Part shown: piece after piece, positions 1-52,551 of the stretch
Layout: every line of letters starts with the position of its first letter
Numbering within the stretch: position 1 is the stretch's first letter
NCBI GenBank assembly: GCA_944386495.1
Contig: CALXBE010000015.1
Coordinates: 1 to 52,551 of the forward strand
Source: an uncultured Gemmiger sp.
GTDB lineage: Bacteria; Bacillota; Clostridia; Oscillospirales; Ruminococcaceae
Direction of reading: 5' to 3'
DNA: 52,551 bases
Program-made: the position numbers and the translations under genes
Notes under the pieces: generated by a model
Told to the model about the DNA's origin: nothing
What the model saw: only the letters and a program-made list of their open reading frames with translations
Database searches by the model: none

Positions 1-15
1 GATTTTGTATTGCAT
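1..15 (-). CDS. Start of a gene running off the left edge
   Basis: Only the first five codons (M-Q-Y-K-I) are inside the window. A strong Shine-Dalgarno GGGAGG sits seven bases upstream of the ATG. The gene follows the lipoprotein gene in the same direction, 64 bases after its stop, and I see no terminator in between, so the two may be co-transcribed. The function cannot be judged. Confidence 0.45.
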
Positions 16-79
16 TTTTTCGCCTCCCTAAAAATCTGAAATTTCTACTTGACTTTTATTAGCAGGTCTTTCACAGATA

Positions 80-1351
80 TTAAAGAATCACAGTTCCTTC
101 CGACACATTATATATATCCAGGCCGGGGTAGGTAGCCCCTATCTTCACCTGGATCTGCTGGCTTCCTATATACCCGATTCGGGTGTAGTCTCCCCGGCTC
201 TCGCTGGGGTAGGCCACCCGGACATACAGGTAGGCTTCCCCTGTTTCCTTATCACAAACCATCCATCCCATATCGCTGGGGCGCAGGCAAGCGGTTTCTT
301 TCAGGCTCTCAGGAAGGGGCAGATAAAAGTTATATTCCATATCCCAGATTCCAAAGGAGACAAGCGGGTCCTCCGGATTGGTAAAATCCATCCACTCCAA
401 TACTGCGGCCCGGTGTTCCAGTTCCGGGTCAATATCCCAGGTCACCTGCTGGGGAATACAGACCGTCCCATTATCTTTCAGGTCCCGGCTGGTGAGAATA
501 CTGCTGTACCGCTGGGTCCCGGCGGGAAGGTCTTCCATTCCCTCCACCCGGTAATGGACCAGACGGCCTTCCTGGGAATCATACATGAGGATAACACTTC
601 CCAGGCTGCTGCCGCTGTTGCCCAGGTAACCATCCACTACCAGGTAGGGGGTCCCCCTTCGGTCCACTCCGGTGGTAAGCTCAGCGCAGCCATCAAAGGC
701 CCCCTGTCCCACCGTCAGCTGCTGACTTACATGGAAGCTGCCGTCGCTGTTGGTGAGCACCTGAAGGTCAATATTTCCATCCTCATTCTCAGGGAGGACC
801 AGAATCAGGTCCTGGGCACCGCTGCCGCTCAAATCCGCCAGGAGAAGCTGGGAATAGGTCTGCTGAAGAAGATTCTCCACCCCCTGGCTTCCCTGGGCAT
901 ATACCGCCAGGTAAAGCCCGGTCTGCGGACTTCCGTATCCCACCAGGATCTGACTGTCCTCCGTTCCCTTCAGGCCGGCCACTGTGACCGAGTGGACCTC
1001 AGAGGCCAAGCCCTCCTCCCAGTCGATGACCTGCCACTGGCTCTGGTCATCCTTGGTCAGCAGAGCCAGATTCACATTCTGTCCGGTGGTCTGGGAAGTA
1101 TAAAGGACTGCTGCGTCCCGGGTGCCGTCCCCATCCCAGTCCCCGAATACAAAGGGAGAGAGATAATCGCCGGTGGTGGGAAATTTCAGCTGAACACTCT
1201 CTCCCAGGTAACTGTTCAGGGCCTGCTGAATGGCGCCGGTCTCTCCGGTTCCCTGGGGAGCCCGAAGCAGTTTTTGGGTGTCGGTCATATTTCCGCACCC
1301 GGACAGGGCCAGGACCAGGGCCAGGGCTGCCAGGACAACTGCTCTTTTCAT
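80..1351 (-). CDS. Secreted lipoprotein with FG-GAP-like repeats
   Basis: This 423-residue protein begins with a lipoprotein signal peptide: a basic start, a hydrophobic run and a lipobox L-S-G-C with Cys at about residue 19, so it should be anchored to the outer face of the membrane. Acidic aspartate-glycine motifs such as D-W-D-G-D-G (about residues 71-76) and D-L-S-G-S-G (about residues 173-178) resemble the calcium-binding loops of FG-GAP/VCBS beta-propellers. That fits an extracellular binding or scaffold role, but no catalytic motif is visible. It has its own promoter (1400-1428) and the stretch AAAGGGGGG before the ATG. The specific function is unknown. Confidence 0.8.
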   Translation of the reverse strand: MKRAVVLAALALVLALSGCGNMTDTQKLLRAPQGTGETGAIQQALNSYLGESVQLKFPTTGDYLSPFVFGDWDGDGTRDAAVLYTSQTTGQNVNLALLTKDDQSQWQVIDWEEGLASEVHSVTVAGLKGTEDSQILVGYGSPQTGLYLAVYAQGSQGVENLLQQTYSQLLLADLSGSGAQDLILVLPENEDGNIDLQVLTNSDGSFHVSQQLTVGQGAFDGCAELTTGVDRRGTPYLVVDGYLGNSGSSLGSVILMYDSQEGRLVHYRVEGMEDLPAGTQRYSSILTSRDLKDNGTVCIPQQVTWDIDPELEHRAAVLEWMDFTNPEDPLVSFGIWDMEYNFYLPLPESLKETACLRPSDMGWMVCDKETGEAYLYVRVAYPSESRGDYTRIGYIGSQQIQVKIGATYPGLDIYNVSEGTVIL

Positions 1352-1399
1352 GGTTCCTGCCCCCCTTTCTTTTTTGGTTCCACGCAGGCTTTAAATGTT

Positions 1400-1428
1400 A
1401 GTATATCATAGTTTGGCTTTTCCCACAA
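1400..1428 (-). promoter_or_regulatory. Sigma-A promoter of the lipoprotein gene
   Basis: On the minus strand TTGTGG (-35) and TATACT (-10) are separated by 17 bases, about 50 bases upstream of the lipoprotein start and just downstream of the deoC terminator. Confidence 0.65.
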
Positions 1429-1430
1429 GC

Positions 1431-1456
1431 AAAAAGGCACCCCGAAGGGTGCCTTT
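1431..1456 (-). terminator. Intrinsic terminator of the gtrA-deoC operon
   Basis: A perfect hairpin with arms AAAGGCACCC and GGGTGCCTTT and a TTCG tetraloop is followed on the minus strand by further T residues. It lies just after the deoC stop codon. Confidence 0.85.
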
Positions 1457-1469
1457 AGAGCATGGGAAA

Positions 1470-2135
1470 TCAATATCCCTGGGCCTCCTGGCCAGCCAGA
1501 ATTTTTACCGCCCGGCTGGTACCCAGACGGTCTGCCCCCAGGGCCACAAACCGCTCCATATCCTCCCGGGTGGAGATTCCTCCGGCCGCTTTGATTTTGC
1601 AGCGGCCTGCCACGCACCGGGCAAACAGTTCGATGTCCTCAAAGGTAGCTCCGCCGGTGGAGAAACCAGTGCTGGTTTTAATGTAGTCTGCCCCTGCCTC
1701 AGGAACGATGTCGCACATGATCTCCTTTTCCTCCTGGGTGAGCAGGCAGGTCTCGATGATCACCTTGAGCACTTTGTCCCCGATGGCCTGTTTGATGGCG
1801 GAAATCTCGTTCCGCACATAGTCGTATTCCTTATTCTTGAGGCGGCCAATGTTAATGACCATATCCACCTCGGAAGCGCCGTTGGCAATGGCGGTTTTTG
1901 CCTCAAATACCTTGCTGGCGGTGTCCATGGCCCCCAGAGGGAAACCTACCACACAGCAGACGGGGATCCGTCCTGCCAGGTACTCTGCGGCCTGCTTCAC
2001 ATAGCAGGTATTGATGCAGATGGAGGCAGTGTGATTTGCCAGGGCCTCATCGCAGATCTGGCGGATCTGGGGCCAGGTGGCCTCCGGCTTGAGAAGGGTA
2101 TGGTCTACCCGGGCCAACAGTTCCTGATCTGTCAT
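1470..2135 (-). CDS. deoC: Deoxyribose-phosphate aldolase
   Basis: At 221 residues this has the usual DeoC length. The family cleaves 2-deoxyribose-5-phosphate into glyceraldehyde-3-phosphate and acetaldehyde in deoxynucleoside salvage. It is a class I (Schiff-base) aldolase of TIM-barrel fold; the expected lysine lies in Y-I-K-T-S-T-G-F, and the C-terminal half has the phosphate-binding K-A-A-G-G-I motif. The start ATG overlaps the stop of the upstream 51-codon gene (ATGA), so translation is probably coupled. No other deo genes are nearby; the neighbours are a small membrane peptide and GtrA. Confidence 0.95.
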   Translation of the reverse strand: MTDQELLARVDHTLLKPEATWPQIRQICDEALANHTASICINTCYVKQAAEYLAGRIPVCCVVGFPLGAMDTASKVFEAKTAIANGASEVDMVINIGRLKNKEYDYVRNEISAIKQAIGDKVLKVIIETCLLTQEEKEIMCDIVPEAGADYIKTSTGFSTGGATFEDIELFARCVAGRCKIKAAGGISTREDMERFVALGADRLGTSRAVKILAGQEAQGY

Positions 2136-2287
2136 TTATACATACCCTCCATCTTGCAGTGCTTGCACTGATGGGCCTTGTGCAGTCCGATTGCGGACAT
2201 GACCACTCCTACCACGGACAGGACCATTGCCAGGATCCCCAGCACCAGGCCGGCGATCCGGAAACCTGCGCCACGCATGAATTTCAT
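2132..2287 (-). CDS. Small one-helix membrane protein with CxxC motif
   Basis: This 51-residue protein starts at the ATG preceded by AAGGAGGAG, a much better ribosome site than any upstream start; that site lies inside the last codons of gtrA. It has a short basic N-terminus, one hydrophobic helix (about residues 10-33) and a C-terminal tail with histidines and C-K-H-C, which could bind a metal. It sits between gtrA and deoC with overlapping ends, so it belongs to that operon. I do not recognise a family. Confidence 0.7.
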   Translation of the reverse strand: MKFMRGAGFRIAGLVLGILAMVLSVVGVVMSAIGLHKAHQCKHCKMEGMYK

Positions 2288-2288
2288 A

Positions 2289-2792
2289 TTATACTCCTCC
2301 TTTGGAATCTTTTTTGAAAATAAACAGTTTGCTGAAAACATAGTTGGAAATAATCACCACTGCCTGACTGAACAGCTTGACCCCCAGGTTCCAGAGTTTG
2401 ATGTACTCCATGGAGAAGGAGAATCCTCCCGCCACAAGGACGGCCCAGCCGGTAGGAATGATCATGGGGCCTACCAGGGTCACTCCAACCCACAGGATAA
2501 GCTGGTCCAGGGCCGCAGTGCCGATCCGGCAGAATACAAAGCTGGCAAATTCCCGAAGCGCTTCCTTTCCCCCGGATTTGCTCCGGAACACCCAGAGCCG
2601 GTTGGTGGTGTAGGCAAAGAGGATGCAGATGGCATTGTTCAGTACATTGCCTGCACCGGCGGCAAAGCTGCTGCCCAGGAAATGGTCGAACAGGGTGAAG
2701 ATGAGTATATTCAGGCCGGTGGCTACTGCCCCAAAAAACAGGTAAGCCAGACCTTCATAATATCGGATGAAAAGTTCTTTTAATTTATTCAT
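2289..2792 (-). CDS. GtrA-like polytopic membrane protein
   Basis: The 167-residue product has four predicted membrane helices and the GtrA-family layout (F-x-F-x-G near the first helix, a central T-x-R-L-W-V-F motif). GtrA proteins are thought to flip undecaprenyl-phosphate-linked sugars across the membrane. The ATG at M-N-K-L-K-E is preceded by AAGGAAAAG; a TTG seven codons further upstream is less likely. Its usual partners, a GtrB-type GT2 enzyme with C-terminal helices and a large membrane glycosyltransferase, lie 4.6-6.8 kb away in the adjacent operon. A functional link is inferred. Confidence 0.85.
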   Translation of the reverse strand: MNKLKELFIRYYEGLAYLFFGAVATGLNILIFTLFDHFLGSSFAAGAGNVLNNAICILFAYTTNRLWVFRSKSGGKEALREFASFVFCRIGTAALDQLILWVGVTLVGPMIIPTGWAVLVAGGFSFSMEYIKLWNLGVKLFSQAVVIISNYVFSKLFIFKKDSKGGV

Positions 2793-2830
2793 GGACTTTC
2801 TTTTCCTTATCAAATCCTGATTCTGGTCTC

Positions 2831-2859
2831 AGTGTACCACAACCGGGCTTTTGGCGCAA
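2831..2859 (-). promoter_or_regulatory. Sigma-A promoter of gtrA
   Basis: Minus strand TTGCGC and TACACT with a 17-base spacer, about 40 bases upstream of the gtrA start and downstream of the ispH-S1 terminator. Confidence 0.6.
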
Positions 2860-2874
2860 CCTTTCTGCCCCATG

Positions 2875-2905
2875 AAAAAACCGCCCTGCTGGTGCAGGGC
2901 GGTTT
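2875..2905 (-). terminator. Terminator of the ispH-S1 operon
   Basis: The minus-strand hairpin AACCGCCCTGC / GCAGGGCGGTT with an ACCA loop runs straight into a T tract, 18 bases after the stop codon of the fusion gene. Confidence 0.85.
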
Positions 2906-2923
2906 TGGATTCAACAGATGAGA

Positions 2924-4843
2924 TTACTCTGCGTCCTCGGCCTCGGGAGCCTCCAGAGCCTTCATGCTCAGGCTGATCCGCTTCTTGTCGAAGTCCACAT
3001 CCATCAGCTTGACGGAAACCTCGTCGCCAACCTTCAGCACATCGGATACCTTGTTGACCCGGGTGTTGGAGATCTCGCTGATGTGTACCAGGCCGTCAAT
3101 GCCGGGCAGAATCCGGACAAAAGCGCCGAAGTCAGTTACGCTGACCACGGGAGCGGTGAACACGCTGCCCAGAGGATACTCGTTCTTCAGCTTCTCCCAG
3201 GGATTGTCCTCGGCCTTCTTGTAGCCCAGGCTTACCTTCTGGTTCTCAGCGTCCAGCTCCTTGATGTAAACTTCCACCTGGTCGCCTACATTCATGACCT
3301 CGCGGGGATGCTTGATACGGTTCCAGCTCAGCTCGCTGATATGGCACAGGCCATCCACGCCGCCGATGTCAACAAAAGCGCCGTAGGAAGTCAGGCTCTT
3401 GACCACGCCCTGGCAGACCTGGCCCTCCTGAGCGTTGGCCCAGAAAGCCTCCCGCTTAGCCTTGTTAGCCTCAGCGGTAACCTTGTTGATGCTGCCTACG
3501 ATCTTACGGCCGGCGCACTCGGTGACAACCAGCTGTACATGCTGCTTGAGCAGCTTGGTGTAATCCTCGTCACGGCGGAGGGTAGCCTGGCTGCGGGGTA
3601 CGAATACCTTAACGCCCTTGACCAGAACGACTACGCCGCCCTTGTTGGTCTCGACTACATCGCCTTCCACGACCTCGCCGGACTCGCATGCCTTGGCGAT
3701 CTCCTCCAGGCCCTTGCGTGCCTCCAGCTTCTTGCGGGACAGCATATCCACGCCGTCCTGATCGTTGGTCTTCTCAACCACAAATTCCATCTCGTCCCCT
3801 ACCTTGACCAGGTCGGAAACAGAAGCGGAAGAATCATCGGTCAGCTCGCTCAGCTTGCAAACGCCGGTGTGTGCGCCGCCGATGTCAACATAAATCTCAT
3901 TGTTATTGATGCTGGTAACTTTGCCCTTTACCACTTTGCCCACAAATACCCGGTTGCTCTCGGCCTCGGATTCTGCCAGCAGCTCGGCAAAGCTCTTTTC
4001 CATGGTTTCGCTCATACTATTAAGTACCTCCTCAATTATAGACGATGGCGTGGAAGCCCCAGCCGTTACACCTACTGTCCCAACGCCGTCCCACCAGGAC
4101 GGGTCCAGGTCTGCGGCGGTCTCCACCGACACAGCTTTGGTATAGCGGGCAGCGACTTGTACCAGCTTTTGGGTATTGGAGGAATGATGACCACCAATGA
4201 CAATCATAAGATCGCATTTTTGGCTGAGGTCCTCCGCCTCCTGTTGCCTCGTCCCCGTTGCACTACATATTGTATCAAAAACAAACGCGTTTGTATAGAC
4301 TTTTTTTATAAACTCCACGCATTCTAACCATTTTGTAACCTGGAAAGTGGTCTGTGCCACAGCGTAGAGAAGGGTGTCGGAAGGAATCTCCCGGGAAATT
4401 TTTTCCAGCTCGTCCAAGCCGTTGAAAACCTTCACTTTTCCCCGGGTATGGCCCACAATCCCGCGTACTTCCGGGTGATTTTCGTCCCCGGCCACCAGCA
4501 GAACCGCCCCTTCCTTTTGGGCTTTTTCGGCCAGACGGTGAATCTTGGATACAAAAGGACAGGTGGCATCATGGCACACCAGGCCCCGTGTATTTATTTC
4601 ATCGTAAACACTGGACGGAACCCCGTGACAGCGGATCACGACCTCGTATCCATCGGGGATCTGGTCCAGGGAATCGGCGGTAATTACCCCCTTTTCCTCC
4701 AGGTCCCGGACCATCTGATCGTTGTGGATCAGGGGGCCCAAAGTGGCTACCTTGTGCCCCTGGGCCACCAGGTCATAGGTCATCTTTACCCCCCGGTCTA
4801 CCCCGAAACAGAATCCAGCGGTTTTAGCCAGCAGTATCTTCAT
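2924..4843 (-). CDS. ispH: HMB-PP reductase (IspH) fused to ribosomal protein S1-type repeats
   Basis: Residues 1-285 are a full IspH, which makes IPP and DMAPP in the last step of the methylerythritol phosphate pathway. The three [4Fe-4S] cysteines are C12, C95 and C193, and substrate histidines sit in P-L-I-H-N, R-C-H-G and the E-N-H-P-E loop. Residues about 300-628 hold four S1 RNA-binding domains (about 300-372, 388-455, 472-542, 557-628), followed by an acidic tail. Fusions of this type are known in Clostridia, where the C-terminal part is taken to act as an S1/RpsA-like protein. It ends the long operon; its start overlaps plsC by 20 bases. Confidence 0.95.
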
Positions 4844-5528
4844 GGAGCTTCTCCTCTCCGTTCCGGGTGCGGATCTCCCTGCGCTGAGGCAGGGGCTGGT
4901 CCGGCATCCAGTCCAGCTTGTTTTCCTGATAGAGCTGCCGCCAGGCGTCCTCTACCAGGTGCTTGGTCTCCCGCAGTTTGGCAGAACTGGGCTTTCCTTC
5001 CTCTCCCAGCTGAGGTGCAGAGATGGGGGCTCCGAAACAGACCTTCACCCTGCAGAACAGATGCATCTCCCGGTCCTTGGTGCAGTAAATGATCCGGCAG
5101 GGAATGATGGGAGCCCCTGCCTCAGCGGCCACCACAAAGGCGCCGCTTTTCAGCTTCCCGGGCCAGCCCTCGTTTTTGCTTCGGGTACCCTCTGCAAAAA
5201 TCAGCACGCCCCGGCCCTCCCGGCAGCCCTCGATCACATGGTCCAGCATTTGGGTGTCTCCCTTGCCCCGGGCCACAGCCACCGCTCCGAACTGGGTGAA
5301 GATCCATTTGAGGAACGCATTTTTGAACAGTTCCTCCTTGGCCATCACCACCATCCGTTTGCCCCAGAACCGGGCGATAACCACAAACACCGGGTCAATG
5401 GCGGAGATGTGATTGGGAACCAGCACAAAGGCCCCCTGGGTGGGAATATTCTCCCGGCCCACCACCTTGATCCGGAAGAACAGGTTCCAGATGAGCCACG
5501 CAGCGGCCACAACAACAGCGTATATCAT
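4824..5528 (-). CDS. plsC: 1-acyl-sn-glycerol-3-phosphate acyltransferase
   Basis: The 234-residue PlsC-family protein adds the second acyl chain to lysophosphatidic acid at the membrane. It has a hydrophobic N-terminus, the catalytic H-x4-D motif (N-H-I-S-A-I-D) and the substrate motif F-A-E-G-T-R-S. It overlaps cmk upstream by 4 bases and ispH-S1 downstream by 20 bases, so translation is likely coupled. The series cmk, plsC, ispH-S1 is a recurring clostridial arrangement. Confidence 0.93.
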   Translation of the reverse strand: MIYAVVVAAAWLIWNLFFRIKVVGRENIPTQGAFVLVPNHISAIDPVFVVIARFWGKRMVVMAKEELFKNAFLKWIFTQFGAVAVARGKGDTQMLDHVIEGCREGRGVLIFAEGTRSKNEGWPGKLKSGAFVVAAEAGAPIIPCRIIYCTKDREMHLFCRVKVCFGAPISAPQLGEEGKPSSAKLRETKHLVEDAWRQLYQENKLDWMPDQPLPQRREIRTRNGEEKLHEDTAG

Positions 5529-6196
5529 GCCTGCCCCACCTTCTCCCGGATCACCGCTTTCAGTGCCTCCAGGCTTTCTTCCAGGTTCAGATGGCTGGTA
5601 TCCACCAGCACTGCATCCTCCGCCTGCCGCAAGGGTGCCACAGCCCGGTGGCTGTCCTGATAATCCCTTTGGCGGATATCAGCCAGCACCTGCTCATAAT
5701 CGGGGGTCTGGCCCTTCTCCACCAGCTCCTTATACCGGCGCTGAGCCCGGGCAGTATCGCTGGCGGTCAGGAAGATTTTTACCTGTGCGTGGGGCAGAAT
5801 GACTGTGCCGATATCCCGGCCGTCCATCAGCACATTGTTGGCCCGGGCCAGGTCCCGCTGAGTGTCCAGCAGAAACTGCCGCACCGCCGGGATGGCGGAA
5901 ACGCCGCTGGCAGCCATTCCGATTTTCTCTGCCCGGATGTCAGTGCTCACATCCTCCCCGTTCAGGTAGATATGCTGGGTCCCTTCCACCAGCCGGATAT
6001 CCAGCTGAATTTCAGGAAGCAGGGGTTCCACCTGCTCCCCATTTTTCGGGTCGGCTCCCCGGCGCACAGCGTACAGGCCAATGGCCCGGTACATGGCTCC
6101 CGTATCCACATAGAGATATCCCAGCTCCTGGGCCAGCTGTTTTGCCAGGCTGGACTTTCCTGCCCCGCTGGGGCCGTCAATGGCAATGTTGATCAT
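5525..6196 (-). CDS. cmk: Cytidylate kinase
   Basis: The 223-residue enzyme phosphorylates CMP and dCMP with ATP. The P-loop is G-P-S-G-A-G-K-S near residue 8, followed by D-T-G-A-M-Y-R-A for nucleotide binding and the D-G-R-D-I-G-T motif of CMP kinases. The length is normal. It starts 21 bases after the flavoprotein gene and overlaps plsC by ATGA. Confidence 0.95.
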   Translation of the reverse strand: MINIAIDGPSGAGKSSLAKQLAQELGYLYVDTGAMYRAIGLYAVRRGADPKNGEQVEPLLPEIQLDIRLVEGTQHIYLNGEDVSTDIRAEKIGMAASGVSAIPAVRQFLLDTQRDLARANNVLMDGRDIGTVILPHAQVKIFLTASDTARAQRRYKELVEKGQTPDYEQVLADIRQRDYQDSHRAVAPLRQAEDAVLVDTSHLNLEESLEALKAVIREKVGQA

Positions 6197-6217
6197 GGTG
6201 TTTTTAACCGTCCTTTT

Positions 6218-7432
6218 TCAAAATGCTCTGGCCGCTGCCTGGGCAGTAGAGAAGGCGATCTGGAGATTATACCCGCCGGTATAAGCGTCCAGATCCAGCA
6301 CCTCTCCTGCAAAATACAGGCCGGGGCAGAGTTTGCTTTCCATGGTTTTGGGGTTGACTCCCTTTACCTCCACGCCGCCGCTGGTGATGACTGCGTGCTC
6401 CAGGTCCCCCCGTTTGGTGATGGGGACCTTCCAGTGTTTGATCAGCTCCACCAGCCGCCGCTTTTCCTCCCGGGTGATCTGGTTGGCCTTGGTGGCCGGG
6501 CCTATCCCCCACCGCCGGACCATCACCGGCTGCATGCTGGCAGGGAGCAGCTTGGCCAACGCCCCCTGAGCAGACTTATTGGCCAGGAGGGCAAAGTCCT
6601 GGGTGATCCGTTTGTAAAGGGTCTCCTGGTCCAGAGCCGGTTTCAAATCGATTTCGGCGGTCCAGGTATGCTGCTTCATATTTTTGATGTAGCAGCTGGC
6701 GGACAGGGTCAAAGGTCCGCTGATTCCAAAATGGGTAAACAGCATCTCCCCCTGCTGGGAGAACACTGCCTTTTGGTCCTGGTAAAGGGTGAGGGTCACA
6801 TTTTTCAGGGCAAGTCCCATCATTTTGGGGCAGTCCGGGTCAGGGCTGACCAGGCTGCAAAGGCTGGCCACAGGAGGGATGATTTTGTGTCCCGCTTGGG
6901 CGGCCAGTTTATAGCCATCTCCCCTGCTTCCGGTGCCGGGATAGCTTACCCCGCCAGTGGCGATGAGAACACAGTTCCCTCTCCACTGCCGTCCGGTATC
7001 ATCCTCCACCCCGGCGCACCGTCCCTCCTCCAGAAGGAGTTTGGTCACATGGGCAGACTGGACCCTGGCCTGCTGGGCATAGGTCAGCAGCGCCTGACGG
7101 ATGTCCTCCGCCTGGTCCGACACCGGGAACACCCGGCGGCCCCGCTCGGTTTTCAAGGGCACTCCCAGCTCCTCAAAAAGAGCCATGGTACTGGCGGGAG
7201 GCCAGCTTCTCAAAGCGGAATAGAGGAACCGGGGATTGGTCCGGACATTCTGCAAAAAGGTTTCCTCATCGCAGTTATTGGTCACATTGCACCGGCCCTT
7301 TCCGGTGACCAGGATTTTTTTGCCGGGAATCTCGCTGTGTTCCAGCACAGTCACCCGGTGCCCCAGACGGCAGGCGGCTCCCGCTGCCATAAGGCCGGCG
7401 GCGCCGCCCCCTACAATGATTATCTCTGCCAC
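6218..7432 (-). CDS. BaiN/HI0933-type NAD(P)/FAD-dependent oxidoreductase
   Basis: The 404-residue flavoprotein belongs to the HI0933/YtfP/BaiN family. I chose the GTG start because GGGAGG lies upstream at the right distance and the next residues form the FAD-binding motif I-V-G-G-G-A-A-G-L; the start overlaps the preceding gene by 13 bases. Other family marks are A-T-G-G-V-S-Y-P-G-T-G-S and the C-terminal F-A-G-E-V-L-D-L-D-A. Some gut relatives act in bile-acid 7-dehydroxylation, but the family is broad and this context (cmk, plsC) gives no substrate. Confidence 0.88.
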   Translation of the reverse strand: MAEIIIVGGGAAGLMAAGAACRLGHRVTVLEHSEIPGKKILVTGKGRCNVTNNCDEETFLQNVRTNPRFLYSALRSWPPASTMALFEELGVPLKTERGRRVFPVSDQAEDIRQALLTYAQQARVQSAHVTKLLLEEGRCAGVEDDTGRQWRGNCVLIATGGVSYPGTGSRGDGYKLAAQAGHKIIPPVASLCSLVSPDPDCPKMMGLALKNVTLTLYQDQKAVFSQQGEMLFTHFGISGPLTLSASCYIKNMKQHTWTAEIDLKPALDQETLYKRITQDFALLANKSAQGALAKLLPASMQPVMVRRWGIGPATKANQITREEKRRLVELIKHWKVPITKRGDLEHAVITSGGVEVKGVNPKTMESKLCPGLYFAGEVLDLDAYTGGYNLQIAFSTAQAAARAF

Positions 7433-9087
7433 GGCCGCACCTCCCAGCCGGTATAGATTCCCATAAAGGCATACAGTGCCAAAAGCGGATGGACCGTAGC
7501 CAGATACATTACATAGGTGCCGATCTGGAAAGCGGCCACCTCCATAAAGGCAATGAGGAAGACCCGGAGGAGGGCCATTCCCAGCAGCCCGGTGAGAATC
7601 CACCAGACCACCCACTCCCGGGATTCCTTGATTCGGAACACCTTCCGAATCTGGAGGAACACTGCCAGGACCAGGGCCAGGGGGAGAAGGACGGCGTAAA
7701 CCATCCGCACCAAATTCAGGCCCAGGTAAGCCAGCTTCTGGAGAGGGCTGTAATAGGGCAGGTCGCTTCCCTCCTGGGCTGCGGCGTTGGCAGGGGAGCC
7801 CAGATAATCCTCCCAGACTGCCAGTTCCTCCGCCGTACCAATGGAGCGCAGCTCCTCATAGTAGGGTTCGCAGCCCCGGAAGGTGGCACAGAACCAAAGG
7901 CTGTACCCGGCCTCCCGGATCACAGGGAGAACATACTCGCTTCGCACCGAGGGTGCAGTTCCCGACCGCTTGCCCCCCTCCGAAGGGAGAGCACCGCTGT
8001 CACAGGCGGCGTTGATTTCATCCGCCACCTGCTGCCAGTATTCCCGGGCTGTAAGGGCAGATTCATATTTTCCTTCATTCTGGGCAGCCAGACGGACGGC
8101 CCAGTAAAAGCCCCCTGCCCGGTAATCCCCGGATTCAGGGTTCATATAGCTGTTCCGGATGGAAGGGTCTTCCTCCAGCCAGTATTCCAGGCAGTCCATG
8201 GCATCGGTGGTATCATAGATTTTTTGGCGCACCTCATAGGGCACCGACACCAGGGGAACAAACTCTTCCTCCTCCACCCGGTTCATGGCTCCCATGGCCT
8301 GGGCAAAGCTGCCGTAGGAGAAATCCGAGATGGTGAACACCCCATAATATGCCAGATTGATTCCCGCAAATCCCCCCAGCACCCCTGCCGTCACTCCAAA
8401 GGGAATGAGCAAAGTCAGGCAGCGGAGAGGTTTGCGGTTCAGTTCTTTTTCCCGCAGGATAAACCAGACCAGAATCAGGGTCCCTGCTCCCAGGAACGGG
8501 ACCAGCCAGTAACCGTCCTCCCGGCAGAGCCAGCTGGCGGCAAGGCCAACCCCTGCCAGCAGCTGCCAGCCCAGGCTGTTTTTTACCGGCTTACGATACC
8601 GGAGAGCATACCCTGCCACCCCGGCAAAGAAGAGCAGGCAAAGGGCAGGGAAAATGCTGTCCCGGTAGACCCGAAGGGTAAAGCTGGCCATGGCGGAGGG
8701 AAGGAACACCATCACGCCAAAGGCTGTCAGTCGTGCCCAGCGCTTTTGAAGGACCGGGGCGAATGCCTGAACCAAAGCCAGACAGGCGCCCGCCCAAAGA
8801 AGCTGGTTTGCTCCCAGGTAGGGCAGATGAAGCCAGTGGAGCAGGGCCAGCCAGAGGGGGAAAAACATATGTTTGGACAGGGTGAGCCAGTCATAAGGAC
8901 CCAGCCACTGCCCGGCGGTGATATATTCTGCCGCCCGGAACATAAGTTCATCGTCGATGGGAGCGCCCCCTACCCACACATAGGTCCGCTGGAAAAAGCT
9001 CAGGACAAACTTAGCCCCTGTAAGGGCTGCCACCCCCAGCCAGAACCAGACCGGAGAGATATCCTTTTTGGAGAAAAGCTGCTTCAT
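7420..9087 (-). CDS. Large polytopic membrane protein, GT-C glycosyltransferase-like
   Basis: The 555-residue protein has about ten hydrophobic helices. After the first helix comes G-A-P-I-D-D-E-L-M-F, the place where GT-C enzymes of the PMT/ArnT type carry catalytic acidic residues, and R-E-D-G-Y-W lies further in. A soluble loop (about residues 270-420) separates two membrane blocks. These traits suggest transfer of a sugar from a polyprenyl-phosphate carrier outside the membrane, but no subfamily is recognisable. It overlaps the GtrB-like gene (ATGA type) and the flavoprotein gene, so it is inside the operon. Confidence 0.7.
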   Translation of the reverse strand: MKQLFSKKDISPVWFWLGVAALTGAKFVLSFFQRTYVWVGGAPIDDELMFRAAEYITAGQWLGPYDWLTLSKHMFFPLWLALLHWLHLPYLGANQLLWAGACLALVQAFAPVLQKRWARLTAFGVMVFLPSAMASFTLRVYRDSIFPALCLLFFAGVAGYALRYRKPVKNSLGWQLLAGVGLAASWLCREDGYWLVPFLGAGTLILVWFILREKELNRKPLRCLTLLIPFGVTAGVLGGFAGINLAYYGVFTISDFSYGSFAQAMGAMNRVEEEEFVPLVSVPYEVRQKIYDTTDAMDCLEYWLEEDPSIRNSYMNPESGDYRAGGFYWAVRLAAQNEGKYESALTAREYWQQVADEINAACDSGALPSEGGKRSGTAPSVRSEYVLPVIREAGYSLWFCATFRGCEPYYEELRSIGTAEELAVWEDYLGSPANAAAQEGSDLPYYSPLQKLAYLGLNLVRMVYAVLLPLALVLAVFLQIRKVFRIKESREWVVWWILTGLLGMALLRVFLIAFMEVAAFQIGTYVMYLATVHPLLALYAFMGIYTGWEVRPWQR

Positions 9088-9995
9088 TTCTGAATTTTCT
9101 CAATACTTTCTACAAAATACTGCTGCTTTTTGAATACTGTATCCAAAATAAGGGAGAGATACTTCACTACCAGGGTCATGATGGCGAACAGGCCGCTGAA
9201 CCCGCAGGTGATGACAAACATGGTGGTGGTCCACCCCTCAATGGGATGGCCTGCCACGGTGACGGCCAGGGTGTAGATCAGTTCCACCAAGGCCAGCACC
9301 AACATGGTCAGGGTGATTCCGAAACTGACCCGATACCCTGCCGAGGTGTAGAGGAGCAGGCTGTTGAGTCCCAGGTCAAAATCCCGGGTCTGACCGGCCT
9401 GGCCTTCATATTCCAAGGTCCCCATTTTCAGACCGCTTGCCGCATAGGCAGCTTTCCGGTAAGGAAGATAGGCGCTGACCGCATGGACCTTGTTGATGGC
9501 CCGGCGGGAGACCAGCCGGAATGCCTCGGTCCGAAGGCGGTAGGCAGAACCACTGTACCGGTTGAAAAGGGTGTAAAACAGCCGGCTCATGCCGCCGCTC
9601 CGGGAGGGGCAGACATTGACAATGTCATTTCCCTCCATGGCCTTCCGGTAAGCGTCCCATATGAGAGAGGAATCCCAGTTCATTTTGGTGGAGTCAAATT
9701 CGTAAACATAATCCCCGATGGAGATATCCAGTCCCGCATTCATGCACTGCTCCACGCCCTGGCGCAGGCTCATATGGAGAATGGTAAGAGGCTTTGGCTG
9801 ACGGGCTGCAAATTCCCGCAGCAGTTCCAGAGCCTGGGCAGGGGCGCAGTCCTCCACCACTACCAGCTCGTACTGGGCAAAATGCTCCTCCAGCCGGGCG
9901 GTAAGCTCTGTAAAAAAGCCCTGCACATCCCCTGTTTCCTGGCCCAGATAGACCACCGCAGAGATAAAATTCTTTTCTTTATCCTGATTATTCAT
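9084..9995 (-). CDS. GT2 glycosyltransferase with two C-terminal membrane helices (GtrB-like)
   Basis: The 303-residue protein has a GT2-like cytoplasmic domain (residues 1-210) followed by two membrane helices (about 220-280), the layout of bactoprenol glucosyltransferases such as GtrB. The usual D-D-G-S-x-D motif reads V-V-V-E-D-C-A-P and the DxD region reads Y-E-F-D-S, so the active site has diverged. The start is an ATG that overlaps the upstream oxidoreductase by 8 bases, with GAGGTG upstream. A role in loading a sugar on undecaprenyl phosphate is likely but unproven. Confidence 0.8.
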   Translation of the reverse strand: MNNQDKEKNFISAVVYLGQETGDVQGFFTELTARLEEHFAQYELVVVEDCAPAQALELLREFAARQPKPLTILHMSLRQGVEQCMNAGLDISIGDYVYEFDSTKMNWDSSLIWDAYRKAMEGNDIVNVCPSRSGGMSRLFYTLFNRYSGSAYRLRTEAFRLVSRRAINKVHAVSAYLPYRKAAYAASGLKMGTLEYEGQAGQTRDFDLGLNSLLLYTSAGYRVSFGITLTMLVLALVELIYTLAVTVAGHPIEGWTTTMFVITCGFSGLFAIMTLVVKYLSLILDTVFKKQQYFVESIEKIQK

Positions 9996-11112
9996 GGAGC
10001 AGCACCTCGTCCAAATCGTACACAGTATTGATTTTTCCCGACAAGACACTCACCAGCCGGGGCGTCCGGGTCATTTCCCGGATGACGGTGGGGCGGGAGT
10101 CATCGATTTCGCTTGCCTTGAGAATGGGTTTCATGCTGAACAGGCTCTTGTAATATTCAAAGCCGTATTCCTCCCGGAGATACTTCCGGGCCAGCTGGCT
10201 CATGTAAGGCCAGGCACTGGCAGGCTTACCGGGGCAGAGGTCACAGTTATACAGGCTGCCCGGGCGGCATTTGCCGCCGCTCTCCTCCTGGCAGGGAAAG
10301 GTGGCCACCGATTCCCTGCTGGTCTGGTGAGGGGTAAAGGTAACGCTGGTGAGACTGTGGAGTCCGGTTTTCCCGAATGGCATTATGCTGAAAAAGGGAC
10401 CATCCATCACAGTAATGCCGGTATTCTTCAGCGCATCACTGACGGTACAGAGAATAATTTCGCAGAGTTCGTACTTGATTTTGAAGGGTTCCAGCCCCAG
10501 CATGGCGTGGATGTCATTGATTCCCGCATAGGTGGCATTGAGAAGGAATCCGGTGCGGAAGGTCTCCCCTGCTGCCTCTACCTCCCACAGGTCTCCCAGG
10601 TTATGGATGGCTGTGGGCTGGGCGCTATACCGGATGGTCACATTGGTGAGGGGGGCCAACTGTTCCAGAAACCATTCTTTCAGTATCTGGGCATCGTAGG
10701 TGTACTCCTGGGTCATAAAAGCCCCGTCGCACATCCCCGGATTAAAGTATTTTTCAGTGGGGAGCCGATCACACCGGATCTGGGCATCCCGGCAGAACTT
10801 TTCAAACTCTTCCCCGTTGGTCCAGCTGAAATGGGCGCTGGTGGCATACACCTGGTCAAAGGTGGTCAGGTTGCAGAAACCGTAGTCCCGGCAGAACCGG
10901 TCAAAATAATGAGCGCTTTTAATGGCGGTGGAAAAGCTGCGGGGATAATGATACCCCATGTGGACCCGGGCCTGATTGATGTAGGTAGCCCGCATAAAGG
11001 GGCCTTCATCCCGCTCCAGCACCAGCACCCGCTGGCCGGCTTCCCCGCATTTCAGGGCGCTGTACAATCCATACAGTCCGGCGCCCAGAATGATTTTATC
11101 ATATTGTTCCAT
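9988..11112 (-). CDS. FAD-dependent oxidoreductase of the glycan cluster
   Basis: The 374-residue protein opens with the dinucleotide-binding motif I-I-L-G-A-G-L-Y-G-L-Y and an E-R-D at the end of the second strand, typical of DAO-type flavoproteins. Near residue 290 there is an unusual cysteine cluster (C-R-P-G, C-D-L-C-P-G-K). It lies between two glycosyltransferase genes, so oxidation or rearrangement of a sugar or sugar nucleotide is plausible. It lacks obvious UDP-galactopyranose mutase signatures. AAAGGA precedes the chosen ATG. Confidence 0.78.
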   Translation of the reverse strand: MEQYDKIILGAGLYGLYSALKCGEAGQRVLVLERDEGPFMRATYINQARVHMGYHYPRSFSTAIKSAHYFDRFCRDYGFCNLTTFDQVYATSAHFSWTNGEEFEKFCRDAQIRCDRLPTEKYFNPGMCDGAFMTQEYTYDAQILKEWFLEQLAPLTNVTIRYSAQPTAIHNLGDLWEVEAAGETFRTGFLLNATYAGINDIHAMLGLEPFKIKYELCEIILCTVSDALKNTGITVMDGPFFSIMPFGKTGLHSLTSVTFTPHQTSRESVATFPCQEESGGKCRPGSLYNCDLCPGKPASAWPYMSQLARKYLREEYGFEYYKSLFSMKPILKASEIDDSRPTVIREMTRTPRLVSVLSGKINTVYDLDEVLLHE

Positions 11113-11128
11113 GGCGTTCTGATTCCTT

Positions 11129-11920
11129 TCAGGGGCGGTATTTTCCCGCCAGTGCGGCAAAAAGAATTCGGAGCAGGTCGGTATTTCCTCTCATTCCCTT
11201 GATTTTGGTAGGAGCAGGCTGATTTTGGGGATAGGCCCGGGTCACAGGGACCTCACATCCCTTCAGCCCCAGCTGGTCCGCCCGGATGCTCAGGTAAGCC
11301 AGCAGCTCATATCCCGCAAAGACATCCCGGAAAGGCTGCACCCCGGGATGTTTCAGATAAGCACGGCTGTAAGCCCGATAAGCGTTGGTGGTATCGGTGT
11401 ACCAGTGGCGGGCTGCCAGGCTGATCAAAGGGGCATGGATCAGCCGCACTGCCCAATACCGGACAGTGGGGGTATTGATGGCCTTGCCCCCCTTGATAAA
11501 CCGGCTGCCCTGGACCAGGTCGTATCCCTGTTCCAGCTTCTGGATAAAGAGAGGAACGCTTTCAATGCTGTCCTTGTTGTTTCCGTCAATGGTCAGGACC
11601 CCGGCATAACCCCGTTCCAGGGCATACCACAGACCCATCCGAAGCTGGGCCCCCTGCTTGCCGGGGCCGTTTTTCACCAGAAGGGTGTTCACACCCCGGT
11701 CCTGCAGACCTTGAGGCTCCATACTGCCGTCGGTGCTGCCCCCATCACAAAGGATAATATCCACCAGGGTATCTACCCCGGCGGCCTTAGCCCGGTCCAG
11801 TTCCTTGAGAATCCGCTCTCCCTCATTGATAATAGGGATGAGCAGGCAGTATTTGGTCTTCTTTTCTCCAAACTCTGTGCAGGTAAAATCCGGTACGCCT
11901 TTCAGGCCGGTATACTTCAT
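11129..11920 (-). CDS. GT2 family glycosyltransferase (polyprenyl-phosphate type)
   Basis: The 263-residue protein carries GT-A fold motifs: L-I-P-I-I-N-E-G-E-R at the first strand, D-G-G-S-T-D-G-S for nucleotide binding and T-I-D-G-N-N-K-D as the metal site. It looks like dolichol-phosphate mannose synthase-type enzymes but has no membrane helices. GAGGTG lies ten bases ahead of the ATG, which follows the stop of the isomerase gene by one base. It probably transfers a nucleotide-activated sugar to a lipid carrier; the sugar is unknown. Confidence 0.88.
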   Translation of the reverse strand: MKYTGLKGVPDFTCTEFGEKKTKYCLLIPIINEGERILKELDRAKAAGVDTLVDIILCDGGSTDGSMEPQGLQDRGVNTLLVKNGPGKQGAQLRMGLWYALERGYAGVLTIDGNNKDSIESVPLFIQKLEQGYDLVQGSRFIKGGKAINTPTVRYWAVRLIHAPLISLAARHWYTDTTNAYRAYSRAYLKHPGVQPFRDVFAGYELLAYLSIRADQLGLKGCEVPVTRAYPQNQPAPTKIKGMRGNTDLLRILFAALAGKYRP

Positions 11921-11921
11921 C

Positions 11922-12710
11922 TTATCCAAACACCTCTTTCAGATAGGTCAGGCAGCGGTCCAGGGTATCATAATCCGCAGCCTTCATTTCCAGAGAAACA
12001 AACCCCTTATACCCCACAGCGTGAAGGAGCAGGGCCAGTTCCCGGTGGATGGGCCGGGGCTGGATGGGAGCCAGGCCCGGTTCACTGATATGGATGTGGC
12101 TTACATATTTCAGGTCGCCCAGATAGTCATTGAGGGATTCCCCGTTCTGGATCATGGTTCCCAGGTCCAGGTTGACGGTAAGGCCGGGAATATCCAGCTT
12201 TTTCACCAGGTCAAAGGCCTGACGGGTGGTATTGAGATAGTTGGTGTTATAAATGGGAGGGTTGGCTTCCAGGGCCAGGTAGACCCCTTTCTGTCCGGCC
12301 AGGATTCCCAGCCGGGTGAAAAATGCCTCGGCCTCCTGGGGCTGGTGGTCGGGAGGACAGTTCCGCTGCCGGGGGCATCCGAACACCAGGCTGGGGCAGC
12401 GGACAGCCCGGGCAAACTCAAAGGCCTGGGCGGTATACTCCTCCAGCCGGGCAGCATCCTCCTGGTTGAAAATATTTCCATTCTGACCAAACCAGATGCT
12501 TTGAAGGCTGGGAATTTCCAGCCCGTAGTTCTGGTACAGATATCCGGCAAAAATGGCCGCAGAGGAAAGATGTTCATAGGGCTGCCGGGTAAAGATCCGG
12601 GTAGGAGCCAGTTCCAGACCCTCATACCCCAGTTCCTTCAGCCGGGCGTATACCTTTTCGTCTTCTTCCTTGGTCCAGCCCAAGTTGCTGGCTGCCAGTC
12701 TGATGGCCAT
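11922..12710 (-). CDS. Sugar phosphate isomerase/epimerase-like TIM-barrel protein
   Basis: The 262-residue protein belongs to the AP-endonuclease-2-like xylose isomerase fold. Likely metal ligands are the glutamate in L-A-L-E-A-N, the aspartate in V-N-L-D-L-G-T, the H-I-H-I-S-E segment and the glutamate in S-L-E-M-K-A. The family includes epimerases and isomerases of many sugars and cyclitols, so the substrate cannot be named. It sits four bases after the epimerase gene and one base before the GT2 gene. Confidence 0.82.
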   Translation of the reverse strand: MAIRLAASNLGWTKEEDEKVYARLKELGYEGLELAPTRIFTRQPYEHLSSAAIFAGYLYQNYGLEIPSLQSIWFGQNGNIFNQEDAARLEEYTAQAFEFARAVRCPSLVFGCPRQRNCPPDHQPQEAEAFFTRLGILAGQKGVYLALEANPPIYNTNYLNTTRQAFDLVKKLDIPGLTVNLDLGTMIQNGESLNDYLGDLKYVSHIHISEPGLAPIQPRPIHRELALLLHAVGYKGFVSLEMKAADYDTLDRCLTYLKEVFG

Positions 12711-12714
12711 AGGC

Positions 12715-13632
12715 TCACTTCCATTCCTTCATAAAGTTACAGATATCCTTCAGTTCCTCATCTCGGGAAAGAAGATACCCCTCCGCTCCCCCAAAGAGGG
12801 CGGCGTGTTTGGTCCGCAGGTCATAGTCATAGGGAGCAGCGGCCGTCTCGTTTTTCCACTCCTGCCCCGTAACGGCGGTATATACCTCTCCGGCAGACAC
12901 CGGCGGAGTGGTCAGGTTGACCAGTTTCAGCCCCGCCTCCAAAGCCAGGTTGATGTCAGGCCAAAGCCGCCCCAGGTTGTAGAACTGGTATCGGCTGGCA
13001 CTGTGGGTAAAGGCCAGGGCGTTGAAATCGTTGGCAGCAAAAAATTCCCGCAGCTTTTCCCCGGAAACTTTTCCGTTCAGGCAGTAAAAGCCGTTCTCCC
13101 TCAGTTCATACCCTTCCCCCACCAGGGCGCTTTTCTCTGCCAGTTCCTGATATTTATCCGGGCGGAGCATGGCCGGGATGATGGTGTGAAGGTCATAGAG
13201 AAAATTCTTTTTCAGGCCTTTTCCATAAAGGGCGGGGAGCCGGACAATGAGTGCATCCGGGAAATCCTGGCGCACCCACTCTTCCAACTGGAGCCGGTTG
13301 GCTCCGTAGGGAGCCAGCCCCTCCTTATCCATGGGGCTGTCCTCATCTTTTCCCCGGCTGTCCCGGTAAACGGCAATGGAGCTGATGAGAACCAGCTGGC
13401 GGGGGGCAATTCTCCGGATATTTTCCCGGGCCTGGGCCATGACAGCCAGGTCTGCCGCCGGGTCCTGGTTAGCAAGGAACATAGCCGCCGGAACTCCGGC
13501 GTATACAGCCAACTGCGGTCTGGTATCATACCCGGTTTCAATATCCCTGGAATGAAGAGCCATGGAAAAATCATGAGATTCCATCAAATTTCCGCCCACA
13601 AACCCAGTGCTTCCCACCAAAAGGTCTTTCAT
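12715..13632 (-). CDS. NAD-dependent epimerase/dehydratase-like protein, first gene of the operon
   Basis: The 305-residue protein begins with the Rossmann motif G-S-T-G-F-V-G-G and has S-S-I-A-V-Y where extended SDR enzymes carry the catalytic serine. The catalytic Y-x3-K reads Y109-G-A-N-R113, so lysine is replaced by arginine. The ATG is chosen because GGGAGG lies eight bases upstream; a longer open frame begins inside the terminator region. It is the first gene after the promoter at 13682-13710 and probably makes or modifies a sugar used by the two downstream glycosyltransferases. Confidence 0.82.
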   Translation of the reverse strand: MKDLLVGSTGFVGGNLMESHDFSMALHSRDIETGYDTRPQLAVYAGVPAAMFLANQDPAADLAVMAQARENIRRIAPRQLVLISSIAVYRDSRGKDEDSPMDKEGLAPYGANRLQLEEWVRQDFPDALIVRLPALYGKGLKKNFLYDLHTIIPAMLRPDKYQELAEKSALVGEGYELRENGFYCLNGKVSGEKLREFFAANDFNALAFTHSASRYQFYNLGRLWPDINLALEAGLKLVNLTTPPVSAGEVYTAVTGQEWKNETAAAPYDYDLRTKHAALFGGAEGYLLSRDEELKDICNFMKEWK

Positions 13633-13681
13633 TCCAGTTTCCTCCCCGTTGGCATAATCCCGCCATTTTATTATCTTTTTC

Positions 13682-13710
13682 AGTATATCATTTTGCCTTG
13701 GAAAAAGCAA
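13682..13710 (-). promoter_or_regulatory. Sigma-A promoter of the glycan/cmk/plsC/ispH operon
   Basis: Minus-strand TTGCTT and TATACT with exactly 17 bases between them lie 50 bases upstream of the first gene. No further terminator is visible before the one at 2875-2905, so this promoter may serve ten genes. Confidence 0.7.
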
Positions 13711-13765
13711 CGAGAAAGCCCATGACTTTGGACATCCACCCCATACTGTCAATCTGGCGCAGTCA

Positions 13766-13800
13766 CAAAGAAAAAAGCCCCCGGCAAAAATGCCGAGGGC
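13766..13800 (-). terminator. Terminator of the small secreted-protein gene
   Basis: The minus-strand hairpin GCCCTCGGCA / TGCCGGGGGC is followed by TTTTTT. It insulates the upstream gene from the glycan operon promoter. Confidence 0.85.
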
Positions 13801-13806
13801 CGTTCC

Positions 13807-14100
13807 TTACTCATGCTTTTTATACCAGACATATCCGCCCATTCCCACCAGGATGGCAATACCCAGTCCGCTGCGGACGGTGGAAATAATGGCTCCCATA
13901 GCCGCCTCCTGTATCTCATCCTCCTGGGCCTGGGCTTCCTTGGCCAGCTGTGCCTCCACCTCCTGCTGTATTCCAGCCGGTTGATTTTGCTCCTCTGTCC
14001 CCTGCTGGGCTTCCTGGGCAAATCCCGCAAGGGGGACCATTCCCAGAATCATCAGACCGGCCAGCACCCCGGCCAGACATTTAAGCCAGACTTTTTTCAT
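13807..14100 (-). CDS. Small exported protein with C-terminal membrane anchor
   Basis: The 97-residue protein has a signal peptide (about residues 1-28, ending A-G-F-A-Q), a glutamine/glutamate-rich middle likely to form a short coiled coil (about 29-65) and a C-terminal hydrophobic helix followed by Y-K-K-H-E. It should sit outside the cell, tethered by its C-terminus. The GGAGG-like site GGAAGGAGG precedes the ATG closely. It has its own terminator. Upstream, TATACT (-10) is paired with TTTACG at a 21-base spacing, unlike its neighbours. No family is recognised. Confidence 0.7.
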   Translation of the reverse strand: MKKVWLKCLAGVLAGLMILGMVPLAGFAQEAQQGTEEQNQPAGIQQEVEAQLAKEAQAQEDEIQEAAMGAIISTVRSGLGIAILVGMGGYVWYKKHE

Positions 14101-14232
14101 GGCTTCCTCCCTTTCCGGCGGAGTTCCCGCCCTAACTGTCCTTGTTACATTAGTATAGGGAAAGTCCGGCGAAAAATGCGTAAAAAAAGGTCGGGGAATA
14201 CACTTCCTCTTGTTGTACCATCCTATCTCATG

Positions 14233-14261
14233 TTGACAACCCTTTTGTGCTGTTGTATTAT
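14233..14261 (+). promoter_or_regulatory. Sigma-A promoter of the degV gene
   Basis: A near-consensus promoter with TTGACA at 14233-14238 and TATTAT at 14256-14261, spacer 17, about 75 bases upstream of the DegV start. Confidence 0.8.
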
Positions 14262-14336
14262 GCTTTAAGATATGTTTTTTAAAACCAGATGTCCCCCAAG
14301 AAAAGAACAGATGGATATCTGGTGGAAGGAGTGCTT

Positions 14337-15182
14337 ATGTCCTGGTCTATCGTTGCAGATTCCAGTGTAAATATGTATCATCTGGATGATCTTCCCGCCG
14401 GAGTCAGCTTCACTACCGTTCCTTTGAAAATCCGGTGCGGCGAGCGGGAATTTGTGGACAACGCCGCTTTGAACACCAAAGAAATGATGGAGCTGCTGGA
14501 CAACTACAATGGCCCCTCCGGCAGCGCCTGCCCCAGCCCCGAGGAATGGGCAGAGAAATTCCTGGCCGCAGATAATTCCATTGCCGTGACCATCAGCAGC
14601 CAGCTGTCCGGCAGCTACAATTCCGCCTGCATTGCCGCCAAAATGGTAATGGAGGAGCACCCCGAAAAGAGAATCCATGTGGTGGACTCTCTCAGCGTAG
14701 GGGCCGAGATGACCTTTATTGTAGAGCGGGCCATAGAGCTGATCCATCAGGGAGCTTCCTTTGACCTGATTGCCTATGAGCTGGACCATCTGAAAGACCA
14801 TGTAGGTCTGCAGTTTGTTCTGTGCAGCTTTGAGAACCTGGTGAAGAACGGCCGGATGAGCCGTATTTCCGGTCTGGTTGCCGGGGTTCTGGGAATCCGG
14901 GCTGTGGGCCGGGCCAGCACCGAAGGAAAAATCGATATGTTCGGAAAGGCCCGGGGCGAAACCAAGGCTCTGGCTTTGATTCTGGAAGAGATGGACCGTT
15001 CCGGATTCAAAGGCGGCAAGGTCTACATTGACCATGTTCACAATCCTCAGGCAGCTCACATGCTGGCCCGGGCCATTACCGCAAAGTGGCCCTCTGCCCA
15101 GATCCAGGTAAGAATGTGCGGCGGACTTTGCAGCTTCTACGCCCAGGACCAGGGGCTGATCCTCGGCTATATGCTGGCATAA
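14337..15182 (+). CDS. DegV family fatty-acid-binding protein
   Basis: The 281-residue protein starts at the ATG preceded by GGAAGGAG rather than 16 codons earlier. DegV (FakB-like) proteins bind a fatty acid and present it to the kinase FakA for phosphorylation before use in phospholipid synthesis. Visible family marks are the N-terminal I-V-A-D-S-S-V, the T-I-S-S-Q-L-S-G-S-Y-N-S-A loop that holds the carboxylate, and the central F-x2-L-x3-G-R-M-S segment. It is transcribed alone. No fakA is in the window. Confidence 0.9.
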   Translation: MSWSIVADSSVNMYHLDDLPAGVSFTTVPLKIRCGEREFVDNAALNTKEMMELLDNYNGPSGSACPSPEEWAEKFLAADNSIAVTISSQLSGSYNSACIAAKMVMEEHPEKRIHVVDSLSVGAEMTFIVERAIELIHQGASFDLIAYELDHLKDHVGLQFVLCSFENLVKNGRMSRISGLVAGVLGIRAVGRASTEGKIDMFGKARGETKALALILEEMDRSGFKGGKVYIDHVHNPQAAHMLARAITAKWPSAQIQVRMCGGLCSFYAQDQGLILGYMLA

Positions 15183-15193
15183 CTCATTAAAGA

Positions 15194-15230
15194 TAAAAAA
15201 TCCCCGCTCCTTAGGGAGCGGGGATTTTTG
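15194..15230. terminator. Bidirectional terminator between degV and purA
   Basis: The hairpin TCCCCGCTCC / GGGAGCGGGGA has TTTTT on its right and AAAAAA on its left, so it can end both the plus-strand degV and the minus-strand purA transcripts. Confidence 0.85.
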
Positions 15231-15240
15231 TTATTGTTTC

Positions 15241-16530
15241 TTACCGGACAATGCAGGCTTCCCGGTCGGGGCCTACGCTGATGTAGGTAATGGGGCAGCC
15301 CACAGCCTTTTCAATGTAGGTCACATAATCCTGAGCGGCCTGGGGCAGGTCCTCAAACTTGCGGCAGCCGGTAATATCGCAGTGCCAGCCGGGGAGATAC
15401 TCCACCACGGGCTTTGCGGTATCCAGGGCCTTACCCATGGGGAAACGGTCGGTGAGGGTGCCGTCCTCCAGCTCATACTTTGCCACTACGGGAATCTTTT
15501 CCATGTAGTCCAGCACATCCAGCAGAGTGAAGGCCAGCTTGTCAGCGCCCTGGCACTCCACACCATACCGGCTGGCCACCACATCAAAGGGGCCTACCCG
15601 GCGGGGACGACCAGTAGCTGCGCCAAACTCATGGCCGGCTTCCCGGAGGAAGTTCTTCTCCTCCTCGGTCATGGCCAGCTCAGCGGTGAAGGGGCCGTCG
15701 CCCACGCAGGAGCTGTAAGCCTTCATAACACCTACGGAGAGATCCAGCTTCCGGCCGGGGATGCCTGCTCCGATGGGAGCATAAGCGCCGATCACATTGC
15801 TGGAGCTGGTGTAGGGGTAGATACCAAAGTCAATGTCCCGCAGGGCGCCCAGCTGAGCCTCGAAGAGGATCTTCTTCCCTGCCTCATCAGCCTTGGCCAG
15901 ATACTCACCTGCATCGCAGATGTAGTCCTTGAAGATGGCTGCATATTTCTCGCACCATGCCCACAGCTCATCCAGCTGGGTGGGCTTTGCCCCGTAGCAG
16001 CCTTCCATCACCAGGTTCTTGGCCTCCACAATGGTGGAAAGACGCTTTCTCACGCTGTCGTCCATGTGCAGAAGGTCTCCCATCCGGAGGGTCTTCTTCA
16101 TATATTTATCAGCGTAACCGTAGGCGATTCCCCGCTTGGTAGAGCCAAACTGAGCACCGGTCTTGGACAGGCGCTCTTCCTCCAGGCCGTCCTGCTCCAC
16201 ATGGAAGGGCATGCAGATGGTGGCCCGGTCGCTGATTTTCAGGTTTTCGGGGGTGATTTTCACGCCCTTTTCCCGGAGAGCGGCGATCTCCTTATCCAGG
16301 TGAGCGGGGTCAATGAGCATACCATTGCCCATGACGCAGACCACCTCAGGCCGGAGGATGCCGGAGGGCAGCAGATTGAGCACAAACTTGCCCTGAGGAT
16401 TCTTTACGGTGTGTCCGGCGTTGTTGCCGCCCTGGTAACGCACTACGATGTCATATTCCTGGGACAGCAGGTCCACCATTCGGCCCTTGCCTTCATCGCC
16501 CCAGTTGATGCCGGTAATTGCAGTAAGCAT
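15241..16530 (-). CDS. purA: Adenylosuccinate synthase
   Basis: The 429-residue GTP-dependent enzyme joins IMP and aspartate, the first step from IMP to AMP. It shows G-D-E-G-K-G at residue 12 (catalytic Asp and P-loop), G-G-N-N-A-G-H-T near residue 37, and Q-F-G-S-T-K-R-G-I-A. Length is normal. The start ATG follows AAGGAG. It is a single-gene unit with its own promoter and shares a terminator with degV. PurB and the main purine operon lie a few kilobases away. Confidence 0.97.
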   Translation of the reverse strand: MLTAITGINWGDEGKGRMVDLLSQEYDIVVRYQGGNNAGHTVKNPQGKFVLNLLPSGILRPEVVCVMGNGMLIDPAHLDKEIAALREKGVKITPENLKISDRATICMPFHVEQDGLEEERLSKTGAQFGSTKRGIAYGYADKYMKKTLRMGDLLHMDDSVRKRLSTIVEAKNLVMEGCYGAKPTQLDELWAWCEKYAAIFKDYICDAGEYLAKADEAGKKILFEAQLGALRDIDFGIYPYTSSSNVIGAYAPIGAGIPGRKLDLSVGVMKAYSSCVGDGPFTAELAMTEEEKNFLREAGHEFGAATGRPRRVGPFDVVASRYGVECQGADKLAFTLLDVLDYMEKIPVVAKYELEDGTLTDRFPMGKALDTAKPVVEYLPGWHCDITGCRKFEDLPQAAQDYVTYIEKAVGCPITYISVGPDREACIVR

Positions 16531-16616
16531 TTTTCATTCTCCTTATATTGCAATTTCTAAGACGGCCTTTTCCGTTCAAGGATTGCCCGGGATCCGCTGC
16601 CTTTACTAACACTTGC

Positions 16617-16645
16617 ATGATAGCATGAACTTTTTGGTTTGTAAA
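16617..16645 (-). promoter_or_regulatory. Sigma-A promoter of purA
   Basis: Minus-strand TTTACA and TATCAT with a 17-base spacer, about 85 bases upstream of purA; the -35 box lies only a few bases downstream of the DUF896 stop codon. Confidence 0.65.
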
Positions 16646-16652
16646 GCGGGAG

Positions 16653-16829
16653 TTAGTCCTCCTTATCCACAAACCGGATGTTATCCAGCTGGCTTTTCAG
16701 GCTGGCTTTCATGGCATCAATGTAGGCCCGGCGGAGCTTTGCCCGCTCTGCTTCCTCCTCGGGAGTCAGCCCCTGGGTCTTTGCTTTGCGAGCCAGTTCA
16801 TTGATTCTCTGAATCTCCTGATCTGTCAT
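16653..16829 (-). CDS. DUF896 (YnzC-like) small protein
   Basis: This 58-residue gene gives a product beginning M-T-D-Q-E-I-Q-R-I-N-E-L-A-R-K and containing G-L-T-P-E-E-E-A-E-R-A-K-L-R-R-A-Y, the two-helix hairpin of the DUF896/YnzC family found across Firmicutes. A strong AAGGAGG site precedes the ATG. Bacillus relatives are small cytoplasmic proteins; one has been linked to SOS-regulated cell-division control. Its function here is unknown. It has its own promoter and ends just before the purA promoter. Confidence 0.9.
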   Translation of the reverse strand: MTDQEIQRINELARKAKTQGLTPEEEAERAKLRRAYIDAMKASLKSQLDNIRFVDKED

Positions 16830-16862
16830 GGATTTTTCCTCCTTGTGTTGGATTGCCTATTG

Positions 16863-16891
16863 AGTATATCACACCAGGCCTTCAAACGCAA
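16863..16891 (-). promoter_or_regulatory. Sigma-A promoter of the DUF896 gene
   Basis: Minus-strand TTGCGT and TATACT with a 17-base spacer, about 35 bases upstream of the start codon. Confidence 0.65.
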
Positions 16892-16923
16892 ACAACCCCC
16901 GGCTTTCTTGCCAGGGGGTTGTT
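16891..16923. other. Strong hairpin between two divergent promoters
   Basis: The arms AACAACCCCCGGC and GCCAGGGGGTTGTT can form a 13-bp stem. It overlaps the -35 boxes of the DUF896 promoter and of the promoter proposed for the downstream RNA. No T tract follows on the plus strand, so it may be a binding site or insulator rather than a terminator. Confidence 0.4.
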
Positions 16924-16935
16924 CCTATCTATAAA
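16908..16935 (+). promoter_or_regulatory. Likely promoter of the 6S-like RNA
   Basis: TTGCCA at 16908-16913 and TATAAA at 16930-16935 with a 16-base spacer; the structured RNA begins immediately downstream. Confidence 0.5.
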
Positions 16936-17133
16936 CATCCGGCCGGATGGAATGGGTTGTCTGGACCCACCTGGGCGTCCTGTTGGACACCCTGGCATAG
17001 GTGGGGAGCCAGTGGGGCACGGGAAGAGATTCCCTTCCTGCGCTTTGGCTGCATAGAGGGCAGCCTACACCACTACTGTTATGTGGGACAGTCTTGAGAT
17101 TAGACCCGGGTTCCGCCGGGATGGTGCTTTTTT
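16936..17133 (+). ncRNA. Structured RNA of about 190 nt, possible 6S RNA
   Basis: This stretch has no plausible gene on either strand but folds well. The 5' end (CATCCGGCCGGA, 16936-16947) pairs with the 3' end (TCCGCCGGGATG, 17112-17123) at 10 of 12 positions, followed inward by GGGT with ACCC. The middle has an apical hairpin GGGAA-GAGA-TTCCC and a local hairpin GGCTGC / GCAGCC on the 3' side. A T tract (17128-17133) ends it. A long rod closed by its own ends, with a hairpin on the 3' side, matches the general design of 6S RNA, which binds sigma-A RNA polymerase. I cannot confirm the family without a covariance search. Confidence 0.45.
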
Positions 17134-17232
17134 CTATGAAGCATCCTTACAGGTGCTTCCCTTGATTATTATCCTACTCCCCGATTATGAAAAAATTGTG
17201 AGGGAATTCGGAACGGTCTGTAAATCCTGCTG

Positions 17233-17261
17233 TTCCCAAAGCGTGGCATCCGTGGTATACT
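17233..17261 (+). promoter_or_regulatory. Promoter of queH
   Basis: TTCCCA and TATACT with a 17-base spacer; the -35 box is weak. A short GGGAG / CTCCC hairpin follows in the leader before the ribosome site AGGAG. Confidence 0.5.
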
Positions 17262-17329
17262 ATCTCTGACCCAAGGGAGGGAAAAAGCGTTTCCACTCCC
17301 TCTATCCTATCACACAGGAGAAATGTTTC

Positions 17330-17971
17330 ATGGCGAACCGTGTAAACTATGCCAAAGAGATGGACAAGGTGTTGGCCGGGCTGGGCCAGACCCGCCCCCG
17401 GCTTTTGCTCCATGCCTGCTGCGCCCCCTGCAGCAGCGGCACCCTGCCCCAGCTGGAAGAATATTTTGACATTACCGTCCTTTATTATAACCCCAACATT
17501 GACCCTCCCCAGGAATACCACCGCCGGGAGGGAGAGCTGGAGGCCTTTCTGGAAGCCAGCGGCCGCCGGGGAATCCCGGTGGTGGAACTGCCCTACGATC
17601 CTCAGGAATTCTACCAGGCGGTAAAAGGCCTGGAACAGGAGCCGGAGCGGGGCCGGCGGTGCACCGTCTGCTACCGGCTCCGGATGGAGCAGGCCGCCCG
17701 GTACGCGGCTGAACACGGGTTTGACTGGTTCACCACCACCCTTTCCATCAGTCCCCTGAAAGACCCGGTGAGAATCAACGAGATAGGAACGGAGCTGGAA
17801 AAGGAATACGGGGTGAAGCACCTGCCCAGCGAGTTTCGGAAACGGGACGGTTACAAACACAGCCTGGAGGAAAGCGCCAGGTATGACCTGTACCGACAGG
17901 ACTACTGCGGCTGTGTTTACAGCCGGTTGGAGCGGGAAAAACAACAGCAGCAAAAAAAGGAGGAAGGCTGA
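17330..17971 (+). CDS. queH: Epoxyqueuosine reductase QueH
   Basis: The 213-residue protein is of the DUF208/QueH family, which reduces epoxyqueuosine to queuosine in tRNA and replaces the unrelated QueG. The N-terminal L-H-A-C-C-A-P-C-S-S-G motif and later cysteines (G-R-R-C-T-V-C-Y near residue 107, D-Y-C-G-C-V-Y near residue 195) supply the iron-sulfur and metal ligands. The T-T-T-L-S-I-S-P motif is also typical. It is monocistronic, and its stop codon lies inside the terminator hairpin. Confidence 0.93.
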   Translation: MANRVNYAKEMDKVLAGLGQTRPRLLLHACCAPCSSGTLPQLEEYFDITVLYYNPNIDPPQEYHRREGELEAFLEASGRRGIPVVELPYDPQEFYQAVKGLEQEPERGRRCTVCYRLRMEQAARYAAEHGFDWFTTTLSISPLKDPVRINEIGTELEKEYGVKHLPSEFRKRDGYKHSLEESARYDLYRQDYCGCVYSRLEREKQQQQKKEEG

Positions 17972-17988
17972 GCCTTCCTCCTTTTGAT
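17957..17988. terminator. Bidirectional terminator between queH and purB
   Basis: The hairpin AAGGAGGAAGGC / GCCTTCCTCCTT has a T tract on the right and seven A residues on the left, serving both convergent genes. Confidence 0.85.
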
Positions 17989-17991
17989 TTA

Positions 17992-19428
17992 TTACACGGA
18001 CAGTTCCGCTTTCTGACCCAGGCAGTCGGGATTGGCGTCCAGCATGGGCTGGATGACCTCGTCCAGGTATTCCTCCACCTGCTGGGGAGCACGGCCCACA
18101 AAGTTTTCGGGTTTCAGCTGAGCCTCCAGGCTCTCCCGCTCCAGGCCAAAGCTGGAATCGGCCAGCACCCGCTCGATGAGGTCGTTGGGTTTGCCTTCCT
18201 GCTTGACCACAGCGGCAGCGGCAATGGCATGCTGACGGAGTTTCTCGTGGAGTTCCTGACGGTCTCCACCAGCCTTGACGGCTTCCATCATAATATTCTC
18301 GGTGGCCATGAAAGGCAGCTCTGCCATGACACGGCTGTGGACTACCTTGGGGTAGACTACCAGCCCGTCGCAGACATTGAGCATGATTTTCAGGATAGCG
18401 TCGGCGGCCAGGAAGCCCTCGGCCATGGCGATCCGCTTGTTGGCGCTGTCGTCCAGAGTCCGCTCAAACCACTGGGTACCGGTGGTGAAGGCGGGGTTGA
18501 GAACATCCACCATGAGATACCGGGCAATGGCGCAGATACGCTCGCACCGCATGGGGTTCCGCTTGTAGGGCATGGCGGAGGAGCCGATCTGGTTCTTCTC
18601 AAAGGGTTCCTCCATCTCCTTGAAGTTGGCCAGGAGCCGGACATCGGTGGCAAACTTCATGGCGCTCTGGGCAATGCCGGACAGGGCGGACAGCACATTG
18701 TAGTCCACCTTCCGGCTGTAGGTCTGGCCGCAGACAGGAACTACCTTGTCAAAGCCCATCTGGGCGCAGACATCCCGTTCCACTGCCTTGATCTTCTCCC
18801 CGTCTCCGGCGAAAAGGTCCATAAAGCTGGCCTGGGTGCCAGTGGTGCCCTTGACCCCACGGAGAGCCAGGCTGGAAATCTGATGGTCGATTTCCTGCAG
18901 GTCCATATACAGCTCGTTCATCCAGAGGGTGGCACGCTTGCCCACGGTGGTCAGCTGGGCGGGCTGGCAGTGGGTATAGGCCAGAGCAGGCATATCCTTG
19001 TACTGCCGGGCGAAATCAGCCAGCAGGGCAATGACCCCAATCAGCTTTTTCCGGACCAGTTCCAGGCCCTGGCGCATAATGATAATATCGGTGTTGTCTC
19101 CCACATAGCAGCTGGTGGCTCCCAGATGGATGATTCCCTTGGCTTTGGGGCACTGGAGGCCGTAAGCGTACACATGGCTCATGACATCGTGACGGACCAG
19201 CTTTTCCCGGGCCACCGCATCCTCATAGTTGATGTCGTCCAGGTGGGCAGCCAGCTCGTCCAGCTGCTCCTGGGTAATATCCAGGCCCTGATTTTTCTCA
19301 GCCTTGGCCAGTGCCAGCCAGAGCCGCCGCCAGGTGCGGAACTTGTTGTCCTCCGAGAAGATGTACTGCATTTCCTCCGAGGAATACCGGGTGGAGAAGG
19401 GTGAAATATATCTGTTATGTTCTGCCAT
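17992..19428 (-). CDS. purB: Adenylosuccinate lyase
   Basis: The 478-residue fumarase-superfamily enzyme acts twice in purine synthesis, releasing fumarate from SAICAR and from adenylosuccinate. It carries the superfamily signature G-S-S-A-M-P-Y-K-R-N-P-M and the T-S-C-Y-V-G-D-N-T-D segment. It has its own promoter downstream of purL and no shared reading-frame overlap, so it can be expressed apart from the main purine operon. Confidence 0.96.
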   Translation of the reverse strand: MAEHNRYISPFSTRYSSEEMQYIFSEDNKFRTWRRLWLALAKAEKNQGLDITQEQLDELAAHLDDINYEDAVAREKLVRHDVMSHVYAYGLQCPKAKGIIHLGATSCYVGDNTDIIIMRQGLELVRKKLIGVIALLADFARQYKDMPALAYTHCQPAQLTTVGKRATLWMNELYMDLQEIDHQISSLALRGVKGTTGTQASFMDLFAGDGEKIKAVERDVCAQMGFDKVVPVCGQTYSRKVDYNVLSALSGIAQSAMKFATDVRLLANFKEMEEPFEKNQIGSSAMPYKRNPMRCERICAIARYLMVDVLNPAFTTGTQWFERTLDDSANKRIAMAEGFLAADAILKIMLNVCDGLVVYPKVVHSRVMAELPFMATENIMMEAVKAGGDRQELHEKLRQHAIAAAAVVKQEGKPNDLIERVLADSSFGLERESLEAQLKPENFVGRAPQQVEEYLDEVIQPMLDANPDCLGQKAELSV

Positions 19429-19455
19429 GGAAGTTCTCCCTTACTATATTTTGTG

Positions 19456-19481
19456 AAAGAGGCGGCCCCGGAAGGGACCGC
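19456..19481 (-). other. Leader hairpin between purL and purB, possible weak terminator
   Basis: GGCGG and CCGCC close a GC-rich hairpin followed by TCTTTC on the minus strand. It lies downstream of the purB promoter, so it would be in the purB leader as well as ending purL readthrough. Confidence 0.45.
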
Positions 19482-19485
19482 CTTT

Positions 19486-19514
19486 ATTGTATCAGACGGT
19501 AGCCGGCTTTACAA
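19486..19514 (-). promoter_or_regulatory. Sigma-A promoter of purB
   Basis: Minus-strand TTGTAA and TACAAT with a 17-base spacer, right after the purL stop codon. Confidence 0.65.
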
Positions 19515-19517
19515 GGC

Positions 19518-22500
19518 TTACAGCTTGTAGTAGTCTACGCCGCCCTCAAAGAGAGGCTGGAACTTCTCGCCCAGCACATTCTTGTACAGGCCCTGGCCGT
19601 ACCGTTCGGTATGGCCCATCTTGCCCAAGACCCGGCCATCGGGGCTGGTGATGCCTTCAATGGCCAGCATACTACCGTTGGGGTTGTACCGCTGGTCCAT
19701 GGTGGGATTGCCTTCCAGGTCCACATACTGGGTGGCCACCTGACCATTGGCAATCAGGCTGTCCAGCACAGACTGGGGAGCCACAAACCGGCCCTCTCCG
19801 TGGCTGATGGCAATGAGATGCTCATCCCCTGCCTGGCAGCGGCTGAGCCAGGGGCTCTTGACGCTGGCCACACGGGTATGGACCAGCATGCTCTGGTGAC
19901 GGCCGATGGTGTTGAAGGTCAGGGTTGGGTCGCTCTCGGTGATGGGGCGAATCTCGCCGTAAGGCACCAGTCCCAGCTTGATAAGAGCCTGGAAGCCGTT
20001 GCAGATGCCCAGCATCAGGCCATCCCGCTGGTTCAGCAGACGGTTGACTGCATCGGCCACCGCGGGGCTGCGGAAGAAGCTGGCGATGAACTTGGCGCTT
20101 CCGTCCGGTTCGTCGCCGCCGGAGAATCCGCCGGGAATCATAATCATCTGGCTTTCGTCAATGGCCTTGACCAGAGCCTGGCAGCTTTCGGCTACATCGG
20201 CAGGGGTCAGGTTCTTAATGACCAGTACCCGGGGGTCAGCGCCTGCCCGGGCAAAAGCCTTGGCGGAGTCATACTCGCAATTGTTGCCGGGGAACACAGG
20301 GATAATGACCTTGGGCTTCTGGTGCTTCAACAGGCTGGGAGCCTTGGTCTGGGTGTCTCCCTCAATGGGGGCCACCTTCTCCCCTGCCTTCCGGTAGGGC
20401 AGCACCGGCTCCAGCTTGGATTCCCAGGCTTCCTGAAGCTGGGCCAGGTCCACCTTCTCCCCGGAGAAGGCAAAGCTGTAATCCAGAGTGGTGGTGCCCA
20501 GGATCTGGCCTGCACCGCCGTCCAGAACTTCCAGTACGAAAGCGCCGTAAGCGGGCTGGAACAGCTCGTCGGTATCAAAGTCGGCGGCAAACCGGAGACC
20601 GATGCTGTTGCCCACACACATCTTGAAGAGGGTCTCGGCCAGGCAGCCGTAGCCGGGAGTGGCAGCAGCCAGGACTTTACCCTGGGCCATAAGGTCTTCC
20701 ACAGTATGGAAGACTGCTTTCAGGCTGTCGGCTTCAGGCAGGCCGTCCTTGTAGTTGGGCCGCAGGATGCAGACGGTGCTGTCGGCTTTCTTGAACTCGG
20801 GGCTGCATACCCGGCTGATATTGCCCACAGCGGTGGCAAAGCTGACCAGGGTGGGAGGCACATCCAGCTTTTCAAAGCTGCCGGACATGCTGTCCTTGCC
20901 GCCGATGGCTCCGATGCCCAGGCCCATCTGGGCATCCAGGGCACCCAGAAGAGCGCTTACAGGCTGGCCCCAGCGGTTGGGGTCAGTGCCCAGGCGGGGG
21001 AAGTATTCCTGGAAGGTGAGGTAAGCCTTTTCGTGGTCAAAGCCGGCACAGACCAGCTTGGCCACACTCTCCACCACCGACAGGTAAGCTCCACGGTAGG
21101 GGCTCTCGCTCATAAGATAGGGGTTAAAGCCCCAGGCCATGCCGCTGACGGTGGTGGTCTCACCGGGCACCGGCAGCTTGGCTACCATGGCCATGGTGGG
21201 GGTAAGCTGATTCCGGCCGCCGAAAGGCATGAGAACGGTGGCAGCGCCGATAGTGCTGTCAAACCGCTCGGACAGGCCCTTCTTGCTGGCCACATTCAGG
21301 TCGGTGACCACAGCCTTCAGCTTCTGGGTGAGGGTATCCCCTGCCCACTGGGGCTGCCAGACCTTGCCGGGCAGCACATGGGCGGTAATATGCTTTTCAG
21401 CACCGTTGCTGTTCAGGAATTCCCGGCTCACATCGCAGATGACCTGGCCGTTCCATTCCATCCGCAGCCGCTTTTCCTCGGTGACGGTAGCCACAGGGGT
21501 GGCCTCCAGGTTTTCCTCCCCGGCCAGGGCGATGAACGCATCCACATCCTGGGGAGCCAGGGCCACGGCCATACGCTCCTGGCTTTCACTAATGGCCAGC
21601 TCGGTGCCGTCCAGGCCCTCATATTTCTTGGTGACCTTGTTCAGGTCGATGTAAAGGCCGTCGGCCAGCTCGCCGATGGCGACAGATACGCCGCCGGCGC
21701 CAAAGTCGTTGCACCGCTTGATCATCCGGCAGGCATCCTTCCGGCGGAAGAGCCGCTGGAGCTTCCGCTCGGTGAGGGCGTTGCCCTTCTGGACCTCGGC
21801 TCCGCAGGTGGTCAGGCTCTCCAGCTTATGGGCCTTACTGCTGCCGGTAGCACCGCCGATGCCGTCCCGTCCGGTACGGCCGCCCAGCAGGACGATCACA
21901 TCCCCGGGAGCGGGGCATTCACGGCGGACATGGTCGGCAGGGGTAGCGCCTACCACAGCGCCAATTTCCATCCGCTTGGCAATATAGCCGGGATGGTACA
22001 GTTCATCTACCTGGCCGGTGGCCAGGCCGATCTGGTTGCCGTAGCTGGAATATCCAGCGGCAGCAGTGGTCACCAGCTTCCGCTGGGGCAGCTTGCCAGG
22101 CAGGGTATCCTTTACGGGAACCAGGGGGTCACCTGCGCCGGTGACCCTCATGGCCTGGTAGACATAGCTCCGTCCGGACAGGGGGTCCCGGATGGCGCCG
22201 CCGATACAGGTGGCAGCACCGCCGAAGGGCTCGATTTCGGTGGGATGGTTGTGGGTCTCGTTCTTGAAGAGGTAGAGCCAGTCCTGCATTTCCCCGTCCA
22301 CATCACACTGGATCTTCACGGTGCAGGCGTTGATTTCCTCGCTCTCGTCCAGGTTTTTCAGGATGCCCCGCTTTTTCAGGGCCTTGGCAGCGATGGTGCC
22401 CATATCCATCAGGCACCGGGGCTTCTCCTGACGGCCCAGCTCCTCCCGCAGTTCCATATACCGGCTGAAAGCGGCCTGGGCCAGCTGGTCCTCAAAGGTC

Positions 22501-23201
22501 ACTTCATCCAGAATGGTGCCGAAGGTGGTGTGGCGGCAGTGGTCGCTCCAGTAGGTGTCAATCATCCGAATCTCGGTGATGGTGGGGTTGCGGCCTTCCT
22601 TCCGGAAATAGTCCTGGCAGAACTTGATATCTCCCAGGTCCATGGCCAGACCCTTTTCTGCCACAAAGTCAGCCAGTCCCTGTTCATCCAGATCCAGGAA
22701 ACCATCCAGGGTCTCTACCTGGGTGGGGATATCATACTCCATTTTCAGGGTTTCCTTCTCGGACAGGTCTGCCTGGCGGGCTTCCACCGGGTTGATGACA
22801 TATTTCCGGATGGCTTCCACCTGCTCCTGGGTCAGGTCACCCTCCAGCAGGTAAACCTTGGCGCTGGCCACCTGGGGCCGCTCTCCCTGGCTGATGAGCT
22901 GGATACACTGGGCAGCGCTGTCTGCCCGCTGGTCATACTGGCCGGGGAGATACTCCACCCCGAACACGGGGCCGGTATGCTGGGGCATGGTGCGGTAGAT
23001 CACATCCACGGGAGGCTCACTGAAAACAGTGTTCAGGCAGCTTTCAAACAGCTCCTGGGAAACGCCCTCCACATCATACCGGTTGAGAAGGCGCAGTCCG
23101 GTAAGGCCGGTGATTCCCAGCAGGGAGACCAACTCATTTTTCAGAGCCTGGGCTTCTACATCAAAGCCCGGCTTCTTTTCCACATATACACGATATACCA
23201 T
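19518..23201 (-). CDS. purL: Phosphoribosylformylglycinamidine synthase, single-chain
   Basis: At 1227 residues this combines the PurS-like, PurL and PurQ functions in one chain: an N-terminal PurS-like part (about 1-150), tandem ATP-binding/AIR-synthase halves (about 200-900) and a C-terminal class I glutamine amidotransferase (about 985-1227) with the nucleophile in L-G-I-C-N-G-F-Q. It converts FGAR to FGAM using glutamine and ATP. Bacilli use three separate proteins; the fused form is usual in Clostridia and Proteobacteria. It is the last gene of the purine operon, 12 bases after purD. Confidence 0.96.
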   Translation of the reverse strand: MVYRVYVEKKPGFDVEAQALKNELVSLLGITGLTGLRLLNRYDVEGVSQELFESCLNTVFSEPPVDVIYRTMPQHTGPVFGVEYLPGQYDQRADSAAQCIQLISQGERPQVASAKVYLLEGDLTQEQVEAIRKYVINPVEARQADLSEKETLKMEYDIPTQVETLDGFLDLDEQGLADFVAEKGLAMDLGDIKFCQDYFRKEGRNPTITEIRMIDTYWSDHCRHTTFGTILDEVTFEDQLAQAAFSRYMELREELGRQEKPRCLMDMGTIAAKALKKRGILKNLDESEEINACTVKIQCDVDGEMQDWLYLFKNETHNHPTEIEPFGGAATCIGGAIRDPLSGRSYVYQAMRVTGAGDPLVPVKDTLPGKLPQRKLVTTAAAGYSSYGNQIGLATGQVDELYHPGYIAKRMEIGAVVGATPADHVRRECPAPGDVIVLLGGRTGRDGIGGATGSSKAHKLESLTTCGAEVQKGNALTERKLQRLFRRKDACRMIKRCNDFGAGGVSVAIGELADGLYIDLNKVTKKYEGLDGTELAISESQERMAVALAPQDVDAFIALAGEENLEATPVATVTEEKRLRMEWNGQVICDVSREFLNSNGAEKHITAHVLPGKVWQPQWAGDTLTQKLKAVVTDLNVASKKGLSERFDSTIGAATVLMPFGGRNQLTPTMAMVAKLPVPGETTTVSGMAWGFNPYLMSESPYRGAYLSVVESVAKLVCAGFDHEKAYLTFQEYFPRLGTDPNRWGQPVSALLGALDAQMGLGIGAIGGKDSMSGSFEKLDVPPTLVSFATAVGNISRVCSPEFKKADSTVCILRPNYKDGLPEADSLKAVFHTVEDLMAQGKVLAAATPGYGCLAETLFKMCVGNSIGLRFAADFDTDELFQPAYGAFVLEVLDGGAGQILGTTTLDYSFAFSGEKVDLAQLQEAWESKLEPVLPYRKAGEKVAPIEGDTQTKAPSLLKHQKPKVIIPVFPGNNCEYDSAKAFARAGADPRVLVIKNLTPADVAESCQALVKAIDESQMIMIPGGFSGGDEPDGSAKFIASFFRSPAVADAVNRLLNQRDGLMLGICNGFQALIKLGLVPYGEIRPITESDPTLTFNTIGRHQSMLVHTRVASVKSPWLSRCQAGDEHLIAISHGEGRFVAPQSVLDSLIANGQVATQYVDLEGNPTMDQRYNPNGSMLAIEGITSPDGRVLGKMGHTERYGQGLYKNVLGEKFQPLFEGGVDYYKL

Positions 23202-23213
23202 GGGTATTACTCC

Positions 23214-24500
23214 TTATTTTTCCAGGGCTTTCAGGGCACGGCGACCAATATCGGTCCGCTTGTGGGCTCCCTCAAAGTGGATTTTTTCGCTGGCGGCATA
23301 GGCCAGTTCCAGAGCTTTGGGCAGGGTGTCTGCGGTGGCAGTGACTCCCAGCACCCGGCCGCCGCTGGTGATCAGGGTCCCCTCCTTCAGGGCGGTGCCT
23401 GCGTGGTAGACGGTCACATCGCTGCCCTCCAGCTGACCCTTTGTCAGGCCGGTGATTTCCTTGCCCTTGGGATAGCTGAGGGGATATCCTCCGCTGGCCA
23501 GAATGACACAGGCGGCTGCGCCCTGGCTGAACTCTACCGGGGTGTCTGCCAGGGTCCCGTTGGTGCAGGCCTGCATAATGGTGAACAGGTCGCTTTCCAG
23601 CAGAGGCAGCACCACCTGGGTCTCAGGGTCGCCAAACCGGCAGTTGTACTCAATGACCTTGGGGCCATCGGGGGTGAGCATGAGCCCGAAATAGAGGCAG
23701 CCTTTGAAGGGGCAGCCCTCTGCTTCCATGGCTGCCATGGTGGGGAGGAAAATCTCCTCCATGCACCGCTGAGCCACCTGGGGGGTGTAGTAAGGGTTGG
23801 GGGCGACAGTGCCCATTCCTCCGGTATTCAGGCCCTGGTCATTGTCCAGAGCCCGCTTGTGGTCCATGCTGGACACCATGGGTTTCAGGGTCTTGCCGTC
23901 CGCAAAGCTGAGGACACTGACCTCGGGCCCGGTGAGGAATTCCTCCACCACCACATGGTTGCCGGAGTCCCCGAACTTCTTGTCCTCCATGATTTCTTTC
24001 AGGCCGTCCCGGGCGGCGGCTTCATCCTCGCAGATGAGAACGCCCTTGCCCAGAGCCAGACCGTCCGCCTTGATGACCACCGGGTACTTGCCCCGGGCCA
24101 GGATGTACTCCATGGCCTTGGCCGGGTCATCGAAGGTCTCATAGTCGGCGGTGGGAATGCCGTATTTCTTCATCAGGTTTTTGCTGAACACCTTGCTGGC
24201 CTCGATTCGGGCTGCGGCCTTGTTGGGACCGAAAGCAGGGATCCCTTTTTCCGCCAGGGCATCCACCATTCCCAGGGCCAGAGGGTCGTCCTGGGCTACC
24301 ACCACATAGTCAAACTTTTCTGCGGCGGCAAACTCCACCATCTTTTCCAGGTCGGTGGCCTTGATATCCACACAGTGGGCATCATAGCTGATTCCCCCGT
24401 TGCCGGGAGCGCACCAGATGTCGCTGCACTGGGGATTCTTTTTCAGGGCGCGGATGATGGCGTGTTCCCGTCCGCCCCCTCCTACAACCAGAATTTTCAT
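23214..24500 (-). CDS. purD: Phosphoribosylamine-glycine ligase
   Basis: The 428-residue ATP-grasp enzyme makes GAR from phosphoribosylamine, glycine and ATP. It starts with V-V-G-G-G-G-R-E-H-A-I and has the purD signature R-F-G-D-P-E-T-Q. Length is normal. It lies between the AICAR transformylase gene (33-base gap) and purL. Confidence 0.97.
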   Translation of the reverse strand: MKILVVGGGGREHAIIRALKKNPQCSDIWCAPGNGGISYDAHCVDIKATDLEKMVEFAAAEKFDYVVVAQDDPLALGMVDALAEKGIPAFGPNKAAARIEASKVFSKNLMKKYGIPTADYETFDDPAKAMEYILARGKYPVVIKADGLALGKGVLICEDEAAARDGLKEIMEDKKFGDSGNHVVVEEFLTGPEVSVLSFADGKTLKPMVSSMDHKRALDNDQGLNTGGMGTVAPNPYYTPQVAQRCMEEIFLPTMAAMEAEGCPFKGCLYFGLMLTPDGPKVIEYNCRFGDPETQVVLPLLESDLFTIMQACTNGTLADTPVEFSQGAAACVILASGGYPLSYPKGKEITGLTKGQLEGSDVTVYHAGTALKEGTLITSGGRVLGVTATADTLPKALELAYAASEKIHFEGAHKRTDIGRRALKALEK

Positions 24501-24533
24501 AACAGTTCCTCCCCTTTTCAGGCCGGAAACGGC

Positions 24534-25709
24534 TTAGTGGTGGAACAGCCGCAGGCCGCAGAAGGCCATGGCGATTCCGTACTTATTGCAGGTGTCAATG
24601 ACCTGCTGGTCCCGGATGCTTCCGCCGGGCTGGACAATGGCGGTAACGCCGCTGCGGCGGGCCCGCTCAATGTTGTCTCCGAAGGGGAAGAAGGCGTCGC
24701 TGCCCAGCACCACACCGGTGACATGGCTGAGATATTCCTTCTTCTCGACGGGGGTAAGGGGTTCGGGCTGGCTGGTAAAGGTCTCGGCCCAGACATCGTC
24801 CCCAATTACATCCTCGGGAGTGTCCCCGATATACACATCGATGGCGTTGTCCCGGTTTGGCTTGGACACATCCTCCCGGAAGGGCAGGCCCAGCACCTTG
24901 GGATGATGGCGGAGCTGCCAGTTGTCGGCCTTCTGGCCTGCCAGCCGGGTGCAGTGGATACGGCTCTGCTGACCGGCACCAACGCCGATGGTCTGGCCGT
25001 CGGCCACATAGCAGACGCTGTTGGACTGGGTGTATTTCAGGGTGATCAGGCTGATGATCAGGTCCCGCTTCTGCTCGGGGGTGATGGTCTTGTTCTCGGT
25101 GACCACATTTTCCAGCATGGCCTCATCGATTTTCAGGTCGTTCCGGCCCTGCTCGAAGGTGATGCCGAACACCTGCTTATGCTCAATGGGAGCGGGAACA
25201 TAATCCGGGTCCATCTGGAGGACATTGTAGCCCCCCTTCCGCTTGGACTTGAGAATCTCCAGGGCTTCGGGCTCATAGCCGGGGGCAATGATTCCGTCAG
25301 TGACCTCGTGCTGGATGATTTTTGCGGTGGGAACATCGCAGACATCGGAGAGGGCGATCCAGTCGCCAAAGCTGCTCATCCGGTCAGCACCACGGGCACG
25401 GGCATAGGCGCAGGCCAGAGGGCTCAGTTCCAGCCCTTCCGGAACGCTGTACATCTGCCGCAGCACCTCATCCAGGGGCAGGCCCAGGGCGGCACCGGCA
25501 GGGGAAACATGCTTGAAGCTGGCGGCGGCGGGCAGGCCGGTGGCCTCCTTCAGCTCCTTCACCAGCTGCCAGCTGTTGAGGGCATCCAGCAGATTGATAT
25601 AGCCGGGTTTGCCGTTAAGCACCTGGATGGGCAGCTCGCCCTCCTCCATGTATACCCGGGCGGGTTTCTGGTTGGGATTGCAGCCATACTTCAAAGCAAG
25701 TTCCTTCAT
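24534..25709 (-). CDS. AICAR transformylase, stand-alone domain
   Basis: This 391-residue protein corresponds to the AICAR formyltransferase half of the usual bifunctional PurH, without the IMP cyclohydrolase half. It has the K-H-V-S-P-A-G-A motif, S-F-G-D-W, and K-Y-T-Q-S-N-S with G-A-G-Q-Q-S-R-I-H for folate and substrate binding. It transfers a formyl group from 10-formyl-THF to AICAR. The start ATG overlaps the stop of the cyclohydrolase gene (ATGA) and follows GGGAGG, so the two halves of the PurH reaction are translationally coupled. Confidence 0.93.
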
Positions 25710-26446
25710 TTTTCTTCCTCCCACACTGCGTCGTATTTGTTGATAATGGTCTCCTCCATGTCTCCGGTGGCCAAGTCAATGGACCGGGTATAAAGGCTGA
25801 CCTTGTTGTCGTTGTTCAAAGCCTCCCAAAGGAGTACTGCCCACTCGGAGGCATCCCCGGTGGGGATGGTCACCCGGATGGGTTCCCCGGCAAAGCTGGG
25901 GATGGGGTTGCCGTTCTGCTTGTAAGTGCTGATGAAATGGCCCTCCCCTGCCACAGGCTGAGGCACATCGAAGGTCTGGCGAAGCACGCTGTCCGGGTTG
26001 CCGTCGCTGGACTTGAGGATGCTCAGCTTGTAGGAACCGGTCTTGTGGCTTACCACACCGCTGATACGGGGGGTCCAGTTGGGACCGTCGTCCTCAAAGG
26101 TACGGGTGTTCAGGGCCGCTTCAAAGCCAAATCCGGGATACTGGCCCCCGGTGATAAAATCGTAGATGGTGTTGGTCTGGTCCCCGTTGGTGACAATGGT
26201 GGTCTCCCCTGCGGTGAGGACCGGGTTGTAGATAATCAGATGGGGGTCCTCCAGCTTGGCAGGGTCAGCAGCCACAGTGCGGATGCCGCCCTCGATGGGG
26301 TCGAAAATCCGGTTCCGGCTGTTGGTGCTCCGGCCCATGATCCAGTAGGCGATCATGGCCTTGTCTCCCTTGGGAGAAAGGCCCAGGCAGATTCCCCGGC
26401 CGGGATATTCATTTCCTTCCAGGTATTTGAGAAGATTCTTTTTCAT
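25706..26446 (-). CDS. IMP cyclohydrolase of the PurO-like family
   Basis: The 246-residue protein closes FAICAR to IMP. Its sequence (Y-P-G-R-G near residue 14, an I-A-Y-W-I-M-G-R-S stretch, repeated beta-strand segments) fits the IMP_cyclohyd family typified by archaeal PurO and is unrelated to the bacterial PurH N-terminal domain. The ATG at M-K-K-N-L-L-K-Y-L is chosen: it overlaps the purN stop by ATGA. Its place directly before the AICAR transformylase gene supports the assignment. Confidence 0.88.
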
Positions 26447-27048
26447 TCCTGTTCCTTCCTTTCCTGTTCGCAAATCATGGCGATGGCCTGAGGAAGCAGC
26501 TTCCACTCGGCCTGCTCCATTACCCGGCGCTGAAGGACCTCGGGGGTGTCCCCCGGCAGGACCTCAACTGCCTTCTGGAGCAGGATGGGGCCTCCGTCGC
26601 AGACTTCGTTTACCAGGTGAACGGTGGCGCCGGTCACTTTAACACCCCGGGCCAGGGCCTCCTTATGGACCCGCAGGCCATAGTACCCTTCCCCGCAGAA
26701 GGCGGGAATCAGGCTGGGATGGACATTGAGGATTCGATCAGGGAAGGCCTGGATGAAATCCGGGCCCAGCACCGTCATGAATCCGGCCAGCACCACCAGG
26801 GTGATGCCCCGGCTTTTCAGTTCCCGGATAAGAGCTTCATCATAGGCCTTAGTGTCGGGATATTCCTTCCGGGGAACCACGATTCCCTCCACCCCGAAAT
26901 TGGCCGCCCGTTCCAGAGCATAGACGCCGGGCTTGCTGGCAATGACCAGGGAGACCTGACCGCCGGGAATCTCGCCCCGGCTCTGGGCTTCCAGAATGGC
27001 CTGGAGGTTGGTGCCTCCGCCGCTGACCAGTACCCCGATCTTTACCAT
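26443..27048 (-). CDS. purN: Phosphoribosylglycinamide formyltransferase
   Basis: The 201-residue enzyme formylates GAR with 10-formyl-THF. Typical marks are V-S-G-G-G-T-N-L-Q-A at residue 8 and L-N-V-H-P-S-L-I-P-A-F, containing the catalytic histidine. The start overlaps purM by 7 bases and the end overlaps the IMP cyclohydrolase gene by 4. Confidence 0.96.
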   Translation of the reverse strand: MVKIGVLVSGGGTNLQAILEAQSRGEIPGGQVSLVIASKPGVYALERAANFGVEGIVVPRKEYPDTKAYDEALIRELKSRGITLVVLAGFMTVLGPDFIQAFPDRILNVHPSLIPAFCGEGYYGLRVHKEALARGVKVTGATVHLVNEVCDGGPILLQKAVEVLPGDTPEVLQRRVMEQAEWKLLPQAIAMICEQERKEQE

Positions 27049-28082
27049 AACTCTACCCCGTCTCCTTCGGCAATGACACCCAGACGGTAAGCATCCTCCC
27101 CGTTGGCCTTGAGGATCTCAATGGCCTGGTCGGCCTGGTGGGCGGGAACGGTAATCACCATACCCACGCCCATGTTGAAGGTGTTGAACATATCCCGCTC
27201 GGGTATGTTGCCGGCCTTGGCGATCTCGGCAAAGAGGGCGGGAGTCCGCACATCTTCCTTTTTGATTTTGGCACAGCAGCCTTCCTTCAGGCTGCGGGGG
27301 ATGTTCTCGTAGAATCCGCCGCCGGTAATGTGGCTGATTCCCCGCACATCCACCTGCTCCAGGAGAGCCAGCACCGGCTTTACATAAATCTTGGTGGGAG
27401 CCAGGAGCGCCTCACCCAGGGTCTTGCCCATGCTGTCGTAGTAGGTGTTCAGGACTTCGGGATGGTTCTCCAGGTCAAAGACCCGGCGGACCAGGGAGAA
27501 ACCGTTGGAGTGAACGCCGCTGGAAGGCAGGGCGATAAGCACATCCCCGGGAGCCATCTTCTCGTTGGAGAGGATCTTGCTTTTGTCCACAGCTCCCACG
27601 GTAAAGCCGGCCAGGTCATACTCGTCCTCGGGATAGAAGCCGGGCATTTCGGCGGTCTCTCCTCCTACCAGGGCACAGCCGGCCTGAACGCATCCCTCGG
27701 CCACACCGGCCACAATGTCGGCGATGCGCTCAGGGACATTCTTGCCGCAGGCGATATAATCCAGGAAAACCAGGGGCTTGGCTCCGGCGCAGACCACATC
27801 ATTGACACACATAGCCACGCAGTCAACGCCCACAGTATTATGCTTGTTCATAAGGAAAGCCAGCTTCAGCTTGGTGCCTACCCCGTCGGTACCCGAGATA
27901 AGAACGGGATGGGGCATATTGGTGCAGTCCAGCTCAAACAGGCCGCCGAAGCCCCCCAGGCCGCCCATGACGCCGGGGATATTGGTGCGGGCCACCGACT
28001 GCTTCATCAGTTCCACAGCCTTGTACCCGGCGGTAATGTCTACGCCGGCGGCTGCATAGCTGGCAGAAAAACTCTTTTCCAT
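27042..28082 (-). CDS. purM: Phosphoribosylformylglycinamidine cyclo-ligase (AIR synthase)
   Basis: The 346-residue enzyme turns FGAM into AIR with ATP. It shows D-G-V-G-T-K-L-K in the nucleotide site and G-E-T-A-E-M-P-G-F-Y downstream. Length is standard. It lies 21 bases after purF and overlaps purN. Confidence 0.97.
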   Translation of the reverse strand: MEKSFSASYAAAGVDITAGYKAVELMKQSVARTNIPGVMGGLGGFGGLFELDCTNMPHPVLISGTDGVGTKLKLAFLMNKHNTVGVDCVAMCVNDVVCAGAKPLVFLDYIACGKNVPERIADIVAGVAEGCVQAGCALVGGETAEMPGFYPEDEYDLAGFTVGAVDKSKILSNEKMAPGDVLIALPSSGVHSNGFSLVRRVFDLENHPEVLNTYYDSMGKTLGEALLAPTKIYVKPVLALLEQVDVRGISHITGGGFYENIPRSLKEGCCAKIKKEDVRTPALFAEIAKAGNIPERDMFNTFNMGVGMVITVPAHQADQAIEILKANGEDAYRLGVIAEGDGVELW

Positions 28083-28103
28083 GGTGGTTCTCCTTTTTAT
28101 ATA

Positions 28104-29573
28104 TTACAGGCTTTTATTCTTCTTGTTGGCCAGGCTCAGAGGTTTGTCGAAGGTGTTGTCCATGGTCATCTTGGGGGGATCCACCGGCCAATGTCCGGTA
28201 AAGCAGCCGTCGCAGAAGCTGCAATCGGAATGGATGGCCAGCTGGCGGGCATGCTCAATGCTCAGGTACCCCAGGGTATCCGCCCCGATGATCTCATTGA
28301 TCCCCTCAATATCCCGGCCTACCGCCACCAGATGTTCCTGGTCGGGAATATCGGTGCCAAAGTAGCAGGGATAGGCAAAGGGCGGTGCGCTGGCCAGGAA
28401 ATGGACTTCCTTGGCTCCTGCATCCCGGAGCAGCTGGATGATCCGGGCACTGGTAGTGCCCCGGACAATGGAGTCGTCAATGAGGACCACCCGCTTGTCC
28501 TTTACGGTGGAGGTGACCACATTCAGCTTGATACGAACACTGTTCTCCCGCTGACGCTGGCTGCCCTGAATGAAGGTGCGGCCAATGTACTTGTTCTTGA
28601 TGAATCCCACCTCGTAAGGTATCCCGCTGGCCTGGGAGTAACCCAGTGCGGCATCCAGGCCGCTGTCCGGCACACCAATGACCACATCCGCTTCAATGGG
28701 ATGTTCCTGGGCCAGGAACCGGCCGGCCTGAATCCGGGCGTCATGGACACAGGTTCCCTCGATAACGCTGTCGGGGCGGGCAAAGTAGATATACTCAAAC
28801 ACGCAGATGGTGTGAGGAGCCTTGCCGCAATGGTCCTTGATACTCCGCAGTCCGTTCCGGTCCGCAATAAGGATCTCCCCCGGTTCCAGGTCCCGGATGA
28901 GGGTGGCGCCGGCTGCGTCCAGGGCACAGCTCTCGCTGGCGAACACATATCCGTCCGGCAGTTTACCCACACAGAGGGGGCGGAAGCCGTTAGGGTCCCG
29001 GGCTGCAATCAGTTTGGTGGGAGACATGACCACCAGACTGTAAGCGCCCCGGATGGAGTCCATGGTCCGGCTGACTGCCTCCTCAATGTTGCTGGTTTTC
29101 AACCGGTGGCGGGTGATAAGATAGCTGATGACCTCAGTGTCCGAGGTTCCGTGGAAGATACACCCGTCCATTTCCAGTTCCTGGCGGAGCTCGGCGGCGT
29201 TGACCAGGTTGCCGTTATGGCAAAGAGCCATGCCGCCCTTCTGGTGGCGGACCACCATAGGCTGGGCGTTGGCCCGGACCCGGCTTCCGCTGGTGGCGTA
29301 CCGCACATGGCCGGTAGCCATCTTGCCCCCCTTGGGCAGGTTTTCCAGAACCTGAGGGGTGAACACTTCGTTCACCAGACCCAGGTCCCGGTGGCCGGTG
29401 ATAACACCGTCCACATTGATGGCCATGCCGCAGCTTTCCTGTCCCCGGTGCTGCAAAGCGTACAGACCGCTGTAGGTGGCGGCGATCACATCTTCCTCGC
29501 CGCTGCGGTCATAAATCCCGAATACCCCGCACTCCTCGTGAAGGCCGGGATGAAAGGTTTCCTTACAGTTCAT
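28104..29573 (-). CDS. purF: Amidophosphoribosyltransferase
   Basis: The 489-residue enzyme commits PRPP to purine synthesis. After a 14-residue leader comes E-E-C-G-V-F-G-I-Y, where Cys15 becomes the N-terminal nucleophile of the class II glutamine amidotransferase after processing. The PRPP site is V-V-L-I-D-D-S-I-V-R-G-T-T. C-terminal cysteines (P-C-Y-F-G, C-S-F-C-D-G-C) match the [4Fe-4S] ligands of the Bacillus-type, oxygen-sensitive enzyme. It stands third in the operon. Confidence 0.97.
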   Translation of the reverse strand: MNCKETFHPGLHEECGVFGIYDRSGEEDVIAATYSGLYALQHRGQESCGMAINVDGVITGHRDLGLVNEVFTPQVLENLPKGGKMATGHVRYATSGSRVRANAQPMVVRHQKGGMALCHNGNLVNAAELRQELEMDGCIFHGTSDTEVISYLITRHRLKTSNIEEAVSRTMDSIRGAYSLVVMSPTKLIAARDPNGFRPLCVGKLPDGYVFASESCALDAAGATLIRDLEPGEILIADRNGLRSIKDHCGKAPHTICVFEYIYFARPDSVIEGTCVHDARIQAGRFLAQEHPIEADVVIGVPDSGLDAALGYSQASGIPYEVGFIKNKYIGRTFIQGSQRQRENSVRIKLNVVTSTVKDKRVVLIDDSIVRGTTSARIIQLLRDAGAKEVHFLASAPPFAYPCYFGTDIPDQEHLVAVGRDIEGINEIIGADTLGYLSIEHARQLAIHSDCSFCDGCFTGHWPVDPPKMTMDNTFDKPLSLANKKNKSL

Positions 29574-29599
29574 TCTCTACCTCTGCTCTGAGATGGTGT

Positions 29600-30310
29600 T
29601 TATTCGCCCAGCAGGCGGCGGAACACTTCCTTGTAAGCGTCCTCCTCACCGCCCAGATCCCGGCGGAACAGGTCCTTGTCCAGGTGTGCGCCGGTGGTGG
29701 CGTCCCAGAAACGGCAGGTGTCGGGGCTGATCTCGTCAGCCAGAACGATGGTGCCGTCAGCCAGACGGCCGAACTCCAGCTTGAAGTCGATGAGCCGGAT
29801 GTTGAACTGGGCCAGGTACTGAGAAAGGATCTCGTTTACCTTGAAAGCATAGTTGCTGATGATGTCGATTTCCTCCTGGGTAGCCAGACCCAGAGCCAGA
29901 GCATGATAATGGTTGATGAGGGGGTCATGGAGGTCGTCGTTCTTGTAGCTGAACTCCAGGGTGGGGCACTTGAGAACGGTGCCTTCGGGAACGCCCAGGC
30001 GCTTGGTGAAGCTGCCGGCGGCCACATTCCGGATGATGACCTCCAGGGGAACGATTTCTACTTTCTTCACATAGGTCTCACGGTCGCTGATCTCCTCCAC
30101 ATAATGGGTGGGGATTCCCTTCTCCTCCAGCATCCGCATGAGGCTGTTGGTGACCTTGTTGTTTACAACGCCCTTGCCCCGGATGGTGCCCTTCTTGGCG
30201 CCGTCGCCGGCGGTAGCGTCGTCCTTGTAATCCACCAGAACCACATTGGGGTCGTCGGTGGCGTATACCTTCTTGGCTTTTCCTTCGTACATCTGTTCCA
30301 GTTTTTTCAT
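29600..30310 (-). CDS. purC: SAICAR synthetase
   Basis: The 236-residue enzyme joins CAIR and aspartate with ATP. It begins [10 protein letters not shown] and contains L-I-D-F-K-L-E-F-G and [14 protein letters not shown], all typical. It follows purE by 57 bases and precedes purF by 26. Confidence 0.97.
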
Positions 30311-30367
30311 GGTAATTACTCCTGTTCTCTTATATGATTACTTTTTTAAAAACAATATTTATGGGAA

Positions 30368-30865
30368 TCAGCCCAACTCCTCCTGGAGCCGAGCCTCCTT
30401 CTCAGCGATCTGATTGGCCATCTCTGCCCGGGCCGCATCCAGCTTCCGAGCCAGTTCCTCATCCTGGATGGCCAGCATCTGAACCGCCAGCACAGCGGCG
30501 TTCTTGGCCCCGTTGATGGCCACGGTGGCTACCGGGATTCCGCTGGGCATCTGAACGGTGGCCAGCAGGGCATCCATTCCGTCCTGGGCGCCCCCCTTCA
30601 TGGGAATACCGATCACCGGAAGGGTGGTGTTGGCGGCGAAGGCACCGGCCAGGTGGGCAGCCATGCCTGCAGCGCAGATGATGGCCCCGAATCCGTTGTC
30701 CCGGGCAGCCTTGGCAAACTGAGCTGCGGCGGCAGGGGTGCGGTGAGCCGACAGGATATGTGCTTCAAAGGGAACTCCGAATTCCTTCAGCTGGGCGCAG
30801 GCGGCTTTGACCACCGGCCAATCGCTGTCCGAACCCATGATAACGGCAACTTTCTTCTGTTCCAT
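30368..30865 (-). CDS. purE: N5-carboxyaminoimidazole ribonucleotide mutase
   Basis: The 165-residue enzyme makes CAIR. Motifs are G-S-D-S-D-W-P-V (phosphate and ribose site), S-A-H-R-T-P and A-G-M-A-A-H-L-A-G. These fit class I PurE, which uses N5-CAIR made by PurK, yet no purK lies in this operon or window; it may be elsewhere, or the enzyme may use CO2 directly. It is the first gene of the operon, with AAGGAGG ahead of the ATG. Confidence 0.95.
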   Translation of the reverse strand: MEQKKVAVIMGSDSDWPVVKAACAQLKEFGVPFEAHILSAHRTPAAAAQFAKAARDNGFGAIICAAGMAAHLAGAFAANTTLPVIGIPMKGGAQDGMDALLATVQMPSGIPVATVAINGAKNAAVLAVQMLAIQDEELARKLDAARAEMANQIAEKEARLQEELG

Positions 30866-30904
30866 AGTTTGTCCTCCTTACTGCGGCCGCCGGAAAGACG
30901 GTCT

Positions 30905-30944
30905 AAAAAACAAAAAGCGCAGCGCACCAGATTGGTACACTACG
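30905..30944 (-). terminator. Attenuator-like terminator in the purE leader
   Basis: On the minus strand CGTAGTGTACCA pairs with TGGTGCGCTGCG over 12 positions (three G-U), followed by CTTTTTGTTTTTT. It lies between the promoter at 31065-31093 and purE, so it must be bypassed for operon expression. No purine, PRPP or THF riboswitch consensus was recognised in the 110 bases before it. Confidence 0.7.
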
Positions 30945-31058
30945 GCAACTTGTTACTCCGGAATCAGAGTATGAGAGGCTGCACTATGCCCGCCAAACCG
31001 AGACTTTTCCTTTTTTCCCAGCTGACCCATAAAGCGGTCCTCCCAGAATCTAATCTAT
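30945..31058 (-). promoter_or_regulatory. Leader RNA upstream of the purine operon attenuator
   Basis: About 110 transcribed bases between the inferred start site and the attenuator carry no convincing reading frame. Purine-rich runs (GGGAAAAAAGGAAAAG) and short complementary segments occur. The position suggests a sensor or antiterminator, but this is inference from location. Confidence 0.4.
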
Positions 31059-31064
31059 GATTCT

Positions 31065-31093
31065 ATGATACGGTTACAAAATTGAAAAAGCAA
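31065..31093 (-). promoter_or_regulatory. Sigma-A promoter of the purECFMN operon
   Basis: Minus-strand TTGCTT and TATCAT with a 17-base spacer, about 200 bases upstream of purE. Alternative overlapping -10 boxes (TAGAAT, TAGATT) lie just downstream. Confidence 0.6.
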
Positions 31094-31248
31094 TCACCTT
31101 AAAAGAAATTTGTCAATGGGGCACAACCCCATCCTCTCCGACCCGCTTTTTTTGGAAACTTGAACAATATTTTACATGAAAATTCCCCTCCGTCCGAAGG
31201 AAAAATAATACTTTTCCCGGACGGGATTTTTCCCTTTTCCGGGAGGGC

Positions 31249-31277
31249 TTTCCATCCCTTTCTTTTTATGTTATAAT
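31249..31277 (+). promoter_or_regulatory. Sigma-A promoter of gpsA
   Basis: TTTCCA and a perfect TATAAT with a 17-base spacer, 70 bases upstream of the gene. The rest of the region between the purE leader and gpsA is AT-rich and empty. Confidence 0.6.
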
Positions 31278-31346
31278 ACCTAAAATATACCCTGCCGGTC
31301 GGGCTTTTTCCGGGTCCGCCGGCAGTTTTTGGAAGGAGCAGCCGTC

Positions 31347-32339
31347 ATGGTAAAAGTCACTGTTTTGGGGGCAGGCACCTGGGGAATTGCCCTGGCCCGG
31401 CTTCTGGCCGTCAACGGGCATCAGGTCACTGTCTGGTCCGCCATTCCCGCCGAGCTGGAAAGCCTGGAGCGCACCGGTGTACACCCCAATCTTCCGGGAA
31501 TGGTCCTGCCCAAGGAGATCCGATACCAGCCCCAGATAGGCCCTGCCCTGGAAGGAAGCGACCTGGTTCTGTTTGCGGTTCCCTCCGTTTTTGTCCGCTC
31601 CACTGCTGAGAAAGCCAAGCCCTATATCACCTCTCACCAGATTCTGGTGGATGTAGCCAAAGGTGTGGAGACCCCTACCCTGCTGACCATGACCGGGATT
31701 CTCCGGGATGTGCTGGGAGACACCCCCGCCGGGATCGTGGCCCTCAGCGGCCCCACCCATGCGGAGGAGGTCAGCCTGGACCTGCCCACCGCCATTGTCT
31801 CCGCCTGCGAGGACGAGGAGATTGCCAAAAAGGTTCAGGACATTTTCATGAACAATAACTTCCGGGTCTACACCAACACTGATGTTATCGGAGTGGAAAT
31901 CGGAGGCGCCTTGAAAAACATTATGGCTCTCTGCGTAGGAATCAGTTCCGGGCTTGGCTACGGGGACAACGCCAAAGCCGCCCTTATCACCCGGGGCAAT
32001 GCCGAGATGGCCCGTCTGGGCTGCGCCATGGGCGGTCAACTGACCACCTTTATGGGCCTGGCCGGACTGGGAGACCTGGTGGTCACCTGCACCAGCCGCC
32101 ACAGCCGGAACTTCCGGGCCGGCATGCTCATCGGTCAGGGAAAGACCAAGGAGGAAGCCAAAGCCCAGGTGGGCATGGTGGTGGAAGGCCTCAACGCCCT
32201 GGATGCCGCCCTTCTTCTGGCGGAGAAATACGGGGTGGAGATGCCCATTGTCTCCGCCGCCGATGCGGTCATCAACCACGGAGCCGATGGCCAGGAAGCC
32301 GTGGCCATGCTTATGGGCCGGCAGCGGAAAGCAGAATGA
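31347..32339 (+). CDS. gpsA: NAD(P)H-dependent glycerol-3-phosphate dehydrogenase
   Basis: The 330-residue enzyme reduces DHAP to sn-glycerol-3-phosphate for phospholipid synthesis. It has the Rossmann motif L-G-A-G-T-W-G-I-A-L-A, the catalytic lysine in G-A-L-K-N-I-M-A, and G-L-A-G-L-G-D-L near residue 230. The ATG after GGAAGGAG is chosen over one six codons upstream. It is transcribed alone. Confidence 0.96.
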   Translation: MVKVTVLGAGTWGIALARLLAVNGHQVTVWSAIPAELESLERTGVHPNLPGMVLPKEIRYQPQIGPALEGSDLVLFAVPSVFVRSTAEKAKPYITSHQILVDVAKGVETPTLLTMTGILRDVLGDTPAGIVALSGPTHAEEVSLDLPTAIVSACEDEEIAKKVQDIFMNNNFRVYTNTDVIGVEIGGALKNIMALCVGISSGLGYGDNAKAALITRGNAEMARLGCAMGGQLTTFMGLAGLGDLVVTCTSRHSRNFRAGMLIGQGKTKEEAKAQVGMVVEGLNALDAALLLAEKYGVEMPIVSAADAVINHGADGQEAVAMLMGRQRKAE

Positions 32340-32351
32340 CCCTAAACTTAA

Positions 32352-32386
32352 AAAGAGCCTGAGGGAAGTCCCTCAGGCTCTTTTAT
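32352..32386. terminator. Bidirectional terminator between gpsA and proA
   Basis: The hairpin GAGCCTGAGGG / CCCTCAGGCTC is flanked by AAAAA on the left and TTTTATTTTA on the right; the proA stop codon lies at its edge. Confidence 0.85.
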
Positions 32387-32387
32387 T

Positions 32388-33644
32388 TTACCGGATCTGG
32401 CCGGTTCCTTTTACAATGTATTTGTAGGTGCAGAGTTCTCCCAGTCCCATGGGGCCCCGGGCATGGAGTTTCTGGGTGCTGATTCCCATTTCGCAGCCAA
32501 GACCGAACTCTCCCCCGTCGGTGAACCGGGTGCTGGCGTTTACATAGACGGCGGCGCTGTCCACCATCCGGGTGAACTTTTGGGCATTTTCTTCACTGGC
32601 GGTGACAATGGCCTCGCTGTGGCCGCTGGAATGGGCGTTGATGTGGGCAATAGCCTCCTCCACATTTTCCACCACTCCCACTGCCAGGATGTAATCCAGG
32701 AACTCGGTGTCAAAGTCTTTCTCCCCTGCAGGGGTTCCGGGAATGATGGCGGCAGCCTCTTTGTCCAGCCGCAGCTCCACCGGAATCTCTCCGGCGGCAG
32801 TCCGGTCCTCCACCAGTGCCTTGTGAAGCAGGGGGAGCAGCGCGGGAGCGGCCTTCCGGTTGACCAGCAATACTTCCTCCGCATTGCAGACAGAGGGACG
32901 GCTGGTCTTGGCATTGACCACGATTTTCACTGCCATTTCCGGGTCAGCGGTCTCATCCAGATAGATGTGGCAGATTCCGGTTCCCGTCTCAATGCAGGGA
33001 ACGGTGGCATTCTCCACGCAGGCCCGAATCAGTCCGGCTCCTCCCCGGGGAATCAGCAGGTCAATAAGCCCTTTGGCCACCATCATTTCCTGGGAGGAAG
33101 CCCGGCTGGTGTCCTGAATCAGGTTGACACAGGTAGCGGGCAGGCCGGCCTTTTCCAGCCCCTGGCGCAGGGCGGTGACAATGGCGTTGGCGCTCCGCCA
33201 GGCTTCCTTGCCGCTGCGAAGCACGCAGGCATTTCCGCTCTTGACACAGAGGGCGGCGGCATCAGCGGTCACATTGGGACGGCTCTCATAAATGATTCCC
33301 ACCACGCCCAGAGGCACGGCGGTCTTTTCCACCTTGATTCCGCTGGGCCGGGTGATGGTTTCCAGCACCTTCCAGGCCGGGTCGGGCAGCTGGGCCACCT
33401 GACGGATTCCCTGGGCCATCCCGGCGATTCGCTGGGGGTTGAGGGCCAGCCGGTCCAGCATGACCGAAGAGATGGTCCCCTTGGCTGCTTCCATGTCCAG
33501 GGCGTTGGCTTCCAGAATGGCCTGGGTATTTTCCTCCAGGGCAGCGGCCATCCCTTCCAGGGCGGCGTTCTTGGTTTCGGTGTCGGCGCTCATCAGCACC
33601 GGAGCGGCAGCTTTGGCTTCCTTCAGGATTTCCTGGGTGGTCAT
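32388..33644 (-). CDS. proA: Gamma-glutamyl phosphate reductase
   Basis: The 418-residue NADPH-dependent enzyme makes glutamate-5-semialdehyde in proline synthesis. It belongs to the aldehyde dehydrogenase superfamily: Y-E-S-R-P-N-V-T near residue 120 and the catalytic cysteine in R-P-S-V-C-N-A-E-E. It overlaps proB by 4 bases. proC is not in the window. Confidence 0.97.
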
Positions 33645-34417
33645 TCCTTTACCTCCTTTGCCATGAACCGGGTTCCCACCGGTTTCCCTTCCACAATGTC
33701 ATACAGGACCTCCGGCTCGGCGCCGTTGGCAATCACCATCTGACAGCCTGCGGCATTGACGATTTTGGCGGCCTTCAGCTTGGTGATCATACCGCCGGTG
33801 CCCAGGCTGGTCCCCTTGTCGGCGGCCAGAGCCTCCAGCTCGGGGGTAACTTCCTCCACCTGGGAGATAAGCCGGGCATCCGGATTTTTCCGGGGGTCGG
33901 CGGTGTAAAAGCCGTTGATGTCGGAGAGAAGCACCAGCAGCTGGCTGTGGGTGCCTTCCGCTACAATGGCGGCCAGGGTGTCATTGTCTCCGATGACGAT
34001 TTCCTCAGTGCCGATGGTATCATTCTCGTTGATGATAGGCAGCGCCTTCATTTCCAGCAGCCGGAACAGGGCGTTCTCAAAGTTGATGGCCCGGGCCGGG
34101 TCCTTGACATCGGCGGCGGTAATCAGAAGCTGGGCCACGGTGTGGTTATATTCCCCAAACAGCTTATCGTAAATATACATCAGCTCACACTGACCCACTG
34201 CGGCTGCGGCCTGTTTGCCTGGGATATCCTGAGGCCGGCAGGGAAGGTTCAGCTTCCCTACCCCCAGGCCGATGGCGCCGGAGGAAACCAGGATAATCTC
34301 GTGACCTGCGTTGATCAGGTCGCTGACCACTTTGCAGAAATGCTCCATCCGCCGGATGTTCAGCCGTCCGGTGGGGTAAGCCAGGGTGGAAGTTCCGATT
34401 TTTACTACGATCCGCAT
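33641..34417 (-). CDS. proB: Glutamate 5-kinase, short form without PUA domain
   Basis: The 258-residue amino acid kinase phosphorylates glutamate in the first proline step. It has K-I-G-T-S-T-L at residue 6, the S-S-G-A-I-G glycine loop and G-T-G-G-M-I-T-K-L near the C-terminus. Many ProB proteins have a C-terminal PUA domain and about 370 residues; this one stops after the kinase domain, a form common in some Firmicutes. Its promoter lies close to that of the divergent tRNA-Gly gene. Confidence 0.96.
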
Positions 34418-34492
34418 AAAAACAACTGCCTTTTTTCTCTAAATTGGTCTGTTTCTCTTCTTTAAAATGAATAAGAAACCGATTTGTAAATC

Positions 34493-34521
34493 ATTTTATC
34501 ACAAAATCCTTTTCCCGTAAA
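34493..34521 (-). promoter_or_regulatory. Sigma-A promoter of proBA
   Basis: Minus-strand TTTACG and TAAAAT with a 17-base spacer, 75 bases upstream of proB. Confidence 0.55.
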
Positions 34522-34534
34522 TGGATTTTCCCCA

Positions 34535-34562
34535 TTGACAAAAATAAAAATCGTGATACAAT
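34535..34562 (+). promoter_or_regulatory. Promoter of tRNA-Gly
   Basis: A consensus TTGACA and TACAAT with a 16-base spacer, ending 12 bases before the tRNA. Confidence 0.8.
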
Positions 34563-34574
34563 ATATGATGTTAT

Positions 34575-34649
34575 GCGGCTGTCGTACAACGGCTAGTACA
34601 TCAGCCTTCCAAGCTGAGGACGTGGGTTCGACTCCCATCAGCCGCTCCA
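34575..34649 (+). tRNA. tRNA-Gly (anticodon TCC)
   Basis: A full cloverleaf with encoded CCA. The acceptor arms GCGGCTG and CAGCCGC pair perfectly; the anticodon stem TCAGC/GCTGA holds the loop CTTCCAA, giving anticodon TCC. The T loop is TTCGACT. It is a single tRNA gene with its own promoter and terminator. Confidence 0.95.
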
Positions 34650-34655
34650 CCAGGT

Positions 34656-34694
34656 CAGACCTGGAGCAGAAAATGCTCCGGGTCTTTTCTTTTT
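34656..34694 (+). terminator. Terminator of tRNA-Gly
   Basis: AGACC-TGGAGCA and TGCTCC-GGGTCT form the stem around GAAAA, followed by TTTTCTTTTTC. Confidence 0.8.
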
Positions 34695-34747
34695 CAGCGT
34701 GAGCATCCCATACTTATACAGGCCTCTATTTCATCACACAAATCTAC

Positions 34748-34782
34748 CTCCCTGGTCCGGACGGACCGGGGGATTTTTCTTT
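34748..34782 (+). terminator. Second plus-strand terminator after tRNA-Gly
   Basis: CCCTGGTCC pairs with GGACCGGGG over a GGAC loop, followed by ATTTTTCTTTT. Either it backs up the tRNA terminator or it ends a short RNA of about 60 bases for which I see no clear promoter. Confidence 0.6.
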
Positions 34783-34802
34783 TCCGGTTCATTTTAATTT
34801 GA

Positions 34803-34832
34803 AAAGCCCCCGGCTTACCGCCGGGGGCTTTA
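34803..34832 (-). terminator. Terminator of the CNNM/CorC gene
   Basis: The minus-strand hairpin AGCCCCCGGC / GCCGGGGGCT is followed by TTTTC, directly after the stop codon. Confidence 0.8.
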
Positions 34833-34835
34833 TCC

Positions 34836-36167
34836 TTATTGAATTTCCTGGGCCGGGGATTCCAGCTTCCGGACCAGAGCGCTCCGGACCTGATGATCCC
34901 GGACCTCGGTGACCCGGATGGCCAGGCCTGCGGTTTCCAGCTCCACCACCGAACCGTCCTTGGGGATGGCATCCAGGGCGCTGAACACCAGGCCGTTGAA
35001 GGTATCATATTCCCGGCAAGGCAGAGATACCCCCAGAGCCCGGGACACTTCCTCCAGGGATGCGTCTCCCTGGACCCGCCAGGTTCCCGGCTCTACCGGT
35101 TCGGCGGCAGGAGCGGGAATCTCCTCCCCGGGTTCATCCCCCAGGTCGCCTACCAGCTGCTCCACCAGGTCGTTGAGGGTGACGATTCCCGTAAGGCCGC
35201 CGTACTCGTCCAGTACCACAGCCAGAGAGTTCCGGGTCCGCTTCATGTTCCGGAACAGCACATCCGCCTTGACCCCTTCCGGGACAAAATAGGCAGGCTT
35301 TACCGCCTGTTCCATTACAGAGTCCCGGCTTTTATCCTCCAGCCGGAAATAGTCCTTGGCGTTGAGTACCCCCACCACCTGGTCCACCGTTTCCCGGCAT
35401 ACGGGGTAAAGGGTGTGCCGGGCCCGGTGGATGGTCTCCTTCCAGGTTTCCATATCGTCCTCCATCCAGAGGATGGAAAGCTCGGTGCGGTGGGTGGCGA
35501 TTTCTCCGGCGGTAAGGTCGTCAAACTCAAAGACATTCTGAATCAGCTCTTTTTCCTCCCGGTCAATGGCCCCCTTCTCGCTGCCCACATCCACCATCAT
35601 CCGGATCTCCTCCTCGCTGACGGCATCCTCCGGGGCGTTGGGGTCGATGCCCAGCAGCCGAAGCACTCCGTTGGTGGAGAGGGTAAGGAGCCAGACCAGG
35701 GGTGCGAAAAGCCGGGCAATGGCACTGATAAGCCCGGACATTCCCAGAGCCAGGGCCTCCGCTTTTCTCATAGCCACCCGCTTGGGAACCAGTTCACCGA
35801 AAATCAGGGTGAAGTAGGAGAGAATCAGGGTGATCAGAATGACCGCAATGCTGTCCAGAGTCTTCTGGGGCAGAGGAACGCCCAGGGCCAGAGCCTGGGA
35901 AACCAGCACATCGGAAAAGTTTTCAGCGGCAAACGCACTGCCCAGAAATCCGGACAAGGTGATGGCTACCTGGATGGTAGCCAGGAACCGGGCCGGCTGA
36001 CTGGTAAGCCGGGCCAGACGGACCGCCCGCTTATCGCCCTGGGCAGCCATCCGGGCCAGTTTGGCATCGTTCATGGAAATCACGGCGATTTCCGCACTGG
36101 CAAATACGGCGTTGAGGGCTATCAGGCCCACCTGAAGCAAAAGCATAAATAAAATAGAATCTTCCAA
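34836..36167 (-). CDS. CNNM/CBS/CorC-domain membrane protein (hemolysin family)
   Basis: The 443-residue protein has an N-terminal CNNM membrane domain with about four helices (residues 5-165), a pair of CBS domains (about 195-325) and a C-terminal CorC/HlyC domain (about 345-430). The family is linked to magnesium or cobalt export and includes proteins misnamed hemolysins. I prefer a TTG start at 36167: AGGAGG lies eight bases before it, whereas the ATG seven codons upstream has that site inside its own reading frame. An unusual leader with a small open frame lies upstream. Confidence 0.88.
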   Translation of the reverse strand: MEDSILFMLLLQVGLIALNAVFASAEIAVISMNDAKLARMAAQGDKRAVRLARLTSQPARFLATIQVAITLSGFLGSAFAAENFSDVLVSQALALGVPLPQKTLDSIAVILITLILSYFTLIFGELVPKRVAMRKAEALALGMSGLISAIARLFAPLVWLLTLSTNGVLRLLGIDPNAPEDAVSEEEIRMMVDVGSEKGAIDREEKELIQNVFEFDDLTAGEIATHRTELSILWMEDDMETWKETIHRARHTLYPVCRETVDQVVGVLNAKDYFRLEDKSRDSVMEQAVKPAYFVPEGVKADVLFRNMKRTRNSLAVVLDEYGGLTGIVTLNDLVEQLVGDLGDEPGEEIPAPAAEPVEPGTWRVQGDASLEEVSRALGVSLPCREYDTFNGLVFSALDAIPKDGSVVELETAGLAIRVTEVRDHQVRSALVRKLESPAQEIQ

Positions 36168-36226
36168 AATAATATCCTCCTGAATCATAGACGGTTTAAA
36201 CGAAAAAATGGAACAGGGTCCGCCCC

Positions 36227-36313
36227 TTACTCTCGTAATGGCAGATTATGTCCCATGGGATAAACTCTATGATACAAAGCAGGATGGTCAGTGTTACTGT
36301 CGCTGTCCTCCAT
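36227..36313 (-). CDS. Possible 28-codon upstream reading frame in the CNNM gene leader
   Basis: Within the roughly 180-base leader is an ATG frame beginning M-E-D-S-D-S-N-T-D-H-P and ending R-E-stop, about 60 bases before the TTG start. A GGAGTAGGAAG purine run lies upstream but at a long distance. It could be a leader peptide or chance; there is no known family. Confidence 0.2.
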   Translation of the reverse strand: MEDSDSNTDHPALYHRVYPMGHNLPLRE

Positions 36314-36353
36314 GGCGGCGGCTTCCTACTCCTTTCAAAAAAGAATTTCTCCC

Positions 36354-36382
36354 ATCATATCAGATTCTTCCCTTTCCGTCAA
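36354..36382 (-). promoter_or_regulatory. Sigma-A promoter of the CNNM gene
   Basis: Minus-strand TTGACG and TATGAT with a 17-base spacer, implying a long 5' leader. Confidence 0.65.
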
Positions 36383-36410
36383 CTGGAATACCCTGCCGGG
36401 AAAATTCCCC

Positions 36411-36440
36411 TTGCCAACCGCCCGCCGGGTTTTGTATAAT
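36411..36440 (+). promoter_or_regulatory. Sigma-A promoter of the nucleoid-associated protein gene
   Basis: TTGCCA and a perfect TATAAT with an 18-base spacer, 75 bases upstream of the start. Apart from this promoter and the divergent one, the 347-base gap holds no other clear feature. Confidence 0.65.
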
Positions 36441-36514
36441 GCAAGGGAAAAATACGGGTTCCCTGCCCCAGGCCCAACGGTCCGGCTGGGAGCCATAACA
36501 AGAGGAATAAAGTC

Positions 36515-37483
36515 ATGGAATATCATCTGAACCAAGCCATCATTCACCTGCTGGACAGCGGGGCCAGCGCTCCCCTGCTCAGCGAACAGCCCCTGGTGCT
36601 GGACGACGAGAACAGCGATTACCTGCTGGGACACATTATCAAGCTCCATACCGGAGACGACTGCAAAAACTGCACCTTCCTTCCCGGCAGTCCCTTTGAG
36701 GAAATGCTGATTCGGGAGAAAGAATTTGTTCCCATGAGCCAGTCCGCCGCCCAGATGTTCTTTGAACAGATGATGCGGTATCCGGAAATCCCCAGCGGAG
36801 ACTTGGCTGTGGCAGACCTGACCATTGACGGAAAGCCTTTCCTGGCCATTCTGAAAATGAACTACCGCACCGCCTATCTCCACGATGCAGGCCACCCCGG
36901 TCTGGTCAGCCTGGTGCGGCAGAAGACCATTCTCCCCAGCTCCACCTCCAAGTGTGATGAAGCCATTCTCATTCAGTTGGACACCGGCGCCGTAAAGCTG
37001 GTGGAGAAGCGGGTGGAGATGGACGGCGGCCGGGATTTCTATATTTCCACCAAGCTGCTGAACACCAGCCCCGCCAAGACCGAAAAGGTCAAGCTCCAGG
37101 CAGTGCGGGATGCTGCTCTCCACGCTGTCAAGGAAGCCTACCAGGACGACGGAAAGGTGGAGACTGCGGTAGCCAACATCATCCGGGCGGAGACCTCCGA
37201 GGACATTCTGCCGGTGCAGCAGGTCAAGGCACGGTTGGAACGGGATTTCCCGGAAGCCGCTTCCGCTTTTGAGGAGGAGCTGATTGCGGACGACATCCGG
37301 ATGGAGGAACAAATCACCGTCCCCCCTGCCCGCATCAAGAAAATCACCAGCCGTACCGTGAAGAGCCACAGCGGCATTGAGGTAAAGATCCCCGGGGATG
37401 TATTCCTCAGTGACGAGACGGTAGAGTTCATCAATAACCCGGACGGAAGCGTCAGTTTGCTGGTGAAAAATGTAATTTTATAA
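36515..37483 (+). CDS. 37-kDa nucleoid-associated protein (NdpA/YejK family)
   Basis: The 322-residue protein fits the NA37/NdpA family: the N-terminal I-I-H-L-L-D segment, the central D-L-A-V-A-D-L-T-I-D-G-K-P-F-L-A-I-L-K strand-rich core, and a C-terminal domain. E. coli YejK binds DNA and topoisomerase IV subunits; the role in Clostridia is little known. AAGAGGAATAAAGTC precedes the ATG. It is a single gene just upstream of tRNA-Leu, with no terminator in between, so some readthrough is possible. Confidence 0.82.
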   Translation: MEYHLNQAIIHLLDSGASAPLLSEQPLVLDDENSDYLLGHIIKLHTGDDCKNCTFLPGSPFEEMLIREKEFVPMSQSAAQMFFEQMMRYPEIPSGDLAVADLTIDGKPFLAILKMNYRTAYLHDAGHPGLVSLVRQKTILPSSTSKCDEAILIQLDTGAVKLVEKRVEMDGGRDFYISTKLLNTSPAKTEKVKLQAVRDAALHAVKEAYQDDGKVETAVANIIRAETSEDILPVQQVKARLERDFPEAASAFEEELIADDIRMEEQITVPPARIKKITSRTVKSHSGIEVKIPGDVFLSDETVEFINNPDGSVSLLVKNVIL

Positions 37484-37499
37484 TTTTTCAAAAAAGATA

Positions 37500-37527
37500 T
37501 TGACATCTGCGGAATTAGGTGTATAAT
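37500..37527 (+). promoter_or_regulatory. Promoter of tRNA-Leu
   Basis: Perfect TTGACA and TATAAT boxes with a 16-base spacer, 12 bases before the tRNA. Confidence 0.85.
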
Positions 37528-37539
37528 GAATATTGTTCT

Positions 37540-37627
37540 GCGGATGTGGCGGAATTGGCAGACGCGCTAGATTCAGGTTCTAGTGGCCCTTAAAGCCGTG
37601 GGGGTTCAAGTCCCTTCATCCGCACCA
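37540..37627 (+). tRNA. tRNA-Leu (anticodon CAG)
   Basis: An 88-base class II tRNA with CCA encoded. GCGGATG pairs with CATCCGC. The anticodon stem CTAGA/TCTAG holds the loop TTCAGGT, giving anticodon CAG. The long variable arm TGGCCCTTAAAGCCG is typical of leucine tRNAs. Confidence 0.95.
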
Positions 37628-37674
37628 ACAACAAAAAGAGCCGGTCCTATAGGACCGGCTCTTTTTGTTGTTTT
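37628..37674 (+). terminator. Terminator of tRNA-Leu
   Basis: A long perfect inverted repeat (CAACAAAAAGAGCCGGTCC, loop TATA, then its complement) ends in TTTTTGTTGTTTT. Confidence 0.85.
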
Positions 37675-37730
37675 GATGTTGCGGCGAAGGGACTTGAAGC
37701 TGGTAAAGTATTTTCCGTTAAGAAAACAGT

Positions 37731-37879
37731 CCGGTGGACTGTTTTTAGGAAAATTGTCCCGCAGAGCTATGCTCAAGGGACGAAAGCTTTTGCGAAGCAA
37801 AAGATTTCTCAAGTCCCTTCATCCCGGCCTCTTTCTGTGGCTGACGGCCGAGCGTTCCCAAGTCTTGAACCTGGCAAAG
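37731..37879. repeat. Repeat unit, copy 1
   Basis: Begins CCGGTGGACTGTTTTTAGG and ends near CTTGAACCTGGCAAAG. It includes the 16-base copy of the tRNA-Leu 3' segment at 37809-37824. Its first bases, together with the preceding AAACAGTCC, form a terminator-like hairpin with a T tract. Confidence 0.7.
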
Positions 37880-38013
37880 TATTTTCCGTGCGTCGGGATA
37901 CAGTCCGCTGCCTTCAAGCTGCCCGGACTTTTGCCGGGCAGTTCTCACACCGCTCCCTTATCCCTCCTTTTCCCCGCAAAATCTTGCTTCGCAACCTTTT
38001 GCGGGGGCCCCAT

Positions 38014-38160
38014 CCAGTGGACTGTTCTTAGGCGGAGTGTCTTGAGGGCTGTGCCCGAAAGACGAAAGCTTTTGCAAAGCAAAAGATTTCTCAAGTTCCT
38101 TCATCTCGGCCTCTTTCTGCTCCTGATGGCCGAGCGTTCCCAAGTCTTGAACCTGGCAGA
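38014..38160. repeat. Repeat unit, copy 2
   Basis: Matches copy 1 over about 147 bases with scattered substitutions; the stretch from GACGAAAGCTTTTGC to GAACCTGGCA is best conserved. The tRNA-derived segment (38091-38106) has two mismatches to the tRNA. Confidence 0.7.
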
Positions 38161-38176
38161 GAATCTGAAATCAATG

Positions 38177-38205
38177 TTGAAACCTTAAATTTATTTTGAT
38201 AAAAT
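38177..38205 (+). promoter_or_regulatory. Sigma-A promoter of the small lipoprotein gene
   Basis: TTGAAA and TAAAAT with a 17-base spacer, just after the repeat block. Confidence 0.7.
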
Positions 38206-38235
38206 TAGGTCACTGCAATGAAGGAGGATGTTATT

Positions 38236-38766
38236 ATGAAGAAAAAAGCAGCATTGCTGCTGGCTATATTGGCTTTGGTAGTTCTGATGGCGGCTTGCGG
38301 TCAGAACGGAACTTCGGAGCCTGCCCCCACTGCCACCCCTGAGGCGGCGGAAGAACCGGCAGCAAGCCCGGAACCTGCTTCCAGCCCTGAGGCCCAGCAG
38401 GTAAATCAGGAAGCCGAAGGCCAGAACGCCTCCGATGAAACCAACACTGAACTTGAGCAGGAAATTACTGCCCAAGATGAACAATGGATTCAAGATATGA
38501 TGAATAAGTGGGGTATTTCTCGTGAAGAAGCTGAGCAGGCTCTTCAAGATTCCATTGATAAGGCTGCCCAGGCAGAAGCCGAGCGCAGCCAGACCATTGA
38601 GGAGCGCCAGGAAGAGGAAGCCATTCGGATGGAAAAGGAAAAGCAGCAGGCTGACCAAGAATATGATGAGTTCTGCCCTGAACGCTATGGCACTACCGGC
38701 GACCACTGGGACAGCATGACTTTTGAGGAAAAGGGAGCCTGGATGGAAGCCCATCCCATGAACTGA
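38236..38766 (+). CDS. Small lipoprotein with acidic, coiled-coil body
   Basis: The 176-residue protein starts at the ATG after GAAGGAGG. It has a lipoprotein signal with lipobox L-M-A-A-C (Cys21), then a proline/alanine/glutamate-rich linker (about 25-65), then a charged helical region (about 75-145) rich in Glu, Gln and Lys, and a short C-terminal domain around W-D-S-M-T-F-E-E-K-G. It should be tethered outside the membrane. It has its own promoter and terminator. No known family was recognised. Confidence 0.78.
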   Translation: MKKKAALLLAILALVVLMAACGQNGTSEPAPTATPEAAEEPAASPEPASSPEAQQVNQEAEGQNASDETNTELEQEITAQDEQWIQDMMNKWGISREEAEQALQDSIDKAAQAEAERSQTIEERQEEEAIRMEKEKQQADQEYDEFCPERYGTTGDHWDSMTFEEKGAWMEAHPMN

Positions 38767-38869
38767 CGATCAGGAAGCCAGTGCACCAAAAAGACTTATT
38801 GCAAGCCTGCTTGTATTTGGTCCATAAAATCCTCGCCTCCCCCGTTATAATCAAAATATCCTTAGCACT

Positions 38870-38900
38870 GCTGTCCGGATTTGACCGGACGGCTTTTTCT
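38870..38900 (+). terminator. Terminator of the small lipoprotein gene
   Basis: GCTGTCCGG and CCGGACGGC pair around ATTTGA and are followed by TTTTTCTTTTT. Confidence 0.75.
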
Positions 38901-38902
38901 TT

Positions 38903-41143
38903 TTAATAAGCCTGTTCCACCAGACAAACCGCCGCCGTCATATCGTCCGGGTGATGGAGCCCGGTGCGGCGGCGGGCGCTTTCAATAAGAGACTGAGCCA
39001 TCTGCCGGGGGTCCATTCCCCGCCCTGCGCAGAGGCTGAGCTGGTGCATGACCCATTCAGGGCCATCGTCCAGCACTCCATCCGAAATCATGACCAGGTA
39101 ATCCCCCGGCAGGAGAGAAAGGGGGGTGGTACTGCCCACCACCTGGGGCAGAATCCCAATGGGCAGGCTGTTCCCTTCCAGAATCCGGACCTTCCCTTTC
39201 CGAATGAGGAAGCTGGGCGCCGCCCCGGCTTTAAAGAGAAGGGCCTGTCCCGTATAAAGATTAAGAGTGAGCAGGTCCAGGGTGGCGCTACCCTCCTCCT
39301 GGCTTTTCAGGTTGAGGGCCACATTCACCAGCCGGGCGGCGGCGGTGCTGTCGAAGCCCGCCAAAAGGAGCCGGGTGGTAAGCTGGGCGGCCAGAGTACC
39401 GTCCACCGCCGCCGGTTTCCCTGTTCCCATACCGTCGCAGAGAAGCATATACCCTTTTCCTACCCCATCGCAGAACTGGCGGGTCACATCCCCGCTGACC
39501 TGATGAGCAGGTGTCCCCGCCACCCCAAAGACCGGGATATAAAGAGGTTTCTCGCAGAAGGTCAGGGTGGTGACGGTGCGGCAATGGAGCACCTGGGGCA
39601 GTCCCAGAGGATGGCGGCAGAGGTCTCCCACCTCTCCGGCAAGTTCCTCCAACTCCTCCGAGGACAGTTCCATCCGGGCTACTGTCACCGTCACGGTCAG
39701 TTTTCCGGTGATTTCCCGGGTGACCATGCACCCCAGGGGTTCCAGGCCCAGGCTGGAAAAAAGTTTCTGGACCCGGGCGCTTTTCCCCGGCTCAGGGGTG
39801 CCGGTCCTGCTCAGCTGGTCTCCCAGGGCAGCCAGACTGGAAGCCATGGCCCCGTACTGTTCGGTGAGGACGGTCCGCATGGCCTGAGAGCGAAGCCGGG
39901 CCTCCCTTCGTTCCCGGTAGAGAGCGTATCCCCGGGCCAGGGCAGAACAAATCTTTTCCGGATTGGAACACCCTTCAAACTCCACCGGCAGTTCCTCCGG
40001 GGCGGGGCGAAGGGATTTTTCCAGCTGGGGCCGAAGGTGATAGAAACCCTCCACCGTCCGGTTGTAGTTCTGGCTCCAGCATATCTCCCGGCGACGGCAT
40101 TTCCGGCAGACCTCCTCCGCCACATAGTCCACCACCCAGTTATAGTTTTCTCCCCGGGAGCCTTCTCTGGCGGCCACCTGTTCCACCGTGGCGGCAATCT
40201 CCTCCAGAGCCTGGGCAATCCCTTCCAGCTTGGCGGTGGCCTGGTTCAGGGTCCCTTTCTGGGAAGCCGCCGGGAGAAGCTCCTGCCGCTCTCTCCAGGC
40301 AATGGGGCAAAGCCAGAATCCCACCAGGGCCGCCACCACCCCAACCAGAGCCGTCAGTATCATTTCCAGGCTTCCCCCCAGGGAAGCCCCTGCCGTTCCC
40401 ACCGCCAGAAAGACCCCGCCGCAGGCAAGGCGGTTTTCCCCGCCTATGAAGTTGGCCGCCAGGGCCGCCCCGGTGTAAAGTAGCAGTATGTAGCTCCACC
40501 GAGGGTCTGCCAGGGCGATGGCTCCGCTCATGCAGCAGCCCAGCACCCCGATCTCTCCCCCGGTCCCCTGCCAGGAAACCTGGAGCAGTACCATTCCCGC
40601 CAGTATCACTCCCGGCTGGAAAATTCCGGAACCCAGGGATTGTATGGCCAGAGCCGCCATGCTGAGCCAGAGGCAGAGCCCCTGATCCGTCTGGGGCGGG
40701 AGCCTGTCCATCCCCCACCCTGCCAGAACAGCCAGTCCCCCTTCCAGAAGGGCGGTTCCCACACCGGCAGGGGTGATTTCTCCTGTCAGAATCAACCGGA
40801 ACAGGGCAGTAAAAACACCGCCTGTCAGAGCGCCGGCCCAGAAGCCGGGGCGGAAAGCCAGCCGGGCCACCAGCACCATGAGAGCTGCCCCCAGCAGGGG
40901 CAGAGCCTCAAAGGTAGACAGAAGGGTTAGGGTCCCGGTGAGCACCCCCAGCCCTCCTGCCAAAAGATACCCCGGACTGCAGGCCATAAGATACCCCAGT
41001 CCCAGAGGCGACACGCCCCCGGCCATCTGTCCTCCCGCCAACAAAAAGCCCATTCCCGCCCCGGCCAACTGCCAGGCCCAGGGCGTCCACCGGCCCCACT
41101 GCCCGTGGATCCCGGTGCGGCTGGTCTGTTCCACACTCTGCAT
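38903..41143 (-). CDS. spoIIE: Stage II sporulation protein E (PP2C phosphatase)
   Basis: The 746-residue protein has about ten N-terminal membrane helices (residues 20-310), a cytoplasmic linker (about 310-530) and a C-terminal PP2C domain (about 540-745) with the metal-binding motifs L-C-D-G-M-G-T-G, S-D-G-V-L-D-D and D-D-M-T-A-A-V. In Bacillus it dephosphorylates SpoIIAA at the asymmetric septum and so activates sigma-F in the forespore. A cysteine pair group (C-R-K-C near residue 378) lies in the linker. The ATG follows GGAGG. It marks the organism as a spore former. Confidence 0.93.
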   Translation of the reverse strand: MQSVEQTSRTGIHGQWGRWTPWAWQLAGAGMGFLLAGGQMAGGVSPLGLGYLMACSPGYLLAGGLGVLTGTLTLLSTFEALPLLGAALMVLVARLAFRPGFWAGALTGGVFTALFRLILTGEITPAGVGTALLEGGLAVLAGWGMDRLPPQTDQGLCLWLSMAALAIQSLGSGIFQPGVILAGMVLLQVSWQGTGGEIGVLGCCMSGAIALADPRWSYILLLYTGAALAANFIGGENRLACGGVFLAVGTAGASLGGSLEMILTALVGVVAALVGFWLCPIAWRERQELLPAASQKGTLNQATAKLEGIAQALEEIAATVEQVAAREGSRGENYNWVVDYVAEEVCRKCRRREICWSQNYNRTVEGFYHLRPQLEKSLRPAPEELPVEFEGCSNPEKICSALARGYALYRERREARLRSQAMRTVLTEQYGAMASSLAALGDQLSRTGTPEPGKSARVQKLFSSLGLEPLGCMVTREITGKLTVTVTVARMELSSEELEELAGEVGDLCRHPLGLPQVLHCRTVTTLTFCEKPLYIPVFGVAGTPAHQVSGDVTRQFCDGVGKGYMLLCDGMGTGKPAAVDGTLAAQLTTRLLLAGFDSTAAARLVNVALNLKSQEEGSATLDLLTLNLYTGQALLFKAGAAPSFLIRKGKVRILEGNSLPIGILPQVVGSTTPLSLLPGDYLVMISDGVLDDGPEWVMHQLSLCAGRGMDPRQMAQSLIESARRRTGLHHPDDMTAAVCLVEQAY

Positions 41144-41173
41144 GATTGATTTCCTCCGGCATTGTTTTTCTTC

Positions 41174-41206
41174 AGAATACCTTCTGCCGGGTGCAAGAAT
41201 TGCCAA
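41174..41206 (-). promoter_or_regulatory. Candidate spoIIE promoter with 21-base spacer
   Basis: Minus-strand TTGGCA and TATTCT are 21 bases apart, about 30 bases upstream of the gene. Spo0A-activated sigma-A promoters of Bacillus spoIIE and spoIIG also have unusually long spacers. I found no convincing Spo0A box next to it. Confidence 0.4.
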
Positions 41207-41282
41207 AACAGGCCGAGAGCCTTTCCATTTTTCCCGAAAACAAAAATTCCTCTCTCCCCCAACAGAGGGAGAGAGGGCGGAA

Positions 41283-41326
41283 ACAGGAAAACCTCCGGAC
41301 AAAATCTGTCCGGAGGTTTTCCTGTT
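41283..41326 (-). terminator. Terminator at the end of the PTS-iol operon
   Basis: A long inverted repeat (ACAGGAAAACCTCCGGACA and its complement) downstream of the HAD gene stop and upstream of the spoIIE promoter region. Confidence 0.75.
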
Positions 41327-41340
41327 AAGAGGGAATCTTG

Positions 41341-42030
41341 TCAGCCGGAAATCCTGTCCAGCAGGTCATCCAGCTCGGAAACATCATTGATTTCATAAGG
41401 AGCCCGGCGAATGTCCGGGAAGCCCCAGCCCACGGAAGTTTTTACCCAGATAGGCGTGAATCCTCCGTTATAGGCGCCCAGGATATCCAGTTCAGGGTTG
41501 TCCCCTACATAGACCATTTCCCGGCCGGGCAGGTCCATGGCCTTTTCACAGGCCTGGAAAATAGCAGGGTCAGGCTTTTCCGCCCCCACAGCGCCGCTGA
41601 CCAGCACCGTCTCGAACTGGTTTTCCAAACCCAGCTTCCGCAGCTTCCGCCACTGGACCTCGGGGGTCCCGTTGGTGATCATTCCCAGCCGATACCCCTT
41701 CCGGCGAAGGTCTGCCAGCATTTTGAGGGTAAAGGGATAGGGCACCAGGCTCTCTGCCATGGCCGAAATGGCTGCCTCCCCGAACTCTCGGTCATCTACC
41801 TCCGGCAGGAGAACATTTGCCGTCTTCAGTTTCTCGGCAACCGACGGCCATCCGCCAAAATAGTTGTACCGATGGTCAAACTTTACCAGCTGGCGGCCCA
41901 GTTCCTTGGCGATCATGGATTCAGGGAACCAGTTCCGGTGCTCGCTGTGGAGCTGGTAGGCCGCTGCCCGGAGAGAGGAATAGCGGTCATACAGGGTCCC
42001 GTCCAAATCAAAAATTACTGCCCGAATCAT
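41341..42030 (-). CDS. HAD-superfamily phosphatase, last gene of the PTS-iol cluster
   Basis: The 229-residue hydrolase has HAD motif I F-D-L-D-G-T-L-Y-D, motif II I-T-N-G-T, the lysine in A-E-K-P-D-P-A-I-F and motif IV Y-V-G-D-N-P-E-L-D-I. The cap domain after motif I suggests a small phosphorylated substrate, as in phosphoglycolate- or sugar-phosphatases. It lies 25 bases after the alcohol dehydrogenase gene with an AAGGAG site of its own, so it probably belongs to the same transcript. Its substrate could be a pathway by-product. Confidence 0.85.
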   Translation of the reverse strand: MIRAVIFDLDGTLYDRYSSLRAAAYQLHSEHRNWFPESMIAKELGRQLVKFDHRYNYFGGWPSVAEKLKTANVLLPEVDDREFGEAAISAMAESLVPYPFTLKMLADLRRKGYRLGMITNGTPEVQWRKLRKLGLENQFETVLVSGAVGAEKPDPAIFQACEKAMDLPGREMVYVGDNPELDILGAYNGGFTPIWVKTSVGWGFPDIRRAPYEINDVSELDDLLDRISG

Positions 42031-42055
42031 TCAGTAGGTCTCCTTCCCTGCCCTG

Positions 42056-43210
42056 TCACTTCCAGAGCTTTCTGTAAATCTCCTTTACCTCGTCCTGAGA
42101 GACGGGCCGGATGGTGTTCTGGGGGCTTCCGCTCTCCATGGCATCGTGGGACATCTTCTCAATGGCAGCGAAGTAGTCCTCCTTCTTGATGCCGTACTCT
42201 TCCAGGGTGGGAGTATCCAGCTGCCGGGTGATTTGGCCAACAGCAGCCAGGAAAGCGGCGGCGGCAGTCTCGTTATCCATTTCGGGGGTCGCTGCACCGA
42301 TGGCACGGCCCAGGTCTGCGAACCGGCCATAGGCCCCGGGCAGGGCGAAGGCCAGGCACTCATTCATGAGCATGGCATTGGAGATGCCGTGAGCCACATG
42401 GAAAAGGGCTCCGATGGGACGGCTCATTCCATGGATGATGGTAACAGAAGCGTTGTTAAAGGCGATACCGGCCTCCAAAGCCGCCACCGACATCTGGACC
42501 CGGGCTTCCTGGTTGGAACCGTTCTGGTAAGCCTGGGGCAGATACTTGAAAATCCGCTTTACCGCAGAAAGGGCAAAGGTATCGGAGAGGGTCTGGCTCT
42601 TCCGGGAGGTGTAAGCCTCCACTGCATGGCAGAGGGCATCCAGTCCGGTGGCCGCAGTGATTTTGGGAGGTGCAGTCATGGTGAACTGGGGGTCGATCAC
42701 TGCCAGGTCAGGCATAAGGCAGCTTCCCTTGAGAAGCATCTTGATATCCTTTTCGGTATCGGTGATGATGGTAAACTGAGTAGCCTCGGAACCGGTGCCG
42801 GCGGTGGTGGGGATAGCCACCATGGGAGGCATCTCCTCCTCGATGACCTTTCCCATAAACTGGGAGATCTTGCCGCCCTTTTTCACCAGGGCACCGATGG
42901 CCTTCATGCTGTCGATGGGGCTGCCGCCGCCCAGTGCCACCAGGAAATCGCAGCCCTCCTGGCGGTAGAGCTCCAGACCTTTCTGAATCATGAGATCGTT
43001 GGGTTCCCCGTTGATCTCAGCATAGATGGCATACTCTACCCCCTGCTCCCGCAGAGCCTGCTCCACCTTTGCACAGTTGCCCAGGGAGATCATAACCTGG
43101 TCGGTGACCAGAAGGGCCTTTTTCCCCAGGCTGCCCATGGCGGCCTGAGCGGTCTGCAAAGCCCCTTCACCGGTTACGATCCGTCCCGGCACAATAAATT
43201 CTCTTGCCAT
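42056..43210 (-). CDS. Iron-containing alcohol dehydrogenase
   Basis: The 384-residue group III dehydrogenase has G-G-G-S-P-I-D-S-M-K for NAD binding, T-T-A-G-T-G-S-E, and metal ligands in D-A-L-C-H-A-V-E-A and H-G-M-S-R-P-I-G-x3-H-V-A-H-G. Such enzymes interconvert aldehydes and alcohols with NAD(H). In this cluster a likely job is to reduce malonate semialdehyde or another aldolase product to the alcohol; that is inference. It starts 20 bases after iolB. Confidence 0.9.
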   Translation of the reverse strand: MAREFIVPGRIVTGEGALQTAQAAMGSLGKKALLVTDQVMISLGNCAKVEQALREQGVEYAIYAEINGEPNDLMIQKGLELYRQEGCDFLVALGGGSPIDSMKAIGALVKKGGKISQFMGKVIEEEMPPMVAIPTTAGTGSEATQFTIITDTEKDIKMLLKGSCLMPDLAVIDPQFTMTAPPKITAATGLDALCHAVEAYTSRKSQTLSDTFALSAVKRIFKYLPQAYQNGSNQEARVQMSVAALEAGIAFNNASVTIIHGMSRPIGALFHVAHGISNAMLMNECLAFALPGAYGRFADLGRAIGAATPEMDNETAAAAFLAAVGQITRQLDTPTLEEYGIKKEDYFAAIEKMSHDAMESGSPQNTIRPVSQDEVKEIYRKLWK

Positions 43211-43230
43211 TTTTCTCTTCCTCTTTTCTA

Positions 43231-44016
43231 TCAGAACTGTGCATCGTGGAGCCAGACATACCGCTCATCTTCGCAGCGGTCGGTCTGGAGCCAGGGGTTG
43301 CCATCCAGGTGGCGGATCATCCAGCAGGTATACATCTGGAATCCGGGAGCCACCGCCTGGGGGTGAAGCTCCCCGCCGGGGATGGCAGAGAAGCTGCCGT
43401 CAGTGCTCTTGAAAACCTGGTCCCCTACAAAGCTGGCGCCGAATCCTTCCGGGCGGTCAAACAGGAAGTAGTAGGTCTCGGGCTGGGGATGACGGTGAGG
43501 CAGATAGCCGGACCAGTTTCCCCGGTCGTTGAGCACCTCTCCCAGAACCATGTTGGACCAGGGGGCGATGTCATGGTCAAAGATGGTGTTTACACGGCGG
43601 TTGGCCACATTTCCGAACTTGCCCTTGCTGGAGTAAGCCCAGGGAGCATCCTGAGGCTGGTACAGCTTGGCGGGGAATTCCTTTTCGTTCTTGGTGCACT
43701 GGACCAGAATCTCGCTGGGAGCCTGGGCAGTGACGGTGACCTGGGTGCCGCTGCAAACATGGAGGGCCCAGGGGCCTTCCGTAAAGACATCCTTCCGGCT
43801 GGCGCCGGCGGTCTGGCCCTCCCAGCCGAAGGTCACTTCGCCCTTCAGCAGAAGGATGGCAGTCTCCTCCCCTTCGCGGGAGAACTGGCGGGTCTGGCCA
43901 CAAGCCAGGCGGTAGACCCGGATGTCCATCATCATGGCGCTGTATTCGTTGGTATAGGTAGTAAGAATCTTTTCCCCGTTTTCGTCAAACCGGGGATATC
44001 CAAAAACTTTGCTCAT
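43231..44016 (-). CDS. iolB: 5-deoxy-glucuronate isomerase
   Basis: The 261-residue double-cupin protein matches IolB, which converts 5-deoxy-D-glucuronate into 2-deoxy-5-keto-D-gluconate in myo-inositol breakdown. Zinc ligands are expected in H-R-H-P-Q-P-E-T-Y-Y and G-G-E-L-H-P. The ATG at M-S-K-V-F-G-Y, ten bases after AAGGAGG, is preferred over one eight codons upstream. It is followed by a dehydrogenase gene and preceded by iolC. The earlier enzymes of the pathway (IolG, IolE, IolD) are not in this window. Confidence 0.9.
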   Translation of the reverse strand: MSKVFGYPRFDENGEKILTTYTNEYSAMMMDIRVYRLACGQTRQFSREGEETAILLLKGEVTFGWEGQTAGASRKDVFTEGPWALHVCSGTQVTVTAQAPSEILVQCTKNEKEFPAKLYQPQDAPWAYSSKGKFGNVANRRVNTIFDHDIAPWSNMVLGEVLNDRGNWSGYLPHRHPQPETYYFLFDRPEGFGASFVGDQVFKSTDGSFSAIPGGELHPQAVAPGFQMYTCWMIRHLDGNPWLQTDRCEDERYVWLHDAQF

Positions 44017-44049
44017 ACTGGTTTTGCCTCCTTGCTCCACTGAACCGGG

Positions 44050-45084
44050 TCAGACCCGGGCCACCATTTCCCCATAGAGGGACTTTTCTTCCTGGATAAA
44101 ATCCCTTACCTGCTGGGCATTGGGGAGGGAATCACTGCAGTTGTTGCTGCGGACCATCATGGATGCCTCGGCAGAGCCGAACTCCAGGCAGTCCTGAATT
44201 TCCCATCCCTGGTAAAGGCCATACAGGAATCCGGAACCATAGCCGTCGCCGCCGCCGAAGCCCTTCCGTGCCTTGACGGGGAAAGGCTTGATGGAGAAGC
44301 TCTGTCCATCGCAGGTGTAGGCGGTGGAGCCCTGCATTCCGTGTTTGATGACCACCAGCTTGGCCCGGCGGCCATGCCAGTAGGCGGCAGATTCTTCATC
44401 GGTCATGCCGGGGCGGATCAGCTTCTCGGTCAGGTCAAACTCTTCCCGGGAACCCATGATAATATCCGCTTCCTTGGCCACCACCGAGTAGTAAATGGAA
44501 ATCTCATCGCTGTTTTTCCAGTTGTAGGCCCGGTAGTCGATGTCAAAGATGATGGGAGTGTTTACCTGCCGGGCTACCATCACCGCCTTGATGGCGGCTT
44601 CCCGGGAAGGACTTTCTGCCAGGGCAGTGCCGGAGATAAGCAGGGCTTTGGCCTTGGCGATATACTCCGGGTGGATGTCTTCCACCGACAGCTGCAGGTC
44701 GGCAATGCAGTTCCGGTACATGAGGATGCTGCTCTCGCTGGGAGAGAGCATCTCGGTGAAGGTCAGTCCCAGCTTCTCGCCGCCGGTACATTTGGTGATG
44801 CAGGTAGTGTCGATCCCCTGCTCATTGAAGTAGTCCACCACAAATTCACCGAACTGGTCATCCGATACCTTTCCGATGAATCCGGCCTTCATTCCGTGGT
44901 GGGTCACTCCTACGGCGATGTTTGCAGGGCTGCCCCCCACAAACTTTTCAAACATATGTACTTTTTTCAGAGGCTTAAACTCTTCCTTCACCTGGTCATT
45001 GTAGGCAGGGTTAAAATCGATTGCCACCCGTCCCAACAGCACCAGATCCAGAGGTCTGGTCTGGTCCAATTCCAAATACTTCAT
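44050..45084 (-). CDS. iolC: 5-dehydro-2-deoxygluconokinase
   Basis: The 344-residue PfkB-family kinase resembles IolC, which phosphorylates 2-deoxy-5-keto-gluconate. It starts with the substrate strand L-G-R-V-A-I-D-F-N-P, has G-G-S-P-A-N-I-A-V-G for sugar binding, and the ATP-site motif G-F-G-G-G-D-G-Y-G-S-G with the catalytic aspartate. It lies between the HPr-like gene and iolB. Other PfkB sugar kinases are possible, but pairing with iolB supports the call. Confidence 0.88.
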   Translation of the reverse strand: MKYLELDQTRPLDLVLLGRVAIDFNPAYNDQVKEEFKPLKKVHMFEKFVGGSPANIAVGVTHHGMKAGFIGKVSDDQFGEFVVDYFNEQGIDTTCITKCTGGEKLGLTFTEMLSPSESSILMYRNCIADLQLSVEDIHPEYIAKAKALLISGTALAESPSREAAIKAVMVARQVNTPIIFDIDYRAYNWKNSDEISIYYSVVAKEADIIMGSREEFDLTEKLIRPGMTDEESAAYWHGRRAKLVVIKHGMQGSTAYTCDGQSFSIKPFPVKARKGFGGGDGYGSGFLYGLYQGWEIQDCLEFGSAEASMMVRSNNCSDSLPNAQQVRDFIQEEKSLYGEMVARV

Positions 45085-45131
45085 AACCGTTCCTTCCTTT
45101 CAGCCGGCAGGACTTTTCCCAGTGCGGGGAA

Positions 45132-45404
45132 TCAGCCGTCCAACTCTCCCAGACCACTCTCAATGTAGTCTGCCAGCATCTTCAGGTCCTCTTCCTCGTT
45201 GGGGCCGTCGCAGCTGACAGTGATGATGCTTCCGCAGCCGATTTCCAGGGTCAGCAGCTTGAGCAGCCGCTTGGGGTCCTCGCTCTTGCCGTCCTTGGTG
45301 ATGAGGGTTTCAGAGGTACACTTTTTTGCCATCTTTACCAGATTTCCGGCAGGACGCAGGTGAATACCGGTGGGGTTAATGACTTTTACATCTTTCTTGA
45401 CCAT
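45132..45404 (-). CDS. HPr-like phosphocarrier lacking the regulatory serine
   Basis: The 90-residue protein has the HPr fold and the phosphorylation site G-I-H15-L-R-P-A, where EI places a phosphate that passes to EIIA. At position 46, where Gram-positive HPr carries the serine used by HPr kinase, it has arginine (P-K-R46-L-L-K). It should carry phosphate for its own PTS but escape the Ser46 switch that controls CcpA. It is placed between the EIIA gene and iolC, so it is a dedicated carrier and not the general HPr. Confidence 0.9.
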   Translation of the reverse strand: MVKKDVKVINPTGIHLRPAGNLVKMAKKCTSETLITKDGKSEDPKRLLKLLTLEIGCGSIITVSCDGPNEEEDLKMLADYIESGLGELDG

Positions 45405-45442
45405 GACAGTTGACTCCTTTAATTCTGATTTTTCCCGTTGAT

Positions 45443-45976
45443 TTACAGGATGCTGATCTCAATATCGTCCTTCAGCTCTTCAATGTCAGTGACCTTCTTC
45501 ACGGCATTGTCCTGGTTGCTGAAAGCATCGATGAGATCCTGATAGCAGGTCATTTCCTTTACCAGATCCATGGTGTTGCCCTTTGCAAGGCTGCCTGCCA
45601 GCTTGTTCAGCATCCGAAGCTGTACCTCCCCGTACTGGCTCTTGGATACGCAGAACAGAAATACAGTTTTGATGGGCTCGTCATCCAGGCTTCCCCAGTC
45701 ATCAATGGTGCCCCGGCACTTGCCTACGGCGATGCCCAGCTTTTTGACGGCATCAGATTTTCCGTGAGGGATGGCAATGCCCTCTCCGATACCGGTCTCC
45801 TCCACGGCTTCACGCTCGTAGATGTCTGCGACGAACTGTTCCAGGTCGTCAATGTATCCTGCCTCCAGCAGCAGCTTGCTCAGGTGCCGGAAGGCCTGAT
45901 CCTTGGTGGTGACATCCATGTCACAGTCCACAACTCTTTCGTCAAAAATCTCGAGAATGTTCAGTTCTTCGCTCAT
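45443..45976 (-). CDS. PTS EIIA, fructose/mannitol type
   Basis: The 177-residue protein is a PTS_EIIA_2 domain with the active histidine H71 in G-I-A-I-P-H-G-K. It takes phosphate from HPr and gives it to the separate EIIB (51032-51340). An extra C-terminal tail of about 20 acidic residues follows the domain. It lies 15 bases after the regulator gene, which ends in a related EIIA-like domain. Confidence 0.92.
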   Translation of the reverse strand: MSEELNILEIFDERVVDCDMDVTTKDQAFRHLSKLLLEAGYIDDLEQFVADIYEREAVEETGIGEGIAIPHGKSDAVKKLGIAVGKCRGTIDDWGSLDDEPIKTVFLFCVSKSQYGEVQLRMLNKLAGSLAKGNTMDLVKEMTCYQDLIDAFSNQDNAVKKVTDIEELKDDIEISIL

Positions 45977-45991
45977 AGCATTTCTCTCCTC

Positions 45992-47992
45992 TCAGCTAAT
46001 AAGATATTTGTACATTTCAGAACTGGTGGGAATATTGCGGATCACATCCACCTTTTCCTTGGTATCTGTGAGCTTCACAAAATACTTATAAAACTGCCGG
46101 ACATTGTCCGTCTCGGTGACGGTATTTGTTTTAATGGCCAGCAGGAAAATCACATCCACCATCTCGCCGTTCCAGTTGATAGGCTGCTGGAGAGTGCAGA
46201 TGCAAACCTTGGATTGGTTCACCCCGCCGGGGAAGCCGTGGGGAATTGCTACCCCGTTGCCGATGGCAGTGGTGGTAGCCTTTTCTCGGGTCATTACCGA
46301 GTCGAAATACCCGGGCATAACATATCCTTCTTTTACCAGCTTGTCCACCATGGTCCGGAGGATCTCCTCCTTGCTGGTGAGGGGGCAGTGGATAAACATA
46401 AGGTCCGGGTCCAGCAGCGGGATGCTGCTGATGGCCAACTTTTCGTCCTGACGGTCCCGGTTGGCTGTAAGGTCCCTCAGATCCTGCTTCAGCTTCAGCT
46501 CGGCATCGTCCGAGAATACCTTGGGAACCAGAATAAGCCGTTCATCCTGGCCTATCCCGGCTACTGCCCGCTGTACTGCGCCGTCCTCGGTAACGAGGGC
46601 GAAATCATTTTCTTTCAGCAGTTCGGGCACAAAATTCTGTACGCTGACCGGCTCCAGTTTCACGATTCTGGGGAAGGCTTTCTGAATCTTCATGGCGGTG
46701 AGCTGGGCATGGATATCGTTGGCCTGAACCACCAATATTCCCCGCAGGCTCCGCTTCTTTCGTTCCAGGGCCACTTCCACATAAAGAGTGATATAAAGCA
46801 GCTCATCAGCGGTGACATTCACATTAAAGTAGCTTTCAAACAAGGTACTGGTAGACCAGGCTGCCCGGAACACATTCTTGTATTCCTGCCGGGTGTAATC
46901 CAGCAGCTCGTCCACTTTTTCGTAGCCATACCGTAACCGGAAGACAGCGGGTCGGAGATGCTGGAGCAGCCCTTCATAGAGCTGCACATCCTCCGTCAGA
47001 TCCTCTCCCAGGACCACGCTCATGGTGGCGATAACATCCTTGGTGAAGGCTTTCAGTTTACTGTCATACTCGAAAACATCGTTGGCCGCACGGGGGTCCT
47101 GGGGACTGCCGCAGGCCATGCCGGTGCAGAGGATCAGCTTTGCCAGGTTGAGGACTTCCTCTGCCGGGAAGCGGATTCCTTTCTTTTTGGCCAGCATATC
47201 CACCAGATTGGAGGAAAACTCAAACTCCTTATGCTTGGCAATTTCCACTTCTTCCTCTTTGGAAAGGGGCTCGATGGCGTGGCCTGTGTTCATCCGATAA
47301 ACCGCAATGACCAGATAGAGCCATATATCCCGGAAGGAGTAATCGCTGAATTCCAGCCGCCAGATATTCTCGGCGTTGACCAGGCATTGCCGGACCTCCT
47401 CCATCAGGACTGCCGGAAGGAACTCCTCCACCGATTTGATGGTCCCATCAAAATAATTTTGGAGCAAGTGGTTTTTGAGCACATTCCGGTAATTGCTTTC
47501 GGAGGTTTCCAAAGTAATTCCCCGGTTTTGCACCGCCTGAATCTGGATTCCGTTTTTCTCCAGCCAGGCCGCTGCAAGCTGAAAACTTTTCTTGGCCGCC
47601 GGAGGACTCAGGTAGAGCTTCTGACCAATGGCATTCAGGGTCAGGGGCTGAGATTTGCGCATCTGAAAAATCAGCCGCAGGACTTCGTCCCGACGGAGAT
47701 TCTGGTCTGAGATGAACTCCTGGTTGGAGGTAGCCTCCTTGACTTCCTGGCGAAGGGCTTCCCGCTGAGATTCAGTGGCCTCCAGCCAGATTCCCACATG
47801 GGGTTTTCTGGTCAGGGTCCCCAACTGGTTTTCCGCAAGATACTCTTCCACATTTCCCAGTTTGGCGCGGACGGAATTTTCTGCAATTCCCGCTTCCTCT
47901 GCCAGCATGGAAACGGTCACCATGTCGTGTCGGAGCAATGATCCCAAGATACGGCCCCGGTAAAATCTTTCTTTTTCTGTTTTTTTGGTCAT
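45992..47992 (-). CDS. BglG/MtlR-type regulator with PRDs and EIIA-like domain
   Basis: The 666-residue protein has N-terminal helix-turn-helix segments (about 10-65 and 100-160), two PTS regulation domains (about 185-295 and 305-412), an EIIB-like linker without the usual cysteine (about 415-500) and a C-terminal EIIA-like domain (about 525-660) with H585 in A-I-P-H-G. This is the layout of MtlR/ManR-type activators. Of the canonical PRD histidines only H345 (L-Q-H-L-R-P-A) is clear. It likely controls its own operon in response to the PTS state. Confidence 0.88.
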   Translation of the reverse strand: MTKKTEKERFYRGRILGSLLRHDMVTVSMLAEEAGIAENSVRAKLGNVEEYLAENQLGTLTRKPHVGIWLEATESQREALRQEVKEATSNQEFISDQNLRRDEVLRLIFQMRKSQPLTLNAIGQKLYLSPPAAKKSFQLAAAWLEKNGIQIQAVQNRGITLETSESNYRNVLKNHLLQNYFDGTIKSVEEFLPAVLMEEVRQCLVNAENIWRLEFSDYSFRDIWLYLVIAVYRMNTGHAIEPLSKEEEVEIAKHKEFEFSSNLVDMLAKKKGIRFPAEEVLNLAKLILCTGMACGSPQDPRAANDVFEYDSKLKAFTKDVIATMSVVLGEDLTEDVQLYEGLLQHLRPAVFRLRYGYEKVDELLDYTRQEYKNVFRAAWSTSTLFESYFNVNVTADELLYITLYVEVALERKKRSLRGILVVQANDIHAQLTAMKIQKAFPRIVKLEPVSVQNFVPELLKENDFALVTEDGAVQRAVAGIGQDERLILVPKVFSDDAELKLKQDLRDLTANRDRQDEKLAISSIPLLDPDLMFIHCPLTSKEEILRTMVDKLVKEGYVMPGYFDSVMTREKATTTAIGNGVAIPHGFPGGVNQSKVCICTLQQPINWNGEMVDVIFLLAIKTNTVTETDNVRQFYKYFVKLTDTKEKVDVIRNIPTSSEMYKYLIS

Positions 47993-47996
47993 GTCA

Positions 47997-48620
47997 TTAC
48001 ATGTCTTTCGTGAGCATGGAGGAAAGGCTGCTCTCCTCCTCAGTTTTCAGTGCCTGGGCCGCAATGGTCCGGAACAGATGGTCCACATCCTCTGCGGACC
48101 AGATGGCCGGAGCCTCTTTATGGAGCCGGGTCAGTTCCGTCACCAATTCCTGACGGCGGATGATACCCTTATCCCCGGAAATTTTTCCGGGCAGATTGTC
48201 CGGCAGAAGAAGGCGGAAAGTCACCGGGATCTTCTCTGAACCGTAGACAGTCCCCTCCAGTTTCTTCTGGACATTTTCGCTGAAAAACGCTTTGGTCCGT
48301 GCGATAGAGTTTGCGGCAGGTGCTTTGGTACAGATCCCAAATACATAACAGCCGGAAGAGAGAAATACCGTCATAAAGGAAGCCGGAACCATCTTTTGGT
48401 CCTCCAGGGCAGAGAAGATGATCCGGTGAGGCCCGAAGGCATCCCGGAAGGCGTAGCTCTCCGACATTCCCTCGATGCTCTTTCTCCGGCTGCGGTACTC
48501 AATGAAGGAGCTGTATATCATCTTGTACACGCTGTTCTTATACATCCTGAACTCATAAAATATTTTGCCGCCCATGAAGATAAGAATAATGCTGATAAAG
48601 CCCCAAGTAAATAGATCCAT
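47997..48620 (-). CDS. Membrane-anchored protein of unknown function in the PTS operon
   Basis: The 207-residue product begins with one hydrophobic helix (about residues 5-22, M-D-L-F-T-W-G-F-I-S-I-I-L) and a soluble part of about 180 residues containing F-G-P-H-R-I-I-F-S-A-L-E-D-Q-K-M and L-S-S-G-C-Y-V-F-G-I-C. No catalytic motif or family was recognised. A GACAGGTG site precedes the chosen ATG. It stops 4 bases before the regulator gene and follows the structured element at 48640-48772. Tight linkage suggests that it serves this PTS or its regulator. Confidence 0.65.
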   Translation of the reverse strand: MDLFTWGFISIILIFMGGKIFYEFRMYKNSVYKMIYSSFIEYRSRRKSIEGMSESYAFRDAFGPHRIIFSALEDQKMVPASFMTVFLSSGCYVFGICTKAPAANSIARTKAFFSENVQKKLEGTVYGSEKIPVTFRLLLPDNLPGKISGDKGIIRRQELVTELTRLHKEAPAIWSAEDVDHLFRTIAAQALKTEEESSLSSMLTKDM

Positions 48621-48639
48621 AACACACCTGTCTTTTTGT

Positions 48640-48772
48640 ACAAAAGGCAAGGAGCCCCGCCACCCCGGGCACACCCATACAGCCGCCCGTGGGCAGGACC
48701 ATCAATGGTGTGGACGGTGCCTCCCCACGGGGGTTTGGCCGGTGGCTTAGGGCTCCTTTTCCTTTTTCTGAA
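48640..48772 (-). repeat. Long nested inverted-repeat element between aldolase and membrane-protein genes
   Basis: The ends pair over AAAAGG, AAGGAGCCC and GCCACC, and inside them CCCGTGGG pairs with CCCACGGG, capped by ACCAT-TG-ATGGT. The whole folds as one rod of about 120 bases. It may be an RNA processing or attenuation element, or a small transposable (MITE-like) sequence with imperfect terminal repeats of about 18 bases. I saw no second copy in the window. Confidence 0.6.
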
Positions 48773-48787
48773 ACGCTGTTGGTCGGA

Positions 48788-49672
48788 TTACTCCTTGCTG
48801 GTAGAAACGGCAGCACCGTAGTAGTAACGGTTGCAGCAGCCGATCATCTGCATGTAATCCTCTACAAACTTCTTGACCCCTTCCTCGGTATCCATGCAGA
48901 GCTGCAGGTAGTCCTTGGAGGGATTCTCATTGTATGCAGCCATGAAGGCATCCTTGGCAGCCTGGAAAGCATCGGTAGCAACATTGATCTTGTTGATGCC
49001 GCACTCAACAGCCTTCCGGATGTTGGCCTCGCCGGCGCCGCTGCCGCCATGGAGAACCAGAGGCATCTTCAGGGTCTGCTTGAGCTGGGTCAGCCGCTCA
49101 AAGTCCAGTTTGGGAATCTTTCCCTTGGGATATGCGCCATGGGCGGTGCCGATGGCCACAGCCAAGGCATCCACGCCAGTGCGGTCCACAAAGTCCTTTG
49201 CCATGGCAGGATCGGTGAGGAAATCTGCATTCTCATCGTCCTCGTCAGCTGCCTGGCCAACATGGCCCAGCTCAGCCTCTACGCTGCAGCCGTGGGGATG
49301 TGCCAGAGCGCAGACCATCTCGGTGCGGGCTACATTCTCTTCATAGGGAAGAGAGGAACCGTCAAACATAACATTGGTGAAGCCGGCCCGGATGCAGTCC
49401 ACCATATCCTCAAACTTGGAACCGTGGTCCATGTTCAGGCATACGGGAACGCTGGCCCGCTGGGCCAGCTCGGTAACCAGGGGAACCATTTCCTCCCGGT
49501 GAGCATGTTTTCCCATCTGGCCGGGGCCCATCTGAATGATGATGGGAGCATGCATCTCCTCGGCGGCACGAATGGCGCCACGGACCATCTCCATGTTGAT
49601 GGAGTTCATGGCCATAACGGCGTAGTTGTGCTTGTTTGCGTGGTCCAGAATAGCTTTCATGGATACTAACAT
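48788..49672 (-). CDS. Class II fructose-bisphosphate-type aldolase
   Basis: The 294-residue zinc aldolase belongs to the FbaA/GatY/KbaY/IolJ family. Zinc and active-site motifs are N-M-D-H-G, V-E-A-E-L-G-H-V-G, A-I-G-T-A-H-G and V-L-H-G-G-S-G. Such enzymes split ketose (bis)phosphates; IolJ splits 2-deoxy-5-keto-gluconate-6-phosphate to DHAP and malonate semialdehyde, which fits iolB and iolC downstream. I chose the ATG nine bases after AGAGG. A standard glycolytic role is less likely because of its place inside a PTS operon. Confidence 0.88.
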   Translation of the reverse strand: MLVSMKAILDHANKHNYAVMAMNSINMEMVRGAIRAAEEMHAPIIIQMGPGQMGKHAHREEMVPLVTELAQRASVPVCLNMDHGSKFEDMVDCIRAGFTNVMFDGSSLPYEENVARTEMVCALAHPHGCSVEAELGHVGQAADEDDENADFLTDPAMAKDFVDRTGVDALAVAIGTAHGAYPKGKIPKLDFERLTQLKQTLKMPLVLHGGSGAGEANIRKAVECGINKINVATDAFQAAKDAFMAAYNENPSKDYLQLCMDTEEGVKKFVEDYMQMIGCCNRYYYGAAVSTSKE

Positions 49673-49752
49673 TTTCAAATACCTCTGTGCTTTTGTGTGC
49701 TTTTGTAAGGGGGATAATTCCTACCTTTTCTGAAAAAAGAGCTATCAAGAAA

Positions 49753-49797
49753 CAGCGCAGAAGGAAGAGCCCCCCTTCTGCACTGTTTTTTTTACTC
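49753..49797. terminator. Hairpin between EIIC and aldolase genes
   Basis: GCAGAAGG pairs with CCTTCTGC, extended by ACAG and CTGT. Eight T residues follow on the plus strand and TTTCTT on the minus strand, so for the minus-strand operon it could be a partial terminator that lowers expression of the downstream genes. Confidence 0.6.
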
Positions 49798-49833
49798 AGG
49801 ACTCTACCTGGTAAAACCTTAACTTGCGGGGGA

Positions 49834-50988
49834 TCAGATCTGAATATTCAGGTCCAGATCCACCATTTCTTCTTCGCCTGCATCCTCAGGCAGAGGCTTG
49901 CGGATGAAGGCGTACATAACACCGGTAACAACGGAACCGGCAACGAGAGCTACAACTGCCATGAGGGGGTTGACCATCATGGGGAATACGAAGATACCAC
50001 CGTGACCGGCTACAGATTCTACGCCAGCTGCTACTGCGATACCACCGGCGATGGCAGAACCAACGACGGAGGAAGGAATGAAACGCAGGGGGTCAGCAGC
50101 AGCGAAGGGCAGAACACCTTCGGTGATGAAGCAGAGGCCCATGGGCAGAGCAGTGAGAGCAGTGTCCTTATCAGCCTGGTTGAACTTCTTGGGAGCGATG
50201 AGGGTGGAGATCCAGATGCCCACAGGAGGAGTCATACCGCCGATGATCTTAGCAGACATAGGTCCGTTGACACCGTCGGCACCCAGAGCGTTGGCGGCCA
50301 TGGATGCGGTCTTGTTGACGGGACCACCCAAGTCAAAGCCCATACAGCCGCCGATAACAGCACCGATAACGAACTTGGCACCGCCGTTCAGGGCCATAAT
50401 CCAGTTCTGGAGAGCGGTCATACCGGCTGCCATGGGGCGCATAAGTACGATGCAGAAGAGCATGCCGCAGACCAATGTGGATATGACCGGAATAATCAAA
50501 ACGGGCATCAGACCGGCGCACCACTTGGGAACCTTCCAGGTCTTCATCCAGTTGATGAAGTAGCCGATAACGAAAGCCATCAGCAGGCCGCCGATGAAGC
50601 CAGCCTTGGACTGAGCACTGGCATAGCCGATAACCAGGCCGGGGACAATGCCGGGACGGCCGGCAATGGCGTAAGCAGCACCGGCAGTCAGAACGGCAAC
50701 AGCAAAGTTCATGGCGTAGGTGGACAGCATGTTAACGCCCCACCAGAAAGCGTACCAGAAACCGCCGAGTGCACCTTCCACAGCCACAAAGCCGTTGGTG
50801 GGTACCCAGTCAGGGTTCAGCGCGGTAAACATATTGCTGAAGGGAGTGGCGCCAGAAAGCACTGCATTGCTGATATCGTAGTCGCCAAGGCCCTTAGCCA
50901 GAGCGCCCAGAATACCGCCAGCAACCACCATAGGGATCATGTAGGAAATACCGGTCATGACCGGGTCCTTAATCTTCTTGATGTTCAT
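49834..50988 (-). CDS. PTS EIIC, fructose family permease
   Basis: The 384-residue membrane protein has about nine helices and the fructose-family EIIC features: M-T-G-I-S-Y-M-I-P-M-V-V-A-G-G at the start, G-F-D-L-G-G-P-V-N-K in the centre and I-T-E-G-V-L-P-F-A-A-A-D-P. It moves the sugar while EIIB phosphorylates it. Here A, B and C are separate proteins, whereas many fructose PTS proteins are fused. It starts 43 bases after the EIIB gene. Confidence 0.94.
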   Translation of the reverse strand: MNIKKIKDPVMTGISYMIPMVVAGGILGALAKGLGDYDISNAVLSGATPFSNMFTALNPDWVPTNGFVAVEGALGGFWYAFWWGVNMLSTYAMNFAVAVLTAGAAYAIAGRPGIVPGLVIGYASAQSKAGFIGGLLMAFVIGYFINWMKTWKVPKWCAGLMPVLIIPVISTLVCGMLFCIVLMRPMAAGMTALQNWIMALNGGAKFVIGAVIGGCMGFDLGGPVNKTASMAANALGADGVNGPMSAKIIGGMTPPVGIWISTLIAPKKFNQADKDTALTALPMGLCFITEGVLPFAAADPLRFIPSSVVGSAIAGGIAVAAGVESVAGHGGIFVFPMMVNPLMAVVALVAGSVVTGVMYAFIRKPLPEDAGEEEMVDLDLNIQI

Positions 50989-51031
50989 AAAGAATGATTC
51001 TCCTCCTTGTTTGGATTTTTAGAAGTCCCGA

Positions 51032-51340
51032 TTACTTGCCCAGCTTCTTGGCAATGGAAGTAAGTACGGACTTGGGGCTCTTCATGGCCAGGCTGATAGG
51101 AATGTCTACCAGGGGCTTGCCCTTGAAGCGAGCGGTGTCCACATTGATATCGTGAGCAATGAGAACCACATCGGCGCTTGCGATGTCTTCGGGGGTCAGA
51201 GCATCGTCTACCCCGATAGAGCCCTGGGTCTCGATCTTGATCTCATACCCCAGTTCCTTGGCAGCGGCCAGCAGCTTCTCCTTAACCAGATAGGTGTGGG
51301 CGATTCCTGCAGTGCAGGCAGTAATTCCGACAATCTTCAT
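51032..51340 (-). CDS. PTS EIIB, fructose type
   Basis: The 102-residue EIIB domain has the phosphocysteine C9 in T-A-C-T-A-G-I-A-H-T. It receives phosphate from EIIA and passes it to the incoming sugar on EIIC. The ATG after AAAGGAGG is chosen; a longer frame has no ribosome site. It is the first gene of the operon, about 100 bases after a TATACT box. Confidence 0.93.
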   Translation of the reverse strand: MKIVGITACTAGIAHTYLVKEKLLAAAKELGYEIKIETQGSIGVDDALTPEDIASADVVLIAHDINVDTARFKGKPLVDIPISLAMKSPKSVLTSIAKKLGK

Positions 51341-51489
51341 TTTGTGTTGTCCTCCTTTCATCTTTTTCTTCCACCAGTGCAAAACAGCTTTTCGCTGCAC
51401 CGATGGAGGAAACGGATCGTCGTCCATCGATTCTGTTATTAGTATACTCCGGGTTCAGATTGCAAACTGTACATTTTCACCCGCTCAAT

Positions 51490-51516
51490 AACTGCAATTT
51501 TTCTGTTTTTGCGATT
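51490..51516. promoter_or_regulatory. Imperfect palindrome, candidate operator
   Basis: AACTGCAA and TTTGCGATT arms around T-rich spacing; the first arm is identical to that of the perfect palindrome about 90 bases away. It lies about 45 bases upstream of the -10 box. Confidence 0.5.
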
Positions 51517-51583
51517 ATGACTAAACAAAGGCCCCCGGCTTTAGATAAAAAGACAACAAATCCGGAATTTATTCTGATTTTTT

Positions 51584-51609
51584 AACTGCAAAAAATAATT
51601 TTTGCAGTT
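51584..51609. promoter_or_regulatory. Perfect palindrome, candidate operator
   Basis: AACTGCAAAAA and TTTTTGCAGTT are perfect complements around ATAA. A binding site for the PRD regulator of the operon is the simplest reading; a hairpin in an unknown transcript is the alternative. Confidence 0.55.
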
Positions 51610-51774
51610 TTGGAGGGTAGAGATTTATAGTTATTTTGAACAAATGTTATTTATTTGACCTTGTTTTTTCCTTTCCAATCCTTCAAAAATGAGTTATTGG
51701 CGACAACTTTTTCCATTTAAAGTGACATTTTCTATCTTATCTTTCATTTTTCCCGTCTTTGAAAGGACAATTCC

Positions 51775-51817
51775 TTTTAAAATGAAATATTCCCCTCACA
51801 AGGACATGTGAGGGGAA
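51775..51817 (-). terminator. Terminator of the ywlG gene
   Basis: TTCCCCTCACA and TGTGAGGGGAA form an 11-bp stem, followed on the minus strand by TATTTCATTTT. Confidence 0.75.
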
Positions 51818-51822
51818 TCCCG

Positions 51823-52374
51823 TCATGCCAGATCCGGATTATAGTGGGCTCTTTCTCCTCCAATATATTTGGGACGAGTCCGTGCGCAGACCAGATGAGC
51901 CTTCCCGATGGCATTCAGAGAAAGCCGAACCGGGACCGCTACGGGAGCCAGATGCATCCCTATCAGGGTATCGCCAATATCCATTCCCGCCTGGGCCTGG
52001 ATGCTCTCCACTGCCACCGGGTTCCGGAACCGGGACCAGCAGGTGGTGGCCCAGCTTCCCCCTGCGTGGGGCTGAGGCATTGCATTTACAATGGGCCAGC
52101 CATGGCTCCGGGCAGCCTCACTTTCCAGAATAATGGCACGGTTGAGATGCTCGCAGCACTGGGCAGCCAGCCATATCCCCTTCTCCTCCAGGATGGGAGC
52201 CAATCCCTGGTATAAAGCCTGTGCGGCCTCCATACTGCTGTTCTTTCCGATGGTCCCTCCTACCATCTCACTGGAGGAGCAGCCCACCACCAAAATATCC
52301 CCCGCCCTCAGTTTGGCGGTATCCAGCAATTCCTTCAAAGCCTGTGCGGCCTGGGCAGTGATTTCCTCATACAT
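51823..52374 (-). CDS. UPF0340 / TIGR01440 (YwlG) family protein
   Basis: The 183-residue protein matches the YwlG family of Firmicutes: V-V-G-C-S-S-S-E-M-V-G-G-T-I-G-K near residue 28, a C-C-E-H-L-N-R-A segment, and M-D-I-G-D-T-L-I-G-M-H near the end. Its function has not been established; the fold is thought to be Rossmann-like and it is often found near glyA or upp in Bacillus. The ATG at M-Y-E-E-I is chosen, with AAAGGGG upstream. It is transcribed alone from the promoter at 52400-52428. Confidence 0.88.
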   Translation of the reverse strand: MYEEITAQAAQALKELLDTAKLRAGDILVVGCSSSEMVGGTIGKNSSMEAAQALYQGLAPILEEKGIWLAAQCCEHLNRAIILESEAARSHGWPIVNAMPQPHAGGSWATTCWSRFRNPVAVESIQAQAGMDIGDTLIGMHLAPVAVPVRLSLNAIGKAHLVCARTRPKYIGGERAHYNPDLA

Positions 52375-52399
52375 AACACAACGCCCCTTTCTTGGTTCC

Positions 52400-52428
52400 A
52401 GTATACCTCTTTTTCTCTGCTTTTCCAA
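52400..52428 (-). promoter_or_regulatory. Sigma-A promoter of ywlG
   Basis: Minus-strand TTGGAA and TATACT with a 17-base spacer. Confidence 0.65.
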
Positions 52429-52432
52429 TAAG

Positions 52433-52470
52433 GTAAAAAAAGAAAGCCCGCACAGTTTCCTGTGCGGGCA
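52433..52470 (-). terminator. Terminator following the tRNA-Lys 3' fragment
   Basis: GCCCGCACAG and CTGTGCGGGC around GAAA, followed on the minus strand by TTTCTTTTTTT. It is the natural terminator of the interrupted tRNA gene. Confidence 0.8.
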
Positions 52471-52475
52471 TTTCC

Positions 52476-52525
52476 TGGTGCGCCGTCGGGAACTCGAATC
52501 CCGGGCCCTCTGATTAAAAGTCAGA
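52476..52525 (-). pseudogene. 3' part of tRNA-Lys (anticodon TTT), 5' half missing
   Basis: From the anticodon stem on, the tRNA is perfect: TCTGA/TCAGA around CTTTTAA (anticodon TTT), variable loop GGGCC, T stem CGGGA/TCCCG with loop TTCGAGT, acceptor strand ACGGCGC, A and encoded CCA. The 26 bases upstream, where the D arm and 5' acceptor should be, are AT-rich and unrelated. The break lies exactly at the anticodon stem, as in tRNA genes used as integration sites by tyrosine recombinases. Confidence 0.75.
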
Positions 52526-52551
52526 AATGAGATTTTGCAATATTAAGTCAG

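Follow-up and report, generated by a model that had tools for sequence, protein, structure and literature searches.

Which compound is degraded by a gene cluster that joins a fructose-type PTS to iolC and iolB, the genes of the lower branch of inositol degradation? This question is raised by eleven genes of an uncultured Gemmiger sp., found in the window analysed in this study (the whole stretch of 52,551 nucleotides of contig CALXBE010000015.1). Our tentative answer is that 5-deoxyglucuronate and/or 2-deoxy-5-ketogluconate (DKG) would be converted to DKG-phosphate and then to DHAP and malonate semialdehyde.

Gene content, boundaries and recurrence of the cluster

All eleven genes named in the preliminary description were present, open and co-directional on the minus strand, spanning 41341-51340 (Table 1), and the starts of EIIB, the aldolase, the membrane protein and IolB were corrected. 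The family-library scans took in ten of the eleven, all but EIIB. Terminator-like hairpins flank the cluster on both sides and its boundaries likely lie between them; as a class, such sites are in no clear excess (15 found against 11.6 expected, sd 3.9). Apparently a single transcription unit built from two sources, the cluster is a chimera of a PTS-plus-aldolase module and a lower iol branch of the Lachnospiraceae operon type. A tandem repeat was also looked for at 36500-38900, and none was found there.

Table 1. Features of the cluster and its flanks, in the direction of transcription
Feature	Position	Strand	Basis
Terminator-like hairpin, cluster upstream side, behind YwlG-type gene	51789..51818	-	12-pair stem
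PTS EIIB, fructose type, ACTAG active-site motif	51032..51340	-	51% identity to Listeria EIIB
PTS EIIC, fructose type	49834..50988	-	TIGR01427, 252 bits (cut-off 158)
Class II aldolase, PTS-linked clade, no bisphosphate-type DPR motif	48788..49672	-	Family scans, tree, structure search
Membrane-anchored protein, no assigned family	47997..48620	-	No match in family scans
PRD/EIIA-domain transcriptional regulator	45992..47992	-	PRD, EIIA_2 and weak Mga HTH matches
PTS EIIA, fructose type, IPHG motif	45443..45976	-	TIGR00848, 109.6 bits (cut-off 103.5)
Dedicated HPr	45132..45404	-	Family scans; catalytic His present
IolC, 5-dehydro-2-deoxygluconokinase	44050..45084	-	TIGR04382, 366 bits (cut-off 300)
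IolB, 5-deoxyglucuronate isomerase, divergent clostridial clade	43231..44016	-	Pfam KduI/IolB, 167 bits
Iron alcohol dehydrogenase, Lachnospiraceae iol operon type	42056..43210	-	Family scans, locus comparison
HAD-IA phosphatase-like protein, final cluster gene	41341..42030	-	Family scans
Terminator-like hairpin 3' of HAD gene	41249..41276	-	12-pair stem and T tract

The identical gene order was observed in L061, a public MAG under a separate name, and the single pairwise comparison of the window with L061 gave dN/dS values of 0.00-0.10 across the eleven genes, which makes an assembly artefact or decay unlikely; judged by these sequences, all cluster genes look to be under purifying selection. 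The co-occurrence that the preliminary description proposed as a check was borne out within the genus, where two of three genomes carry both halves together, but hardly among the best 80 of 155 IolB loci, just one of which does so. Among the loci compared, the joined arrangement of PTS and half-iol genes was found in this genus only. The PTS half by itself is not new: Listeria and further bacteria carry this module too.

The lower inositol branch and its missing partners

IolC scores above its NCBIfam equivalog-domain cut-off, falls within the Lachnospiraceae iol clade in the tree, and has 2qcv as its best solved structural match (E 4e-91). IolB reaches 91 bits with NCBIfam TIGR04378, under the cut-off of 205, and its solved structural match is weak (2qjv, E 6e-4). 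The IolB of Eisenbergiella tayi, which belongs to a complete iol operon, likewise gave no match to the NCBIfam IolB model at E 1e-30, so that this model scores the clade low; the IolC, IolD, IolG and IolE of E. tayi are all above their family cut-offs. In the tree, the window IolB lies within the IolB clade of Lachnospiraceae iol operons, with the near-invariant residues kept, and thus both proteins fall among those of iol operons, as the preliminary description had expected of them.

The near-invariant columns are almost intact, with 0 of 138 altered in IolB, 2 of 197 in IolC and 4 of 166 in the iron alcohol dehydrogenase (the other rows have medians of 1, 0 and 1, respectively), so that the iol reactions are probably kept, as far as the sequences can tell. 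With its four altered columns the dehydrogenase, which is likely a malonate semialdehyde reductase, ranks towards the high end of its set. The branch common to the window IolC and that of L061 is long in the tree (0.26, where the median end branch is 0.04). This long branch would fit a repurposing of IolB and IolC for another deoxy-uronate or sugar phosphate imported by the PTS, and the loss of iolD obscures the usual supply of the two enzymes; with near-invariant columns so little altered, however, we regard a repurposing as very improbable.

The usual operon runs iolC-iolD-iolB, often with the iron alcohol dehydrogenase, iolG and iolE behind, and iolD stands in between in 62 of the 64 loci that carry iolC and iolB; of the two loci without an intervening iolD, one is from the window's genus and the other from another MAG. 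A profile search of the window's genome detected nothing above cut-off for IolD or IolE. With the E. tayi proteins as queries against three genus genomes (completeness 81, 77 and 84%), IolD gave thiamine-enzyme-like matches only, the best-scoring at 28% identity and short pieces reaching 31%, and IolE gave no matches. IolG was seen neither in the window cluster nor in the L061 locus. In the available part of a published survey, iolB, iolC, iolD and iolE are the core iol genes, and an iol gene cluster needs three or more of them (PMC9430895); the window has iolB and iolC, and neither iolD nor iolE turned up in the three genus genomes, all of them incomplete. The earlier account of a PTS-linked lower iol branch that goes without IolD and IolE hence stands, and the look elsewhere in the genome that it called for turned up neither protein in these three incomplete genomes.

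Could iolC, iolB and the dehydrogenase gene simply belong, as its second half, to a complete inositol pathway, with iolD, iolE and iolG in unassembled parts of the genome? The genomes are just 77-84% complete, the genome-wide searches were for IolD and IolE, and 810 of 1,024 genomes with just three core iol genes had the fourth elsewhere, according to the part of the survey available (PMC9430895). Nevertheless, IolD and IolE were found in none of the three genomes, and the probability that both cluster genomes miss one shared locus is about 3% (0.19 x 0.16) if gaps are independent, though gaps may correlate. We therefore consider this explanation improbable.

The PTS module and its aldolase

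EIIB, EIIC, the aldolase, the PRD regulator, EIIA and HPr form a PTS-plus-aldolase module of the fructose type that resembles Listeria lmo2133-2138: the genes of the PRD regulator, the three EII subunits and a class II aldolase from the shared clade lie next to one another. The homolog of this Listeria system in extraintestinal E. coli we take to be frz. In the HPr, an Arg presumably occupies the regulatory Ser-46 position. The search for relatives of the membrane protein matched only its own genome, 1 of 391 genomes of the class, and its predicted structure (pLDDT 46.6) was too poor for a fold search. As for the transported sugar of the lmo2133-2138 type PTS, none was found in the literature searched, as far as its available text extends.

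The preliminary description had called the aldolase IolJ-like. The tree instead unites it with the Listeria lmo2133-2138 aldolases in one PTS-linked clade (bootstrap 100, SH-aLRT 98), and the AU test rejected an IolJ identity (p 0.005; 25 iol rows and the window), for a grouping that was picked after viewing a first tree. The PTS-aldolase clade appeared as sister of the iol aldolases with a support of 87 in the first tree and 61/27 in the better one, hence we make no claim on this relationship. As the window aldolase stands outside the IolJ clade, orthology does not imply cleavage of DKG-phosphate. PTS-aldolase modules were detected without a nearby IolC/IolB relative in L179, L180, L181, L182, L183, L193 and L226, from ORF-based gene lists in which misses are possible (a spurious antisense ORF can mask a gene, as with the L179 aldolase); direct cleavage of the PTS product by the aldolase is thus probable.

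GatY and KbaY carry a C-terminal Arg, which has its role in bisphosphate-type aldolases. The window aldolase lacks this Arg of the DPR motif, as do the iol aldolases and several further aldolase groups. Its best solved structural match is AgaY, a tagatose-1,6-bisphosphate aldolase, and SqiA structures are also among the matches of its model (8q59, rank 8). A bisphosphate route, put forward in the preliminary description, would have the PTS phosphorylate one end of the sugar and IolC the other, with the aldolase releasing two triose phosphates. The AgaY match and the many bisphosphate aldolases of this family agree with such a route; the missing Arg disfavours it, and two triose-phosphate products would leave the aldehyde reductase unneeded, so that we hold it to be highly improbable.

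The occurrence of the module without iol genes in other genomes is also consistent with two separate pathways on one transcript, in which the PTS and aldolase would handle an ordinary or rare ketohexose of the fructose, tagatose or sorbose type in the form of its ketose-1-phosphate, and iolC-iolB-ADH would act on 5-deoxyglucuronate/DKG entering otherwise. A fructose-type PTS and a class II aldolase, with TagK, indeed serve D-tagatose elsewhere, by the available part of PMC10101011. However, the operon would then be without a dedicated DKG-phosphate aldolase, nor would such a division explain why, in both genomes, the two gene sets stand in one row with one regulator; we think it rather unlikely, though worth keeping in sight.

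A candidate pathway

Under the single-pathway reading proposed at the outset, IolB would isomerise 5-deoxyglucuronate to DKG, IolC would phosphorylate DKG to DKG-phosphate, the PTS-linked aldolase would split this into DHAP and malonate semialdehyde, and the iron alcohol dehydrogenase would reduce the semialdehyde and reoxidise NADH. The PTS would import a ketose shaped like DKG, most simply DKG, and phosphorylate its C1 hydroxymethyl to give the same DKG-phosphate; because DKG shares the C1-C4 layout of fructose, a fructose-type PTS could yield this product directly. We infer all of these substrates and reactions, the PTS cargo above all. Against this reading, a PTS that itself makes DKG-phosphate would render IolC and IolB superfluous for that route, and the column changes of the dehydrogenase, the long IolC branch and the incomplete genomes (81, 77, 84%) also count. 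No gut source of free DKG or 5-deoxyglucuronate is known to us, and a literature search of titles and abstract openings named none.

The operon suggests feeding on a partly degraded inositol acid and not on inositol, and entry at 5-deoxyglucuronate is plausible. Speculatively, and with small expectation, the PTS may import and phosphorylate DKG possibly released by other gut bacteria, IolB and IolC may salvage the unphosphorylated acid, and the substrate of the lmo2133-2138 type may be a similar deoxy-ketose acid. If the pathway is true, the lower half of inositol degradation can work as a pathway of its own that is externally fed, and it would be the first case, within the literature searched, of a PTS tied to lower inositol degradation; PTS genes joined to iolB/iolC were not found in the titles and abstract openings searched. 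It would also provide a concrete candidate substrate for the lmo2133-2138 type PTS family and suggests gut cross-feeding on half-degraded inositol.

Comparison with known systems

The sulfo-EMP2 pathway of sulfoquinovose follows the same logic of isomerase, sugar kinase, class II aldolase and aldehyde reductase. In the available part of PMC9594981, its isomerase is the FucI-family SqvD and its kinase the PfkA-family SqiK, whereas the window has a KduI/IolB isomerase, a PfkB kinase and, in addition, a PTS; sulfoquinovose catabolism was rejected for the cluster on account of these differences in isomerase and kinase family. With D-tagatose utilisation (TagKTH with GatY), the window has the fructose-type PTS and class II aldolase in common. 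As far as the available text of PMC10101011 gives it, enteric bacteria and Bacillus licheniformis use these two with the kinase TagK, which the window lacks, IolC being its sole kinase.

The Lachnospiraceae iol operon, iolC-iolD-iolB-FeADH-iolG-iolE, as in Eisenbergiella tayi and L102, shares the relative gene order with the window, whose IolC, IolB and dehydrogenase are 81%, 81% and 71% identical to those of L102; the window goes without iolD, iolG, iolE and an IolJ-clade aldolase. The Listeria lmo2133-2138 type shares the PTS subunits, the PRD regulator and the aldolase clade. In the part of PMC2996996 available, it comprises PRD, EIIA, EIIB, EIIC and two class II aldolases, and a homolog occurs in extraintestinal E. 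coli; by the gene list given there, L193, where the Listeria gene order was seen, is lmo2133-2138 itself. Compared with it, the window runs EIIB-EIIC-aldolase-membrane protein-PRD-EIIA-HPr, and has one aldolase in place of two, an added HPr gene and the joined iol genes.

Organization and maintenance of the gene cluster

The gene cluster described earlier holds, as all eleven genes of the preliminary description were observed in the same order, with intergenic gaps of 4-47 bases, but of 161 and 167 bases flanking the aldolase, and with a terminator-like hairpin at each edge. Family scans (Pfam and NCBIfam) recognized a fructose-type EIIC and EIIA, the PRD/EIIA regulator, HPr, the PfkB kinase IolC, KduI/IolB, the iron alcohol dehydrogenase (ADH), an HAD-IA protein and a class II aldolase; EIIB was assigned from its ACTAG motif and from an identity of 51% with the EIIB of Listeria, and no Pfam or NCBIfam family matched the membrane protein. 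The window comes from a 1.89 Mb genome, 81% complete, in which it forms contig C15. In L061, a separately named public MAG of the genus, the gene order is identical, protein identity to the window is 92-100%, and dN/dS is 0.00-0.10 across the eleven genes. The cluster, carried by two of three genomes compared for the genus (the one without it is 77% complete), is real and maintained.

The orphan membrane-anchored protein has 92% identity in L061, the lowest of the cluster genes in that pair. Since dS between the window and L061 is uneven, at 0.38-0.46 in EIIA, PRD and the membrane protein and 0.10-0.23 in the remaining cluster genes, recombination may have occurred inside the operon.

Coordinates of the features discussed (window positions unless a locus is named)
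Feature	Position	Remark
Eleven-gene cluster	51340 down to 41341	minus strand
Terminator-like hairpin	51818-51789	one edge of cluster; 12-pair stem
Terminator-like hairpin	41276-41249	other edge of cluster; 12-pair stem
Membrane-anchored protein	47997-48620	
EIIA, PRD and membrane protein	45443-48620	
HPr	45132-45404	
Xylose-isomerase-like protein	11922-12710	small TIM barrel, by eye
Long ORF	2924-4843	apparent fusion of an IspH domain with S1 RNA-binding domains, by eye
Second KduI-family gene and PfkB-like kinase	L002 (G000:C12:55427-56011), L144 (G000:C12:56921-57424)	same genome
iolC-iolB-ADH	L135:5297-11960	Pseudoflavonifractor MAG
IolB stretch	L132:2569-10675	
IolB	L139:10001-10777	
IolB	L134:10001-10783	
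IolB cluster	L056:6164-16133	

The iol half and its relatives

The iol pathway had been called partial, and IolD and IolE, two of the enzymes that would complete it, were sought in three incomplete genomes of the genus and not found. In the window's genome, the IolE profile reached at best 19 bits (cut-off 290; exceeded in 2 of 14 control genomes), and the IolD profile 227 (cut-off 715), as expected of other thiamine enzymes, this model being matched in all 14 control genomes and above cut-off in three. The best-scoring matches of Eisenbergiella tayi IolD in the three genomes had 28% identity, with short pieces up to 31%, and its IolE gave no match in a search that had no positive control genome. 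The xylose-isomerase-like protein, which lies amid glycosyltransferase-like genes, is absent from the genome's IolE matches. The second KduI-family gene of this genome, near a PfkB-like kinase, probably serves uronate catabolism together with it.

An IolB query against genome contigs gave 155 relatives, the best 80 of which comprise L061 and others, mostly from Lachnospiraceae and kin, at 76-83% identity. All 80 loci were searched for the cluster genes plus iolD, iolG and iolE of E. tayi, whose IolC, IolD, IolG and IolE each score above their own NCBIfam cut-off. Their IolC is mostly 80-87% identical to that of the window (minimum 66%), and their ADH mostly 67-76%. Among these best 80, iolC and iolB occur together in 64, with iolD between them in 62 (only partial in L130), the exceptions being L061 and L135; an iron ADH (at least 60% identity) follows iolB within 5 kb in 46, and PTS genes of the window type occur in L061 only. 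Five of the 80 have none of iolD, iolG and iolE at 50% identity or more (L061, L132, L134, L135 and L139), of which L132 and L134 offer little sequence after iolB. Of 297 genomes of the family, 13 (including two from the window's genus) have an IolC at E 1e-60 or better; in the three outside the genus whose IolC has 80-85% identity (L223, L224 and L225) iolD lies between iolC and iolB. The contigs of L224 and L225 equal those of L066 and L114 in length, so these are probably the same genomes.

IolB also occurs in other surroundings. In L132 (78% identity), no other iol gene was seen in the stretch, which extends only 1.6 kb after IolB, and a glucoside-type PTS, a GH2 enzyme, UxuA and a mannitol-dehydrogenase-family enzyme, of glucuronate catabolism type, precede it. 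IolB of L139 and L134 (both 78%) has no iolC, iolD, iolE or iolG in its flanks, which span 10 kb either side in L139 and only 0.2 kb behind in L134. For the relatives of 40-47% identity (L040, L041, L044-L053), neither iolC nor an aldolase relative was seen nearby, and that of L040 adjoins GH43, GH2, an MFS transporter and a PfkB kinase. The L056 cluster, which may represent a sulfo- or deoxy-sugar pathway not yet characterised, joins an IolB above the equivalog cut-off to a ribokinase-like kinase, a class II aldolase, a DUF4867 protein, SftI-like (sulfoquinovose isomerase family), GlcD-type, Fe-S and ETF-like proteins and an XylB-like kinase; L057 and L059, from other families of the order, are similar in their IolB, kinase and aldolase relatives, full annotation covering L056 only.

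In keeping with its earlier identification, the window IolC is placed within an iol clade of 60 rows (SH-aLRT 100), where the loci L119 and L098 are its neighbours (moderate support, 80-85), and L135 falls in another set (96). Because the two sit in separate sets, the tree suggests at least two losses of the iolD that lay between iolC and iolB; in the IolB tree the window and L135 share one unresolved fork, which hence says nothing on repeated loss. L135, probably the second, independent loss, carries an SBP_bac_3 (binding-protein, amino-acid-type) ABC transporter and an SBF-type transporter upstream, and its sequence stops 171 bases past ADH, placing iolG and iolE there beyond judgement. At near-invariant columns (97% or more among other rows), the window shows no change in IolB (138 columns), two in IolC (197) and four in ADH (166), other rows having medians of 1, 0 and 1 and maxima of 4, 26 and 12. 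We infer that the three enzymes still perform the iol reactions, but the long branch (0.26) to the window and L061 in the IolC tree counts against this.

The PTS half

EIIC relatives were observed in 80 of 398 phylum genomes and, at E 1e-40, in 47 of 297 family genomes, own genome counted; outside the genus, the best relatives are 49% and 53% identical across some 290 residues. In at least five of ten EIIC neighbourhoods (L179, L180, L181, L182 and L183) a class II aldolase accompanies the PTS genes, and an ORF-based search found no IolB relative in the ten. A distant PfkB kinase, probably of FruK type, appeared in two of the other neighbourhoods, L185 and L187, by a test that is imperfect, as the PfkB kinase seen by eye in L186 was missed by the IolC query.

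The HPr retains its catalytic His, and its Arg in place of the regulatory Ser-46 suggests a phosphocarrier outside HPr kinase control. L037, one of two other HPr genes above cut-off in the genome, likewise lacks that Ser.

The Listeria locus L193 has the order PRD-EIIA-EIIB-EIIC-aldolase-aldolase, and we take its homolog in extraintestinal E. coli to be frz. L193 was identified as lmo2133-2138 from the portion of PMC2996996 consulted, where the PTS operon is described as fructose-like and as having an extraintestinal E. coli homolog. The consulted portion of PMC12928451 calls frz a carbohydrate metabolic operon, and neither portion states a sugar. The family genome L226 has aldolase, EIIC, EIIB, EIIA and PRD, with a PTS Enzyme I gene adjoining the aldolase.

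The aldolase and the proposed pathway

The aldolase had been considered IolJ-like, which the tree contradicts. Among 47 rows, it groups with L179, L226, L180, L183 and Listeria L193 (bootstrap 100, SH-aLRT 98) and not with the 25 rows of iol aldolases, which form a clade of their own (100/100). Forced placement in that clade was rejected (p 0.005), the grouping having been prompted by an earlier tree, which skipped L107 and L092; the final tree left out L055, L083, L123 and L105 (long branches or incomplete ends), and L111 and the second L086 aldolase, from iol loci but falling elsewhere, were kept out of the tested iol group.

The earlier proposal of a bisphosphate split into two triose phosphates also loses ground. 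Near the C-terminus, GatY and KbaY have a DPR motif, whose Arg we assume to bind the C6 phosphate, and L192 has Arg there. This Arg is missing from the window aldolase and from both the PTS and the iol groups, so that a bisphosphate substrate is unlikely if the Arg has that role; YdjI and L056-type rows lack it too, and its loss therefore points to no single substrate. AgaY is the best match of the structural model (pLDDT 87.7), followed by FBP aldolases, SqiA and YdjI, and these matches do not settle the substrate.

Written from its other end, 2-deoxy-5-ketogluconate (DKG) is a sugar acid that bears a hydroxymethyl group at C1 and a keto group at C2 and shares the layout of fructose from C1 to C4, and fructose-type EII usually phosphorylates C1. 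Such an EII acting at C1 of DKG would give a product identical to that of IolC, the PTS and IolC arms would meet at DKG-phosphate, and ADH, present in many of the iol operons compared, would reduce malonate semialdehyde. Judged from sequence, entry of the candidate substrate into the lower iol pathway is the best reading. The cluster joins gene sets of two known kinds into a chimera that was found only in the window's genus.
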